Source: Rhizophagus irregularis
Taxonomy: Eukaryota > Glomeromycota > Glomeromycetes > Glomerales > Glomeraceae
Assembly (NCBI RefSeq): GCF_026210795.1
Contig: NC_089452.1
Coordinates: 2,232,001-2,296,000, forward strand
Length of the DNA: 64,000 bases
Direction: 5' to 3'
Below are positions 1-64,000 of this stretch, piece after piece; within the stretch, counting starts at the first letter, position 1, and each line of letters opens with the position of its first letter. Position numbers and translations under genes: made by a program. The notes beneath the pieces are model-generated. The model had not been told where the DNA came from. It did no database searches and worked only from the letters and a program-made list of their open reading frames with translations.

Positions 1-811
1 CCCTACTTACGCGTAATATCATACCATACACAACCATCACAAGGATGTGCCCACGAGTTTACTAAACATAAGCATCTCGCGCATAGAATCATATCGCCCT
101 CCCGTTCACTACCTCCCTCTTCCATCATTGTCGCACATTCTCACCACGAGATTAGGGAAAGAAATTAAGGAACAGGGGAATGAATAATTTTATAAAGTTT
201 ATAAATCCTAAGCCTATCTTAGATTTACCTTTAGAACCCAATTTATACTAAGAAGTGGGGTGTCTAGAAACTCATAGCTATTTTCCTACTAACCCTTGCA
301 CATGGAGCTTTACTGTATCTTTACAGAAATATATTTCTTATTCCTTTTTTATGTTACCGCATTGGCGTATATTAAAGAACAATGAAATTTTTTTTTCACT
401 TTTTTTTGAATTTTTGAATTTTTTATTTTTTAAGCCGAAAAGTGATTTTCTAAATTCTAATTTTCTTTTTAAATTATCTTTATAGGCTAATAAAATTTAC
501 CTCTTGGACTATTTATTTATGTTAATCACATTGTGGGCTTGTATGATTTAGCACTAATAAACAATAAAACATTGGTACGAAATGTGCTGTAATATTTGTC
601 ATAAATAATTAAATATGCTATAATAATGACATATATATAAGTAGTGTTCGCTCCCGTAAAATTACTGTCATTACTATTATATCACGTGTACAATCATTAT
701 CTGTTATTATTGGTCGGGAATCATGCTGATTTTGACGGATAGACATTTTTATTTTCATCGGTCTTAATATACCCTTTTGTTTGACTGGCGCAGTAACCTA
801 GTTATGACTTT
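1..811. other. AT-rich non-coding DNA
   Basis: I see no supportable gene. The stretch has frequent stops in all frames, T and A homopolymers and no splice-framed open stretch. The one long frame (255-485) starts at GTG and encodes a Phe/Leu-rich low-complexity string, so I do not treat it as a gene. Confidence 0.6.
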
Positions 812-1043
812 CCCAGCGTAACCTGAAAAAAATGTCACGAAAAATCACGTGACATTTTTTTGTCACAACCGTCACACCCCACTGCGCTTCCATTTTCTAT
901 AAGTATCTGAGGGACTCGGTTTTTTTCGAGTAGGTAAAAACTTATTCGTCACACATTATTCGTCACATGTGCGCCACACTTAATTTTAGTCAAGTTGCGT
1001 AATGCCGGCCATTTCGTGACATTTTTTTCAGGTTACGCTAGGG
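812..1043. mobile_element. Short inverted-repeat element (MITE-like)
   Basis: The left arm at 812-843 (core AGCGTAACCTGAAAAAAATG) is repeated in inverse orientation at about 1013-1043, giving ~30-bp near-perfect arms around ~170 bp. The interior has further GTCAC/GTGAC repeats, including ATCACGTGAC. There is no ORF inside. I could not see an unambiguous target-site duplication, so the superfamily is open. The shape and size fit a non-autonomous DNA transposon. Confidence 0.6.
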
Positions 1044-2165
1044 AAGTCCCTAGTTATTGATGTGTCATTCCTGCTAGGGTGACCGATATTTTACCTAACC
1101 AATAACTATAATTTATTTATGCTTTTTATTACACATGTACAAATCATTTTTTTTTCTTTTCTTTACTTCAACAAATATTTTTTTAGTTCTTTAAAGTAAA
1201 CTTACGTTCATGTTTTTTTTACTGCTAATATAAATGTATTGGTAGTAGTAACTAATAAATTTTTACCTGATATTCTAGCTCAGACTATAGATGCCAAAAG
1301 TTAGTCATTAACTGGTTTGTTTATTATAATGCAAATTTATATATTTGTTATTATCAGTTAGTATGTTTGATTCATGTTGTTATATAGCCCTTGTTTAACT
1401 CTTAAACAGTGATAAATCAAATGACTCAGGACATTAGCCATGTAAGGCTAATTGACAAATAATATAGTCATTTGTTTAATCAATCAGAATGAAAAAAAAA
1501 TTATTTGTGTTATTTTAATAAATTTTTTAAAAAAAACTCATTTTTTTTTATTAAAATTCCGCAGTAAAAAATTTTTTAACAAAACACTAACTACACGCCG
1601 GGGAGAGGCTACCCAACAAAATTTAGCGATCACGTGATTTTTTCTCTGTCACATCACATTTTATCATCACATTGTGCGTAACGTAACCATAACACTTAGA
1701 AAAATTAGAAAAATAAAAAAAATAAATAAAGTTTTTTTTTTTGTAACAACTTAGAAAAAAAAGGAAGTTTTTATAACAACTTAGAAAAAAAGGGGATTTA
1801 TTTTTTTTTTAAGACAATTATAAAAGAACAAAGTAATATAATTATACAGTAATTATGGTAACTACGCCATGGGAAAAACTTCTGATTAGATAACTCGTAA
1901 TCACCAACACTTATATTTCCATATTTGGCTAAATATGAGAAACCAAGCTTTGTAGTAGTGTATTATTGCGTCACAACAAGCTAATGTATCCGGAAAGATA
2001 TGTATATACCGTACCTTAGACTTAAACTTTCTTAAACTGTTGATCATTTCTTTTCTCTTGACAAGTTTTCACCCGTTGTAATGTCTACTTCGGAAATTCC
2101 TTTTCTTGTTAGGTTATCTTTTATGTAGTAAAAGAATTATGATATTCATATATACTAAATTGTAG
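1044..2165. other. AT-rich non-coding DNA
   Basis: No gene, RNA or repeat that I can support. The region is rich in A and T runs (for example 1735-1830) and has short scattered ORFs with NTG starts only. Confidence 0.55.
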
Positions 2166-2374
2166 ATAAAGCAATCTCCTCTTATTTCGAAGATAAACCA
2201 CCTTATGGTCGTATGATAGCTTCCTCGAAAATGAAGCCATTAATTATGGAAGACGAAGATGCTGAACTTCCATCAGTTTGGCGAAAAAGATTTTTGACAG
2301 CACTGAAGGAAATAACTGATGATGATACAAAAGATGAACAAGTGCGATATATTGCAGACCTTTTAAGTAAACAG
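2166..2374 (+). pseudogene. Exon-like fragment of an unrecognised protein
   Basis: An open frame runs from an AG acceptor before 2166 to a consensus-like donor (AAACAG/GTATTT) after 2374, about 69 codons without a stop. The peptide is charged and plausible as protein (SVWRKRFLTALKEI, then a D/E-rich DDDTKDEQ segment, then ADLLSKQ). Beyond the donor the frame runs into G-rich tandem repeats. I do not recognise the family and could not find partner exons, so this is either one exon of an unfound gene or a gene remnant. The in-frame ATG at 2213 could also be a start. Confidence 0.35.
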
Positions 2375-2405
2375 GTATTTCATAATCTTTTCTTAAGCAC
2401 AACAC

Positions 2406-2595
2406 AGGGGGGTGTCGTTCCTCTAGCTTGCAAGAGCTTGGAGATATCATTTCTCCTAAAACTGTGTATGGTGTGTCGTTCCTCGCGCGTTGCACAAACC
2501 TAGGGGGGTGTCGTCCTTTGTTTTTGCAAACAGTCCTATGGGGGTGTCATTCTTCTTTGGACTCCTGGGGGTGTCGTTCCTAGTGCAACAAAAGA
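2406..2595 (+). repeat. Degenerate G-rich tandem repeat (GGGGGTGTCGTTCCT)
   Basis: The motif GGGGGTGTCGTTCCT or close variants (GGTGTGTCGTTCCT, GGGGGTGTCATTCTT) recurs five to six times in 190 bp at uneven spacing of 30-60 bp, separated by short TGCA/TTGCA-containing spacers. It is unusually G-rich for this AT-rich region. No coding explanation fits, since reading frames change between copies. Confidence 0.75.
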
Positions 2596-2934
2596 AAAAA
2601 AAATTCTAGGAATTCTATAATAAATAAGAATTGCTAATAGACCTTTTTTTGACTAAGAAATTAACCGCAACCAATGCAAGTATTTGGAAAAAGCTAAAAA
2701 TGGAAAAAAAATCGCAAGTCATCTGAAGCTTAACTTCATTATAAAAAGGTTTGTACTTTGAATTATACAAATTGAATCAGGTTATATTTATTAGTAACTT
2801 TTTATAGTTTATATTCATATTCAACTCGCAGATTGAAGCGTTAGGTGTTGTAACATTCAAGCCCGTGATAAAGCAGTTACGGAACGATTTCCCAACATCC
2901 GTTTTCCTGACGTAACCTTTTCCCGACAATGATT

Positions 2935-4165
2935 TCCCAACATTATCCTGAAAGACAAAATCCTGACATGATATTTTCCCGAAATCAATTTACGAAAAAT
3001 GATTCACAAAAATACTTAATTTAACTGCAAAAAAAAAATATAAAAATAAAATTTTTTATTATATTTACCTAATTTACTTTTTGTATAATATTTTCTTAAT
3101 TCTTTTTTATTAAATGAAAAATGAATTTATTATTTTACAATTACATTTATCACGTAATTTATCTTAATTGAGACAATTGTTTTTTTGAATACAATTACAA
3201 TTTCACATTAAACATATTAAATTAAAATTACGTAATTTATTTTTTTATTTATATTAAATTAAAAAGATCTGAACTAAAAAAGAGATTGAAAAAGATGTTA
3301 AATCAACAATTGGTAATTGATCTTCTGTGGCAGATTGCAGATTGCAGATTGCAATCATTGTATCATCATGAATGGCCGAAAATGAAACATGATTAGTAAG
3401 CTTTTTTTTTGTTTAATTAGAAAAAAAAATCCAATTAAAATTTCATTAACCGGAACTGTATTAGCGCTCAAATTGGCCATGAACGTAAACGTGACCCGAC
3501 AACTGCGCAATTCAAAATTATTTATACAGGTCAAACGTAACGGTAACACATTAGAGTTCCAATCCGTCATCCGACGGATAATCACATTTTGACAGTTGTA
3601 CGCTCATTTAATTAATATAAAAGAGCATTTTTTTTTTAAGGATATCCTAAGAGCATAATACAGTATATAATTTAATAAATAAACTTTTTTTTCAAAAATG
3701 AAAGTGAGGAGAAATTAGGAACGGATTAAAATATCATCCGACGGATGAAAATTTCAATCCGACTAAGATTTCACCCCATTTATTTTATGTTCAATTAATT
3801 AAATAATGCATAGTCTGATCACCTTACATCGAATGCAGTTCCTAAATTATAAATTATGAAACATAAATGTCTCTTTCCAAAAATAAATGAGAAGAGATTG
3901 ATCATCCGTCGGATGACGGATTGGAACTCTATAACACATGAATTTTTTAACAATTACTTTCTAGATAGAAGATTATTTTTACCCAGTTTATTTTGTATAT
4001 CTATCTGTAAAGCATTTGTTAATTTTAAAAAATTTAAAATTTGCTATTATTGTTAAAAACTTATATACCCAACCAAAGTTACATTTTCACAAATTGAATT
4101 CGGAAAATGTTATGTCAGGATTTTGTCTTTTGGGATATTTATCGTCAGGATAATGTCCTTGAGCA
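2935..4165. repeat. Outer inverted repeat pair enclosing a hAT-like MITE
   Basis: About 60-70 bp at 2935-2992 (AACATTATCCTG, GACAAAATCCTGACAT, TTTTCCCGAA, TCAATTT) recur in inverse order at 4094-4165, with one block inserted or deleted between the arms. This could be the ends of an older ~1.2-kb non-autonomous transposon into which the element at 3552-3931 later inserted. No transposase-like ORF lies between. The arms are diverged, so the boundaries are approximate. Confidence 0.5.
3552..3931. mobile_element. hAT-like MITE with 8-bp target duplication
   Basis: Terminal inverted repeats of about 28-30 bp start TAGAGTTCCAATCCGTCATC at 3552 and mirror this at the right end (GGAACTCTA ending at 3931). 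The element is flanked by identical 8-bp direct repeats TAACACAT at 3544-3551 and 3932-3939. An 8-bp duplication and TIRs starting with the YARNG pattern are hallmarks of the hAT superfamily. The 380-bp body has no coding capacity, so it would depend on a transposase elsewhere. An internal extra copy of CATCCGACGGATGA near 3735 may be a transposase-binding repeat. Confidence 0.82.
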
Positions 4166-4680
4166 TTGAAAAAATGATGTTTTATTAATATTAAAAAAAT
4201 TACATAAATATAGTAATACAAATTAATATAATGCTTGGTTTAATATTATTCCCCAATAAGTCAATTTCTAAGTTATAATTTTAATAAGTTCTAAGATCTT
4301 CATAATTCCTTTTTGCGTTGTGCTAAATTTTTACCCTGTTTATAAGAAAATGATTTTATAAAGATATTTTTTAAGTGTTTTCAAACCTCAATTTTTGAAA
4401 TAAAATCTTTTCTGGTTGTGACCTTTTCTTCTGGACACTTTAACAAATATAAAAATAAAAATAAACTAAACCCAAAAAGAACTATGTAATACTAAACATT
4501 ACATATGAATCAGTTTATGAAATCAAAGTAATCCCTTAATCGAACATATTTGATAGTTTAACGTCATTCCGGACCGCAGTAAATAAAAATACTTTAAAAA
4601 TTTTATACACATAAACTAAATATAACACTGCGCCACATAATTATTAAATGTACTAGATGATTCTGACATTACAGTGTACT

Positions 4681-5199
4681 GGAATTAGCACGGACATTGC
4701 AGACTATTCAAGCTACTAACGAGCTTGATCAATATATTAAAGCTGTATAACCTGGCATGGTTTACACAAACCTTCTAGATGAATATTCTTGAAATTGTCA
4801 ACCCTGCTAAATGTTCTGAGCAAGATGATGTAAGCATTATAAATTCTTCATGATATGATTTCAATCATTGTAATATACTAACAATAATTTAATGATATTG
4901 TATTGCAGGAATCTACAAAACCCGATGAAGGAACCATTGGTACGAAAAATTTTATACAAGGCTTTATTAATCTTTATTTAACTAATAAAAAATATTTTCT
5001 TTGGTTGTTGAACTATCTAGCTAAATTGTTGGCACAAATATTACAAAATAAATCCAAAAAAGCTTGTAGTTTAACGCAAGATGAAGGTCAAAGATTGTTA
5101 TTAAGGGAACGCCGGTTATCAATTGAAGAACGCGAAGTAAAACTTGAGCGCGAAAGGATAGAACCAATGAAATTAAAAAAAGAGCTTAATATAAATTAG
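4681..5199 (+). pseudogene. Spliced gene remnant ending in a coiled coil
   Basis: A frame at 4678-4747 (ELARTLQTIQATNELDQYIKAV) ends in TAA. After an AG acceptor (TTGCAG before 4909) a frame runs to the TAG at 5197-5199. The second part contains a hydrophobic stretch (NLYLTNKKYFLWLLNYLAKLL) and a charged helix (LLLRERRLSIEEREVKLERERIE) that looks like a coiled coil. The in-frame stops between the parts suggest a decayed gene. I do not recognise the family. Apparent starts here are TTG only, so no start is called. Confidence 0.4.
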
Positions 5200-6879
5200 T
5201 CATTATAAATATAAATTAGTTATTATATCGGTAGCGGAGATTTTATGTTGCAAATTAAGTTTCGAAATTCTTAAAATAGTTTGCGAAACTAATTCTGTAA
5301 ACCACCTTTGCTCTAAACAATGTGTATATTTCAGGTGATTGGTTCACATGATTTAGTTTAATCACATGATCTAACTTTAAAACTTCATGCGCTTTACATT
5401 TGTCCGGAGATTCTTCTAGGTGTCCGGACTTGATTTTTCGGTGAATATTAAGAATATCAGGCATTATATTTTTCATTAATTCATAGAACTTTCCAGAACA
5501 AATAGACCAGTCTACACTGTTACATGTGATAAATGTGAAGACTCTGAATTATTGTGCGAAAAATTTTTATTGATACACGCAAAAAAATAAATATAATGGT
5601 TCGGAATGCAATATGCTAACGTTCACAGGCTATCATACACGATTATTTTTTCGAACGATAACCCTCTATCATAGTCCTCCTCTCCTCTCCCTATAAGAAA
5701 TATGTACACGGAAAGGATATGTTTTGTATACATTTTATGTACGTTTCTATAGATTCCGTATACAAATTCCGTATATTTAATAAGCAATTCATTTTTGAAC
5801 ATTTTTTAAAAAAACTAATGTATACGGAAAAAATTAATCATGCGGAATGTATACGGAATTTTTAAACTTAATATTTTTAGAAGATAATTTTACAAGAATC
5901 CCGTATCATAACACGAGATCACGTGATTGTTTATTGATTTGTTATGATACGTTTTTTTTGATCTTCCGATCTTCCTTTCTGTCTTTCCTTTCCTTTCTCT
6001 TTTCTCGTCTTATTTTTGTTATTTTTTCTAAAATTTTCTTCTTTCTTCATCACCCCCCTTTTAAAAAAAAATTTTTTTTTCGTACCTCACTTTAAAAAAG
6101 TTTTTTTTTCATCACTCTCCCTTAAAAAAAAAATTTTTTGATTTTATTCTTTTATTCCCACTCTTCTTTTTTTTTAAAAAAAAATTTTCTTCTTTCTATT
6201 TCTATTTCCTCTTTATAAAAAATTTTTTATTTTTCTAACTTTGACGTCCTCCCCTTTAAAAAAAAATTTTTTTTAACTTTCCTAACTTTGTTACCCCTCT
6301 TTTTAAAAAAATATTTTTTTTGATTTTATTTATATTTATTCCTTTTTTTATTTCATAGGCCAGCAGATTTTTTTTTGTGAGAAGATTCAGTTTTCTTTTT
6401 TCTTTTTTGTAGATTAGTTTGGGAGTCCTTTCCTTTTTGTAGGATGGTTCAGGATTTTTTCTTTTTTTAGGTCAGTTCAAATTTCTTTTTTTTTTTGTAA
6501 GTTGGGTTCAGATTCTTTTCTTTTATAGGTTATTACAGTTTTGTTGCTTCGGAGTCTTCTTTTTTTGTAGGTCAGTTTTGGATTTATTTTGTTGTTTTGG
6601 TTTCTTTTTCATCAGACACTTCATAATTCTTTTCCTTTATGTAGGTCAGACATTCTGGAGTTCTCTTTCTTTTTTTGTAGGAATGCTAACCTTTGGTGAC
6701 TTGGATGATTGCAGATACTATATGAGGAGGGGGTTTTGTTCCAATTAAGTTAGACGTTCTTATGTTTCTTTTTTTTTTTGTTTTTTTTAGGTTATTTGAC
6801 TCCAAATGAACCTGAACTTGTAGATAATTTTGGTTGCAATAGGTGGTTTTAATAAGCAGGGAATTTTCATAATATATTT
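5200..6879. other. Low-complexity T-rich DNA with small palindromes
   Basis: No gene is supported. Notable pieces are inverted copies of GTATACGGAA/TTCCGTATAC at 5700-5860, a hairpin GTATCATAAC...GTTATGATAC at about 5903-5950 with an ATCACGTGAT core, and ~800 bp of poly-T-rich DNA (5950-6830) with recurring TTTTTTGTAGG. Confidence 0.5.
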
Positions 6880-6899
6880 GTATTTTGTTTATTTTTTAT

Positions 6900-7197
6900 T
6901 TTTTATTTAATTTAATAAAGTAAAATTAGATTTATGAAAATACAATTATAGTAAACTGTAATACAAATAATACAAATAGTAAATTCAGTGACCAAATCGT
7001 ATAAATTTCGTGATAAAATCAGTGATCAAATCATGTAAATTCCATATGAATCCCGTGTAAATTCCGTATCCAAACCATATTTTTTAGTGATACGGAATTG
7101 TGCATTTTTCCGTATCCTATTATGATACGTTATTTCTAAGGAAAAAAATCGTATGAAAACTTTATAAAAAAACGTATCCAATTTTTTTATAGGGTCT
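6900..7197. repeat. Dispersed repeat, copy A
   Basis: This stretch (for example CCAAATCGTATAAATTTCG, GGAATTGTGCATTTTTCCGT, TTTTTTTATAGGGTCT) matches, with divergence, the reverse complement of 42160-42440. Both copies end on the same side at TATAGGGTCT, suggesting a true element boundary near 7197. No ORF is convincing. It is most likely a non-autonomous repeat family of this genome. Confidence 0.6.
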
Positions 7198-7385
7198 GAC
7201 TCATCATCCACGCATGTCCTATTCTTTAACAACCCAACGATTATACCAAGAACCTTCCTCACACACTTTCGTAATGTTTGGTATTTTTCGGAGCTCTCAT
7301 CCAAAAATTCTTCGGCAAATTCGATGCTGAAGGCGCAGTATATGTTGATGAAAGCTGCGCTCAAATGATGATGATTTAAGAACAC
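7190..7385 (-). pseudogene. Gene fragment abutting a dispersed repeat
   Basis: On the minus strand about 62 codons are open and protein-like (AAFINIYCAFSIEFAEEFLD, LRKCVRKVLGIIVGLLKNRT, then CVDDESD). At exactly that point the sequence enters the dispersed repeat (minus-strand AGACCCTATAAAAAAA). The open frame that continues through the repeat looks fortuitous. I read it as the end of an exon or a broken gene truncated by the repeat. Family not recognised. Confidence 0.35.
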
Positions 7386-7573
7386 TTTAATTTAATTATC
7401 CGTCCAAAAGTATATATAACCGAGCTATATCATTTTGTAATTTATTTAATTCCATAGTAGCAATGTTTGAAATTTCTAAAGATTTTTCCCAAAGTTCACT
7501 GACAGCCCACGCCCAAATTTTCCAATATTAAGACATGACGTCGTGGAGTGTCCTTAACCTAAGGTGGGGGTGT

Positions 7574-8186
7574 AGACCTTTAACCTAAACTGAGGTGTAC
7601 GATTAAATTTGATGAATTTCATTGGTCAAGTTTCGTTTTGTGTTTATCTTAAAAAAATTTTCGTGATGTTTTTTCGCGCGAAGAAATATTTATCTTATAT
7701 AAAAAATTCTTGTAATATAGTGTTTTTAAGAAAAAGAGCAAAGAAATATTTATCTAAAATAACTTTCATAATTCTTACAATTTTTATTTCATTTATAAAA
7801 TTTGTTGTAAATACATTATTTAATATTTTTTTTTTTTTAAAAAAAAGATAAATAGACCATATTTTTGAACTAAATATACAAAAATTTATATATTTTAGGT
7901 CTTTTACTAATAAAACATGACTAAAGAATTTTTTGTAAAACTTCTATGAAAGCTTTTGGGACCTTTGAGCTTAACACTAATAATATATTTTTACTTTTTT
8001 ATCCTAAGTTTTCAATAAAAAATATTTCAGTAAATTTTATATTTAAAAAATTACTTCAACCGTGAAATAAAAATAAAAATGTAAACAATAATAAATTAAT
8101 AAATAATAAATTAAAAAAGAAAGTGAAATATCATCTTATTATATATACCAAATCTTATCGTACACCCCAGTTTAGGTTAAAGGTCT
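7574..8186. mobile_element. MITE-like element with ~35-bp inverted repeats
   Basis: The left arm at 7574-7611 (AGACCTTTAACCTAAACTG then A/GGGTGTACGAT) is mirrored at 8153-8186. The 613-bp span has no supported gene; the internal frame at 7609-7851 is Phe/Lys low complexity. A related partial copy of the arm (CCTTAACCTAAGGTGGGG) sits just outside at 7551-7570. No clear target duplication was found. Confidence 0.65.
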
Positions 8187-8275
8187 CTCGACTCTCTCGC
8201 CGTCGTGATTGTCCATATTACATCATCATGCACGTGACAAGAAAGTATATCCGAATTTAACGAATTTTATATAAC

Positions 8276-8702
8276 AAAGCCCGTTACAACCTCTGGGTCC
8301 AAGAGGACGAGTGGTTACCAGCTCCCTTCTCCCCTTTATAAATAGTCCAACTTTCATTAGGACAATACCATAGTCTTCTACAAAAAGTATCATTCCGTCT
8401 ATGACAGTATTTACAGACGGCATTTTTCAAAATGAAAGATCAATAGTATAAATTATCGTGAAATTATTTTTACAGGATTTTTTGTTACCCTTTGTTATTT
8501 TTTTCTTTTAATATCCCTGATAGAACTGATCATGCCTAAATAGTTCGAGGTTTGTTTTTTTTAGGCGGTACGCCTTACTCGTGGGATTAGGTTTCAACTA
8601 TTAGAATGTTTAGTTTTAATTTAGAGTGATTGCTACATGGTGTTGTACCTTCGTTCTGTCGTCATGTTAAAAATAAAAATAAAAATAAAAAAAAGCCCGT
8701 TA
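8276..8702 (+). mobile_element. Short retroposon (SINE or truncated LINE) with 11-bp target duplications
   Basis: Direct repeats AAAGCCCGTTA at 8276-8286 and 8692-8702 bracket a 405-bp insert whose right end is an A-rich microsatellite tail (AAAAATAAAAATAAAAATA). Variable-length target duplication plus a simple 3' tail is the signature of target-primed reverse transcription. The body has no long ORF. I see no convincing pol III A and B boxes, so a 5'-truncated LINE is as likely as a SINE. Confidence 0.78.
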
Positions 8703-11700
8703 GATACAAGCAAAAGAATGGCTGAGTAACGGACTCATCCCAATACTATAATAATACTTTATTTAATAAAACAAGATGGTTGCTAGAACTAACAACTAAT
8801 ACATAAAAAAATTGCGAATATATCGTTGTTATATGACGCAAGTACAAGTAAAAACCTATTAAGAATTTGGATATGAATACTACTATAACATCTTCGTTGG
8901 ATGTCTCATTAGCAAAGGTTTTTCTGCGGGATAAATTTAAAGGAGGAAATCATTACTTACTTCACTTTTGATGGAACGTGTTGAATTTTGAATAATCGGT
9001 TTCATTCAAACAATAATGTTCAATAATTTTTTACATATTCATTTCTGGCCTGTTTTACTGACAAATGTTTTATTGACAATTTCACCAAAAAAAGTGTCAT
9101 TTCAACAAAAAAATTAAATTATTCTTCTTTTTCCAGTTTTGTTCATCACAGCTAAAATGACTGATTTGTAATAAAAGATTTAAAAAATTTGGGGGTTAAG
9201 TATTAATAATAATCACTAAATTAGGAACAATACTAAAAAGATATACGATAAGACATAATAATATGGTTATTTTTTTAAAAAGGAAAAGATTTATATTTAA
9301 TTTTTATTATAACATTCAAAAATTACCATATACATACATATTACTGTATGTTGATGAAATGATATTCGGTGTAAGTAATTGTCTATGAATTGAATGTACC
9401 CTTTTATTGGTTCTATAAATTTAAAAAGAAATGATTTGACAGCATATTATGCTGATTCCTTTCATAAATAGATCATCATGATTTCTTTAATGAACGCACT
9501 GTGAATTTTTTTTTTTAAAAAATGCCACTTTACTAAAAAAGAATCATTCAACTTTTTATAAATATTAATATGATGATGATGATTAGAAATTGAGATCGTC
9601 AATAATTTAAAGTCCCCAAGGTTTTATCTGTTATAGAATTTTTAATATTAACGTTAATTAAAAGAAAAAAAAAAACAAATTAGAAATTTTAAGTTTATAT
9701 TTTATATTAGAATTGCAGAAAAAATACAGAAGAAATGTTTAATCATTTACTACATTTAAGGATTTAGTATTTTAATAATTTGAAAATAATTATAATTATC
9801 TTAAATTTTATTTCTCGATATAATATAATTGATACCTCGATAAATTTTTTTGAAACATCTAGGAAATAAAAATTTCACGTCATATTTGTCATATTCGTCA
9901 TATTTGAACATCAAACATCAGACCGTTCAAAAAAAAAAAAGAGTTGCAAATTACGTGATCGGTGATGTTAGACAACCCTTTTCCACGCTATTACCCATTA
10001 AGATGATCATTATTGATAAACTCATTATGGTAGAGGTAAATCGCCACATTGGTGCCACAGTTGTTACAACTTTATTGATGTAACATTTCTGTTTTGCGCG
10101 CTTTTATCATGTACAAAAAAAAAATCTTTTTTTAAAAAAAAAGTATTTATTTTTTTAATAATAATAATAATAATAATATATTATTTAAAAAAGATTGTGA
10201 TGATTTTTAATTTAATGCTACATTTTAATAAATTTTTTTTTTTTTAATAAAATAAAAATATATATATATCTGTTTAACTTTTACTTTATAAATTTAACGC
10301 TATATTTTAATAAAATTCATTTATTCATTTATTTTTTTTTAAAAAAAACTTATGTTAATACTGTACTTTTTAATTTTTATATTTTAAAAAAAAATTAAAT
10401 CGCAAAAACTATGTTAAAAAATGGTTGATTTAGCTGTAAATCCTGAACGCGTTTGTGGGGGTTATTAGATTATTAATTATAATCGTATCAAGATGATCAT
10501 TATTGAATATGTTACAAAAAAAAAAAATTAATGAATTTATTTATGAAAAAAAAAAATCAAAAAAAAATATATTAAATTATTTTTTTTAGAATGAAAAAAA
10601 ATAATTATGATTAATTATTAAATTCCTAAATTATTTTAAGTAAAAATATCTAACTAACATTTATTTTATTATTATTTTAAATTCAAATCATTTTTTATTA
10701 AATAAATCCGCGATCTTTTTGAATGAACAAATACGTCACACGAATTAAATCGTAATTCGTAACCTATTTCAACTTTAAAAATTACTAATATATCTATATC
10801 ATTATTCATTAACAAACATTTTTAAAATTGCGGATGCAAATTATTTCACAAAATTAGCCATCCGAAAATTTTTTTCTTTCATGCTTGATATGAATAATTC
10901 AGTGATATAAATTGGGAAACGTAATAAGGCGAAAATCATTTTTAAGTTAGGCGCAGTACTTATTATTATTTTACCCCCCTAGAAAATCATTTGATCATTT
11001 TAACTTGGTTAATTTTAATTGGCCATTATATATATACAATTTATGCTAGGTCACGTCATATCGTCATATGACTAACTATGCTGTACATACTACATAACGA
11101 TTATAACGTGTCTACATAAAATGTAAAGGACAAGGTCATATTGTCAACAACGTCAAATAGTGCGCATATGAATGTACAGTACGGTCTATATTTTATGCGT
11201 ATAAAAATTTTTTTGAAGGTATTGCTGTTCAAGACATACTTTCTCTATCGTTAATTAAACTAATTTATTAGTAATCAAGATTTTTTTCAAAATTTAATAA
11301 GAATACTTATTATGTTAGGTTATATTGGGTTAAAAATATCAATAAATTAATAAAATGAGGCGAAATTAGTTTATGTTATCAATTAAACTAATTTAAGCAT
11401 ATACCTTATATACCATCTAATAATCAGCCAATACATTTTGAATATTACGATTAAATTTATATAATTCATATGTAAAAAAAAAAATTATATGTAAAAAAAA
11501 TGGCGTTCAAATTCAAAAAATGCTTAAATTTTCTTCCTCTAGCCGGAATTACATAATGTCGGCTGTAATTATCAAAAAAGGAATGCACATTGTGACACAA
11601 AAGTACGATAGATGAACTTCTATTTACGTATTAGTATGATGAAACACGGATTAATAATGTAGTACGGATTCATGCAAAATATTGTAATATCTTAATAATA

Positions 11701-13747
11701 ATCACGCCCGTATAATAAAAAAAATAATAATAATAAAATTAAAAGTAATATTTAAGTTTCTTAGCGCTCTCATTCAAGAAAAAATCAAATGTAACTAATA
11801 CCAATACACGACACGACGTTCTAAAACTATATAACGGGGAGTTCAACGGTAATTATACCTAATTCTTAATTCAAAAAAAAATATAATACAAAAACGTTAC
11901 ATCTAATACTCAACGTGTTACCATAACGTAGATCTTATCTTTTATCTTATCGGACCGAATTTTATTATGGTTAAAAAACTTTAACATTAACTTAGTTAGA
12001 AAGAAAGACATAATAAAATTTAATCTTAATAAATTATAATATGATAATTTCTTTTTTATTAGAATTCATATGAACAATATTAAAATATTACATGCATTTA
12101 ATTTTTTTTTTTTTATTAAATTTTTTAGCATAATATTAATTCAGAATAAACGTTACCTTATTAATTGATAATCAAAATAAATATGCTTGAGGATCAAAAC
12201 TTCTTGCGCCATTCCGCCTTTACCGTGAAAGTTAAAAATCTTTAATTTAGGTACAAAGTAAAGATTGCTATTTGATTTTCTTCGGGCAGCTGGAATCAAA
12301 AATGTGGCTAAAATTGTGGTTATTAGGAGATTTTCCATTTACGTACTAGTAAAATTAATTCGGTCAAATATAAATTCATTATATTTTTATAAGTTTTTGC
12401 TTGAAAGACATTATAAAAAACATATCGTGCATTGTAGGTTGTATAGTAATTATAATATAATAATAATCATATAGCGAAAAAATGGTAAATATATAGTTTA
12501 CTGCACATTAAGGAAATTAAGTTTCTGTAAATCTACAAGAAATATAAAAGATGAGATTCTAAGAAACATATCGGAGAATATCCTCGTACCTAATTATCAC
12601 TTCTTGAATGTTTCATCCGAAATTTAAAAAAAAAAATTACAATGTCATAAAAATAGCAACCAATTAGGTACTTTTATCTCATTCGAGTCGAATAAACCGA
12701 TAATCGGCCTTGACTTTTTTAGAACGGGCTGTTAACACAATTAGAAAGTACAATTTTATATAGGAAAAAATAAACAACCCTAATCTAACTTTTTATGTAT
12801 TAATATTTCTGCATCTAATATTTCTTATGTTATCATAATAATTTCCGGTTATTGTTAAAATTTTTTAATTCCAGAATTCACGGTCTGCAATGTAAAATCT
12901 CTTGTAACGATATTCTTAAACGATTTTAAATTGAAACGCTTCGAACCTCCTTGGTTACAACAAATTCCAAAATAGAAAAGTTCCAACAAAGAATACTTTC
13001 ATGTTGGTTTCGCAATTTTATTCAAAGTAGATCGTAAATTTTACTAAAGCGGTTATGATATTACTGTAAGACGTTACATATACAGCTGTAATAAGATGAT
13101 CAGTATTTCCCTCGTGACAAATTTTTTTATAAATTCGGATATACTCTAAGCCGATATATACCTAAGAAAAAATATAATTATAAGATTAAAGACGATACAA
13201 AATTTTAAATATTATAAATACATTTAATATACTGCATTGTTATAAATGGATAAATGGGCTTAATAATTTATTCATATATTATAAAGATAAAAAAAGTTAA
13301 TATTTATAACGTAATTTTGCATATCTTAAAATGATTCTATAAAGAAAATAAAGACGTGTGATACAAAATACAAATTATCGTCACACCTAAAATGATAAAC
13401 GTTCAACTTTATACTTAATAGAAGAATCTGACGGAAGATTTGAAAATCATAATTTTCGCGTGACACCGTAATTTTCGTGTGGCACCTGCGCACAGGAAAA
13501 AAAAAATAATTTTATAGTTAGTTGTTTTATTGTTTTTTTTACGTATAAATATTGCATCTAAAACCTCCTTCTTTCGAAAAAAATCTTTTGCAAAGAAATA
13601 ACAAAAATCAACTTGATAATTTCCTAAGCAAAAGATAAAAAAAATTAAATTAAATTCTCATAATTTTCTCATATTAAATTAAAAATAAAATAATAAAATC
13701 CTCATATTTTAAATTTTTTTTATTCTTCACCAATTTATTAATTCATC
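8703..13747. other. Long AT-rich intergenic region
   Basis: No gene I can support in about 5 kb. ORFs here are short and low complexity. A segment at 9045-9230 (TATTGACAATTTCACC, AATAATCACTAAATTAG) is related to 15080-15330, so both are copies of one dispersed repeat. Poly-A/T tracts and (AAT)n runs, for example near 10160 and 11715, are common. Part of 13400-13747 is probably the 5' region of the next ORF. Confidence 0.5.
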
Positions 13748-14320
13748 ATGAGCGTAGCACATTTAGAAATTCTTACTGATTCAAACAACTTTCAATCTTC
13801 TCATATTAATTCTGCATCGCAGAGTATTTTCCATGATAATATAAATTACGATTATTCTCAACAAACAGATTCTATTACCATCCCATCTCAATTATATTCT
13901 GAACAATCTTATTTTATGAATCAAAACGATTTATCAAATCAACAATATTCAATCAATCAACATTTACTTCAAAGTATACCGATTCATCCAACCAAATTTT
14001 TTTATCAGCCACCAAATGATCCTTTCAATTATCACATTAAATGTGAAAAAGTTTCTAACCAATCATTAAATAAGTCAATTAATAAACAATTAAAAGAAAA
14101 TGAATATACGTTCTTTTATTTACAATTAAGTGACTATCAATCTTATCAGATAACATGCGAAATGTTTACTCCTTCTTCGATTAATAATTATTTGAATAAA
14201 AATATTTATGGTATCGAAGTTGAACAGATACAAGAAGAGCTTGCTATATTTACACCTTATCACAAAGAAAATCTTAAATCCTATTTAACACAATACCTAA
14301 GTTATTATATACTTAATTAA
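13748..14320 (+). CDS. Hypothetical Asn/Ser/Gln-rich protein
   Basis: A clean 190-codon ORF with an ATG at 13748 preceded by ATTCATC and followed by a TAA, with no intron needed. The N-terminal two thirds are rich in N, S, Q and Y (SQLYSEQSYFMNQNDLSNQQ) as in disordered regulatory or secreted-effector proteins. The C-terminal part (~residues 118-190) looks folded: ENEYTFFYLQLSDYQSYQI, a Cys at ITCEMF, then YLTQYLSYYILN. There is no signal peptide and no membrane segment. I do not recognise the family. Length, ATG context and composition unlike the surrounding DNA suggest a real gene, perhaps a small fungal regulatory protein; this is inference only. Confidence 0.55.
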   Translation: MSVAHLEILTDSNNFQSSHINSASQSIFHDNINYDYSQQTDSITIPSQLYSEQSYFMNQNDLSNQQYSINQHLLQSIPIHPTKFFYQPPNDPFNYHIKCEKVSNQSLNKSINKQLKENEYTFFYLQLSDYQSYQITCEMFTPSSINNYLNKNIYGIEVEQIQEELAIFTPYHKENLKSYLTQYLSYYILN

Positions 14321-15079
14321 TTAATTTTGAACATTATTATTAATTACACTATCTAATATAGAATTTTAATAGTTAATTTGTATAGTTATATAATTAGATA
14401 TTTTAATTAATTTAATTTGAACAATAATTTTGTCATTAGATTTAATCTTGAAAACATGTTCCATATATAAAATTAATAATTTCATGTTATCAAGTTAATA
14501 AAACAATAAAACCTTTTGTTAATCTAGACTATTTTAATTAGATTTTATTTAGATTTTTTTATATCGATTTCAATATTATTACTAATACCTAATGATCGTC
14601 ATCTTAATAAAAAGCTTCTCATATAAAGAAGATCCAAAAATGGAAACTTTAAAACTTTATTCGATTATCATAGCCAAATAAATCTTTGGATTTTCAAATT
14701 CTAATGTTGCACCACAATAATTAACCTCGTTTCAGATCATCAGATATACCGTACTAACATAACATGCACAACCTTATATACAGCACACCGTAACGCAAGT
14801 CATTTAAATAATTTACAATTTGTTTATTTACTAAGAACTGATCACCATGATAACATTCACATTTTCATGTCACGTTAAAAATATTAGATACTCGAAATAC
14901 CACTTTGATGGTGCCGATACTTGCAAAGTATAGTACGATACAGTACTATCAAAAATAATAGCTTATTAGTTTGGTCCTTTTAATTCTCCGTATCCTATTT
15001 CTATTGAGCCTGGTTAATTTTACCGTTAATTACTTTACCAAAAATCACTTCAACGACAAACGTTTCACCGATAGGGTGG
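14321..15079. other. AT-rich non-coding DNA
   Basis: Likely 3' flank of the upstream ORF and spacer. No ORF, RNA or repeat is supported. Confidence 0.5.
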
Positions 15080-15225
15080 TCATTTCGCAATAAATGTTTC
15101 ATCAACTATCATTTTATTGACAGTTCATTTCGCGATAAACATTTCATCGACTGTCTTTTTATTGACAGTTCATTTCGCGATAAACGTTTCATCGACTATC
15201 TTTTTATTGACAGTTCATTTTGCTC
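15080..15225 (+). repeat. 45-bp tandem repeat, about 3 copies
   Basis: Units beginning GACAGTTCATTTCGCGATAA follow each other at 15119 and 15164, with a diverged unit upstream (15080-15118) and a partial one downstream from 15209. Each carries a TTTCATCGACTATC segment. The unit is related to a single-copy stretch at 9045-9120, so the tandem expansion happened inside a dispersed repeat. Confidence 0.75.
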
Positions 15226-15417
15226 ATTTTAAAGAAAATTAAATTACCTTTTTTTTTGTTTTTGCCAGTTAAAATTAATATAAATGATAAATAATAATAA
15301 AAATTTGAAACTATAATAATCACTAAATTAGAACCATGTTAAAAAATAAAGAACAATTTTTGTATTTTTATACGAAAGTCATATACTGTATATATATTTT
15401 AGTTTTTTACTTCAAGT

Positions 15418-15530
15418 CACCGGGGTGATCATCACCGTTGGCCAGAATTATCAATTTTTACCGGCACTATATTTTTTTAATGCTAGTCGATCGTCATAAT
15501 TTCAGTTACCGGTGATCATCACCCCCGGTG
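15418..15530. repeat. Small inverted repeat (113 bp) with self-palindromic arms
   Basis: The arms CACCGGGGTGATCATCACCG (15418-15437) and CGGTGATCATCACCCCCGGTG (~15510-15530) are near-perfect inverse copies. Each also contains the palindrome GGTGATCATCACC. Together they can fold as a long hairpin or a cruciform. Size and symmetry suggest a very short MITE or foldback element; no target duplication was found. Confidence 0.6.
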
Positions 15531-16526
15531 ATAGTTAGAAAAATTCTATATTTTAATTTATATTTAATTTCATAATATTTATAAATTATATGTCAATGAG
15601 ATTTCCGTCGGCAAATGCTTATCGGTGAAACGGCTATCGATGATATGATTGTTGGTGAGTTAAATGCGTTCCTTTCTTGTAGCTGTTATTTTAAAATAAT
15701 TTTTTTTTTATAAGATTAATATGTATTCGTACTCAAAAACTTTTGTTTTAATAGATTTTGAAGAAAATGTGTTTTGATCGTGTGTCTACCTTTATCTACT
15801 ACATTTTCGAAGTTGGAACTTTTCAAAAAAATCTTAATCAGTTAATATTAAATTTTTTTTTTTTAGTTGCAACTTGCAAATAATATTATACTCACATATT
15901 AGTTGTATTTCATTCGTCTTGTTATTACAATTATACTGGTCACATCGAACTGGACATTTCCTGAAACATCCAATTTCTCGAATTCCAATATTTTGCATAA
16001 ATTGCTGTTTTTTAAATTTTGTTAGACAATAATTAAAGTGAGACATTCTAGATTTCTAGTTGAATGATAACTGTTCATTCGCGTTTCTTTTGTGAATGCA
16101 TTTTGTATAAACTTTAATAATAAAGTTAAAAAATTTGGTGAAATCAAATTTACGAGAAAAAAACACTTCTGTATGTCAAGAAAATTAATTCATAACTGAA
16201 ATTAAAAATTATACTGAAAAATTATGCCAAGAAATTTTTCTCCCGAAGTACAAACATCAATTTAATTTTGATTTTTTTTTTCCTTTGATAATGAATAAAA
16301 ATGCTTGCTGTATTGTTTAGAGACAAATTTTTTATATTTCACATGATGATATTCTTGGCTAAAAACGATTGAATCACGTGATATTAGTAAGATATTTCCC
16401 GATAATATCCCTCAATTTTATCACCTAATCATTAGAAAAAAATCTTTCCCCTTTTTTTATTTTTGTTAGTTTTCCGCAGTAATTAGTGTAGGTTTCGTTT
16501 TAAGTTTTATTTTATAAACACTTTTA
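15531..16526. other. AT-rich non-coding DNA
   Basis: No gene is supported. The minus-strand frame at 15834-16046 contains several Cys residues but does not form a domain I recognise and has no flanking exon evidence. Confidence 0.45.
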
Positions 16527-16570
16527 AGGGGAAGAGGCCCGGAAGGGCGCCTCGGGCATAAGGCGAGGTT
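16527..16570 (+). promoter_or_regulatory. GC-rich leader block upstream of the 309-codon ORF
   Basis: AGGGGAAGAGGCCCGGAAGG and the next ~24 bases form an isolated GC-rich island in a >70% AT context. Internal complementarity (GGCCC...GGGCGCC, CCTCGGGC..GCGAGG) could fold as a stem-loop 35 nt before the ATG at 16605. It may be the 5' leader of a repeated gene or retroelement. Function unknown. Confidence 0.35.
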
Positions 16571-16604
16571 TCAGTATTCTTTTTATACCCAAACCCAAGG
16601 GAAA

Positions 16605-17534
16605 ATGTCTTCTTTTATTCGCATAGACGATTATGAAAATTACGATATACCGAATAATGGTTTTACTGGTCTCAACCAACACTCTAATAAAAGAGTTTCC
16701 GACAAAGTTTCTACTTGGAAAGATATTACATCTAACGCTCCTTTAACTACTTTTCACACTTCTCCTAGTACAAAACCTTTCAATAAACCTTCTTCTTTTT
16801 CTTCGCCGGTGGGAAAATTTCCGTTGAAAGTTTCTTTTTCCAAATTTCACGTGACTCGTCCAAATCGGGCTGGATACAACAAGATTTATGAAATCAGACG
16901 ATCAAGAAGTTACTTTTTTGAGTTAAATGATCTACCTGCAAACACCAATGATATTCATCTTAAAATTTACACAAATGATTATCATATGAAAAATACCCCT
17001 ATCTCTTATCGCAACACGAGTTCTACGCCGAATGACAAATATAGAATTAGTTGTATGCTTACACACTTTTTTTCTTCACAAAGAGTTTTACCTCGCAAAA
17101 TACAACAAAAATTTTTTTCTTTTATACGAGATAGATTATTGGCTCGAAAAAATATGATTTCATCACGTGCTAACAATTCACGTGAACGTAATACTACGAC
17201 CAGGACCTTTTTTAATTTTACATATAAAAAATATCGTTTTCATTTTGGAATATATATCCCTTGTTCTCAACAACATCCACATTCAACCTTTTATGATTCC
17301 CGTGAACACTGTCAGGTTCCTAGTCCATTCGTCATGTCTCAATGTAGACGTGCATGTGTTATGCACCAATCAATTTTTTTTCATAACGAAAATTTAAACG
17401 GGTATATAGCAAACATGTATTGTATGGTTAGCTTTGTATGTATTGTATTATTAAAACTTTTTAATGTATGTAATGTATCAATTATGTATGTATTGTATGA
17501 TAAATGTGGTAGTTTCATGTATTATTTGATTTAA
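16605..17534 (+). CDS. Hypothetical protein, possibly from a multicopy element
   Basis: The ATG at 16605 opens 309 codons. The N-terminal ~200 residues are protein-like: an acidic start SSFIRIDDYENYDIPNNGFT, a Ser/Thr/Pro-rich stretch to ~65, then basic segments (KFHVTRPNRAGYNKIYEIRR; FFSSQRVLPRKIQQKFFSFI). The last ~70 residues run into DNA made of degenerate TGTATG repeats and are probably not native coding sequence. The real gene may therefore end earlier, be spliced, or be truncated near 17400. No domain recognised. A retroelement ORF is possible given the GC-rich leader and the adjacent retroposon at 18062, but this is not shown. Confidence 0.4.
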   Translation: MSSFIRIDDYENYDIPNNGFTGLNQHSNKRVSDKVSTWKDITSNAPLTTFHTSPSTKPFNKPSSFSSPVGKFPLKVSFSKFHVTRPNRAGYNKIYEIRRSRSYFFELNDLPANTNDIHLKIYTNDYHMKNTPISYRNTSSTPNDKYRISCMLTHFFSSQRVLPRKIQQKFFSFIRDRLLARKNMISSRANNSRERNTTTRTFFNFTYKKYRFHFGIYIPCSQQHPHSTFYDSREHCQVPSPFVMSQCRRACVMHQSIFFHNENLNGYIANMYCMVSFVCIVLLKLFNVCNVSIMYVLYDKCGSFMYYLI

Positions 17535-18061
17535 GGATAACTTCTTGCCACACTTTTTATTACCAAATTTAATTATTTACACATTTTTCATGTACTGGCT
17601 AAAACAATTCAACGCGTATTATTATAATCTTTTCTTTTTATTTAAAAATAAATATTTTTACCCTGTTTATTACTACTTTTTCATTTAAAAAAAATATATA
17701 AATATTTTTACGCGTTTTTATTACTGCAATCTTCTCTTTCTTTTATTTAAAATATTTCTATTGTGTTTATTACTATGTCTAAAGTAAATCCTGTTATTCT
17801 TTACTATATCTGATGACGAAACTATATCTGAAAATGAAATTTAATTCCTTGAGTCATCTATGAATATAAGGAACATTTATTTTATTTATAATAAAAAATA
17901 CTTAAATTTTTTTTTGTAAATTCTAATATTATGTATGGCGAAAATAAGTATGCCATACATCATTTTTAATATCCATACATGTATGGGCACAATCAAAGCA
18001 TACATAAGCATACAATACATACAACGTTAAGCATACACTACATGTTTTATAATCACCTAAT
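17535..18061. other. Spacer with inverted TGTATG/CATACA repeats
   Basis: Degenerate TGTATG repeats at about 17415-17520 (for example TGTATGTATTGTAT) face CATACA-rich repeats at 17940-18045 (GCATACATAAGCATACAATA) in inverse orientation. The two blocks could pair across ~450 bp of AT-rich DNA. No gene is seen between them. Confidence 0.5.
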
Positions 18062-18430
18062 TTAAACAATGTCCGAAAATATGGACGTCAGAACCCTACA
18101 CTACCTGCTACTAGTATGGTCAACGACAAACGCTCACATGCTAACCTACTACATGACAGATGGAACTGTAGATGGAAAAAAGATGTTATATCCCATCGAT
18201 TGGGTATTAGTTATAAGGAATCTTATCTGGCTCGCTCTAAAGGATCAGTAATACATCATGCAAATAAGCATATGTACCGTAAATGGCTGGACACCTTTTC
18301 AATCCAACGAAGTAAAAATGTTAAAACAGCGAAAGCACAGGAAATCCGTTTCCGTAGGGCATGTAGACGAACTTTTCATGCCAAAGAACATAATAACCTC
18401 GATACGATGAGGCACAGACTTATCACCGCT
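18062..18430 (+). pseudogene. 5' half of the retroposon ORF, cut by the Polinton-like element
   Basis: The frame is open from the retroposon edge (18062) through an ATG at 18116 to the insertion point at 18430. It encodes basic, Trp/His/Arg-rich sequence (NLLHDRWNCRWKKDVISHRL; RFRRACRRTFHAKEHNN). Residues beyond 18430 in the same frame come from the terminal inverted repeat and end at an unrelated stop, so the native protein is interrupted. Its continuation is in frame at 33033. No family recognised; possibly the C-terminal part of a LINE polyprotein. Confidence 0.6.
18426..18430. repeat. 5-bp target-site duplication (CCGCT), left copy
   Basis: CCGCT directly abuts the left terminal inverted repeat. 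The identical CCGCT follows the right one at 33028-33032. Counting only one copy brings the two halves of the interrupted ORF into the same frame, which independently supports this boundary. Polintons are usually reported with 6-bp duplications, so 5 bp is slightly unusual. Confidence 0.85.
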
Positions 18431-19022
18431 GTCGTCGGTCTGGATGTGTGTCTCGCTACCGCTCCACCCACCTCGGCCAGGGCCTCGCAGTACCTATATC
18501 TCGCTATCGCTCCACCTATATCGCCCCTACGGGGGATCAGGAATCCCCCATATATACTACTACCATGGCCACAGTGGCCATGGCTGGTCACACTACTTTC
18601 CAACTCCTTTTTTTTTATCCATTTTTTCTTATATATAAAACTACTATGACCACTATGACCACTATGACCAGACTACTAAAAAGTGGATAAAAACACGAAT
18701 AAAGCCGAAATCAGACAGAATATCCGGTCATAGTACTGGCCACAGTTCGAAAAACTTATGATAATACTATGGCCACCTTAGTTAGCCCCTCAGGCTCCAA
18801 AACCCGATTTAAGCTATGACCACCCTTTATCTACTTACCTGAGACACCGAACTATGCCACCGAACTATGACCGCCGAACTATGACCACCGAACTATGACC
18901 GCCGAACTATGACCACCCTTTATCTACATACCTGGGACACCAAACTATGACCACCGAACTATGACCACCGAACTATGGCCACTTTCCCCGTCAGAAAAAA
19001 TAAGTAATTGAACAATGGGTAT
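18431..19022 (+). repeat. Left terminal inverted repeat (592 bp)
   Basis: Starts GTCGTCGGTCTGGATGTGTG and matches the reverse complement of 32474-33027 with few differences. Its length excess comes from extra copies of an internal ~14-bp tandem unit (CGAACTATGACCAC variants, 18845-18980). It contains a 21-bp interrupted palindrome centred on CCATGGCCAC/GTGGCCATGG (18563-18583), a GGGGGAT..ATCCCCC hairpin (18531-18549) and three CACTATGAC repeats (~18642-18670). Short ORFs across the TIR are symmetric artefacts. Confidence 0.92.
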
Positions 19023-19061
19023 TGAGAATAGAGCATATCAAGATAAGTTTAGAAGACAGTA

Positions 19062-19382
19062 CTAATCCGTCTTCCTCTTTTTTGCCTCCTTAAGGCATTT
19101 ATCAATACACTGTTTACACGCGTCATCAGAATCTAAGATTTTCTGTCCAAGTTTTTTGCATTGCCGATTGTAAGCCGTCTGCTGTCTCTTAGCAGCGGTT
19201 TCTTTTCTTTTCTCCTTAGTCTTCTTCTTGATCATCCAGTCTATTCCAGTAAAAGTATTCTTATGCATACCACAAATTGTGCAGTCACCATGCAGCCGGT
19301 AACGCCCATTTGTAGTCATATCTTGTATTTCACTAGCCGTCTCAGTTTCCTTCTTGCACTTTAGGCAGTAAAAACGTGTCAT
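19062..19382 (-). CDS. Small zinc-ribbon protein (DUF5679-like)
   Basis: 106 codons from an ATG at 19382. The N-terminus has one CxxC pair (YCLKCKKETE), then NGRYRLHGDC and a second CxxC (CTICGMHKNTF), the spacing of a zinc ribbon. This layout resembles the DUF5679-type domain I know from large DNA viruses and Polinton relatives; I assign it by motif memory, not by search. The C-terminal half is a strongly basic helix (KKKTKEKRKETAAKRQQTAY) followed by CKQC..C residues. The gene is head-to-head with the integrase, with only 44 bp between starts, and its stop lies just inside the left TIR. A nucleic-acid-binding or virion-associated role is inferred. Confidence 0.7.
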   Translation of the reverse strand: MTRFYCLKCKKETETASEIQDMTTNGRYRLHGDCTICGMHKNTFTGIDWMIKKKTKEKRKETAAKRQQTAYNRQCKKLGQKILDSDDACKQCIDKCLKEAKKRKTD

Positions 19383-19426
19383 TTTAAGATTTGAAATCTA
19401 AAACCATTCCTTTAATTTGTTGTAAT

Positions 19427-20518
19427 ATGTCACACTTAGAGAATTACTATAAGTACTACAATCTCTCCGGAGTACCAGCACGAATTCTAAAAGGTGAAGA
19501 GCACTACAACCTATACAAAAAGCCCCTAAAGGAAAAGTCAACAGAACGCCCAAAGGTAATTGTATGGAAACCAAATGCAACACATCAGGCAGATCTTGCA
19601 GAAATGCCAGTTGACCCCAAAGGATTCCACTATTTTCTCGTAGTGGTGGAAGTTGCAGGAAAGAGAGTTGATGCAGAACCCCTAAAGGATAAGACTGCAA
19701 ATAGAGTTCTAAACGGGTTTGTCAAAATCTACAGAAGAAATCGTATTAAGCCACCAACACACAGACTGGAGACAGACTCCGGATCAGAATTCACTAACGA
19801 CCAGGTACGTGATTTTTTCCTGAACAGCCTAGGGGTAATGATGAGGTTCGGAGAGCCAGGAAGGCATAAACAGCAATCTTATGCTGAAAGAGCTATCCAA
19901 GCCATCCAAGAACCCCTTCTTAAACGAATGGTAGCACAGGAGTTGAAAACCGGGGTGACATCCGTGGAATGGTCAGAAGATTTCCATAATATAGTGAGTA
20001 AAGTAAATGAACTCTGGCAGAGAAATCCCCCAGACATTCTGACAGGATCACCCAAAGTGTCAAAAAAGACGGATCTCCTCTCTGAAGGAGCACGTGTCAG
20101 AGTCAAGTTAGATGAACCTATCTCAGTACTCGGTAATAAACTTCACGGAAAATTCCGTACAGGAGACATAAGATGGAACCCAAACATTCGTGTAATCAAA
20201 AAAATGATACTCTCACCCGAACAGCCTCCTACATATCTCCTTAACGGACCACATGGTCGATTAGGTGTATCCAGATGTGCATATACCCGAAAGGAATTGC
20301 AAGTAGTTCCTATTAATGAAAAGCCTCCACCTGACTCTATAATAAGAGGACAACCTGAAAGATTTGTTCCTGAGCAGATACTTCGGCATCGCATTAGAAA
20401 AGGTCAAGACCAGTATTTGGTTAAGTGGGAGCGCTATCCAGACACTGAGGCTACTTGGGAACCTGCTGACCAGTTGAAGGAGGATGTTCCTGACTTAATT
20501 CGCAAATTTTGGGAATAA
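19427..20518 (+). CDS. Retroviral-type (rve) integrase with C-terminal chromodomain
   Basis: Catalyses insertion of the element. The first ATG is at 19427; the open frame extends upstream only with a TTG. In the 363-residue protein the DDE core shows D in HQADLAEM (~56), D in ETDSGSEF (~117) and E in QQSYAERAIQ (~154), spaced 36 residues from the second D. The C-terminal ~50 residues form a chromodomain (RFVPEQILRHRIRKGQDQYL, VKWERYPDTEATWEP), which in Ty3/gypsy and Polinton integrases can direct insertion to modified chromatin. I see no HHCC zinc domain at the N-terminus. The catalytic residues look intact, and the 5-bp target duplication agrees with an rve integrase. Confidence 0.93.
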   Translation: MSHLENYYKYYNLSGVPARILKGEEHYNLYKKPLKEKSTERPKVIVWKPNATHQADLAEMPVDPKGFHYFLVVVEVAGKRVDAEPLKDKTANRVLNGFVKIYRRNRIKPPTHRLETDSGSEFTNDQVRDFFLNSLGVMMRFGEPGRHKQQSYAERAIQAIQEPLLKRMVAQELKTGVTSVEWSEDFHNIVSKVNELWQRNPPDILTGSPKVSKKTDLLSEGARVRVKLDEPISVLGNKLHGKFRTGDIRWNPNIRVIKKMILSPEQPPTYLLNGPHGRLGVSRCAYTRKELQVVPINEKPPPDSIIRGQPERFVPEQILRHRIRKGQDQYLVKWERYPDTEATWEPADQLKEDVPDLIRKFWE

Positions 20519-20543
20519 AAAAAAATAGAAGAATTAAAGGGTC

Positions 20544-21292
20544 TTATTTTTTATCCCCTCGATTAGCATCAGGAACTATCGGGATAAAAACATTCTTCCC
20601 ATCACAGGTAAAGGCTATATGTTCACGTGATTCATGGACATCATAATTGTAACGTTTCAGACACGTTCGGCTTAACCCAATTTCCCTATGCTTGTAACCA
20701 CTTAAGACTGCAAGGTCCTCAGTGATAGCATAATCAGGGGTAAGTTTGATTGTCACTCCCTTTACCATGCCGAATGTCCTACCTGTTCCTGAAGCACCAG
20801 ATATGTTATATGTAATACTCTTGTCAATATCCAACCCTAATTCCTCAGCAGCTTCTCTCTGAATAAAAGACGCATTAGCACAAGTGTCTGCTAAACACTG
20901 AATTGCTATTCCATTAACCTCCCCATCCAGTGCTAAAAGATCTTTAGTATTCTCTAAACGAGCTATGTCAATATCCATAGGATCATCTACCCTGATATCC
21001 TCTTCTTGTTCCTCCTCAACTAGGTCCTCCGGAATCTCTGTGACTTTTCTAGCAGACAATAACTCCTCCTGAAGAATCTCACGGAGTAATTTCCTAAAGT
21101 CTGCAGACCTTAACAGGCTTAATAAGTCATTCTTAGTAACAGCTTTTGCAGGTGTAAACTTACTACCAGTAACTTTCACAGGAATCTTAACAGGGGTTGC
21201 TTTGCCTTTCAATGGCACACTAGAAGAGCTAACTGCTGTCTTATTTGGGGACGACTTAAGAAGTTTTGAGATACTCGAACCTACTTTTTTTT
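20544..21292 (-). CDS. Retropepsin-like aspartic protease, probably made by -1 frameshifting from gag
   Basis: The open frame ends at 20544. The first in-frame NTG is a GTG at 21218, and there is no ATG before the protease domain, so a free start is unlikely. The frame stays open upstream through a 9-A run (21285-21293) at the end of gag, giving a Gag-Pro fusion after a -1 shift. The domain shows CLADTCANASFI, where DTCA replaces the usual DTGA/DSGA, followed by REAAEELGLD and a GASGTGRTFGMVKGVTIKL strand pair, as in Ty3/gypsy-type proteases. The N-terminal ~95 residues are an acidic linker (EDLVEEEQEEDIRVDDPMDI). Expected role: cleavage of the Gag-like polyprotein. The Gly-to-Cys change in the active-site triad is worth noting. 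Confidence 0.78.
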
Positions 21293-21295
21293 TGA
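21281..21295 (-). promoter_or_regulatory. Putative -1 ribosomal frameshift site (A AAA AAG before stop)
   Basis: On the minus strand gag ends TCA AAA AAA AAG TAG. The last heptamer A-AAA-AAG fits the X-XXY-YYZ slippery pattern in the gag frame and lies directly before the stop. A slip of -1 enters the protease frame (AAA AAA GTA GGT). The downstream 40 nt has no obvious strong hairpin by eye. Transcript slippage on the 9-A run would give the same product and is an alternative. Confidence 0.65.
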
Positions 21296-22711
21296 CCCAA
21301 CACGAACCATATAGACATCACCATCTTTTTCTCTCAATTCTACCTTTTCACCAAAACTCGCAGTATCAATGTCCATAGTATCATCATTAAGATCGAGGTT
21401 TCTCATTGCTCGGGCCAAATCCAGATCATCACGTTTATCTTTAGCCTTCTGAAGTTGTTTTGTAAGTATTTTAGACGTCCCACGTTTATATCCCATAATA
21501 AGATCAATAGCATTTTGATGATCATCCAAAGTCCACTCAGGAGCATCAGGGTCATCACCAACATCATGATCTACATAACCATCATCCCAATCAGGATCCT
21601 GAGGATCCTGAACAACACGTCTCTGTGGTTTTGGTCGAACAGGTTTAATCTGCTGTCTATAGACTGGTGGATTACGAACTGGCCGAGCTTGTAATTGTTT
21701 AAATTGCACCTGAAAATTCTTGGTAAGTTCCTCAGCTTGAGCCTTAAGTAACTCTTGTAATTGTTCTTGAGTAACCCCAGATGACTTTGATGTCAGTACG
21801 ACAGGTTCCTGTTTTCCTAACGGAGGTTGAGTTACATCACTGTAATCTGCTTGAAGTCGTCGATTTCTATCTTGTAACCCCAAGCGCATTTCAGCCCTTC
21901 TCCGTTCTAAATTTCTCAGATGTTTAACCAAGTCATCAGGATTAAGATTACTAAACCTTTCTGCTTCAAAAATATTATCAGCCGAAAGACCTCTAAAGAA
22001 CTGGTCAATAATAAGATCATCAGTTAGTTTTAGTAATTTTCCAGCCCTCTTTACAGTTCTATAAAATGCATCGACTGGCTCATTTTCCTGATAAAGACTG
22101 TTAAAACGGATACGTTTCTTTTCATCTAAAATAGTTGGGAATTGTGTTCTAAGCCAATAAAGTGCCTGATTAGGTTTAATACCTGGAAAAACTATAGAAC
22201 GATTATTATTAGCAGCAACACCAGCATCTGCAGTAGCTGGAGCAACTCTATCTGTCGGACGAGCACCAGCTCTTCCCCAAGCTTTATCTCCACCTATTAA
22301 ATCATGGGTAGGAATAAATGCTGCTCTAATAGTTACTAATGCATTAGCTCCATCTGTAGCATAAACATGTGCTTCAGACCCATTTACATAGGTACCTACA
22401 TTCGGTCCTCCTGCACCTTCTGGTATCACTAATGCTACAAAAGCAGCTAAATTAGCTCCACCAGCTGAAGTGATACCAGAAAGTTCCCAATTTTTTCCTG
22501 TAATTTCTCGATCAAACCATTCAGCTGCTTCACCGGCCATGCAGCTTCTAAGTATACCCATAGCTCTTTTCCAAGACTCTGGTGGCCCTCCAGCAGCATA
22601 TGGGTTAAGATTAATAGTATCAAGATAACCCATATAAAGCCTAACAAATGTATCAATATCATCAGTAGCTTTACCCTCAAAAATCGGCAATCCTATCGCA
22701 GTGGTAGCCAT
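21281..22711 (-). CDS. Retrotransposon Gag-like protein
   Basis: 476 codons from an ATG at 22711. The N-terminus (LPIFEGKATDDIDTFVRLYM, then CMAGEAAEWFDREI) and the segment at ~185-275 (LYWLRTQFPTILDEKKRIRF; PVDAFYRTVKRAGKLLKLTD; DDLVKHLRNLERRR) follow the pattern of Ty3/gypsy Gag capsid regions, especially those I associate with Rhizophagus elements. Residues ~280-380 are Q/P/R-rich and basic, the C-terminus is acidic (DPQDPDWDDGYVDHDVGDDP) and there is no CCHC knuckle. The ATG overlaps the stop of the upstream coiled-coil ORF by 19 nt, suggesting translational coupling or a -1 relation. The predicted role is a particle-forming structural protein that replaces the jelly-roll capsid. Confidence 0.75.
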   Translation of the reverse strand: MATTAIGLPIFEGKATDDIDTFVRLYMGYLDTINLNPYAAGGPPESWKRAMGILRSCMAGEAAEWFDREITGKNWELSGITSAGGANLAAFVALVIPEGAGGPNVGTYVNGSEAHVYATDGANALVTIRAAFIPTHDLIGGDKAWGRAGARPTDRVAPATADAGVAANNNRSIVFPGIKPNQALYWLRTQFPTILDEKKRIRFNSLYQENEPVDAFYRTVKRAGKLLKLTDDLIIDQFFRGLSADNIFEAERFSNLNPDDLVKHLRNLERRRAEMRLGLQDRNRRLQADYSDVTQPPLGKQEPVVLTSKSSGVTQEQLQELLKAQAEELTKNFQVQFKQLQARPVRNPPVYRQQIKPVRPKPQRRVVQDPQDPDWDDGYVDHDVGDDPDAPEWTLDDHQNAIDLIMGYKRGTSKILTKQLQKAKDKRDDLDLARAMRNLDLNDDTMDIDTASFGEKVELREKDGDVYMVRVGSKKK

Positions 22712-23490
22712 ATCGTCTCTAGTGGATTGTTTAATATAGGTGGAGGAGGGTTCAATTGTCTAATTCGAAACCATTGTACCTGAATTCTAAGAGCAGCTAT
22801 CTGTTGGAAAAGTCTATTTCTAAGTCTCCCTAATGTCTGAATCCCAAAACGCACCCTATTATTAGCATGTGCTAGCTGTGCATTAACCTGTCCAAGTTGC
22901 GCATTAACCAATACAAGTTGTCCTCCAGTCCGAGTAGCCCTCAGCCGCCAATGATTTAAAAGGATATTACCACGATTCACAGCATTTTGAGCCTCATTAC
23001 GATCCCTTACTGCTTGAGTATAATCTGCTTGTAATACATTACGTTCATGTCGTGCCTGATTACGTTCACCTATAGCCCATCGACGAAGCTCTACCATAGT
23101 ATCATAATCTCTTTGCAGGTTATGGTTTTCTTCTATGAAATTATCATTGGCAGCACGTATAATAACTAATTGACGTTCTAAATTAGTAAACGTTTCATCA
23201 AATGCATTTATCTTACCTTGTGCAAAAACTAACAAATCTTTTGTAATACCAAGTTCTTCATGTTTTGCTTTACAGCGATACATTAATATATTAATAATAT
23301 GTTTGATTTGATTATTTGCCTCCTGTATCTCTGAATCAACAGTTAAACGACCCCTGGTAGTCAATAAATTTGCATGAGCCTTTAGTATTCTAACTAATTC
23401 ATCATCGTCTTTTTCATTGACCAAGTGTGCAGGAGGCGGTCCAGTAGGTTCTGAAGGAGTATAAACTGGAATTGGTGTTGATGTCGACAT
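22693..23490 (-). CDS. Coiled-coil protein upstream of gag
   Basis: 265 codons from an ATG at 23490. A disordered Pro/Thr start (STSTPIPVYTPSEPTGPPPA) is followed by an almost continuous helix (~30-245) with heptad-like Q/N/R/L pattern (ERNQARHERNVLQADYTQAV; RLRNRLFQQIAALRIQVQWF), then PPPPILNNP. Its stop overlaps the gag start by 19 nt, and gag is in the -1 frame relative to it, so the two may act as halves of one extended Gag. Start codons of this gene and the divergent ATPase are 31 bp apart. No enzymatic motif. A scaffold or assembly role is inferred from position and coiled coil. Confidence 0.7.
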   Translation of the reverse strand: MSTSTPIPVYTPSEPTGPPPAHLVNEKDDDELVRILKAHANLLTTRGRLTVDSEIQEANNQIKHIINILMYRCKAKHEELGITKDLLVFAQGKINAFDETFTNLERQLVIIRAANDNFIEENHNLQRDYDTMVELRRWAIGERNQARHERNVLQADYTQAVRDRNEAQNAVNRGNILLNHWRLRATRTGGQLVLVNAQLGQVNAQLAHANNRVRFGIQTLGRLRNRLFQQIAALRIQVQWFRIRQLNPPPPILNNPLETIWLPLR

Positions 23491-23521
23491 AGTATTTAAA
23501 CTAAGTTAGAATAAAATTCAA
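23491..23521. promoter_or_regulatory. 31-bp divergent intergenic region
   Basis: Only AGTATTTAAACTAAGTTAGA plus 11 bases separate the ATGs of the coiled-coil gene (minus) and the ATPase gene (plus). Any promoters must be bidirectional or overlap the coding regions, and leaders must be very short. TTTAAA and AATAAAA are the only TATA-like pieces. Such compactness is viral rather than fungal in style. Confidence 0.55.
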
Positions 23522-24745
23522 ATGGATCTTTATGTATACAATTTGGACGAGTACACGACCGACTCAAGACAAGGCAATGAGTTTGCTCCATCATGGCCCT
23601 TTCGATTAGCCGTAGCAGGTAGCTCAGACTCAGGTAAGACAACTATGATCATTAATTTGTTAATGGGTAACAAGAAAGCAAAGGAGGATGGTAATCGGTA
23701 TGTACTATGTGATGCAGTACTTTTAGTTGGCAGATATCTTGACGAGCCGAAGTGGGCAGTTGTACATGATTTTTTCGAAGAGGAGAAGATCCCATTCACT
23801 GCAGTAACTCATAGTGAAATTCCAGAGATTGACTCTTTCGACCCTACTCAAGCTACTGTGGTAATCTTCGAGGATCTGATGGATGCACCTAAAAAAATCC
23901 AGGATCTCATCACTGGTTACTTTACACATGGACGACACAAAAATATTTCATGTATTTATGTAGCCCAAAGATTCTTTGCCATTCCTAAGGCTATTCGAGA
24001 AAATGTTAACTACATCTCACTGCATGGAGGTCATGGGAGCCTTACAGATACCAAGAGAATCATCCGCCTATATACAGAAGAATCAGAGTCATTAGCACCA
24101 GTAATTGATGATCTTACTCTGCAACGTGAATTTGTAGTGTTTGATCTTAGACGGTCCAAAAGTGATCCACTGTCCATTCGAGTAAGATGGGATACTAGTC
24201 TCAGTTCGATCACAGAGCAATCTCAGTTCAATCCTAGTTCGATCTCAGTTCAATCTCAGTTTGATCCAAGTTTGAACCCAGTTCGATCTCAGTCTGAACC
24301 CAGTTCAATCACAGTTCGATCCAAGTTTAGTCCCTATGGTCAGAAAGCTGTATTTGAAGCAAAAAAAGGTGGACACTTGATTGAATTTGCTCGGGTATTT
24401 CCATCCCCTAAAGAACGTCAACATTTACTTGTACCTGGTGTCTTAGCCAAGAATGCAGATACCTGGATTAAATATGTCTTTCGGGAAGCTTATGGACTCT
24501 CTGGTAAGACCCTAGGAGCTGACTTTCAGGATTTCTTAGCAAAAGTACAGGGTAGGACTGCAAAGACTGAAACTCTGAAAACTGAGAATGTGAAGGAGTT
24601 ATTCTCCCGATATGAAGCCCTGAAGTCTAGTCGCCCTCTGGATAATAAACAAATAATAGAAGGTATTGAAGTCCTTCTACAGATCTTTTCTAAGAACCAC
24701 ATGGACCGTCGAGCATTACAAGTAGGGATTAATAGTATATTGTGA
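23522..24745 (+). CDS. A32-like (FtsK/HerA family) packaging ATPase
   Basis: 407 codons from an ATG at 23522. Walker A is GSSDSGKT (33-40) after a beta strand FRLAVA. Walker B is VVIFEDLMD (113-121). A sensor-like Q follows in CIYVAQRFF (~149), then ENVNYISL, the order of poxvirus A32 and Polinton DNA-packaging ATPases. Residues ~235-280 are a degenerate Ser/Gln/Pro repeat (QSQFNPSSISVQSQFDPS) encoded by tandem ~27-30-bp units, inserted between the ATPase core and a helical C-terminal domain. Expected role: ATP-driven genome packaging, which implies that some particle is made even though no jelly-roll capsid is present. The 3' end overlaps the convergent downstream gene by 17 nt. Confidence 0.9.
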   Translation: MDLYVYNLDEYTTDSRQGNEFAPSWPFRLAVAGSSDSGKTTMIINLLMGNKKAKEDGNRYVLCDAVLLVGRYLDEPKWAVVHDFFEEEKIPFTAVTHSEIPEIDSFDPTQATVVIFEDLMDAPKKIQDLITGYFTHGRHKNISCIYVAQRFFAIPKAIRENVNYISLHGGHGSLTDTKRIIRLYTEESESLAPVIDDLTLQREFVVFDLRRSKSDPLSIRVRWDTSLSSITEQSQFNPSSISVQSQFDPSLNPVRSQSEPSSITVRSKFSPYGQKAVFEAKKGGHLIEFARVFPSPKERQHLLVPGVLAKNADTWIKYVFREAYGLSGKTLGADFQDFLAKVQGRTAKTETLKTENVKELFSRYEALKSSRPLDNKQIIEGIEVLLQIFSKNHMDRRALQVGINSIL

Positions 24746-25289
24746 GAATATCAAGTAATTTGTCTGCAGAAGCTCTAAGAATCATAGCACTTTTTTTACG
24801 GCCTTCAAAGTCAATTCTTAACATCTTAGCCTTCAACCCTATTGCTCCTAAAGCACGAGAAGCAAAGTTCTTAGTCATTGGATTACTTATATGATTTACA
24901 TAGTTCTCATAGAATGTAGTGAAAGGCTCGTCAATACCATCTGGATATGTATCTCTTAGAAATTGATATAAAGCAATTTCTCCACTGTCACAACCTATGG
25001 CTATAAGCTGTTCGAGAAGCCACTTCCTAATATCTTCATATGGCTCTCCATCCATAATTTTCATATCCAGTCTTTGTGTAAACAATTGTGTAAAGTCCAC
25101 ATTACTTGCCCGACGGATAATCTGGACCAACTTATCCCTGGCAAGTCCCAAGGCTTGTAAAGGTTCATTCTCATCACTAATCTTCTTTATAATCTGTCTG
25201 TATAACACGCTGGATAATCCTCTATGTGCTGTTTTTGGAGTGACTACTCCACAGTTTTGGCACTGGTTTATTACGATTGATGTTGACAT
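24729..25289 (-). CDS. Unknown Polinton-like protein, 186 aa
   Basis: Starts at an ATG at 25289 and overlaps the convergent ATPase gene by 17 nt at its 3' end. The N-terminus has one CxxC (INQCQNCGVV). The rest is predicted helical with many Leu and charged residues (YEDIRKWLLEQLIAIGCDSG; TKNFASRALGAIGLKAKMLR). No signal peptide, membrane segment or enzyme motif. I do not recognise it. Its position next to the ATPase and the capsid-type block suggests a structural or packaging accessory, but this is only context. Confidence 0.65.
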   Translation of the reverse strand: MSTSIVINQCQNCGVVTPKTAHRGLSSVLYRQIIKKISDENEPLQALGLARDKLVQIIRRASNVDFTQLFTQRLDMKIMDGEPYEDIRKWLLEQLIAIGCDSGEIALYQFLRDTYPDGIDEPFTTFYENYVNHISNPMTKNFASRALGAIGLKAKMLRIDFEGRKKSAMILRASADKLLDILTIYY

Positions 25290-25334
25290 GGCTATCTTTC
25301 TTTATGTAAAAAAGAATTATTCAAAATTAAGTAA

Positions 25335-25916
25335 CTATTCGGAGCAGTCCTTGCACAACTTGTCCGTTAAGTCACTTGGGCTTACAGGCATGAGACATTC
25401 CCTACACAACTCAATATTAAGCTCTGCAAGTCTCGGGGTATGGTCCTCCAAAGTTCGTGGACGACTGGAAGGACCGGAGGAAGGTGTTCCGTTAGTCGTA
25501 TCTTGCTGTAAGATAAAATCATCATATTCATCTTGGTCAGCCTGAATAGCAGTCCTGATTTGTTGTATATCATTGAAAGTTAACCGCTGCCCATCAAGAT
25601 TTTCCTCATTATAGCGTGTTTCATTAATGATTTCCTCTATGAGCGCCTCTTCTTCATAATGGACAAGGTAGTAATCCTCAACTACCTCATAGTCACTCTC
25701 AATCAGTCTATAATATGTTCTAGTACCACGTCGAACATAACGTCCTGTATCTGTATTTAAATATACAGGTTGCTCTTCAGGTGGAGGTGCAGTTTGTCTA
25801 CGGACAAGCCTTCCATCAATATAATCATGGGATTCCATAACTATTCGATTAAAGGTATCTCCACCGATAATAATTGGACGTCCAGTTATAGGGTTAGCTA
25901 TATAAGGGTAAGACAT
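25335..25916 (-). CDS. Protein with viral NPxTGRxI motif and C-terminal zinc ribbon
   Basis: 193 codons from an ATG at 25916. The start SYPYIANPITGRPIIIGGDT carries the NP-TGR-I-GG signature seen in the 2-cysteine adaptor-type domain of large DNA viruses, though the cysteines of that domain are not obvious here. A second related piece is NTDTGRYVRRGTRTYYRLIE (~54-73). The middle is acidic and the C-terminus is a zinc ribbon (CRECLMPVSPSDLTDKLCKDC). The role is probably virion or protein-protein adaptor; confidence in the exact domain is modest. A promoter-like TCTTCAATTT motif lies 38 bp before the ATG. Confidence 0.6.
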   Translation of the reverse strand: MSYPYIANPITGRPIIIGGDTFNRIVMESHDYIDGRLVRRQTAPPPEEQPVYLNTDTGRYVRRGTRTYYRLIESDYEVVEDYYLVHYEEEALIEEIINETRYNEENLDGQRLTFNDIQQIRTAIQADQDEYDDFILQQDTTNGTPSSGPSSRPRTLEDHTPRLAELNIELCRECLMPVSPSDLTDKLCKDCSE

Positions 25917-25969
25917 GTCTTTTTTCTGTACGTGTCTACATACCTAATAGTTTTCTTCAATTTACAATA

Positions 25970-26175
25970 ACCAAGTGACACGGTCATCAGTCCTTATCAA
26001 AAAATACAAGAATACCTGATGACAAGGTTACATGGTCATCAATCCTTATTAAAAAATGCAAGGATACCTGATGATAAGGTTACATGGTCATCAATCCTTG
26101 TCGAAAAAATGCAAGGATACCTGATGATAAGGTTACATGGTCATCAGTCCTTGTCAAGAAATATGAGGATACCCG
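25970..26175. repeat. Four tandem ~53-bp repeats, each able to form a hairpin
   Basis: Units of the form GGTTACATGGTCATCAATCC / TTAT-TAAAAAATGCAAGGAT / ACCTGATGATAA repeat four times between two minus-strand genes. In each, TCATCA(A/G)TCCTT pairs with AAGGATACCTGATGA around an A-rich loop. The hairpin potential is kept while loop bases vary. Candidate roles are a replication origin, transcription terminator or packaging signal for the element. Confidence 0.75.
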
Positions 26176-26184
26176 ATAAATAAG

Positions 26185-26601
26185 CTACTCCTGTTGAGTC
26201 CATTCATTCCACTCCCAGTTCAGTCCCCAAGGGTCGCCTCCCCATCTTTGTTCACTTAATGCATGCTCTATGGTTTCCCTCTCTTGGGGGTCCACGACCA
26301 TCCCATTCCTAAGCATTTTCTCCATAATATAAAGCTGATCCTCGGTGAGGCGGTCTATCCATCTTTTATAGAAGTCGTTTACATCTTCAAATGATATCCA
26401 GTCAATATTCCCTTTTTCAAACGGCTTTCCAAGAGCTTGGACATGCCCAATTGTAGTAGCGTAATTTTTCCATCTCTTATATGCTTCTTGACGAACCTCC
26501 TGCCACCACACACTATCTACTTTACTCGCTGCAATAAGGTCAGTATCTGGGATCTTTGCAACAATGCGTTCGACTATTTCTACTGGTAATCGGTCCAACA
26601 T
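26185..26601 (-). CDS. F-box-like protein 1 of the Polinton-like element
   Basis: 138 codons from an ATG at 26601. Residues 2-44 match an F-box pattern: LDRLPVEIVERIVAKIPDTD, then LIAASKVDSVWWQEVRQEAY, i.e. LPxEIxxxI, a mid Leu/Ile, a V-S/W-W core and a basic helix. F-boxes bind Skp1 in SCF ubiquitin ligases. The rest is a helical, Trp-rich C-terminus (GGDPWGLNWEWNEWTQ) that might recruit a target. A promoter-like ATCTTCAATT is 27 bp before the ATG. Host F-box genes are abundant in this kind of fungus, so capture is plausible. Confidence 0.72.
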   Translation of the reverse strand: MLDRLPVEIVERIVAKIPDTDLIAASKVDSVWWQEVRQEAYKRWKNYATTIGHVQALGKPFEKGNIDWISFEDVNDFYKRWIDRLTEDQLYIMEKMLRNGMVVDPQERETIEHALSEQRWGGDPWGLNWEWNEWTQQE

Positions 26602-26694
26602 GATGTTATGTTACTTATACTATAGCCATCTTCAATTACTGTATGCCCATTACAAATGGATAAAAAATATAAACTAAATTCGTACAGGAGCCGC

Positions 26695-27165
26695 TTATGC
26701 AAGAAGTTCTGCTAAGGTTTTCTCAGCCTCGTTTTTAGTAATAGCTCGCTTTGGGGGACCGGTTGATAAGTCCTTAGTCGCATTATAATACAATTCAAAG
26801 AGGGCCTCAAGCTTATCTAGGAGAGCTTGTTTATTCTTGTATGATTCGCGAATTTTTGCTATCTTAGCAGTATATGCCGCATTATCTGGGAAGAGTTTTC
26901 TGGCCACGAACTTCACATATGATACAGGAGAATTTGCCGTCTGGATTCGCTTGATATACTTCACGTGGTCCTGGACAAGGTAGCTGGTTTTGCTAAACCC
27001 AGATACTAATGCGACTACTATAGTGTCTTTTAATGCACGGATAATCTTGAGGACAGTTTCATCAGAGACAATGGTGAACTGATTGTGTGATGCATCATAA
27101 ATAACTTTATCACTAATGCTGTCAGTGCTGTTAATAATGCTTGCTAATTCGGTATATGTTGACAT
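26695..27165 (-). CDS. Unknown helical protein, 156 aa
   Basis: ATG at 27165. The protein is mostly alpha-helical: VLKIIRALKDTIVVALVSGF, YTAKIAKIRESYKNKQALLD, KLEALFELYY. It ends in a basic/acidic tail (KRAITKNEAEKTLAELLA). No Cys clusters, signal peptide or catalytic motif. It lies between F-box 1 and the DNA polymerase, all on one strand, with its own promoter-like AATCTTCAAATT 38 bp before the start. I do not recognise the family. Confidence 0.62.
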   Translation of the reverse strand: MSTYTELASIINSTDSISDKVIYDASHNQFTIVSDETVLKIIRALKDTIVVALVSGFSKTSYLVQDHVKYIKRIQTANSPVSYVKFVARKLFPDNAAYTAKIAKIRESYKNKQALLDKLEALFELYYNATKDLSTGPPKRAITKNEAEKTLAELLA

Positions 27166-27278
27166 GATTCCTTATACTTTTTTGTACTTTGTAATAAATA
27201 GGAATCTTCAAATTGACTTTACATTCAAGCAAGAAAAAATATATATACCTACTGTAAACCCAACCACATTCTTGGCAA

Positions 27279-29159
27279 TCATGTCCAGATAACCTTGTTT
27301 GCATTTTTCACATGGCAGTATCCTGCAGTTTCAAACTTGAGAGCTTTCAATGCTTTGGATGCATTTTTTGGACAAGTGATAAGTGTAGGACTACTCGGCT
27401 GTTCCTCTAGAATAAATCCATCTGTATGGATGCGTCGTACTTTATCCTTATATGGTTCTAATAACTCTGAAGTCGTCTTCCGTCCATGTGCTAATAAGAA
27501 TGGAGCGATCCTAGGATACTCACCCTTGAAGGGACTACCTGGGTTTGTGAACTGGAATCGCCACTGGTCAGATCCTACTGGTACGATGGAGTCAAGTGTG
27601 TGGCCTTCTGGAAACTTGAATGGATCTGTTTGATCTGTGGTGAGTGTCTTGTAATTGCGTTTCCTCTGGCAGAGTGCTCCCCATAGTGTATTGAGAACTC
27701 TCTTTGCAACACGACCGGCTACGCCACCCTGGTTCTTTATATTGAAGAGAAAGTGGACATACTCACCAAATATTACAGTCCCAGGAATTCTTGCTTCTCT
27801 GTCATATATCAAGGCATTTGGCTTTCCATCCTGGATTAACTGTATATCGAGTCCAAGTTTCTTTGCTCGTTGTAAGTCAATAAATGTATAGACTCCCCTC
27901 TTATTCTGTCGGAAGAGAATGTCATTACCACTTACCTTGCCCTTGGGCGCTCCCTGGGAGCTAGCACGAAATAATCCATACAAGGCATAACCTCTATGGT
28001 CTACAAAGTCTTTGAGTATTTGAAACTTACCTTGTCGGATTGGAAAGTTTGCATTTGATTGCTGAATACTTGGATATAAACTTGTCACGTCGTATTGCCT
28101 TCCATAACCCTTCCATTCATTGTCTGCCCAGATAAGACCTCCCATCATTGCATCACTTATCCACTCTGCTTCGACTGGGTCAAGAGGATCATTGGCTGGA
28201 ACCCCTACACTAAACCGTTCAAAAAGCCAGAGTGCAGTTCTCTTGTACGACCAGTTGTGGTAAGATAAGTCGATTCCTAGACCGAACTTCTTTGTAGCCT
28301 GTAGGAAGGAATCCCGCTCTTCATGGATCCTCTGGTATGTTTCCTCAAGTGTTTCATATATTCCAGTTTTACAATTCTTCTCGATAGGGATGAAGGAGTA
28401 ACTATCAGAGTTCTTACCTTTCTGAAACTGTCCAACTGTAAGAGACTTAACTGTCTTACCATTGTATATTTTTACTACATTATTAACCCCATCTTCACGA
28501 TAAACAAAGGGAGACTTTTGTTTTCTATCTAATTTGCTAGGGTGGAGTCTTCCGGGATTCAGTGCAAGAGAGTAGTGGCCTTCAGACAAAATAAGTGTTG
28601 CACGTCTGTCAGATTTGCTCTTAGAAATTCGAGTGGAATCCCCTACAATATTAAGTGCAAGGCTTCCTGCAAGTTGTTCAACCTTATCCATATATGAGAC
28701 TGGAACTGGAGCATCACGATTGAGACCTAATGCCTTTTTGATATACTCAGGCTTTTCGATTGACTTTGGCATTTTAGAGAATGTGCCGTAGATATATTTC
28801 AGGCATTTATACAGGCAATCATTTAGCTCCCCGTTGCAACCCCCTGCAACCGGTGGGGCATCTCTCACATAAATTATGAATCGTTCAAAATAATCAGGGT
28901 CTGCGTCATCCGGTAGTTGTGCTTCGTCGTAGTGGTCCAAGAGTGAGAAGAGGCTGGCTGGTTGGTTTCCTGATGTCCATCCACCGGGTTTCCAGTTTTC
29001 ATAGGGGAGCAGAATCTGAAATTTATGTGTCGGATACCGGGATTGGAGTCGCTGTCCAAGTCTTGCTATTGCTCCTCTGGAAAATCTTGCGCCTGAATAC
29101 TGTAATTCTTTGATATCCGGTCTTGTAGGTAAAGCACGGACAATCTCTGAATAAACCAT
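27279..29159 (-). CDS. Family-B DNA polymerase with OTU-like N-terminal domain
   Basis: 626 codons from an ATG at 29159. Polymerase motif A is YDVTSLYPSIQ (D at 357), motif B is KRVLNTLWGAL (486-496) and motif C is RRIHTDGFIL (HTDG at 578-581, keeping the second Asp). These match protein-primed, viral/organellar PolB. It is much shorter than usual Polinton PolB (around 1,000 aa or more) and I find no exonuclease I-III motifs before motif A. Instead the N-terminal part has GGCNGELNDCLYKCL (Cys 115) and LSEGHYSLAL (His 195), the D-C-x-Y and H pattern of an OTU-type cysteine protease. It would replicate the element; the OTU-like part could remove ubiquitin. OTU assignment is by motif only. Confidence 0.88.
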   Translation of the reverse strand: MVYSEIVRALPTRPDIKELQYSGARFSRGAIARLGQRLQSRYPTHKFQILLPYENWKPGGWTSGNQPASLFSLLDHYDEAQLPDDADPDYFERFIIYVRDAPPVAGGCNGELNDCLYKCLKYIYGTFSKMPKSIEKPEYIKKALGLNRDAPVPVSYMDKVEQLAGSLALNIVGDSTRISKSKSDRRATLILSEGHYSLALNPGRLHPSKLDRKQKSPFVYREDGVNNVVKIYNGKTVKSLTVGQFQKGKNSDSYSFIPIEKNCKTGIYETLEETYQRIHEERDSFLQATKKFGLGIDLSYHNWSYKRTALWLFERFSVGVPANDPLDPVEAEWISDAMMGGLIWADNEWKGYGRQYDVTSLYPSIQQSNANFPIRQGKFQILKDFVDHRGYALYGLFRASSQGAPKGKVSGNDILFRQNKRGVYTFIDLQRAKKLGLDIQLIQDGKPNALIYDREARIPGTVIFGEYVHFLFNIKNQGGVAGRVAKRVLNTLWGALCQRKRNYKTLTTDQTDPFKFPEGHTLDSIVPVGSDQWRFQFTNPGSPFKGEYPRIAPFLLAHGRKTTSELLEPYKDKVRRIHTDGFILEEQPSSPTLITCPKNASKALKALKFETAGYCHVKNANKVIWT

Positions 29160-29242
29160 TTAATGTATTTATGAATTGTGTTCAGTTGTAATATAGGTTT
29201 TTTATACAAAAAATATAAGATAACTAAGAAGTGCTTATCTTA

Positions 29243-31780
29243 TTAAAAGGAGTCAATCTTGCTGCATACACGATCAAGATCCTCTTCATCCCAGTCGTCA
29301 ACAATTCCATTGGCGGCTTCCCATTCACGTTCCATATCAGTTTTTGGACATTCCTCGGGGATCTCTCGTGCTTTACCCTTATTCATCTTCATAGTTTCAT
29401 AACCGGAGGTGGTAGGGATAATCTCGGCATCATGATCCTCCTTATATGCTCTTATTAGATCTGCGAGTTCTTTACGGCTAGGTGTTTTAGGTAAGTACCC
29501 ATTATATTCTATCCAGTCCTTGAAGCGGTCTACTACCTCCCTAAGGTAGTACTGATACTCGTCCTCAATACGTGTTGTGGGACATTCCTCTACTTCAAAT
29601 GCGAGTATTTCCCAGTCATAGTCGTCTGACACGTCTTGGTACTTAGCCCATAAATCCTTACCTGTATTGTAGAGATCATTGAAGACCTGGTCCTTTGAAT
29701 TCTTGACCCATGGCTTACGATCCCATCGGTGCCTTTCATGCCAAGCCCAGTGTGCTCGAGTACCTTCCTTTGGTTCAGGGTCCCAGTCAACTTCTAGTTC
29801 TGTGTCAGGTTCTGGGATAGGTTGCTCTTCAGGAGCCGGTTCTGGGTCAGGCTTAGTGACGGATGCAGAAAATTCTGCGGGAGACTCGGGTTGTTGTTCA
29901 GGAGCCGGTTCTGGGTCAGGCTTAGTGACGGATGCAGAAAATTCTGCGGGAGACTCGGGTTGTTGTTCAGGAGCCGGTTCTGGGTCAGGCTTAGTGACGG
30001 ATGCAGAAAATTCTGCGGGAGATTCGGGTTGTTGTTCAGGAGCTGGGTTCACAGTTGTAAAATCTGAGTCAGATAGCAAGTCATCTAAAACGTCGTAGTC
30101 ATCATCAGCTTTAAATGCAGGTTCTTTAGCAGGCGGCTCATTTTCTTGATCAGGTTCCTCATCAGATAGATAACAGTCCGAGAAGCTATCTATAGGTTCA
30201 TCAGTATCTGATTCTATAGGAGCTGGAGATTCCTCAGAAATAGGATCCTCATTGATGACAGGTGCGGGTTTTACCTTCAAGCAATCGGGCTTAAGTGGTA
30301 CTGGTGGTGGAGTCTTTTTGGAAACTGGTTTCTCTTCCTCAGCGGGTTTCTCAACAACTGGCTCCACTTCCTCTACTGGTGTTTCCTGTATGTCTTGTAC
30401 ATCTTGGATTACTTTACTAAAATTCTCCACGATTTTTGCTTTATCTAGTATGTAATAGTTTATTCGGGCACCTGAACGTCTTGGGCGGGTTTTAGGAATG
30501 AATTGTTTAATCTCCATGCCAAACTTATTATCACTAAGTGTTTTGTTTTCGCCCTTCTCACTGCACCAATTCTGGTAAGTGCTATAAAAATTTGTACACG
30601 GGATTTCAAGTGTGTCGCAATTGTCGGGCCACATCATTTCAAGGTAATATTGTATAAAACGCTGGGGATTCGGGATACTTGCTTCAATTAACTCCCGTTT
30701 CATTTGAGTATCAGGAATAGATCGGGGATTGAAGCTAGTTAAGTCTCGGCTAAGTAGGTAGGACATGAAGGAACTGGCCGTATCCGGATTTTCTAATACT
30801 TTTACGAGAGAACCGAAGTATTCTCTATTGCCTTTATATTTGGCTGAGACGTTGAGAGCTACAAATCTTTCATCTCCCATTTCTATGCGGATTGGCATAG
30901 CATGATTACTGAGGATCATGTAGCCAGCAAAGTCATCAATAACCTTCACATCTATCCCCTTTTCCTCAATAGAGATGTAAGGCTCGGTGATTAAACTCTT
31001 GAGTCGGTTGTTTGCCCCGTGCCATTCCTTGCCTGACATATCGCATTCATTGAGGATGATAAGTTTTTTGGCACGAACAGCCGCATTGAACCTTCCCATT
31101 ACATCTTCAAGACGGGTAGTGGAGAGGAAATTTTCACGGCCGAGAATACGTTCTCCGATAAAATCGGTTAAGATATTCTTACCACATCTGGGGGGACTGC
31201 GCATAATAATTGCTGTACCGGGTTTTTTGTCTGGATTTTGAATTAGAAATGCGAGCCAGTTGAGGATGTATATGGTTAATTGCTTGTCCTCTGCACACCA
31301 TACCTCATGAACGTGTCGGATGATTGGATTAACTAGGTTTGGTTTAATGCGCTCAGCGGGTTGGGCCCTGAAACCTAGGAAGAGATTGAAGAATTCAGGA
31401 TTATACTTTGGCGCATTTGGGGGATAAGGCATGAAGTTTACATCTGTATAACAGATCTTTGCAATTGAGGCTTGGAGAAGAAGATCCTTTAATTTGGTGG
31501 ATGTAGTCGCGTCACTGTCTTCTCCGGTATTTGACCGAATAATTACCTTGTGCTTAGTAGAAATCCCCTTGAGATCTGCGGCAAACTCGAAGTATATGCT
31601 TCCATTGTAAGCCTTCTTTTTTCTAATCCACATGCCAGATTTTGTGGTGATGAAAGCCACAGAAGCCAAGATTGCTGAATTGACGCTTTCTTTCGTGTGT
31701 GTACCTACACATTTTTTAAGAAGGTCATCGTAGAAGAAACGGTTGTTGGGGTTAAAGATTGCTGGAACTTGAGCGGCCAT
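29243..31780 (-). CDS. D5-like SF3 helicase with acidic repeat C-terminus
   Basis: 845 codons from the ATG at 31780 (the frame extends five codons upstream only to a TTG). The core contains FFNLFLGFRAQP, Walker A MRSPPRCGKN (~193-202), Walker B KLIILNECDMSG (~239-250), motif C-type ILSNHAMP and the arginine GDERFVALN (~302-310), as in poxvirus D5/virophage superfamily 3 helicases. No primase catalytic motif is clear in the first 120 residues. Residues ~480-660 are disordered, Pro/Glu/Asp-rich, and include three near-identical 23-aa repeats (EPAPEQQPESPAEFSASVTK). The C-terminus is a Trp-rich acidic domain unlike the helicase. Role: replicative helicase of the element. Confidence 0.88.
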   Translation of the reverse strand: MAAQVPAIFNPNNRFFYDDLLKKCVGTHTKESVNSAILASVAFITTKSGMWIRKKKAYNGSIYFEFAADLKGISTKHKVIIRSNTGEDSDATTSTKLKDLLLQASIAKICYTDVNFMPYPPNAPKYNPEFFNLFLGFRAQPAERIKPNLVNPIIRHVHEVWCAEDKQLTIYILNWLAFLIQNPDKKPGTAIIMRSPPRCGKNILTDFIGERILGRENFLSTTRLEDVMGRFNAAVRAKKLIILNECDMSGKEWHGANNRLKSLITEPYISIEEKGIDVKVIDDFAGYMILSNHAMPIRIEMGDERFVALNVSAKYKGNREYFGSLVKVLENPDTASSFMSYLLSRDLTSFNPRSIPDTQMKRELIEASIPNPQRFIQYYLEMMWPDNCDTLEIPCTNFYSTYQNWCSEKGENKTLSDNKFGMEIKQFIPKTRPRRSGARINYYILDKAKIVENFSKVIQDVQDIQETPVEEVEPVVEKPAEEEKPVSKKTPPPVPLKPDCLKVKPAPVINEDPISEESPAPIESDTDEPIDSFSDCYLSDEEPDQENEPPAKEPAFKADDDYDVLDDLLSDSDFTTVNPAPEQQPESPAEFSASVTKPDPEPAPEQQPESPAEFSASVTKPDPEPAPEQQPESPAEFSASVTKPDPEPAPEEQPIPEPDTELEVDWDPEPKEGTRAHWAWHERHRWDRKPWVKNSKDQVFNDLYNTGKDLWAKYQDVSDDYDWEILAFEVEECPTTRIEDEYQYYLREVVDRFKDWIEYNGYLPKTPSRKELADLIRAYKEDHDAEIIPTTSGYETMKMNKGKAREIPEECPKTDMEREWEAANGIVDDWDEEDLDRVCSKIDSF
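29830..30050 (-). repeat. Three 69-bp tandem repeats inside the helicase gene
   Basis: The plus-strand unit begins CAGGAGCCGGTTCTGGGTCA and repeats three times with almost no divergence, so the reading frame is kept and 23 residues are added each time. The low divergence points to recent expansion. The product is a disordered linker between the helicase core and the C-terminal domain. Confidence 0.85.
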
Positions 31781-32018
31781 TTTTTGTTCTATCAAATCGA
31801 GTACTAATTTATAGTTACCTAATCTTCAATTGCCGAATATATTTTTTCCAAAGATCTGCACTCCTACCTGGTTACCCTCCTGTAGTCCTGTGGTCCTGCG
31901 GTTCTGCGGTCCTCCGGTTATATCTGGTTATCTTCTAGGGGTAAAAAAAAAAACTATAAACCACAAACCTTTACGACTGCTCTAAATCTTTCCTTCCCCC
32001 TTTTCAATCCACGTATAT

Positions 32019-32456
32019 CTAGTGAAATCCACACCGCTCAAGAGCCCACCTTACCATCATTTGCTCTTTTCTAGCGTCCGTTAACTCTTTACAAGCCTTT
32101 TGATACTCCTTCCAATTAAGCTCATGAAGTTCACGATTTCCAATACCCTCCTCCTCAAATGATTGACCAAGAGCATCCCCCGCTTTTTCCTTCTTTTCTA
32201 CTGCCCTGTCGTATGCCTCCTCGGCTTTCTCATATCGCTTCCACAACTCGGCTTTACAACAGTTATACCAGAGTCTGTTTATCTTGAGATGCTTTCCGAA
32301 TTCTTTGGCCGGAAGGTTTCTGACTATTTTTGCTACTATATCCGGGTCGTTGAGGGGCGATGCCCGCATTTGGATCCATTTACGGATTCCATAGATGTCT
32401 ACAAGATCAAGTCCGAGGTCTTCGGCAAGAGAAGTGGCTGCGTGTAAGTTCATCAT
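32019..32456 (-). CDS. F-box-like protein 2 of the Polinton-like element
   Basis: 145 codons from an ATG at 32456 (a second ATG follows immediately). Residues ~34-76 fit an F-box: SPLNDPDIVAKIVRNLPAKE, then FGKHLKINRLWYNCCKAELW, including the N-R-x-W-Y core typical of fungal F-box proteins. A charged coiled-coil helix follows (AEEAYDRAVEKKEKAGDALG...). It is only weakly similar by eye to F-box protein 1, so the two look like separate captures or old paralogues. The promoter region lies in the inner end of the right TIR. Confidence 0.7.
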   Translation of the reverse strand: MMNLHAATSLAEDLGLDLVDIYGIRKWIQMRASPLNDPDIVAKIVRNLPAKEFGKHLKINRLWYNCCKAELWKRYEKAEEAYDRAVEKKEKAGDALGQSFEEEGIGNRELHELNWKEYQKACKELTDARKEQMMVRWALERCGFH

Positions 32457-32473
32457 TGTATATTACTTATGGT

Positions 32474-33027
32474 ATACCCATTGTTCAATTACTTATTTTT
32501 TCTGACGGGGAAAGTGGTTATAGTTCGGCGGTCATAGTTCGGTGGTCATAGTTCGGTGGTCATAGTTCGGTGGTCATAGTTCGGCGGTCATAGTTCGGTG
32601 GCATAGTTCGGTGTCTCAGGTAAGTAGATAAAGGGTGGTCATAGCTTAAATCGGGTTTTGGAGCCTGAGGGGCTAACTAAGGTGGCCATAGTATTATCAT
32701 AAGTTTTTCGAACTGTGGCCAGTACTATGACCGGATATTCTGTCTGATTTCGGCTTTATTCGTGTTTTTATCCACTTTTTAGTAGTCTGGTCATAGTGGT
32801 CATAGTGGTCATAGTAGTTTTATATATAAGAAAAAATGGATAAAAAAAAAGGAGTTGGAAAGTAGTGTGACCAGCCATGGCCACTGTGGCCATGATAGTA
32901 GTATATATGGGGGATTCCTGATCCCCCGTAGGGGCGATATAGGTGGAGCGATAGCGAGATATAGGTACTGCGAGGCCCTGGCCGAGGTGGGTGGAGCGGT
33001 AGCGAGACACACATCCAGACCGACGAC
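32474..33027 (-). repeat. Right terminal inverted repeat (554 bp)
   Basis: Reverse complement of 18431-19022, ending CATCCAGACCGACGAC at 33027. It has fewer copies of the GTGGTCATAGTTCG tandem unit (32515-32620) than the left TIR and one base change in the CATGGCCAC palindrome (32876-32894). The inner edge supplies the promoter-like sequence of F-box gene 2. Confidence 0.92.
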
Positions 33028-33032
33028 CCGCT

Positions 33033-33857
33033 CAACGCTACTGGTTTTTATTTTTACCTTCGCAATATATCTACAAGCCGATTAAACATCTACATTACAC
33101 CCATGGTCTTGATTACCCCGACTATGGCTTTAAGATTCCAATTAATCAGGATATAACCTCCCAGAAGGATATTGTGGTTCACACAGTTGAACAATATAAC
33201 CCCGTTCCTGCTGGATTTTTCCCCTTGAAATATAAGGACATTATTCCTAAGGAGCCTCTATATACGAGCGCAGGTGACTTTATAATTCCTGGATCTCATC
33301 AATGGTTTACGCGAATGTACCAGTTGGATCTTGCACGAAAGGCTGCACAACCTCCAAAATTAACCCTTGAAGACCATCGACAATTACTTCTTCAAGAAGA
33401 GGCACGTATTGCGAACCAAATAACGGAAAAAAGAAAAGCGGAATCTCTTTTACATGGCACGACTGTCAAGCATCTCTATCGCCGTGATCGAGCCAAAAAA
33501 TGGCACACATTAAGAAATGATTATTATCACCAAAATATGTCAAAGTTCGAACAATATTTTGACAAGACAAAAGATAAGATTGTGTCACAAAATGACATTG
33601 CCTTTCAACTGCGACTTCACAAAGAGATGACTGATTTTAGTGATGCCTTTATACTTGGCAAGAAGATACGTATCGCTACCCGTACGACAAACGAGGAAAA
33701 GTACGTTCCATATAAATATGGAAATGAATTTATCGAGAATCCTTCGTATGAGGATTCCAGGGCCATTACCTCCGATGATACCAAGGAAATCGAAAGACGT
33801 CCGCATAAACATCTTACTACCACTTCGACTATTACGTCTGATGATCGATTGAAATGA
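33033..33857 (+). pseudogene. 3' half of the retroposon ORF
   Basis: From the base after the right target duplication the frame is open for 274 codons to a TGA at 33855-33857. It is in the same phase as the left half ending at 18430. It encodes QRYWFLFLPSQYIYKPIKHL, HYTHGLDYPDYGFKIP and later a Lys/Arg/Glu-rich helix (EEARIANQITEKRKAESLLH). No motif of a reverse transcriptase or endonuclease is recognised. The apparent start at 33174 is a GTG and not needed. The following ~500 bp to the (ATAA)n tail is a 3' non-coding region. Confidence 0.6.
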
Positions 33858-34366
33858 AGGCGACATACCCCTGCTATCGCTGATGACTCTTCAGAAGCAG
33901 GTCCTTCAGGTTCCCATACTAACATTTAATTTTATATTAGTTTAGAGTCAATTATTTTCATTATTACATATAGTTTCTTTTCTTTAGTTTATGTATAGCT
34001 ATCATGCTTTTAGTTTTTTCTTTTCTTTTTGAAAAACAATATAGAATAGTGTGAATCATTCCAACCATGACAGTATTTACGGTTGGTGGCCTTTTGGCTA
34101 AAAGAAAAATACAGATCTTTTTTTATATAGATTGTTATAGTTTTGTTTTACTATTCTGGATGTCCTTTATCCTTACGTTGGTCGTAGCGGTAGGATAAGC
34201 TATGGCCCTTTTATATAATTAGAAGTTAGGGTCCTTCCTTGAGCTTTTATTGGTTCCTGGCGGGATGATGACAAGAATTAGGATCGTCTCCAATGGGAGT
34301 TTATCCTGCTTATTTGGCTGTCTGGCTTCACATAAAATAAATAAATAAATAAATAAATCACCTAAT

Positions 34367-35095
34367 CATTACTTAGTGAAATGAGTCCGATAAGCCCATA
34401 TGTTACTTCATACAATATATGACATCAATTATAACATATACACGTTAATTTTCAGTAAGATGTATACAAATTGTATATAGACATCATGATCATTTCTTAT
34501 ATTTTAATAGTTTTGTTTGTTTTATTCATGCTTTTATTCATTTATTTATTCATTTGTTTATTGTTTGCTCATTTATTTATTTATTTATTTATTCATTAAT
34601 TTGTTTTGTTTATTATTAAAATTTTTTTAATTTTTTACACGTAAAAAAAATAGTATTAAGAATACTAATTAAAAAAATAAATATTGAAAAAATAAAGTAT
34701 CGGAAAAATTAAAAATCACATGATATGAGGTGGGTCAGGGTCGCCAAATAATAATAGCCTTATACTTATTATTTTGATAATTTATATCTCATAATTGGAA
34801 AAGTTATAAAAAGATTTATTTAAATTACAAACTAAGAAACTTGTAAAATATTTACTACTCTAGTCTTAGTGTTTAAATAATTCTAATAAAAAAAGTGAAA
34901 AGATAAAAAAAAAAATGGAATTATTTAAATTACAAACTAAGAAACTTGTAAAACAATTTACTACTCTAGCCTTAGTGTTTAAATAAATCTAAAAAGAATA
35001 AAATAAAGAACAATTTCTGTTGAAATCAGAAATCGTAATATCACATATCACTTAAAAAAAACTATAATTTTTTTTTAAGAACAAACAATAATTAG
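34367..35095. other. AT-rich spacer with a duplicated 58-bp block
   Basis: No gene. A block GATTTATTTAAATTACAAACT...CTAGTCTTAGTGTTTAAATA at ~34813-34875 is repeated at ~34920-34986 with small changes. TTTATTTA runs occur at 34540-34600. Confidence 0.55.
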
Positions 35096-38000
35096 TTAAT
35101 TTTCATCTGTTTTAATATCTAAATAATTAAATATTAAATAAAATTAATTTTACATAAATAATTTGCAAGATTAACTCTTTTATATATCATAGTACTGTAC
35201 ATACCTAATGACCTCAAATCCTTAATTATATAATCACTCAAATCTTCACTTAAAAGCATTTCATTTGCTTTTACACTAGTAGCTTGTGAATCTTCACTTT
35301 CAAGAATTTCATTCAACTTTTTACTAGTATTCTCATCTGTTTTAATAATTAAATAAATTAATTAATTTCATATAAATAATTTGCAAGATTAATTTTTTAT
35401 ATATTATAATACATACCTAATGACCCCAAATCCTTAATTATATAATCATTCAAATCTTCACTTACTAGCATTTCATTTGCATTTACACTAGCTTGTGAAT
35501 CACTTTCAAGAATTTCATTCAATTTTTTACTAGTATTCTCATCTGTTTTAATAATTAAATGAATTAATTAATTTCATATAAATAATTTGCAAGATTAATT
35601 TTTATATATTATAGTATATACCTAATGACCTCAAATCATTAATCACACAATAATTCAAATCTGAATGACTTGCACGATATGCTTGTGAATTTTCACTTTC
35701 AAGAATTTCATTCAATTTTTTACTAGTAAAATCAAGTAAGCGACTTGTATAACATGCTTTAGGGTGAGATTTAGTAGCAAGATTGTTATGCCCAATTGGT
35801 GCATTTATAAATTCCATAATGTTGCTTTTTAATTCATCACTGAATTTATTACTACCAGGATAGTAAATCCAATTCTCAATAACAACTTTCACTTCTGATG
35901 CAGATGGCCTGTTTAATGGATCTTCATTCCAACATTTTTTCATTAAATCTACATAACATTGTGGAGTATTTTCAATAATTTCAGGTCGTTCACCTTTACA
36001 AATACCTAAACTAAGTTGAATATCATGTGCTCTATCATTAAATGGTGGTGCTCCGGATGTAAGTTCCCACATAATCATAGAAAAACTATATATATCACTA
36101 GCTGGAGTATAAGATTTGCCTCTTAAAACTTCAGGAGCCATAAATGGCATAACACCATAAATATCATACTTTTTCAAAAACGATTTTACAGGTTGACATA
36201 ATCCTAAATCACTAATATAAATTTTATCTTTACCATACTTATTACGATTTAAAATATTACCATCATGAAAATCACAATGAATAAGATTTTTTCCATGTAT
36301 ATTACTAAGTCCAGAAATAATTTCGTACAACATATATAATTTTTGATTCCAATTATTTTTGACTATTCTTGCTAAATTTTCTCTTAAATTACCTTTATTT
36401 GCATACTTTATTACTACCATATATTTCGAAGTATTTGGATCTTTTGTGAATCCATAAAATTCTATAATATCACTTGAAGCTAAAACACTTGCATGATATT
36501 CCCACTATAAAAATAATAATTATTATTAATATAAATAAATTTTAATTTAAATTAAAATAGAAAATAATATACTATCATACTTCTTCTAAAAATTCATTTA
36601 AATTTTCATTTAAATTCTTGGGACATTTAAGAATTACTACTTCACCTTCTTCATCATCCTCATCATCTTCATCCTCTTCATTTTCTTCAACCTCTTCATC
36701 TTCTTTATCTCCATTATTCTTTAACCAAATAGCTCTGTATATAGTACCAAATCCTCCTTCATTAAGATATTCAACATTTTTAAATTTGTTATAAGGAATC
36801 CATTTTAATACATTTTTAAGAATAAAATCATCTATAATTGCATTTTCACTTTTTCCAAATCTAAAAATTTAACAGTTAAAATTATATTATAACTTGTATT
36901 ATAATTTACACTAAAATAATTATTACTTACTCTAAAATTCAAATAAGAATTTAATGTAATATAATTCTTAGTTTTTGGATAAAAATATATAATAATCTAT
37001 AATTTACAACTTACCAACTAAAGTAACAGATATTTTAAATGAAAGAATTAAATTAAAAAATAAATATTATATAAAATATATAACAATAGAGATACTTACA
37101 AGCTAGATCATAAATAATTTTTTAAATAAAGAAATTAGATAGTTTAAATTATATGTAAATATTATAACAATAAGTAATAATAGAATTAAATAAATAACTT
37201 ACCATCTATGAAATAAATTAAGAAATTAGATAGTTTAAATTATATGTAAATATTATAACAATAAGAAATAATAGAATTAAATAAATAACTTACGCCCTAA
37301 ATAAAGAAATTAGATAGTTTAAATTATATGTAAATATTATAACAATAAGTAATAATAGAATTAAATAAATAACTTACGCCCTAAATAAAGAAATTAGATA
37401 GTTTAAATTATATGTAAATATTATAACAATAAGTAATAATAGAATTAAATAAATAACTTACGCCCTAAATAAAGAAATTAGATAGTTTAAATTATATGTA
37501 AATATTATAACAATAAGTAATAATAGAATTAAATAAATAACTTACGCCCTAAATAAAGAAATTAGATAGTTTAAATTATATGTAAATATTATAACAATAA
37601 GTAATAATAGAATTAAATAAATAACTTACTCGCTATATTATTTAATAATTTTTTAAATAAAGAAATTAGATAGTTTAAATTATATGTAAATATTATAACA
37701 ATAAGTAATAATAGAATTAAATAAATAACTTACCAACTATTAAATAAATTAAGAAATTAGATAGTTTAAATTATATGTAAATATTATAACCATAAGTAAT
37801 AATAGAATTAAATAAATAACTTACCATCTATGAAATAATTTTTTAAATAAAGAAATTAGATAGTTTAAATTATATGTAAATATTATAACAATAAGTAATA
37901 ATAGAATTAAATAAATAACTTACGCCCTAAATAAAGAAATTAGATAGTTTAAATTATATGTAAATATTATAACAATAAGTAATAATAGAATTAAATAAAT

Positions 38001-39937
38001 AACTTACGCCCTAAATAAAGAAATTAGATAGTTTAAATTATATGTAAATATTATAACAATAAGTAATAATAGAATTAAATAAATAACTTACCAACTATTG
38101 AATAAATAAAGAAATTAGATAGTTTAAATTATATGTAAATATTATAACAATAAGTAATAATAGAATTAAATAAATAACTTATAACTTACGATCTATTAAA
38201 TAAATAAAGAAATTAGATAGTTTAAATTATATGTAAATATTATAACAATAAGTAATAATAGAATTAAATAAATAACTTACGCCCTAAATAAAGAAATTAG
38301 ATAGTTTAAATTATATGTAAATATTATAACAATAAGTAATAATAGAATTAAATAAATAACTTACCAACTATTGAATAAATAAAGAAATTAGATAGTTTAA
38401 ATTATATGTAAATATTATAACAATAAGTAATAATAGAATTAAATAAATAACTTATAACTTACGATCTATTAAATAAATAAAGAAATTAGATAGTTTAAAT
38501 TATATGTAAATATTATAACAATAAGTAATAATAGAATTAAATAAATAACTTACGCCCTAAATAAAGAAATTAGATAGTTTAAATTATATGTAAATATTAT
38601 AACAATAAGTAATAATAGAATTAAATAAATAACTTACGCCCTAAATAAAGAAATTAGATAGTTTAAATTATATGTAAATATTACAACAATAAGTAATAAT
38701 AGAATTAAATAAATAACTTACGCCCTAAATAAAGAAATTAGATAGTTTAAATTATATGTAAATATTATAACAATAAGTAATAATAGAATTAAATAAATAA
38801 CTTACTCCCTAAATAAAGAAATTAGATAGTTTAAATTATATGTAAATATTATAACAATAAGTAATAATAGAATTAAATAAATAACTTACCAACTATTAAA
38901 TAAATTAAGAAATTAGATAGTTTAAATTATATGTAAATATTATAACAATAAGTAATAATAGAATTAAATAAATAACTTACCAACTATTGAATAAATAAAG
39001 AAATTAGATAGTTTAAATTATATGTAAATATTATAACAATAAGTAATAATAGAATTAAATAAATAACTTATAACTTACGATCTATTAAATAAATAAAGAA
39101 ATTAGATAGTTTAAATTATATGTAAATATTATAACAATAAGTAATAATAGAATTAAATAAATAACCTACAATCTATTAAATAAATAAAGAAATTAGATAG
39201 TTTAAATTATATGTAAATATTATAACAATAAGTAATAATAGAATTAAATAAATAACTTACCATCTATGAAATAATTTTTTAAATAAAGAAATTAGATAGT
39301 TTAAATTATATGTAAATATTATAACAATAAGTAATAATAGAATTAAATAAATAACTTACAAACTATTAAATAAATAAAGAAATTAGATGGTTAAATTATA
39401 TGTAAATATTATAACAATAAGTAATAATAGAATTAAATAAATAACTTACAAACTATTAAATAAATAAAGAAATTAGATGGTTAAATTATATGTAAATATT
39501 ATAACAATAAGAAATAATAGAATTAAATAAATAACTTATAACTTACGATCTATTAAAGAAATTAGATAGTTTAAATTATATGTAAATATTATAACAATAA
39601 GTAATAATAGAATTAAATAAATAACTTACCATCTATGAAATAATTTTTCAAACAAATAAAGAAATTAGTTGGATTGAACTGTACAAATAATATAAATATA
39701 GATATCATATAACTTACACCCTGTAGTATTATTAATTATTAATTAGTTAAATATAAAGATAATATAAAAGTAATTATTGTAAATTATATATATATTACTT
39801 ACAATCTAGTTATTTAAATTAAGAATATAATTAGTTGAATTATATAAAATATTAAATATGAATTGTTTATAAATAAAAACTTAATATTTCAGCTTGTTTG
39901 ATATACCTTCAATATTTTGGTCCATTTGTTGGTCCAT
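35096..39937 (-). CDS. Protein kinase gene with a 5' array of single-codon micro-exons (39-exon model)
   Basis: Splice model: exon 1 39907-39937 (ATG, ends in phase 1); 32 exons of 3 nt from 39803-39805 down to 37015-37017; a 1-nt exon at 36931; then 36581-36860, 35622-36504, 35417-35542, 35205-35336 and 35096-35106 (stop TAA). The sum is 1,560 nt, open throughout, 519 aa. The kinase domain has EGGFGTIY (Gly loop), VVILKCPKN (Lys), HCDFHDGNIL (catalytic loop), ISDLGLCQP (DLG for DFG), MAPEVLRGK and DIYSFSMIMWELTSG: a serine/threonine or TKL-type kinase of the class expanded in Rhizophagus. An acidic loop (DKEDEEVEENEEDEDDEDDE) sits before the Lys. The Gly-loop exon has no Met upstream, so a 5' exon is required. 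The kinase exons are near certain; the micro-exon part is a hypothesis. Confidence 0.72.
35205..35760 (-). repeat. Triplicated C-terminal exon of the kinase gene
   Basis: The segment SKKLNEILESE...NDLRSLG occurs at the end of the main kinase exon, again in the exon 35417-35542, and again in 35205-35336. Each is followed by a GTATAT or GTATGT donor and preceded by a TTAAAACAG acceptor. The duplicated exons are 126 and 132 nt, multiples of three, both in phase 1, so all three can be spliced in series or used alternatively. The last short exon adds DEN and the stop. This duplication pattern is independent of the 5' micro-exon array. Confidence 0.8.
36931..39806 (-). repeat. Tandem intron-like repeat array, 84-104-bp units
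   Basis: About 30 units share the core GTAAGTTATTTATTTAATTC ... CTAATTTCTTTATTTAG on the minus strand. Each unit looks like a complete intron: GTAAGT donor, a CTAAT branch-like site 14-20 nt before the end, and an AG acceptor. Between each AG and the next GTAAGT lie exactly three bases: ATT, GGT, ATG, ATC, TTT, TTG, GGA, GGC, CGA or CTT. The outermost units (39718-39805 and 37015-37102) have diverged intron bodies but keep the 3-nt spacing. One donor is GTAGGT (39164-39169). The most common period is 84 bp. It is not CRISPR-like. Confidence 0.9.
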
Positions 39938-42149
39938 TACTATATCAAAATTATATCTAATTGGAAAAGATAAAGTAAATATTTTTTTTTCTTTTTTTTT
40001 ATTATTGAGCGCCTTTATTAGTATAAATAAATATGGTAACAATATTTATGCAAAATACATTATGTGCAAAAACGGTGATCACAAGTACAAGCATTGCATC
40101 ATTGCGTATATGACAAACAAATGTAACTGGTTAATCATTTCATCTTAGGTAGCTATTAAGCACCAATGAAATGATTATCATTCATTTTTATATAGTTTGC
40201 TTATTTTTATTTTTATTTTTATTGTATTATTTTATTATAGCACCAAAACAAAAAAAAATAAATTATAAATAGTTTATAATGTTAGATATTAAAATAAAAA
40301 ATTTAATTTATGATTTGTTAACCTTAAGATGCATCTATGTAATAAAACAACAATCTGATGTTTCCCACTATAAAATTTTTGAAATAAAATATAAAGTTAT
40401 AAAAAAAAAGCACTCCAGTTAAAGTGCGTGGTTATGGTGTTATATTTGAATTTCAGCCACCTCCTTTTTACAAATATAAAATCGTGTTTCCTAATGGCTA
40501 AATTTTTGCAATTTTCAAATTTTGTCCTACATTACACTTATCATTTTACGTTAAAATTATGAATTGTTATATTTTTCAAAATTTTAATTAATAAATGCTT
40601 GACAATTCAGGCTAAAATTAAGTCATATAGGTGAAAATTTTTGGGTAATGCTGGGGTCATACCCCATACGATCAACTGGTACTTATATTTATATTTTTTT
40701 TTGGGTGAAAATTGTGGGATAAGAAATAATGCTAGAGGCTGTGAATCCCTGATAATTGATTACTAATGCTAATATTTTTTTATCATTCTAAACAATAATG
40801 ATCAAAACAATCAAATTCCTTGTATATGTGAATATTCACATACATATGACCAATAATATTGGCAAAACTAATTAATTTGCAGATGAAAAATAACTTTATC
40901 AACAGTAACTATTGCCAATTTCATGTGATTATCATTTTTTATTTGTTTTGTTTGTTGTTTACATTACAAATGCAATAAATAATAGTTTTTTTTATACTAA
41001 ACAATAATATTTAAACAATTAAATTTCTTGTATAGTATGTGAATATTTACATATGTATATTAGTAAAACCAACTAGGAAACAGAACATATGCGCCAATTC
41101 ATGAAATTGGCCAAATTTAAAATTTTCATAAAAATTTAGCTATTTGACAGGAATTATGTTTCACAAACATGTTCATATGATCCAGTTTTATCAGAAAATA
41201 AAAAAAAAATTTTAAACTATATTCAAAACCAACAATAATAACTACTTCTTTTCTCAATTACTTTTCAATTACTTTTCAATCACTTTTTCGTTAAATAAAC
41301 TAAAAAAGTTTGTAAGCATATACAGTGGTTATTTCTTAACCAGCAATAAAAGAAAAAAATTAATACTTTCTATTCATAGGAATAAATTATTTTTTTTTTA
41401 TTTTTAACTTTAGTTCTTTTTTTTTCTTTGTAGAAATATGTATAAATATAAGTGTAAGTTTAGATATAGGATTTTTGAAGAGTTTTTCTTTTTTTAAATA
41501 AGCTAATTTTATACTACTTATCTTTCATCTTTTTTAAGATTTTTTTATTAGTTTTATTCCATTGATGTCTTAAATAGCAAGTAAAATCTTTTAAATAAAG
41601 TGAAAGGAATTCAAGACTCTTTTATAAAACATTATTTGGTAAGAAATACAATTTTTGAAAATTTTTATGACGAATTTTATGCCAGTGACTTAATCGTTAA
41701 TTACTCAGTATACATGCATGCTAAACGAATGATTTTATATTTATTTAAAAGGTCGGAACTTGCTTTATCTTATAATCAAAGATTATTCAGATTGGATCAT
41801 TACATATGGAAATATTAACAATTAAATTCAAAAATTGGAAATAAGTGTATTGGATGTATTTATTCGGCAACTAGTGATTCGAATTTTACGATTTTGGGTT
41901 CATTAGATAGATCTTGACATCCTCTTTCAAATAGATATAAATCCATTCGTCTAGCTTATATATACGTTAAGTTATTTGCATTTTTGTCACAAGAATTTTG
42001 TTCTGATTTTTAATTTTTATATTAAAACTAGAATATGTGATTTGCCGGGGGACTTCATCCCCCAAATATAGCATTTATAATTAAAAAAATTCTTTGATAT
42101 AAATAAATTGAATTGTGTGTAAAATATTACTGAATAATAAAATTTTATT
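39938..42149. other. AT-rich intergenic region
   Basis: Contains the probable promoter of the kinase gene (upstream of 39937 on the minus strand) and otherwise no supported gene. A frame at 41600-41818 starts with GTG and shows no domain. GTGAATATTCACATA at about 40828 and GTGAATATTTACATA at ~41039 sit in two related ~120-bp stretches (40770-40860 and 40975-41070), a diverged duplication. Confidence 0.45.
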
Positions 42150-42159
42150 ATAATTAGAC

Positions 42160-42440
42160 CCTATAAAAAATCATGTTTTTAATAATGTTTTATCCAATTT
42201 TTTTTTAAAAATAATGTTTCTAATCTATATAGGGATACGAAAAAATGCACAATTCCATATCACAAAAATGCATCATTTGCATGATTTGACCATAATTTAT
42301 GCTAAATTTATATTGATTTGATCACAGAAATTATGTAATTTAAGCATAGAATTTACACGATTTGGTTAATGAATTTACTGCTTAAATTACAATTATTAAT
42401 ATTAGTTGCATTATATGAATTTGATTTTAATAATATTTTA
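42160..42440 (-). repeat. Dispersed repeat, copy B
   Basis: Inverse-oriented relative of 6900-7197: AGACCCTATAAAAAATCATG at the left edge, then GGGATACGAAAAAATGCACA and CACGATTTGGTTAATGAATT. Divergence is considerable, so the family is old. Ends shared by the two copies suggest the boundary at AGACCCTATAAA. Confidence 0.6.
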
Positions 42441-42597
42441 TTAAATTATTAAATCAAATATAAAAATAAAAAAAAATCCCTAGTATCATGTGATTATAAT
42501 TAGCCAATGATATAAATTAATTCTTATGATTTAAAATAGTGACATAAGTTGTAATAAGTGTTTTAAAGTTAATACAGCTACAAAAAAATGAAATCTT

Positions 42598-43206
42598 ATG
42601 AAAATTAATATTCAAGTAGTTTCAACCCGCCTGAACAACTTTCAATTAATAAATGAAGTTGATTTCATTTGTCCAAAGTGGAGATATTACACTCTAAATT
42701 ATAAAAACATAAAAGAGAGTTAATATAATCAAGAAAAATGCAATTTTCTTTAAGCACTACACCTACATTCATGAAAATTAATATTCAAGTGGTTTCAACT
42801 CACCTGAACAATTTTCAATTAATAAATGAAGTTGATTTCATTTGTCCAAAGTGAAGATATTACGCTCTAAATTAAAAAAAACAGAAAAGAGAGTTAATAT
42901 CATCAAGAAAAATGCAATTTTCTTTAAGCACTACACCTACATTCATGAAAATTAATATTCAAGTGCTTTTAACCTGCCTGAACAACTTTCAATTGATAAA
43001 TAAAGTTGATTTCATTTGTCCAAAGTGGAGATATTACGCTCTAAATTAAAAAAATAGAAAGAGAGTTAATATCATCAAGAAAAATGCAATCTTCTCCAAG
43101 CACTACACCTACATTCATGAAAATTAATATTCAAGTAGAATCAACCCGCCTAAACAACTTTCAATTAATAAATAAAGTTGATTTCATTTGTCCAAAGTGG
43201 AGATTA
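42598..43206. repeat. ~173-bp satellite, 3.5 copies
   Basis: ATGAAAATTAATATTCAAGT begins units at 42598, 42771, 42945 and 43117 (periods 173, 174, 172). The last copy is cut off at about 43206 (TTGTCCAAAGTGGAGAT). Each unit contains CACTACACCTACATTC and GAAGTTGATTTCATTTGTCC. The copies are ~90% alike by eye. No frame is open through the units. Period is near nucleosome length. Confidence 0.88.
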
Positions 43207-44410
43207 TAGTGTATTTGGAAAAGAAGTTTAATTTAAAAAGTTTTATATAAAAAAAATGTAATATAAAAATTAAGAACTGAGTTGACAAAAATTTGAAATA
43301 ACATGAATTGTAAATTAATTCCTTCATTAATTATAAGTCAAGTAGTTTAAAAATAAAAATAGTAAGAAAAAATATTTTTTATGAAATATCACATTATTTT
43401 CTAAAAGAAATACACTTATAAATTTAATTTGTAATTATGTAATATCCAAATATTTAATCTTACAAATAGAAAAAATTGTAAAAAAAATTTATGATGTTTT
43501 ATAAAAAAAGAAAAAATTTTAAATTTTTGAAAAAAAATTTCGTCTAACACTTTTTTAATTGATTATCACAAGATCTGCATGATCATCTACACGTTTTTAA
43601 TTTTTTTAACGAAAAAGAAATATATTTGAAACTTTATTTATTTCTTTGAAAATCAATAATGATCAACAAAATTAAATACAAATATAAAACTTATTGTTTG
43701 ATGCCGCAAGTTAATATGTAGTAAAAGTGGCACAAAAATGAATATTTTGTAATTTTATTCTAATGATATCAAAGAAGCAATATTGTAATAGCTATAGCAA
43801 TTTTTTTTTTTTTTTTACTGGTTAAACAAAAAAAACTTTATTATTAATATTTTTGGAAATTTATATAAGACAAATCTTATATGAGTATGCAGAAATAACG
43901 TGTAAGGTTAACCTAAGAGGTGATAGGGAAAAATATCTCAAAGATAACTACAAGGTAACTACTTCTATCGGCGAGTTGGCAGAAGGTGTATTTACTGTAT
44001 ATCTAATTTTTATCTTACTGCCATCTCCTTTTTCTGACATCAAGGGCGGAATCTAATCTATTGATATCCTATTGATATCTGATTGTTAATATTTCATCGT
44101 AATATTTTAATATAATTTCAATAGTGATAATTTTTATTGTAAGCCACTTTTTAATAGAACACAATTTATGAATTTGAATGATTAATACTATTGAATCAAT
44201 TTCCCCACAATAACTCTTAATAAAAATCGTATACATATAAACAATACAAATAAAGAAAATAAATAATATATAAAAATATAAACAATAATAAAATAAATAG
44301 ATATAATAATACTTCATATGTAAATATAATCAATATCTTCTATTAAGTTAAACTGATGTACACAAATCAGTGGTTGTATATCGGCATAAATCGGCACGCA
44401 ACATCGGCAA
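43207..44410. other. AT-rich non-coding DNA
   Basis: No gene is supported. The frame 43853-44056 lacks an ATG start and a domain. A few non-AT-rich bases around 43905-43990 (GTTAACCTAAGAGGTGATAG) may be a remnant of something older. Confidence 0.45.
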
Positions 44411-45112
44411 ACAAATGTATAATCATGTATTCTTCCAAAGAAATTTTCCTAATTCTTCGGAATTCTACACAATCCGAAGAAAAAATTTTTACCCCTGAGA
44501 ATCACCATTTTTGGATTAAGTTCGTGATGCATATGTAGAAAACTAAGTACCTGCATTATAATAAATCTATCAGATTTCAGTATATAGTATAAAAAATAAA
44601 ACAACGATAAATCTAACATTAAAGATTTATCTGATTTTCTTTTAAAGTTCTATTTTACAAAATTCCTAATAGCTAATAACCGAAAAATGTCCCTTTTTTA
44701 GCATTTATAACACGTTAAAATGACAAATTTTCAACCCGTTTCTTACAAAAATTCTCACAATTCCGTCATAATAACGAAATGACAATATTCTATAACATGT
44801 TAACAAATTTGTATCGTGTGGGGCGAACTGAAAGAGTTTCGAATTTTGGAAATTCTAGTTCCGAATTTCACAGTTTTTTCTTGTAGTTCCTTTTTATGCA
44901 GGATATAAAATAATAAATTTAATAACTAACAAAAGGTTTAATGCGAAAAATTTATTCAATTTTGAAAAATGATAGTGTTTATTAGTTATTAAGTCACGGG
45001 TTCAATCCAAAAATGGTGATTCTCAGGGGTAAAATATTTTTTCTTCGGATTGTGTAGAATTCCGAAGAATTAGGAAAATTTCTTCGGAAGAATACATGAT
45101 TATCACAAATGT
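44411..45112. mobile_element. Inverted-repeat element (686 bp) with 8-bp target duplication
   Basis: ACAAATGT at 44411-44418 and 45105-45112 flank arms of ~97 bp that are inverse copies (left: ATAATCATGTATTCTTCC, AATTCTACACAATCCGAAGA, CCCCTGAGAATCACCATTTT). The right arm is 45001-45104. The ~490-bp middle has no ORF. An 8-bp duplication suggests hAT or another 8-bp superfamily, but the termini do not match the hAT YARNG start, so the assignment stays open. Confidence 0.75.
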
Positions 45113-45119
45113 ACTGAAA

Positions 45120-46690
45120 TCATACCGAATCATCATACAACATCATGCGCAAGATTTCACCCAACCAAATTATTTGTAAATTTCCTTCAGTATTTTGAAT
45201 AATTTTAATAATTAATTTTGGTAATAAAATATTTATCAAATTTATATTATTTTCAATTGTTAAATCTAAATAATTAATAGTTGTTGAATGTTTCATAATT
45301 GCTTGATAAATTAATATATCATCATCTTCTATCATATAAAAAATTTTTATATATTTCACTTTTAATTGTGACAATTAATTTTGAGAGTTCAATATTTGAA
45401 TTTGTATATATGATGATAAATTTTTGAATAAATTTACATATCTGAGCCAATTTATTAAAAAGTAATGGATTATCATTACTTTTACATTGTAATTCTTGAA
45501 ATCCTGATTTCTGCTTCTGGATATTTATAAAATGGTTGTAAAATTCCAATAATATCCAAAAATTTAATATTTGAACATTTAATAATGAAAATCATTATAA
45601 AAATGAAAAATTTCATCATAAATATTACTTCCATTTTTAAAATAAATTCTATGTTTATTGCCCCTAATTGTATAACCAGATGTAAATCTAATTTGATTTC
45701 CCCGATTTCCTCTATTTTTTTTCAATTGCTTCTAATAAAAGTTTTTTGTTAAATTTATTTCATTGTAAATTTCCCATGATTTCATAAACTTTTTATGACA
45801 AACTATACACTTGCAAAGTTATAAGTATTATATTTACCAGGTAAGAGTTGGTTTTCAAGTTATGAAGTTTTACAGATTTCCATCGATTTTCTTTTTATGC
45901 AAAAAGTTGTCTTAAAAGTTATACTTTCGAACAAAAATATTACTTTTATTTAATTATATAAAGCTAAACAAATGCTAATTAAGTGTTTTTTTCATTTATA
46001 TTTTAATAGGTTTAAGTTTTATTGAACAAACTATATATTTCACATAATTTATGCTTTAATTAGTATTATGTATATTTAAATGGTTATAACCATGTATAGT
46101 CATGTCAGATTAAGATAATTTTAAAGTATTAGGACAAGCTTTGTTTGTTCTTTCAGAATATTAAAAATTATTTAAATTAAATCACAGGAAACATAGTTAT
46201 TAATTTTTAAAATTGTACTTTTTTTCTTTTTTTTTTTCGTTCGAAATTAATCACGTGATACAGTTAATTTTATTGGCCATCAATAATTTCTCACGCGTCG
46301 TAACAATAATTTTATTTGCTTTTAATGTTGATCATCACGTGAAAAATCTGAAAACCCGATTTCCTATGATAACATGATGAAAATTAGGGGTGTCGCACTA
46401 AATTGAAAACAGCGATAATAATAATTTCTTGATTCTTTTGATAAATGTAATAAAATAATATTTAAAAGTAATTTTGAATTTTTAAAAAAAATTTCTTCAT
46501 TATTTATTTTTGATAATATAAACCAAGGATCTTTCCAAATTATTGGTATTACTATTCTACACCATATTCTATTAACTAATAAACATGAGAATAAAGAATT
46601 ATGTTTATTCTCATATAATTTTTCAATTGTTAAAGTAAGACAATCTTGATTGAGAATTATTTTTCGTTTAAAATTTATTATTTATTATGA
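45120..46690 (-). pseudogene. Decayed F-box protein gene
   Basis: Minus strand from ~46690: DCLTLTIEKLYENKHNSLFS, CLLVNRIWCRIVIPIW and KDPW follow the F-box pattern of the large Rhizophagus family. Further down (45120-45660) come CSNIKFLDI, ELQCKSNDNPLLFNKLAQIC and NINLINILLPKLI, resembling the C-terminal region of the same family. Stops, frame changes and about 700 bp of unrelated AT-rich sequence separate the pieces. The gene is therefore a pseudogene, possibly split by an insertion. The MITE at 44411-45112 lies just after its 3' end. Confidence 0.5.
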
Positions 46691-47472
46691 ATTATATCGT
46701 ACTTATACCATACATATATATATTAAAAGGAATAGTATTTGGATGTTATTAGGATGAGGCAATAAGCACAAATTATGACGAAACTTATAGAAACAAACAA
46801 GTGTCGTTGTTTGAGACGATCATTTCGCGATTTAATCTAAATATTCGTGATTTTTTTTATGCAATGACTAAAATGTAATTATGTAATTATGTAATTACAC
46901 TATCCCGTTTCATTCTTTTTCTCATAATTTATTTTCTATATATTAAAGGTAAAGACGGAATATTCGATGTCATTAACGTTAACAATAACAATTATTACAT
47001 GCAGCTATACCACCTTAAAAAAGGATGATTTTTAATTACCAACCAGTTATGATCTGCATGGATCTAGGTAGTAACAGAAAGAAAAATGAGGATCGGTTGA
47101 TTAGTGATGAAGTAATATAACGATATATAACGGTAAAAGTGTATACAGTCAAACTTCGATGTACCGATATTCTATATACCGATAAATGGTCTGTACCGAT
47201 AAATTTCAATTATCCCGTTTCATAATTAATAAAAAAATCTTGTTATACCGATATTATATAGAGTTTCACGATGTAACATGTAACGATACTTTTTCTTTGT
47301 CCCTTTATAGTAATTGTATAATAATATGTACCGATAATCTAAGTTACACCAGCATGTGACTAAACTTTTTTGCTTTTTAAACACTTTTTTGAAGCATGTG
47401 CCATTTTTAAAAGATGTATTTAATTAAAGAATTGATTAATCAAAAAGATACTTTTCGCGTTTTACACAAATC

Positions 47473-48935
47473 ATGCCTCAACAAAAAAGAAGAAAAGATG
47501 TTCAAGATTTTTCTCAGACAAAGAAAAGAGTTGTGTTAACACATGCACAGAAACATCAACTCTGTTTGGACTATGAACAAACACCACGACCTACTCAAGA
47601 AGAACTTGCTGTTATATATAAAATTAAGCAAAACACCGTCTCAGATATTTTAAAAAAAAAAGACAAGTGGTTGCTTGTAGATCCTGATTCAGAAGAAGCA
47701 AACAAACAGAGAGAAAGACCACCTTGCTTTCCTCAAGTAGAAGAGGCTCTTGCGTTATGGGTAACTAATGCACTTTCTGCAGAGATTGTAATTAATGGTG
47801 ATATTTTACGTGAAAAAGCAAAAATTTTTGCAAGGGGGTTTGAAATTGATAATTTTGTGGCTTCTACTGGATGGATAGATAAATTTAAACAGCGTCACCA
47901 TTTAAAGGAATATGTTAAATGGGGTGAAGCAAAAAGTGCACCGCTAGAAACGTTAGAAGAAGAAAGAAGAAAATTACGCGAAATTATTAAAAATTATGAT
48001 TTGAATGATGTTTTTAATTGTGATGAAACAGGTAATCATTATAAATTTCGCCAAAAAATAACAAAATAATATCTAATATTTTATTTTATTTATTATAGGA
48101 TTATACTGGGACCTTGAACCTTCAAAAACGTTAGCAAAAGGTCCACTTTCTGGAAAAAAAAAATCCAAAAAGCGGGTAACTCTCCTCCTTACATGCAATG
48201 CAACTGGAACTGAAAAATTAAAGCCACTCTTTATACATGCATATCAAAATCCACGAATATTAAATGGAAAAAAAAGGAGGAATTACCAGTTAATTATTAT
48301 TGGAACTCAACCGCCTGGATGCAAGTTTCAATATGGAATGATTATCTTATGAAGTTGGATACACAAATGCGGTTGCAGCATCGCAACATTCTTTTACTTG
48401 TTGACAATGCTCCAGTACATATAATAAATGAAAATACAAATTTAACAAATGTGGCTGTGCATTATTTGCCACCAAATACTACAGCTCATTTACAGCCTTG
48501 CGATGCAGGAATAATTAATTCATTTAAGGTAAATAATACTTCTTATTAATTTGCAAATAAAATATATTTTGCAAAGTAAATTCTAATTTTATCAATTTTT
48601 TAATAATTTAGACGCAGTATCGAAAATTACTTGTTAGAAACAGAGTTGAAGCATATGAAATTTCACAAGAATTAAATAAGGCAGTCATTCTTTTAAACAT
48701 CTATGATGCTATTAATTTTAGTAAAGATGCATGGAATGCTGTAAGTCAACAGACAATTTTTCACTGTTGGCAGCATACAAAAATTCTTCCACTGGGTGAT
48801 TTGGATGAAACAGATAACGAAATTGGTGGTTATGATGAACAAGTAATTCGTGATAAATTGGCATTGCAAGATCTAATTTATGAGCTCCCGTTTAATGATC
48901 TTATCATATGGGCGGATGAGAAAAATTGGGCCTAA
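47473..48935 (+). pseudogene. pogo/Tigger-like transposase (CENP-B HTH, DDE), frameshifted
   Basis: Exons 47473-48031, 48099-48528 and 48612 onward are joined by GT-AG introns. The N-terminus is a CENP-B/psq-type HTH (LTHAQKHQLCLDYEQTPRPT; EELAVIYKIKQNTVSDILKK), followed by a second HTH (EKAKIFARGFEIDNFVASTG; WIDKFKQRHHL). DDE residues: FNCDETG, LLLVDNAPVHI and PCDAGIINSFK. An A8 run at 48267-48274 shifts the frame by one base just after KNPRILNG-type sequence (PRILNGKK), so the copy is inactive or the assembly has a homopolymer error. Beyond 48909 the frame enters the inserted element. Confidence 0.8.
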
Positions 48936-49266
48936 TTTTATGTCACCATATTCTTTTGTGTGTAACATAGATCATAGGATCTGGTGGCTTAGCGAATTAT
49001 TGTAAATCACAAAATAGGGTGTTTTCGGGACTTTAAAAACGATTTTGAATATTAACGATACTAAGCAACCCATCAACTATATAAGGAACCCATCAGTAAA
49101 TTTTATAGTAAGCAACTGAGTTTAATATCATGTTACTTTAGCCTAAAAAAGACCTTTTTTTTATTATAAACTACGTTAACTAATTTTTTTGGGTTAATTA
49201 TTTCTTTTTTTAAAAAAAAATAAAAATATGTTAACAATGTTGACTCTAAATAATACGCCTTGCAAC

Positions 49267-49779
49267 ATGTTGGAATGTAAAATGTGTGAACAGATTTATA
49301 AATGACATTCAAGCTTAGCTAAACATGAAAAATTCATTAAAGATGCTAATACTATAAAGCCAACAATATATGATTTGCCTGAAGGAGCAATTGAAGAGAC
49401 GCGAAAAATGATAGTTTATCATATAAAAGAAAGACTGAAACAGCATTCAAGACATGCTGGAAATGTTCACATTATGGTTAATTGCACGGAGAGTCAGTTT
49501 TTTGGTGTTTTCAAGGGGTATATACATAATTATTATCCAAGAACGGGAAATTATAAATGTATATTTAAAGGCGTTGATACTTACTCTACTTTATCACTTA
49601 TATTGAGAGATGACAATTGGGGTGCTAAATATTTTTCACAGCATCAGAAAACATTTGTTTTATCATACCAACTACCATCAAATCCAAATGATCCTGATCC
49701 TCTTCGAGAACCAGATCCTCTTCAAGAATTCGATCCTCTTCAAGAGCCAGATCCTCTTCAAGAACTCGATCCTCTTTAA
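49267..49779 (+). pseudogene. C2H2-type zinc-finger protein with in-frame TGA
   Basis: From the ATG at 49267 the frame gives MLECKMCEQIYK, a TGA at 49303-49305, then HSSLAKHEKFIK, which together look like one C2H2 finger broken by a nonsense codon. The same frame continues (PEGAIEETRKMIVYHIKERL; HIMVNCTESQFFGVFKGYIH) to a C-terminal tandem of DPLQEPDPLQE-type 6-codon repeats and a TAA. The apparent start at 49375 is a TTG. The protein could be a DNA-binding subunit of the inner element. The family beyond the finger is not recognised. Confidence 0.5.
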
Positions 49780-50178
49780 GATCAAACTAAAAAAAGACGG
49801 ATTCACAAACCAAAACCTGTACAAATTATTATTGGATGGAGAAAAAAAATAAAATCAGACGTGCATAATATTAATTATTCATCAGGATTTATTTTCATAA
49901 ATTTTACAGTTTCACGTATGAGAATTGTTAGATGAACATGGGAAAGGGTGATGATAATAAAAATTTATAAGATAAAATAAATAGAAAAAAAATTAAATTT
50001 ATTTTGTAAACATAATATTATTGTACATATATAAATAAAATTATATTAAAAATTAAGTTTTTACGGCTTTGCTTTTTAAAAAATTATTTTTCATATAAAT
50101 ACTTTTTCTACAAATTTTAATTTTACATAATTATTTAAATAAACATTAAGTTTTAAATTGATGATTTTTTTCGTGCCT

Positions 50179-52170
50179 TTATATACAAAGACGTTTTGGT
50201 TTTGGAACTAAATCAATTTCATCGCAGTTATTAAAATATAAAGTTCTATTTTCATATTCAAGAATATCTATAATTGCAGACTTTCTTCCTTTTCTCCCAC
50301 CACCATCTTTTGTTGTTTTTCTAAAGAAATGAGAAACTTGTTGGTGATTCTTTTTTTCTACAGCTGAACAAGAAAATGCAGCCAAACCAAATTGACGATG
50401 AATATGCATCATTTCTGGAATATGATACATTAGTACATGCATGTATGGCGTGATATCACTTGCTTGATAAAAGCTAGAATCTAAAAATTGGTGTAGCCAT
50501 TCACGTGCATCATTGGAGAATTGTACCACATCAGTTTTGGAATCTTTCACTGCTTTGTGAAGTAAATAAAAATTATTCCATAAATTTCGAATTTGAGCTG
50601 CTCGGGAACGTGGAAAAAGTTTATTAAGATCAAAATGTTGAAGTACAGTTAATTTATCCTGTCCCATCAAAGAAGTAAATTGCCAATTAGTTGATCCTAC
50701 TTCAAGCCTAAAGTAAAACTTAACACCAATACGTTCCATTTCTTCAATTATTACATTTCTTGCTTTATCTCCCCAAGTATTTCTAGATCTGATTTCATCA
50801 AGTACCAATCGCCAAAGAACATCTGTAATGCGTAACATCATATGGAGTTCGTCTGGAACCCAACTTTGCAATGGAATCATATCAAAAAGCAGTGGTTGAA
50901 TATGACCTTTATAAATTTTATAATTTTCGCAAATTGATCTATAGTTTTACTTATTGTCCAATTATATGAAAAATCTCCCTGTTGTTCTTTGGATACTTCA
51001 CACCATGGGCAAAAATATTTACTGTTTGCAGCATTCATTCCCAAACAGATCACGAGAAATTTCCAATCAGATGAAAAATAAAGATTAATTTTCCATTTCA
51101 CACCATTATTATCTTCCAATCCTTCTTCTTTTAACTTTCTCAATTCTACAATTAAATGTTCCAATACAATATTCAATATTTCATATTTTTCAATACCAGG
51201 ATATAAGGTTGTAGTATAATGATTTTCTGTTTGATGTAGTTTATTTTTATCATTAAGAATTGAGAAAGTAATCATTACATGCTTAACATTTTTCCCAACA
51301 TTCCTTCCATCACCAGAAATTTGTAAATAAATTTCTGGATGAGTCATACATAACACTTCTCTTTTAACAAGATTTGGTATGAGATATTTTAAAATATCAA
51401 TAATACTTTGCCTTCCACTTTTTCCAATTGATTGTTGCATGTTATCAATAATTTCAGCATCATCAATATGTACTTCTGAATTTATATAATCATTATTAGA
51501 CAATAGTGATGTTAAATTAACAAGTGAAATTGGTATAAGTTTATTTATTTCACATGTAATTTCTTTTCTTTCTGATGACACTCTCCATTCACGTGGCAAA
51601 TTATGATTAACCAATGCTAACGTTCGATATCCATCACGTGCTATTTGCCCTCTATCACACGCTTGAACAGTAGCTCTTACTTTATGTTTCATGTCTTCAA
51701 CATTTTCCTCCCCCATATTAATATGAAAAGGTTGGTCTTTAATATCAAATTCAATTGATTTTAAAATAGGTTTATCTTCCAAATGACAACTTTTGATTGC
51801 TGTTTGGTCAAATATTGCATGAACAGATTTTGCAATTTTTTTGGCGCGGTTATTTTGTCCAGTTAAAGTTAAATTGTCAAATGGTTTTAAGGTTGCTGCA
51901 TGCCTCTTGGCATTTCTTGCCTGCTGAAGGATTTCTAATTGAAGACCAAATACATATGGTCCTGAGTGGCGTGTCTTAGTTTCTGGATCTAAAGCCTATT
52001 ACAAATAAAAATAAATTTTTATATTAATAATTTTAAAATATAAACTATTGCCTCTAGTTAATATAATAAAATAATACTCATACTTTGGCATATAAACTTG
52101 CTGCATCGGAACAGGACTTTTCTGATTTTATTTGGTGTTGATAATTATTTCCATAACACACCCAATAAAT
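50179..52170 (-). pseudogene. DDE-like transposase candidate with CPWC motif, frameshifted
   Basis: Exons at ~52084-52170 (YWVCYGNNYQHQIKSEKSCS) and 50179-51995 are joined by a GTATGA-AG intron (51996-52083). Key pieces: ARNAKRHAATLKPFDNLTLT; ISGDGRNVGKNVKHVMITFS (first Asp); LYFSSDWKFLVICLGMNAAN (second Asp); SKYFCPWCEVSKEQQG; MIPLQSWVPDELHMMLRITD; FSCSAVEKKNHQQVSHFF (candidate Glu). A one-base loss near 50905 puts the second half (50179-50880) out of frame. The layout resembles RNase-H-fold transposases with a Cys-rich insert (KDZ-like), but the superfamily is not certain. The 5' end is not resolved. Confidence 0.6.
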
Positions 52171-52290
52171 TGGATTATCGTGCTCCGCTGTATGATGTTG
52201 ATGATTTGTAATTTAATTATTTTTTATGCGTAAGTTTAATAATTACAATAAACTATATTTAAGCTATAAACAATACATATGTTATAATTA

Positions 52291-53876
52291 TTAATTATGG
52301 CTATTAGGATTATTATTGAAAATAATAACAGAATTGATAAAAACTTTATCAGCTGTTAATTTCGAAACTAATTCTTCCAAATTTTGACTTTTATTTTCTT
52401 GAATTTCATTTAAATCTTTTAATGGCCTTCTTGTAACTTTAATATTACTGTTTGCCGAATTAATAACTTCACGATTATCTAGAAAAAGTTCAATTTTGTT
52501 AAATTGATTATCAAAAAATAGAATAAAATTTTAGAATATTACCATTAAGCAATGATTTTGCAACAACGAAATTGTCTGTTGATAAAGTTGATTGTTCCAT
52601 TGATTCTTCTATAGAAGAAAATTAGAATGCAGGTCATTTATTAATGATTAAAAATTTCAAATTTTTACCTGATCGAATATTATTTTTATTAAAACCAAAT
52701 GCTTCAACAAGGTTAAAAGCATTATTTCGTTGAATTTCAGTTTCTGGACGCTCATATCTAGCAAGCCCTTGCTCAGACTTATGTCGTGTACTTGCCATAC
52801 ATTCAGAATTTGAAAATCCTCGTCGCTTTAATATTTGTACTAGCGTTTTCCGACCTGAATGGTTACTAATTTTGCGATCATCCACGTTAATTCCGGTTAA
52901 GGTAACAATTTTTTTCATAAAGGATTTAATTTCTTTTTCAGACACATGTTGCTTATGAAACCATTGTCCATTAAATTCAACTGTATAATATGAAATAAAA
53001 AATAATAAAAATTTTGACATTAGATTTGTCAAAAAAAAAAAAAAATTTTAATATTTACCTTCACTAATATTGCATGGCTTTAAATAAAAATGTGGATCAG
53101 CTTGGGTTGGACGTTTGGTAAAATAATTTTCATACATTTCAATGATACTAGGTATTTCGGGAATGTATAACTTATCACCTTGAGATTCAATATTATTGGC
53201 ACCGCGTTGATTAGTTTTTGATTTGTAAATGATAACATCAAATCCACCATATTTGTCTTTTCTTCGTATAAAATTTTGAAGCTGCAAATTGAAATGTTCT
53301 CCTCCCCTTAACCCTAAAAAAATAGCATTAAAAAAAAAAGATCCTATATAATAAACTGGCAGGATCATTGCCAGACATTGCTGGATGATCAAGAATCTGA
53401 AGAAGATCATCTTCAGTAAATCCATCAGCACCGTTACGCTCCCCACGACCTTGACTCACAAGACTCTTAACTTTACCATTCAAAATCTGCCATAATTTGT
53501 AATATTGATCTTTATCCATAATGTTGATAGGTTTTGAAAGGACAGACTTATTATTCAAATGTCTATTTATTGCAAACATGCAACTATTAACTGAAGAAAC
53601 ATGATATTCAGAACCATCTTTTTTTCTCATTGCATGAACAAATCTACAAAGCTGATCCTCTAATTCTTCTTTTGTATCAACTTCCTCAATCAATCCTTGA
53701 TAATTAACATCTGTTCTAAATTTTTCCAAAGCTCGTATCCAATTTGAAGTTGAATAATCAGTATTTTTACATCGGCTACTATCAATAAGATTGCGAAGCT
53801 CATCATCAGTAGGCTTTTTATAAGTAAAGTTCACCTTTAATTTCTTACAAGGTCGTTTATCTTTGTTATCTTGCAT
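52291..53876 (-). pseudogene. Crypton-type tyrosine recombinase (DUF3504-like), 5 exons, one frameshift
   Basis: ATG at 53876. Exons are about 53060-53876, 52670-52980, 52544-52608 and 52291-52478, with GT-AG introns in matching phases. The N-terminal core-binding part contains STSNWIRALEKFRTDVNYQG and CMFAINRHLNNKS. Catalytic motifs: GLRGGEHF (Arg), ISNHSGRKTLVQIL (HxxR) and RHKSEQGLARYERP (Tyr). These match YR recombinases of Cryptons. A T10 run (53331-53340) breaks the frame by one base just before the Arg motif, so this copy is a pseudogene unless it is a sequencing error. It would act by cutting and joining circular intermediates. Confidence 0.72.
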
Positions 53877-54179
53877 CTTTAAAATATTAATAGAAAGGTT
53901 TTGTGTAAAAAAGAGAGTCAGAAATGGAGAGAAATGAAATTGGATAAAGAAAAAAAATGATAAAAGCTTAATTTATGAGTTTAATTCGAGTTTAATAAAA
54001 GTTTAAATAAAACATCATAATGTCACACGATAATATCATTATTGTGCTTGCGTTGATAAATATACAATTATTAACCAATGCTGCATTCTGATTGGACAGA
54101 TTTGGCCACTACGTGGCCAAATCCTTACCAATCATCTGCTAGCATTGGTTAATAATTGTAATATTAATCGCTACAAGCA

Positions 54180-54476
54180 CTATAATTTATAATTATTATC
54201 TACATATTTAATTATACACCTGACCAAATGCCTTTTTTTAGGCTTTCCCCAGCTCATTTCAACTTCATAGTTGTCAGGAATTCGAAATCCATTCTGACGT
54301 TTTGTGTATTTAAGATAAGCAACGGGCGGATAATTTCCTTCTTCAATAATGTTATAGGTGTAACTTCGTCCAGTTTCAGAATACTCAATAATAGGTTTCT
54401 CAGGATAATTATGGATTTCAACAAAATTCTTTTTTATAACTTGTTGAGATGGTAAAGGAGTTTCATTAAATTCCAT
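54180..54476 (-). CDS. Small hypothetical protein of the inner element
   Basis: 98 codons from an ATG at 54476. It reads as a compact beta-rich protein: EKPIIEYSETGRSYTYNIIE, EGNYPPVAYLKYTKRQNGFR, IPDNYEVEMSWGKPKKRHLV. No motif recognised. It lies 300 bp upstream of the tyrosine recombinase start on the same strand and inside the inverted-repeat boundaries, so it probably belongs to that element. Confidence 0.45.
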   Translation of the reverse strand: MEFNETPLPSQQVIKKNFVEIHNYPEKPIIEYSETGRSYTYNIIEEGNYPPVAYLKYTKRQNGFRIPDNYEVEMSWGKPKKRHLVRCIIKYVDNNYKL

Positions 54477-54634
54477 TTTTTATTAATATCTCCTTAACAA
54501 GATTTTGATTTTTTTATGATGAAGTTAACAATAACGATCATATTACTAATATGATCGTATATAAAATTGTTGATCGGAATATGAATTAAAAGTGACCCCC
54601 AAAAAAATTGGGGACTTTTCCAATCAGCCCATAT

Positions 54635-54955
54635 GTGGACGTAAATGAATTTCTTCATATAGATGATTGTTTAAAAGGTGACGAAGGGTTGACTGATGAT
54701 GAAATTATCTCTATGGTAAAATCAAATAATGATGAATCAAAAGAAAATCTAAATGAGGAACCTTTAGAAATAATTTCAAAAAAAGGAGCTTTAGAATATT
54801 TGGATGAACTTATTGTGTTTTTTGAGCATTCATCTGATGTTCCTATTGATTCTAATGAATTAATTATGTTGCAAAAATTAAGGCGTCAAGTATTAAAATC
54901 ATATGTCAATAATTCAAAACAAATTACATTAGATAATTTTGTTCAAATCTTGTAA
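54635..54955 (+). pseudogene. C-terminal part of the pogo-like transposase, separated by the insertion
   Basis: The frame reads VDVNEFLHIDDCLKGDEGLT, DDEIISMVK, KKGALEYLDELIVFFEHS and ends QITLDNFVQIL then TAA. This acidic, helical ending is typical of CENP-B/Tigger-like transposase C-termini. It follows the ATAT duplication at 54631-54634 and resumes the gene interrupted at 48909. Joining at ATAT gives a frame difference of one base, so additional decay is present. Residues upstream of 54635 in this frame belong to the inserted element's end. Confidence 0.65.
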
Positions 54956-55184
54956 TATAACGTTATATATCATGCATTAATAAAATACTAATCTCAAATA
55001 CAATTTATTAATAATAAATAATATTTTATTTTAAAATAATTGGAAAAATTTTTTTTTATAACGATATAGATCAACATACTATAATAATATCGTTACATAA
55101 AATTCTTTATAATATACCGATATTCCGATCTACCGATATTTTTTTCCTGTCCTGACAGTATCAGTACATCAAAGTTTGACTGTA

Positions 55185-58100
55185 TATTAATAGTCGATAA
55201 TGAAATATATTAATAGTCGATAATGAACGATTACAGATTATAGGCGATAATAAGTGATGGGATAAATTAAAGGTAGATCAGGTGATGTGTATATAAAAAC
55301 AATTTTATGCGATGTATATGAAAATCAATGATGTATAGTAAAAATCAACAAATATTAATAAATGATAATAATAGTGAACGATATTAAACAATGATAAACA
55401 ATAACAATACGTGATAAAACGTGTATAAATAATTCGGAAGCAAATCAACAGGTTTATTCGTTAATAAAAAGAATACGATATTACTGCCTCAATCGGCGCT
55501 CTGTAATATCCCGATATCTATCTTATAACAATAAAACTAAACGAATTCTAAACTGAACTATCACTTCTATCCTTCAACACCGTCCTTTATATAACATTAA
55601 ATTTTTAGGACGATTCTGTCCTTCGGACATAATTGTCTCCCGGCCAATATCGTCTCCCGGCCAATTGTGGTGATCTGGGCACATTTGTCTATACAGCCAC
55701 TTATATTCAGCCACCTTACATCGCTAAGCTTCCGCTTTTTATCTAATCCATAAACGACTACAAGTAATCTATATATTTAAAAACACTGCAATCACGTGGG
55801 CGTTATGTTTAGATTAACCATATAAATAAGTCATTTGAATTGTGTAACCCTACTCCTATTCGTCGCCAATGTTACACAAGACCAAAAAGGAAATTTTATT
55901 TCTGGCGAAAAACTGAAATTTTGGGTTACACGGGATTCCATAAAAGGAAATTGTCGGTTACGCAAATTTCCAAAAAAGGAAATTTTGTCTTCTGTTACTT
56001 TTCAGAGAAATTAAAAAAATTGTGTTGCTCAAATTTCCAAAAAAGGAAATTCTTTGCAGATCTTTTAATTCTGGCCGGAATTACATATTAACTGTTGTCG
56101 TAGACAACAGGTGAACACTAGTATTACTAAAAATAACTAAAAATAGCAAAAAGATAAAAATAGAATAAAATAAAAATAAAAATAATAAAAATAAAAAATA
56201 AAAATAAAAAAAATATATCCCGTGACAATACAATAAGATACAGATGAAACAAGTCCTTTTATCTATCATTGATTTTATTTTTTTTTTCTTTTCGAAATTT
56301 CTTTAATAGAAGTGACACAAAAATGAAAAACTGTCCATACGGATATATGGAAAATTACGTAACTAGTTGCACCACAAACTATTATTAAATGTCCGTTAAT
56401 GTCCGATGTCAGCCGATCTTTTCATTCATTCATTCTTACACAAAATCCCAGATCAACAATCCCGATTTGTTGTATGTATATAAACCATAGTCGTATTTCG
56501 GAACTTAAAAAGAAGTGCATAATATGCATGAATTCGGGACGTTATCAAACGTCACGAATGTTGAGACGGAACCTTTCTCATGTAAGGTTACATATTATCA
56601 AAGTATTTTTTCTATAGATTCTGTTATATTAAACGTAAAAAAAAAATTAAGGGAAATTTTATTTTATCGATAAATTTACTAATATAAGTTATCAGTTATT
56701 GTTTAGTTGATTAAGAATATGCAAGATTTTAATGACCGATATTTTTATGAGACATCCAATATTGAAAACGTTATTAGTAACATTAATTCCTATTGGTCAC
56801 CGCAGCATTCCTAGTGACTGACAGTTATTTGATGAGGGATATCGGTCTTTCCAATCCAATAACTATTTAATATGGATCACGAGTAGCCAAAAATTATTTT
56901 CAATTTTATGTGATCTAATTTAAGTTTTATAACTCATAAAAAAAGAATTTCGGAAAATTCCTCTGAAAATATTATTAAAATATCATGAATTTACTCAAAA
57001 TATCCCGAAACATGATCGATTTCAGGACATTTTACGTATATTATAAAATATATTTCGATGATATTTCAGCGTATTTTATAATCTGAAATATCCACAAATA
57101 TACATAAACGATTAAACGATGTTAGTCCTTATAGAGAAAGTTGTTCAAATTTTCAAAAGGGTTTTCAAAAGGATTTAATTTAAATTAACAATTTTTTTTT
57201 AATCATCTGAGAATTTTTAATACAATTAATAAATGTCGTTAAAATTCGTGTTATATTAAAAGTATAGATAAAATCCTTTGGATTTATCGAAGGCACGGAA
57301 GTAAGATCGTTATTAACTCTGGTCACTCAATTTTTATAATCAAAAGCATTTTTTAATAAATTTAATAATGGCGGGTACATGTGTGTAAATCTTTTATGTA
57401 AATCTTTTTCAAGCAAACACGTAATTTTTGAAATCAATTTATATAATTATACGATCGGTCATAACAACATACAGTATTTATGCTTTTGTAGAGCAAATGA
57501 TCCTTAACGTTGTATGTCGGCCAATTTGACATTTTCGTTTTTTTCTTTCTTCAGAATAGTATAATGGGCGTTATATAATAAAATGTAGTTATTATGAACG
57601 GTGCAATGTACAAACCATGATTTACTTCTTTATTTACTAAGAGTTTAATAAAGTACGGCCATCTTCCAATTGTTTACCGGCGAAGATCAAGCGTTACTGA
57701 TCTGGGGGGACTTCAGATTAATTCTCAGTATCCTCCCATCCTATTTATATATATATGAAGTGTAACGAAAGACTATATTATATATTTCTACACAAAGGTA
57801 ACACGAAATGTCCCGATGTCCGGTCTTTGATGTTTTAAAAGTCAAAGAATTTGTTTATTGGTTTAAAAAACCTTATCATAAAAAACGTTTCATTTTAATA
57901 AAATTATTAATTTAAAATAGCCAATAAATAATTTTACAGTACTTTGTACTTTTTTTTTTTTTGACGTAAAAAAATTTTCTATTTTTATTTTTATTTTTAT
58001 TTTTTTTGTATATTTGTTTTAATTCTGTAAATATTATTTTAAACTTTTTTTTTAATATTGTTATTTTTATTTATTTATTTATTTATTTTTAAAGAACTTC

Positions 58101-59767
58101 GTATGATTCCGTGTCGTTATTTAAAAAATCGACGGGAGTTTATATTTTTACACTTTCAATCACACAATTTTCCATTAAAAAAAAAGGGTCTAGAATCATG
58201 GAATGTATTATATACAGTATTTTATTTCGATTCGTATTTTTCTTGATTACGTACAAAAAAAAAGAGAACATTCCAAAAGAAAAAGATTTTCTAATATTTA
58301 CTTATTTAAATTACTAAGAAGGAAAGAACAATAATGAAAAGGCGTTTAAAATGGTGAAAAACCCCCTAGGTTGCACCACATTATGTACCGTAATTGTATC
58401 GTACTGTATGTACTAATATATATAATAATATTATACTGTATTTATAAACACTCCTTTAAACAAATTCATCATAACATTACATTACGCTGATAATATGTAT
58501 TCTGAAAATCTGTTGAATTTACATACTGTAGTAATTATTTATATATTATCATATTATCGAATGCTTCTAGAAGCATTAGTTATTATGCAGTATAAAATTT
58601 ATTGCTATTTGAATGACTCAAAATAGAATAGAAATAATTTTTTCAATAATGCAGTATAATAAATAAATAAATAATATATACCATATACAGTATATACAAA
58701 GAAACAAAATCATTTTATGACTAAAACAAGTAATCGTACAAAAAAAAAGTACTAACGTTTAAATAAATTAATAAAGTAAGACTTTTAAATTTTAATAAAA
58801 ACAATAAAAAACAGTTGATGTGAAATGTCATAATACATTTCAAATAAATAAATTATACACCAACTTTTAATGGTAGAATTTATTTTTGTCGGAGTTACCA
58901 ATATTTCTGAATGCAGTAAAACATAATGAAGTCTCTGAATCGATCGAAAGTCGTCGATTTAAGACTATATACTAAAAATAAGAATCTTTCTGTTGTTTAT
59001 AATTGGTCATTTTTATTATGATGCCGAAAAAAAAAAAAAAAAAATACTGCGAAACTTTAAATCATTTTATTTACTTTTTTTAAAAAATAAAAATAATGTT
59101 TAAGATATATTAGATACGATTTTCAATTTACTTATTATTTGTGTATGGTACGCAAAACTTTAATTCATATAATTAATGATAAGAATTGTTTACTCCAATT
59201 ATTATTATTTTCGAAGCTAGATTATTGTATATTCCAATCAGGTTCATTTTTGATGATTGCATATTAAATAAATAAATATTTTTTTTTTCTTTAAATGAAG
59301 AAAATAAAAATAAAAAACAAAAAAAGTAGAGTAACTGTAACGCGAAAATCATTAGAAGCATTCAAATTCTTACCTGCATCTTTGGATAAAAAAAATTAAA
59401 AAATACGGTAATTTTATACGTTAATTATTGAATTATGTCATAAAGTAATTCAAAAACCCTGGGATTGTGGCACACACGGGACGTCGGGACGCGCATGCAG
59501 TTATGTAGTATGTACGAATTCAATGAATTGTTTTTGATTTTCCAGAAATAGAAATTGGACGTTTAACAGTAATTATTAATATAAATAAAGAAACGAAACA
59601 CAATAATAATAAATATATGTAACCAGTTTATATCAGTTTATCTTTATCAATTATGAACCAATCATAAAATGTAACTTTTTTAAGATTATTTTTTGTTTTT
59701 TTTTTTGAATAAATTCGAGGCGTATTCCTTAAATGTTTAATTTATTTATTTCTTTCTTTATAATAAA
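55185..59767. other. Long AT-rich intergenic region with short repeats
   Basis: No gene is supported over about 4.6 kb. 55200-55260 has a short duplication (TATTAATAGTCGATAATGAA). 55640-55670 repeats TCTCCCGGCCAAT. 55880-56060 repeats AATTTCCAAAAAAGGAAATT, a palindrome, three to four times. 57960-58090 and 58985-59100 are poly-T/A. ORFs here are low complexity or shorter than 75 codons. Confidence 0.5.
55860..56060. repeat. Dispersed palindromic AATTTCCAAAAAAGGAAATT motif
   Basis: The palindrome core TTTCC-A6-GGAAA appears fully at about 55966-55985 and 56030-56049, with half copies (AAAAGGAAATT) at 55885 and 55934. Spacing is irregular. It overlaps an 83-codon frame that I reject as coding because the repeated peptide simply follows the motif. 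Confidence 0.6.
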
Positions 59768-60902
59768 ATGGGAGCGGGACAATCAAAATTTCCTAAACGA
59801 TATCATTCATTTAGAAGAAAAAAACAATCAAGCAATGAAAACATTACAGTTCAAAATTCATTGAAACAAGAACCGGTATCATCAATTCCAAAGTTTCCAA
59901 GTGTGAATGAACATATAGATTATTTACATCAACATCATTTCCTCGTTAAATCAATTTGGTCCACAAATTTTTCTTCTCCAATTGAAGATACTTTAAATGA
60001 TGGGGCTAAAGTTTTAGATGTAAGATGTGGAGCCGGAACATTTCTCTTAGAATTATCAAATGAATATTCACTTTCAGAATTTACTGGAATTGAAAAGACA
60101 AAATTATTTCCCTCATTAATTAAACCTAGTAATTTAAATTTTATCCATGCTAATATATTGGAAGGTTTACCTTTTCAACAAAATCATTTTGATTTTGTTT
60201 ATTTAAACATAGTTGAACCACGTCATACTAAAGATCAATGGGCTTTTATTATGAGTGAATTAATAAGGGTAACGAAACCAGGTGGTTATATAGAAGTAAG
60301 TATAATACTTTTACTGAAATATTATGGTTGATGGTTAAAATTGTTAATTTTTTATTTTATATAAAGATTCAGGGGTTTGATTCTTTTGCAGGAACAATTG
60401 GTCCAAAATTTTTAAAATTCATACAAAGATGTAAGTTACAAAATTCGTAAAAAAATTAAAATTAATTAATTAATTCGTAATATTAAATAATTTTAATAAT
60501 TTAATCATTTAATAATTTTAATAATTTAATCATTTAATAATTTAATAATTTAATAATCTTTTTCTCCATTTTTTTTTTAATTATAAAAAAGTCGCCATGT
60601 TATTTTCAGCTAATGGTGTAGGAATGGGTTCACGTCATCACATAAAATCAATTTTATCAACCAATTCTTATTTTTATTCTGACCAAAAAGAAATTTATAT
60701 TGGTAAAAATGGTGGTGAATCAGGAGTATTATTAGAAGATCATACTACAATGTTTTTCGTGGACATAATTGGTGAAGCGATAGCTGAATTAAATAATATT
60801 ACTATGGATGAATTAAAACGAGATTGGAAGGAAGTACAAAAAGAATTTGAAGAAGTAAAAACTAGTTTAGAAATTTTTAGAATGTGGGTCATGAAATCAT
60901 AA
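59768..60902 (+). CDS. SAM-dependent methyltransferase, predicted N-myristoylated
   Basis: Three exons: 59768-60295, 60367-60430, 60592-60902, with GTAAGT donors and AG acceptors in matching phases. The protein starts MGAGQSKFPKRYHSF, fitting an N-myristoylation signal (Gly2, Ser6, then basic residues), so membrane anchoring is predicted. The class I fold shows motif I VLDVRCGAGTFLLELS, where Arg replaces the first Gly of the usual DxGxGxG, acidic EKTKL after the next strand, FDFVYLNIVEPRHT and LIRVTKPGGYIE. The last exon gives a helical C-terminus (MDELKRDWKEVQKEFEEVKT). Substrate unknown. This resembles fungal family members I associate with the LaeA-like/UbiE group, without certainty. Confidence 0.82.
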
Positions 60903-61901
60903 ATATAAAAAAAAAATATTATATTATATGTACAGTAAAATATAATAGATACTGTATAGCAAAAAAAACCGGTAAACGGGACGGGTTAGTTCAAAAATAT
61001 CATTATAATGGGTAAATTCGGAAAAAAGTTTTAATGATTTTCTCACAAGTATTACACAAGCAAAAAACAATAAAAACATTAATAAATTAGTCACATTTTT
61101 TTCGTAAATAACCAATTAAATAAATAATAAGAAGAATCATTTGAAAGTTCATGATTTATCACGTTGAGTCACATTACGCCACAGAGAAATTTCTTGGGAA
61201 AAAAAAATAAAAATAAATAATTCTTGGTTAAAAAAAAAAAAAAAAAAAAAAAAATTTTCGGTAAATAATTTTCCGGAAAATTAAATTTCGGTAAAAATTC
61301 GGTTAAATTTCGAATAGAAAAATGTTCAGAATGTTGTTCAGCATAATTCATCGCATTTTCTTATTATTATCATTATTAAAATATATCATATTTTTAGAAA
61401 AATAATTTAAATCTTTCTTATATTACTATTTATTGATATTATTGACGGAACTCATTGAAAAAATGAATAACCTTTTTTTAATTGTGGCTTGTGACGTATA
61501 TATAGTAATTTCACGGTATTCGAGATTCCGTTCGTGAAACAGAAATAATAGAAATAATCAGTTAATATCGGATAAATATCGGTTAAATATCGGTTAAATA
61601 TACTAATATAGGTTAAATATCGATTAAAATGTCGGTTGAATATCGGCATTTTGCTTGTTTGACAAAATTCGACATGTACATCCTAAAAAAGTATATAGTA
61701 TTGCGCAGTAATAAAATCTTGTTACTTGGCACAGTCTTTTTTTTTTTATAAATAAATCCGTTAGAAAAATGTTTTCAAGAAATTCATTAAAATATATTCA
61801 ATTAGAAAATCATTTAAACAATTTAAACATTATAACACTTTTTTACCTGCTTCTTTTTTTTTTGAAACTTTTATATACTGTAAATCATAATTTCATTAAG
61901 A
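60903..61901. other. Spacer between two host genes
   Basis: Contains the 3' flank of the methyltransferase and the promoter region of the next gene. An A24 run lies at ~61230-61253. TATCGGTTAAATATCGGTTA repeats occur at 61563-61640. No gene supported. Confidence 0.55.
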
Positions 61902-63442
61902 ATGCAACAAGAAAAAATTCCAACGATATTTATTGTCGGTGCAGGATTAGGAGGACTTTCTCTTTATCATGCTTTGATCAAGAACAAGGATAAAAAAGAA
62001 TTCAACGTAAAAATCTTTGAACGTGAATCTAGTCCTACAGGTATAAAAAATTTCGAATTTTTAATTGAATATTAACGTTAACGACGTTATAACTAACTCG
62101 TACTTTTACATATTAGATCGATGGCAAGGATATCATATCGGTTTGACCAATTATGGAACTCAATCTCTTTTAAATTGTATTCCGTCCTCAATCGCTTCAA
62201 ACCTTCCAAAAGCAATGCCAAGTCCAATTCCTGGTGTAGAAACTCATGGAATAAATATCACTGATCAAGTAGGAAATGTTCTATTGGCCCCTCCAATTAA
62301 ACCATATAAAGATGTCTATGAACTCGCAAAAATTTCTCGTGGTCTATCAACCATTGTCACTTATCGTGATAGACTTCGAGATGTTTTATTAGAAGGTGTA
62401 CCAGTTCAATGGAATAAAAAATGTGTTAAATACGTAGAAACTCAAGAAGGAGTTTGGGTATCTTTTGAAGATGGTTCACAAGAATTTTGTAATATTTTAG
62501 TTGGTGCGGATGGAATCAATTCTCCAAGTAAGTTGACTAATTATTTAATAATTAATATAAATCATTTAATATTAAATAACTAACATTTTTTTTTATTTAT
62601 TAGTACGAAAACAGAAATTACCTGAATTACAAATCTTTAATTATGGAATAACCCATGTTTGTGCAGATATTTCCGTACCTAAACATCTTATAAACAAGAT
62701 AAATAAAATCAATGGAAATATTTTAGCCTGTAAAACTCTTGGAACAAAAGGAGATTCATCATTTATGATTTCACGCTTTATACCAATCGAACAAGAACAA
62801 AATGACAAGAAGGATGAACCTCATTATAGAGTTACATTAGTATATTCGTATCCCTCCGAATTGAATAACGTTGATGTTGAATCTGATAAAGTTAAAGTTG
62901 ATGATAATGATCCCGCATCAGTTATTGAACATGTTAAGCGATTAATTCGAACATTAAGACCAGATTGTGAATTAACTGATTTATTGTTGGAATTATGGGA
63001 CTTGGCACCTAAAACAATTCCAAATGGTCCAATAAAGTTTCCATTTAAAACTTATAATCCTGTACAACGAAGAATGATGCAAGATATTGATCCAATGTCT
63101 ATCAAATCATGGACAAGTAGTCGAGTTGTATTATTAGGGGATGCAGCTCATGCTATGAGTCCTGTATTAGGATTAGGAGCAAATAATGCAATTCAAGATG
63201 CCGATAAACTTTCTCAAGCATTACTTAAATATACGGACAATAATATTTCTTTTATTAAAGAATATGAAAAAGAAATGTTAAAACGAACATCCGCTGATGT
63301 ATTAAAATCTAGAACTGTCACGTTTAAAAGTTCCACGCCAATTGGGCCTTTTGGAGTTTTTATTAGAGATAGTATTTTGAAGGTTATGAACGTAATGATA
63401 AACTTTTATAATTTTGCGGATAGCTTAATTTTTAAAAATTAA
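61902..63442 (+). CDS. FAD-dependent monooxygenase
   Basis: Three exons: 61902-62040, 62117-62527, 62604-63442, with GTATAA and GTAAGT donors and TTAG acceptors, in frame. The ATG at 61902 is the first in the frame and puts the Rossmann motif at the N-terminus (IFIVGAGLGGLSLYHAL, GxGxxG). FERESSP follows the second strand. The DG motif is LVGADGINSP and the GD motif is LLGDAAHAMSPVLGLGANNA, diagnostic of the UbiH/aromatic hydroxylase class that uses NAD(P)H, FAD and oxygen. Length is ~462 aa, normal for the family. The C-terminus is hydrophobic (FGVFIRDSILKVMNVMINFY). Substrate is not predictable from sequence; a host metabolic or secondary-metabolism role is likely. Confidence 0.9.
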
Positions 63443-64000
63443 TTTAAATCATATACACATGTATAAAAAAATCATTATAAATAGACAAACACATATACAT
63501 ATACATATAAAATATTTAGGATATATAAACGGAACAATTATTTATTTTCAATAAAGAGACATTAGAGACATTTTTTAAAAAAAAGTCTAACGATTTTTAA
63601 TTCATAAACTAAAGTGGCAATTTTTTTTTTTTATTTAAATTATTTTTTATTCGTTTATTTCCACATGCCTCCTGTATATTTGTTCTTAAAATATGGATTT
63701 TTTTAATATAAATTAATTTATTAAATTTTTTTTTTTTAAGATTTTCAATAAAACTTTGAATATAAACATATAAAATGGTAATTGTCAAGATTTATATATA
63801 TAATTGAATGATTTCTCATATCTTCAATATTTAATGTATCAAGTACAATACTTAAAAAAAAAACGAAAAAAATTTTATCACTTCAATATAACTTCGGCAA
63901 ATACTTTACATTTTTATTAAGCGTCGTTAATTTCGATGAAAACTTTTTAATGCAAATCCAAGACTCCAAGTAGTACCCCGGCCCGGGTATAGTATGTGCA
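63443..64000. other. 3' flank, AT-rich
   Basis: No gene seen. Ends in a short GC-rich piece (CCCCGGCCCGGG at ~63977-63988) that may be the edge of another feature outside the window. Confidence 0.5.

Follow-up and report, generated by a model that had tools for sequence, protein, structure and literature searches.

Arrays of predicted single-codon micro-exons in a genome-wide kinase gene family of Rhizophagus irregularis

Single exons of one to three nucleotides are known curiosities, and the high-internal-conservation repeats of fungal NLRs carry a few hypervariable codons per repeat. The micro-exon genes (MEGs) of schistosomes contain many very short exons in a row, mostly multiples of three; according to passages of PMC10526429, these exons measure 6-81 bp (3-81 in its abstract), with 15 bp as the commonest length and 10-20 exons per gene, the introns range from 100 to almost 5,000 bp, and the genes are hard for automatic annotation. 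MEG proteins are reported to be fast-evolving (PMC4350168). Single 1- or 3-nt exons can be included by spliceosomes, as described in excerpts of PMC4674806, PMC7392893 and PMC12940212. In recursive splicing, as outlined in part of PMC6224609, the next 5' splice site comes to lie at the junction once splicing to the upstream exon has taken place, and the same part reports that in human cells donors close to a junction are repressed by exon-junction complexes. The tandem, near-identical and fast-diversifying repeats of fungal NLRs are linked to non-self recognition (sections of PMC4986451, PMC12222747 and PMC2873952), and introner-like elements are related spliceosomal introns present in many copies (a section of PMC4457414).

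The window, the 64-kb stretch of R. irregularis DNA that we analyzed, shares features with several of these systems. A direct reading of its minus strand reproduced the originally predicted succession of 32 units of AG, three bases and GTAAGT (once GTAGGT) from 39805 to 37015. The motif AGNNNGTRAGT occurred 31 times in the window, with 31 of 31 inside the array, compared with 1.80 expected and a maximum of 5 in 100 shuffles; unit 32 falls outside this count, as its donor is GTAGGT. For the introns between the triplets, the predicted upper length of 101 nt held, while the lower end was measured at 80 nt rather than 81 nt. From the exon coordinates, the intron 5' of the array is 101 nt long and the introns 3' of it are 83 and 70 nt. 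Translated in phase 1 together with its flanking bases, the array reads D WYDLFYDYLVGRRRHLGHLGRHVARRRRHAF E, in which the one-base exon finishes the codon G|A|A (Glu) and fixes the kinase frame.

Table 1. Predicted features of the array-bearing kinase gene, in positions of the window
Feature	Position	Strand	Remarks
Exon 1	39907..39937	-	ATG...GAAG, 31 nt, ends in phase 1, donor GTATAT
Three-base exon array	37015..39805	-	32 exons and 31 introns of 80-101 nt
Array units 1-8		-	First bases: ATT 39805, GGT 39720, ATG 39632, ATC 39549, TTT 39452, TTT 39362, ATG 39263, ATT 39172
Array units 9-16		-	First bases: ATC 39081, TTG 38983, TTG 38892, GGA 38808, GGC 38724, GGC 38640, GGC 38556, ATC 38465
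Array units 17-24		-	First bases: TTG 38367, GGC 38283, ATC 38192, TTG 38094, GGC 38010, GGC 37926, ATG 37827, TTG 37736
Array units 25-32		-	First bases: CGA 37632, GGC 37548, GGC 37464, GGC 37380, GGC 37296, ATG 37205, CTT 37102, TTG 37017
Recurrent 5' units ATT GGT	39718..39805	-	Intron bodies diverged; common to paralogous arrays
Recurrent 3' units CTT TTG	37015..37102	-	Intron bodies diverged; common to paralogous arrays
One-base exon A	36931..36931	-	Between TTTTAG and GTAAGT
Kinase exon A	36581..36860	-	FGKSEN...GGFGTIYRA...NEFLEE; glycine loop, no Met ahead of loop
Kinase exon B	35602..36504	-	Reaches TAA if unspliced at 35622; PK_Tyr_Ser-Thr
Possible C-terminal exons	35096..35542	-	35542-35417, 35336-35205, 35118-35096 (or start 35106)

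The surrounding gene agreed largely with the original prediction. The 31-nt ATG exon ending in phase 1 was found at 39937-39907, and the kinase exon at 36581..36860 indeed carries no Met ahead of its glycine loop. Joined to the two kinase exons, the exons give 1,311 nt open up to the first TAA; adding the possible C-terminal exons, which represent a duplicated exon-plus-intron unit of ~206 nt, gives 1,572 open nucleotides, or 1,560 nt when the last acceptor is placed at 35106 (12 nt less, by arithmetic), matching the length claimed before. The further claim that skipping the array breaks the frame was borne out for the array together with the 1-nt exon, but not for the triplets alone, whose omission keeps the frame open; the frame argument therefore hangs on the 1-nt exon alone. 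Pfam detected PF07714 on the ORF part 35602-36420 (E 2.5e-30), and a Pfam scan of three proteins returned kinase-type families only. The kinase domain in the window is close to annotated R. irregularis kinases, and P0001, from R. irregularis DAOM 181602=DAOM 197198, showed 100% identity across 84% of the L009 query.

A search of other kinases for AG-NNN-GTAAGT chains, suggested with the original prediction, revealed that the pattern is no local oddity and belongs to a large genome-wide kinase family. In the 147-Mb, 32-contig genome, 993 of 1,011 exact core donors have an AG exactly three bases upstream. The one-base exon pattern recurred at 110 sites (up to one mismatch), compared with a single site in the reversed control. 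Among the sites listed, a one-base exon site lies 328-506 nt upstream, in the same orientation, of at least 64 of the 91 kinase exons scored, and none of the 91 has one upstream on the opposite strand. All intact arrays that we examined lie upstream of a single kinase family, and the lone-core stretches L010, L011, L018, L027 and L028 proved to be broken array remnants in five of five cases. By eye, eight paralogs have the exon 1 position split into a short ATG exon (13-25 nt; donor GTAATA, or GTAAAG in L021) and a mostly acid-rich second exon, located between exon 1 and array, that ends AG|GTATAT. Both exons end in phase 1. The outer units, noted earlier as diverged yet 3-nt spaced, are non-random: ATT GGT (or GGC) and CTT TTG were each found in the chains at 20 of 26 loci, counts in which misses are expected because some loci are covered only in part. 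In phase 1 the 5' units read G|AT T|GG, i.e., Asp-Trp, and AGATTGTAAGTAATATATATAATTT-like sites matching them occur genome-wide.

Each repeat unit comprises one intron with strong splice signals (GTAAGT donor, CTAAC-like branch site, AG) and nearly always exactly three bases, and the units, duplicated in tandem, resemble one another in their introns. The best splice-score path through 18 loci, computed with a flat exon-length prior of 0-40 nt and for some arrays restricted to their best-scoring part, assigned 3 nt to 410 of 429 exons; 8 were the terminal 1-nt exon, and the 429 include 11 odd lengths (4, 6, 8, 9, 20, 21 and 32 nt), some of them clear path errors. A unit scan gave 666 matches, 609 of full length, and recounting from the raw sequence placed the spacing at 3 in 569 of the 576 full-length units with a donor. 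The remaining 33 of 609 lack a GT[AG]NGN donor, several reading AG-TTG-GCAAGT. The AG+GTAAGT block was intact in 87% of the 609 units, compared with 63-73% for seven other 8-base blocks, although the scan model, trained on units with intact signals, may favor such units. We relied on the raw recount rather than on the column table for AG/GT conservation because about one third of the 666 matches were aligned one donor copy off (the GTAAGTTATAAGT variant).

The order of the triplets provided a test of reading phase. Among 773 triplets at 26 loci, shuffled in order within chains, phase 1 contained 2 stops versus 18.2 expected (lowest of 3,000 shuffles, 7), and phase 2 contained 97 versus 88.3. 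This test omits the overlapping L001-L008, L041, L043, L045 and L047, as well as L029-L034 and L051, and chains of fewer than three units were removed. The preceding triplet ended in T in 2 of 77 cases before AA, AG or GA and in 167 of 629 cases elsewhere (P 1.3e-7). The difference persisted when each distinct pair and locus was counted once (2/53 vs 141/455, P 3.3e-6) and when each distinct pair was counted once overall (2/35 vs 57/214, P 0.005). One of the two phase-1 stops (TAT AAC) lies inside the broken remnant L010, and the count falls to 1 of 76 without the five remnant stretches; the array of L035 is normal apart from one in-frame TAG (ATT|AGA). Stop avoidance was not significant at lags of 2, 3 or 4 or in reversed order (lag 2: 11/75 vs 126/564, P 0.14). 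Because the avoidance is confined to neighbors, triplets seem to be joined to their immediate neighbors without skipping. The flanking exons, compared by eye in eight paralogs, are consistent with phase 1, as is the kinase exon frame via the 1-nt exon.

The array triplets are hypervariable relative to the introns. In 790 pairs of units with similar flanks, exon bases differed at 27, 12 and 24% by position (21% overall), with the lowest variability at the phase-1 wobble base; these pairs are not independent, as L019, L050 and L037 supplied 489 of 779 pairs in the first pair set, and exon change was absent in L039 and L050. Because conditioning on similar flanks lowers flank divergence, eight control triplets with the same geometry were used for comparison, and their mean difference was 0.8-4%.

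Public gene models rarely include the array among those seen, and many begin downstream of it. A composite peptide from the phase-1 reading of two arrays yielded 183 candidates among public proteins, none at E 10 or better, and 7-residue pieces from the phase-1 reading of 67 chains were absent from the 120 public kinase proteins compared. We found no evidence of spliced retrocopies of the 3' junction (CTT+TTG+A+kinase exon): the 6 matches all had 3 mismatches, and the reversed control gave 3. Long RNA reads of R. irregularis are described in a section of PMC10234402.

Read from the sequence, stop avoidance, splice-signal retention and exon hypervariability say that the triplets are in all likelihood translated, and the predicted single-codon micro-exons in phase 1 with their 1-nt exon find support in the spacing, the neighbor-limited stop avoidance and the 110 one-base sites. 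We put a probability of roughly 0.85 on a PF07714 kinase gene whose N-terminal segment would be written as a constitutive array of single-codon exons, serially spliced. The competing idea that single units are skipped combinatorially to give many isoforms, as in the schistosome MEGs, whose isoforms come from differential splicing (DeMarco 2010), would exploit the fact that all units in the window are 3 nt and of one phase, so any subset stays in frame, though stops may arise. Frequent skipping, however, predicts stop avoidance at lag 2, which was not significant, and we regard this model as unlikely. Three-base spacing by itself could be inherited by duplication, and the array might then be a minisatellite, with the splice-like motifs belonging to its repeat unit, in one long intron and removed whole, or upstream of the gene. 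Its tandem duplicate units, a frame that stays open without the triplets if the 1-nt exon is kept and the absence of the array from many public models fit such an origin. It would not predict that phase-1 stops are avoided between neighbors only, that exon bases vary far more than control parts of the unit, that splice signals outlast other intron blocks or that intron lengths vary while exons remain 3 nt, and we consider it improbable.

A phase-0 reading was initially attractive, as it gives mostly NTN and GGN codons with scarce stops (5 vs 23.6 under independence of the three positions), that is, a hydrophobic Leu/Ile/Gly/Met-rich segment joined to the kinase exon via a 5-nt exon, AGTAA|GTAATA. 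One public protein, P0023, shares 7-residue array pieces in this phase, ending via that exon, and contains MGEEGILELVIELLLGIGLLLELGILGIELSK, by eye the in-order phase-0 translation of triplets of its locus L049 with a few units excepted; the N-termini of P0033 and P0064 look similar. The stop scarcity, however, reflects triplet classes and not avoidance, because TGG, TGC and TGT (1, 0 and 2 vs 19.5, 13.8 and 15.6 expected) are as scarce as TGA. TGA triplets occur in L022, L024 and L036 (twice), and TAA once in L013/L014; a second exon ending in phase 1 leaves no direct connection to a phase-0 array; the 5-nt exon requires an A, but among the one-base sites listed 4 of 100 have C, G or T at unchanged length; and the order-dependent stop avoidance occurs in phase 1. 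We rejected phase 0 as very improbable on the TGA triplets, the second-exon frame and the order test. Still less probable is that the array-bearing kinases are mostly pseudogenes and the pattern a fossil. The broken remnants, the stop in L035 and the kinase frame of L022, which breaks close to its end, would fit decay, but the window gene is open as far as its stop, four of the five paralogs checked (L016, L021, L023 and L024) have long open kinase exons, and the splice signals are better retained than other intron blocks.

If the constitutive array is spliced serially, each intron removal would add three bases to the growing upstream exon, which would then adjoin the next GTAAGT, and the spliceosome could ratchet forward by one codon per step until the final 1-nt exon converts phase 1 to phase 2 and fits the kinase exon. 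Provided that every unit is included, the number of units would determine the length of the protein. Unequal crossing-over within the similar introns may add or remove units, and single residues would therefore be gained or lost with the frame kept. More speculatively, the segment may serve the kinase as a variable arm for recognition or regulation, with diversifying selection acting on it. We see an even chance that it is a hypervariable recognition segment made by serial single-codon splicing. Mutation would then proceed in units of one intron and its codon, with the introns as the substrate for recombination that adds, removes or swaps single residues and leaves the frame intact, and a single codon in each repeat would be the target of diversifying selection.

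We found no published description of such a three-base exon array in the open-license PubMed Central literature. Like a MEG, the window array has consecutive very short exons whose lengths are multiples of three. Unlike those of MEGs, however, array exons are nearly all 3 nt long, with up to dozens in one gene, and between them lie introns of ~80-100 nt that resemble one another and are repeated in tandem. The products differ as well, secreted proteins in MEGs and kinases here, and membership by descent is unlikely because the product is a PF07714 kinase. The 1- or 3-nt exons of Arabidopsis, Fusarium CYP621A and Drosophila homothorax are isolated, whereas here tens stand in tandem with a 1-nt exon, and the family has 110 one-base sites. 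As in recursive splicing, an acceptor lies beside a regenerated donor, with three bases of AG-NNN-GTAAGT between them and not none; a recursive exon is spliced out or competes with a donor farther downstream, whereas each step here would leave one codon. As in the fungal NLRs, near-identical repeats differ at few hypervariable codons (21% in the exon vs 0.8-4% in controls). There the conserved part is protein, whereas here it is intron and one codon per repeat would be protein, and the three proteins scanned matched kinase-type families only and no WD40, ANK or TPR repeat. Finally, introner-like elements are near-identical introns inserted in many unrelated genes, whereas the copies examined here stand in tandem within one gene family, and all five lone-core stretches examined are remnants.

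If our reading is true, the spliceosome can deposit codons serially and with high fidelity, dozens per gene in many genes. Exon-definition models would not predict this, and efficient serial splicing is unexpected because exon-junction complexes repress junction-near donors in human cells (as reported in part of PMC6224609). Part of the R. irregularis kinome is probably misannotated, because the gene models seen mostly miss such exons. For this model mycorrhizal fungus, a soil fungus living in plant roots, the arrays would represent a new route to variable proteins, in which intron recombination changes one residue at a time with the frame preserved.

The original prediction placed 32 consecutive AG-NNN-GTAAGT units (one of them with GTAGGT) and a 1-nt exon on the minus strand of the window, and a direct check bore this out. 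The units lie between an exon with the ATG and a kinase exon, and AG-A-GTAAGT follows after them. The pattern AGNNNGTRAGT occurs 31 times in the window, 31 of 31 inside the array, against an expectation of 1.80 and a shuffle maximum of 5 (n=100). When joined from ATG to TAA, the exons are without a stop over 1,311 nt using two kinase exons; with the duplicated C-terminal exons the frame extends to 1,572 nt, and one alternative choice of the last acceptor gives, by arithmetic, the 1,560 nt originally predicted. The kinase exon starts A|TTT GGA AAA (Phe-Gly-Lys), and the ORF at 35602-36420 alone matches PF07714 (E 2.5e-30), which identifies the window kinase as PF07714. The array is confirmed as observed, and its interpretation as putative single-codon micro-exons is supported by comparative evidence new to this analysis.

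Exons flanking the array of the window gene
Feature	Position	Strand
First exon with ATG, 31 nt	39937-39907	minus
Kinase exon 3' of array	36860-36581	minus

At 35096-35662, a C-terminal kinase exon has been duplicated in tandem together with its intron (2.5 copies with a period of 206 nt), and this exon+intron duplication thus extends the window gene at the opposite end as well. Upstream of the gene, 42598-43204 holds a tandem repeat with a period of 174 nt (3.5 copies, 92% matches). A separate part of the window, 18000-34000, has about 41% G+C over a background of 25%. Its ORFs correspond to a chromodomain-bearing integrase, an A32-like ATPase, a type-B DNA polymerase and a D5-like helicase. 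Close to either end lie short tandem repeats, the two sets being mutual reverse complements; we take the stretch to resemble a Polinton/Maverick-like element.

Such chains had been proposed as worth seeking in other kinases, and they were found genome-wide, in arrays upstream of related kinases. In the genome searched (146.7 Mb, 32 contigs, the window lying on contig 24; a 32-chromosome assembly is described for DAOM 181602=DAOM 197198, PMC10234402), the core unit matched 2,440 times with at most 2 mismatches (1,207 + 1,233), and its reversed control 0 times. The exact donor-side core GTAAGTTATTTATTTAATTCTATTATT is present in 1,011 copies, 993 of which have AG exactly three bases 5' of it. For the conserved last intron plus the 1-nt exon, TATTTAAATTTTAG-A-GTAAGT, 110 sites were found with at most 1 mismatch (reversed control 1); among the 100 sites listed, the single base is C, T or G at 4, with its length unchanged. 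A listed 1-nt site lies 328-506 nt upstream on the same strand for 64 of the 91 scored kinase exons, while on the opposite strand none of the 91 has one within 2 kb. The arrays thus form a genome-wide family. We fetched 20 stretches, followed by 6, 2 and 1 array regions. The best 120 of 1,165 database kinases of the same family come from R. irregularis, R. diaphanus and R. clarus, and the gene built from one fetched locus (L009) is covered over 84% at 100% identity by a kinase of R. irregularis DAOM 181602=DAOM 197198.

The 5' gene parts of eight paralogs, read by eye, share one plan. A short first exon with ATG (13-25 nt; donor GTAATA, or GTAAAG in L021) is followed by a mostly acid-rich second exon ending AG|GTATAT, such as VSSNIEEFEESGTEEFEGS in L021. 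Each of the two exons ends in phase 1, and the array comes next. In the window gene this place is taken by one shorter first exon. In several of the paralogs the second exon is itself a variable-length run of short acid repeats (EEFEGSGTEEFEGS); as it adjoins the array, two neighbouring segments vary, each differently. Many loci begin their arrays with the units CTC, TCA/TTA/TCG, TTG/ATG, ATT and GGT, read in phase 1 as Ala-Leu-x-Asp-Trp, and end them with CTT, TTG and the 1-nt exon; of 26 loci, 20 have chains with ATT GGT/GGC and 20 have chains with CTT TTG. The kinase frame equals phase 1 + 3n + 1, a scheme by which phase 0 cannot link the second exon to the kinase exon. In L022 (C4:820500-829500, minus strand, ~6984), the kinase frame breaks near the C-terminal end and continues in another frame.

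Exon length was examined at 18 loci by a splice path that combined score matrices for donors and acceptors with a flat exon-length prior of 0-40 nt. Of the 429 exons on the best path, 410 measure 3 nt and 8 measure 1 nt, the latter being the terminal exon (with C as its base in L013 and L014); the other 11 have 4, 6, 8, 9, 20, 21 or 32 nt. A profile scan of 25 stretches gave 666 matches, 609 of them full length; a GT[AG]NGN donor is present in 576 of these, with a spacing of three in 569, and some of the remaining 33 have GC donors with unchanged spacing. Several units with the GC donor AG-TTG-GCAAGT lie in L019/L020 (C3:4846000-4864000). Because intron lengths vary widely while exon length stays constant, this constancy is more than a mere absence of indels. 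In L049 (minus, ~2361-2604), a few hundred unlike bases, possibly an insertion, separate regular units. Five stretches (L010, L011, L018, L027, L028) are decayed array remnants with one or a few units whose spacing is disrupted, and the kinase motif was not found in four of these stretches.

We then asked for traces of translation, independently of RNA, in 773 triplets of 67 chains from 26 loci, shuffling triplet order within chains as the control. Phase 1 contains 2 stops, compared with a shuffled mean of 18.2 and minimum of 7 (3,000 shuffles), and phase 2 contains 97 (88.3 expected). The scarcity of stops in phase 0 (5, with 23.6 expected under independence of the three positions), for which order shuffling gives no test, reflects triplet classes, because TGG, TGC and TGT are equally scarce. 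The preceding triplet ends in T in 2/77 cases before AA, AG or GA and in 167/629 otherwise (Fisher P 1.3e-7). With repeated pairs within a locus reduced to one the figures are 2/53 vs 141/455 (P 3.3e-6), and with repeats across all loci reduced likewise, 2/35 vs 57/214 (P 0.005). T precedes GG (Trp) in 58/185 cases and GA (stop) in 0/17. The avoidance is significant between immediate neighbours (lag 1) only: it was not at lag 2 (11/75 vs 126/564, P 0.14), nor at lags 3 and 4 or in the reversed direction (P 0.13-0.56). We know of no DNA-level process that would tie a triplet's last base to the next triplet's first two, in one direction, across a ~90-nt intron, and this link is explained by translation of exons that would be joined serially. 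The lag test also suggests near-complete inclusion, not combinatorial skipping. Of the two phase-1 stops, one belongs to the broken remnant L010; the second, ATT|AGA in the otherwise good array of L035, is either evidence against translation or the mark of a dead copy.

The codons themselves vary strongly. Among 790 within-locus unit pairs whose two 38-nt intron flanks each show at most 4 differences, the exon positions N1, N2 and N3 differ at 27%, 12% and 24%, compared with means of 0.8-4.0% for eight intron control triplets of the same geometry (one single position, 9.6%); the pairs are not independent, L019, L050 and L037 supplying 489 of 779 in a related count. The per-locus median is 0.218 in the exons, against 0-0.034 in the controls. 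The window array gave 7%, 0% and 13%, with introns at 0.7-0.8% (75 pairs), and exon differences were 0 among the pairs compared in L039 and L050. N2, the least variable base, is the phase-1 wobble base. AG+GTAAGT is intact in 87% of the 609 units vs 63-73% for seven other 8-base blocks, a figure that training of the scan model on intact units may favour. Together with the exon variability, this implies that signals are kept and codons diversified, which we read as diversifying selection on the residues presumably encoded. We consider it less likely that the variation stems from a stop-sparing local mutation process.

Public gene models capture little of this. Only P0023 of the 120 listed proteins contains 7-residue pieces common to the fetched arrays; they are in phase 0 and match its own locus (C11, L049), where this phase-0 segment ends through a 5-nt exon, AGTAA|GTAATA. 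The N-termini of P0033 and P0064 look similar. Phase-1 or phase-2 pieces were found in none of the 120, a composite phase-1 array query matched no public protein, and many other models begin downstream of the array.

The mechanism that we consider probable is inferred from sequence. Since each intron has strong signals of its own, introns would be recognised singly; removal of one would join three bases to the upstream exon, leaving the next GTAAGT three bases from the junction, and the following round would add the next codon. Array donors are perfect GTAAGT in 531 of 576 cases, as expected if the tiny exon itself contributes little; elsewhere in these genes the donors are different (GTAATA, GTATAT, GTATGA). 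In human cells, exon-junction complexes are described as repressing donors close to junctions (PMC6224609). Isolated 1-nt exons have been reported from Arabidopsis and Fusarium and an isolated 3-bp exon from Drosophila, so the splicing chemistry is known; schistosome micro-exon genes are described with 10-20 short exons, most often of 15 bp. Our searches of open-licence literature gave no report of a one-codon exon array or of micro-exons in Rhizophagus, and within the range of those searches the architecture is not known.

Judged by paired start and end sites alone, array lengths would be ~0.5-8 kb (for example C15:765400-765910 and C16:1443803-1451858), an estimated ~5-85 units. Speculatively, similar tandem introns would lend themselves to unequal exchange, with whole residues gained or lost every time. 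By analogy with the repeats of fungal NLRs, one may speculate that the rapidly varying N-terminal arm of the kinase serves in recognition or docking.
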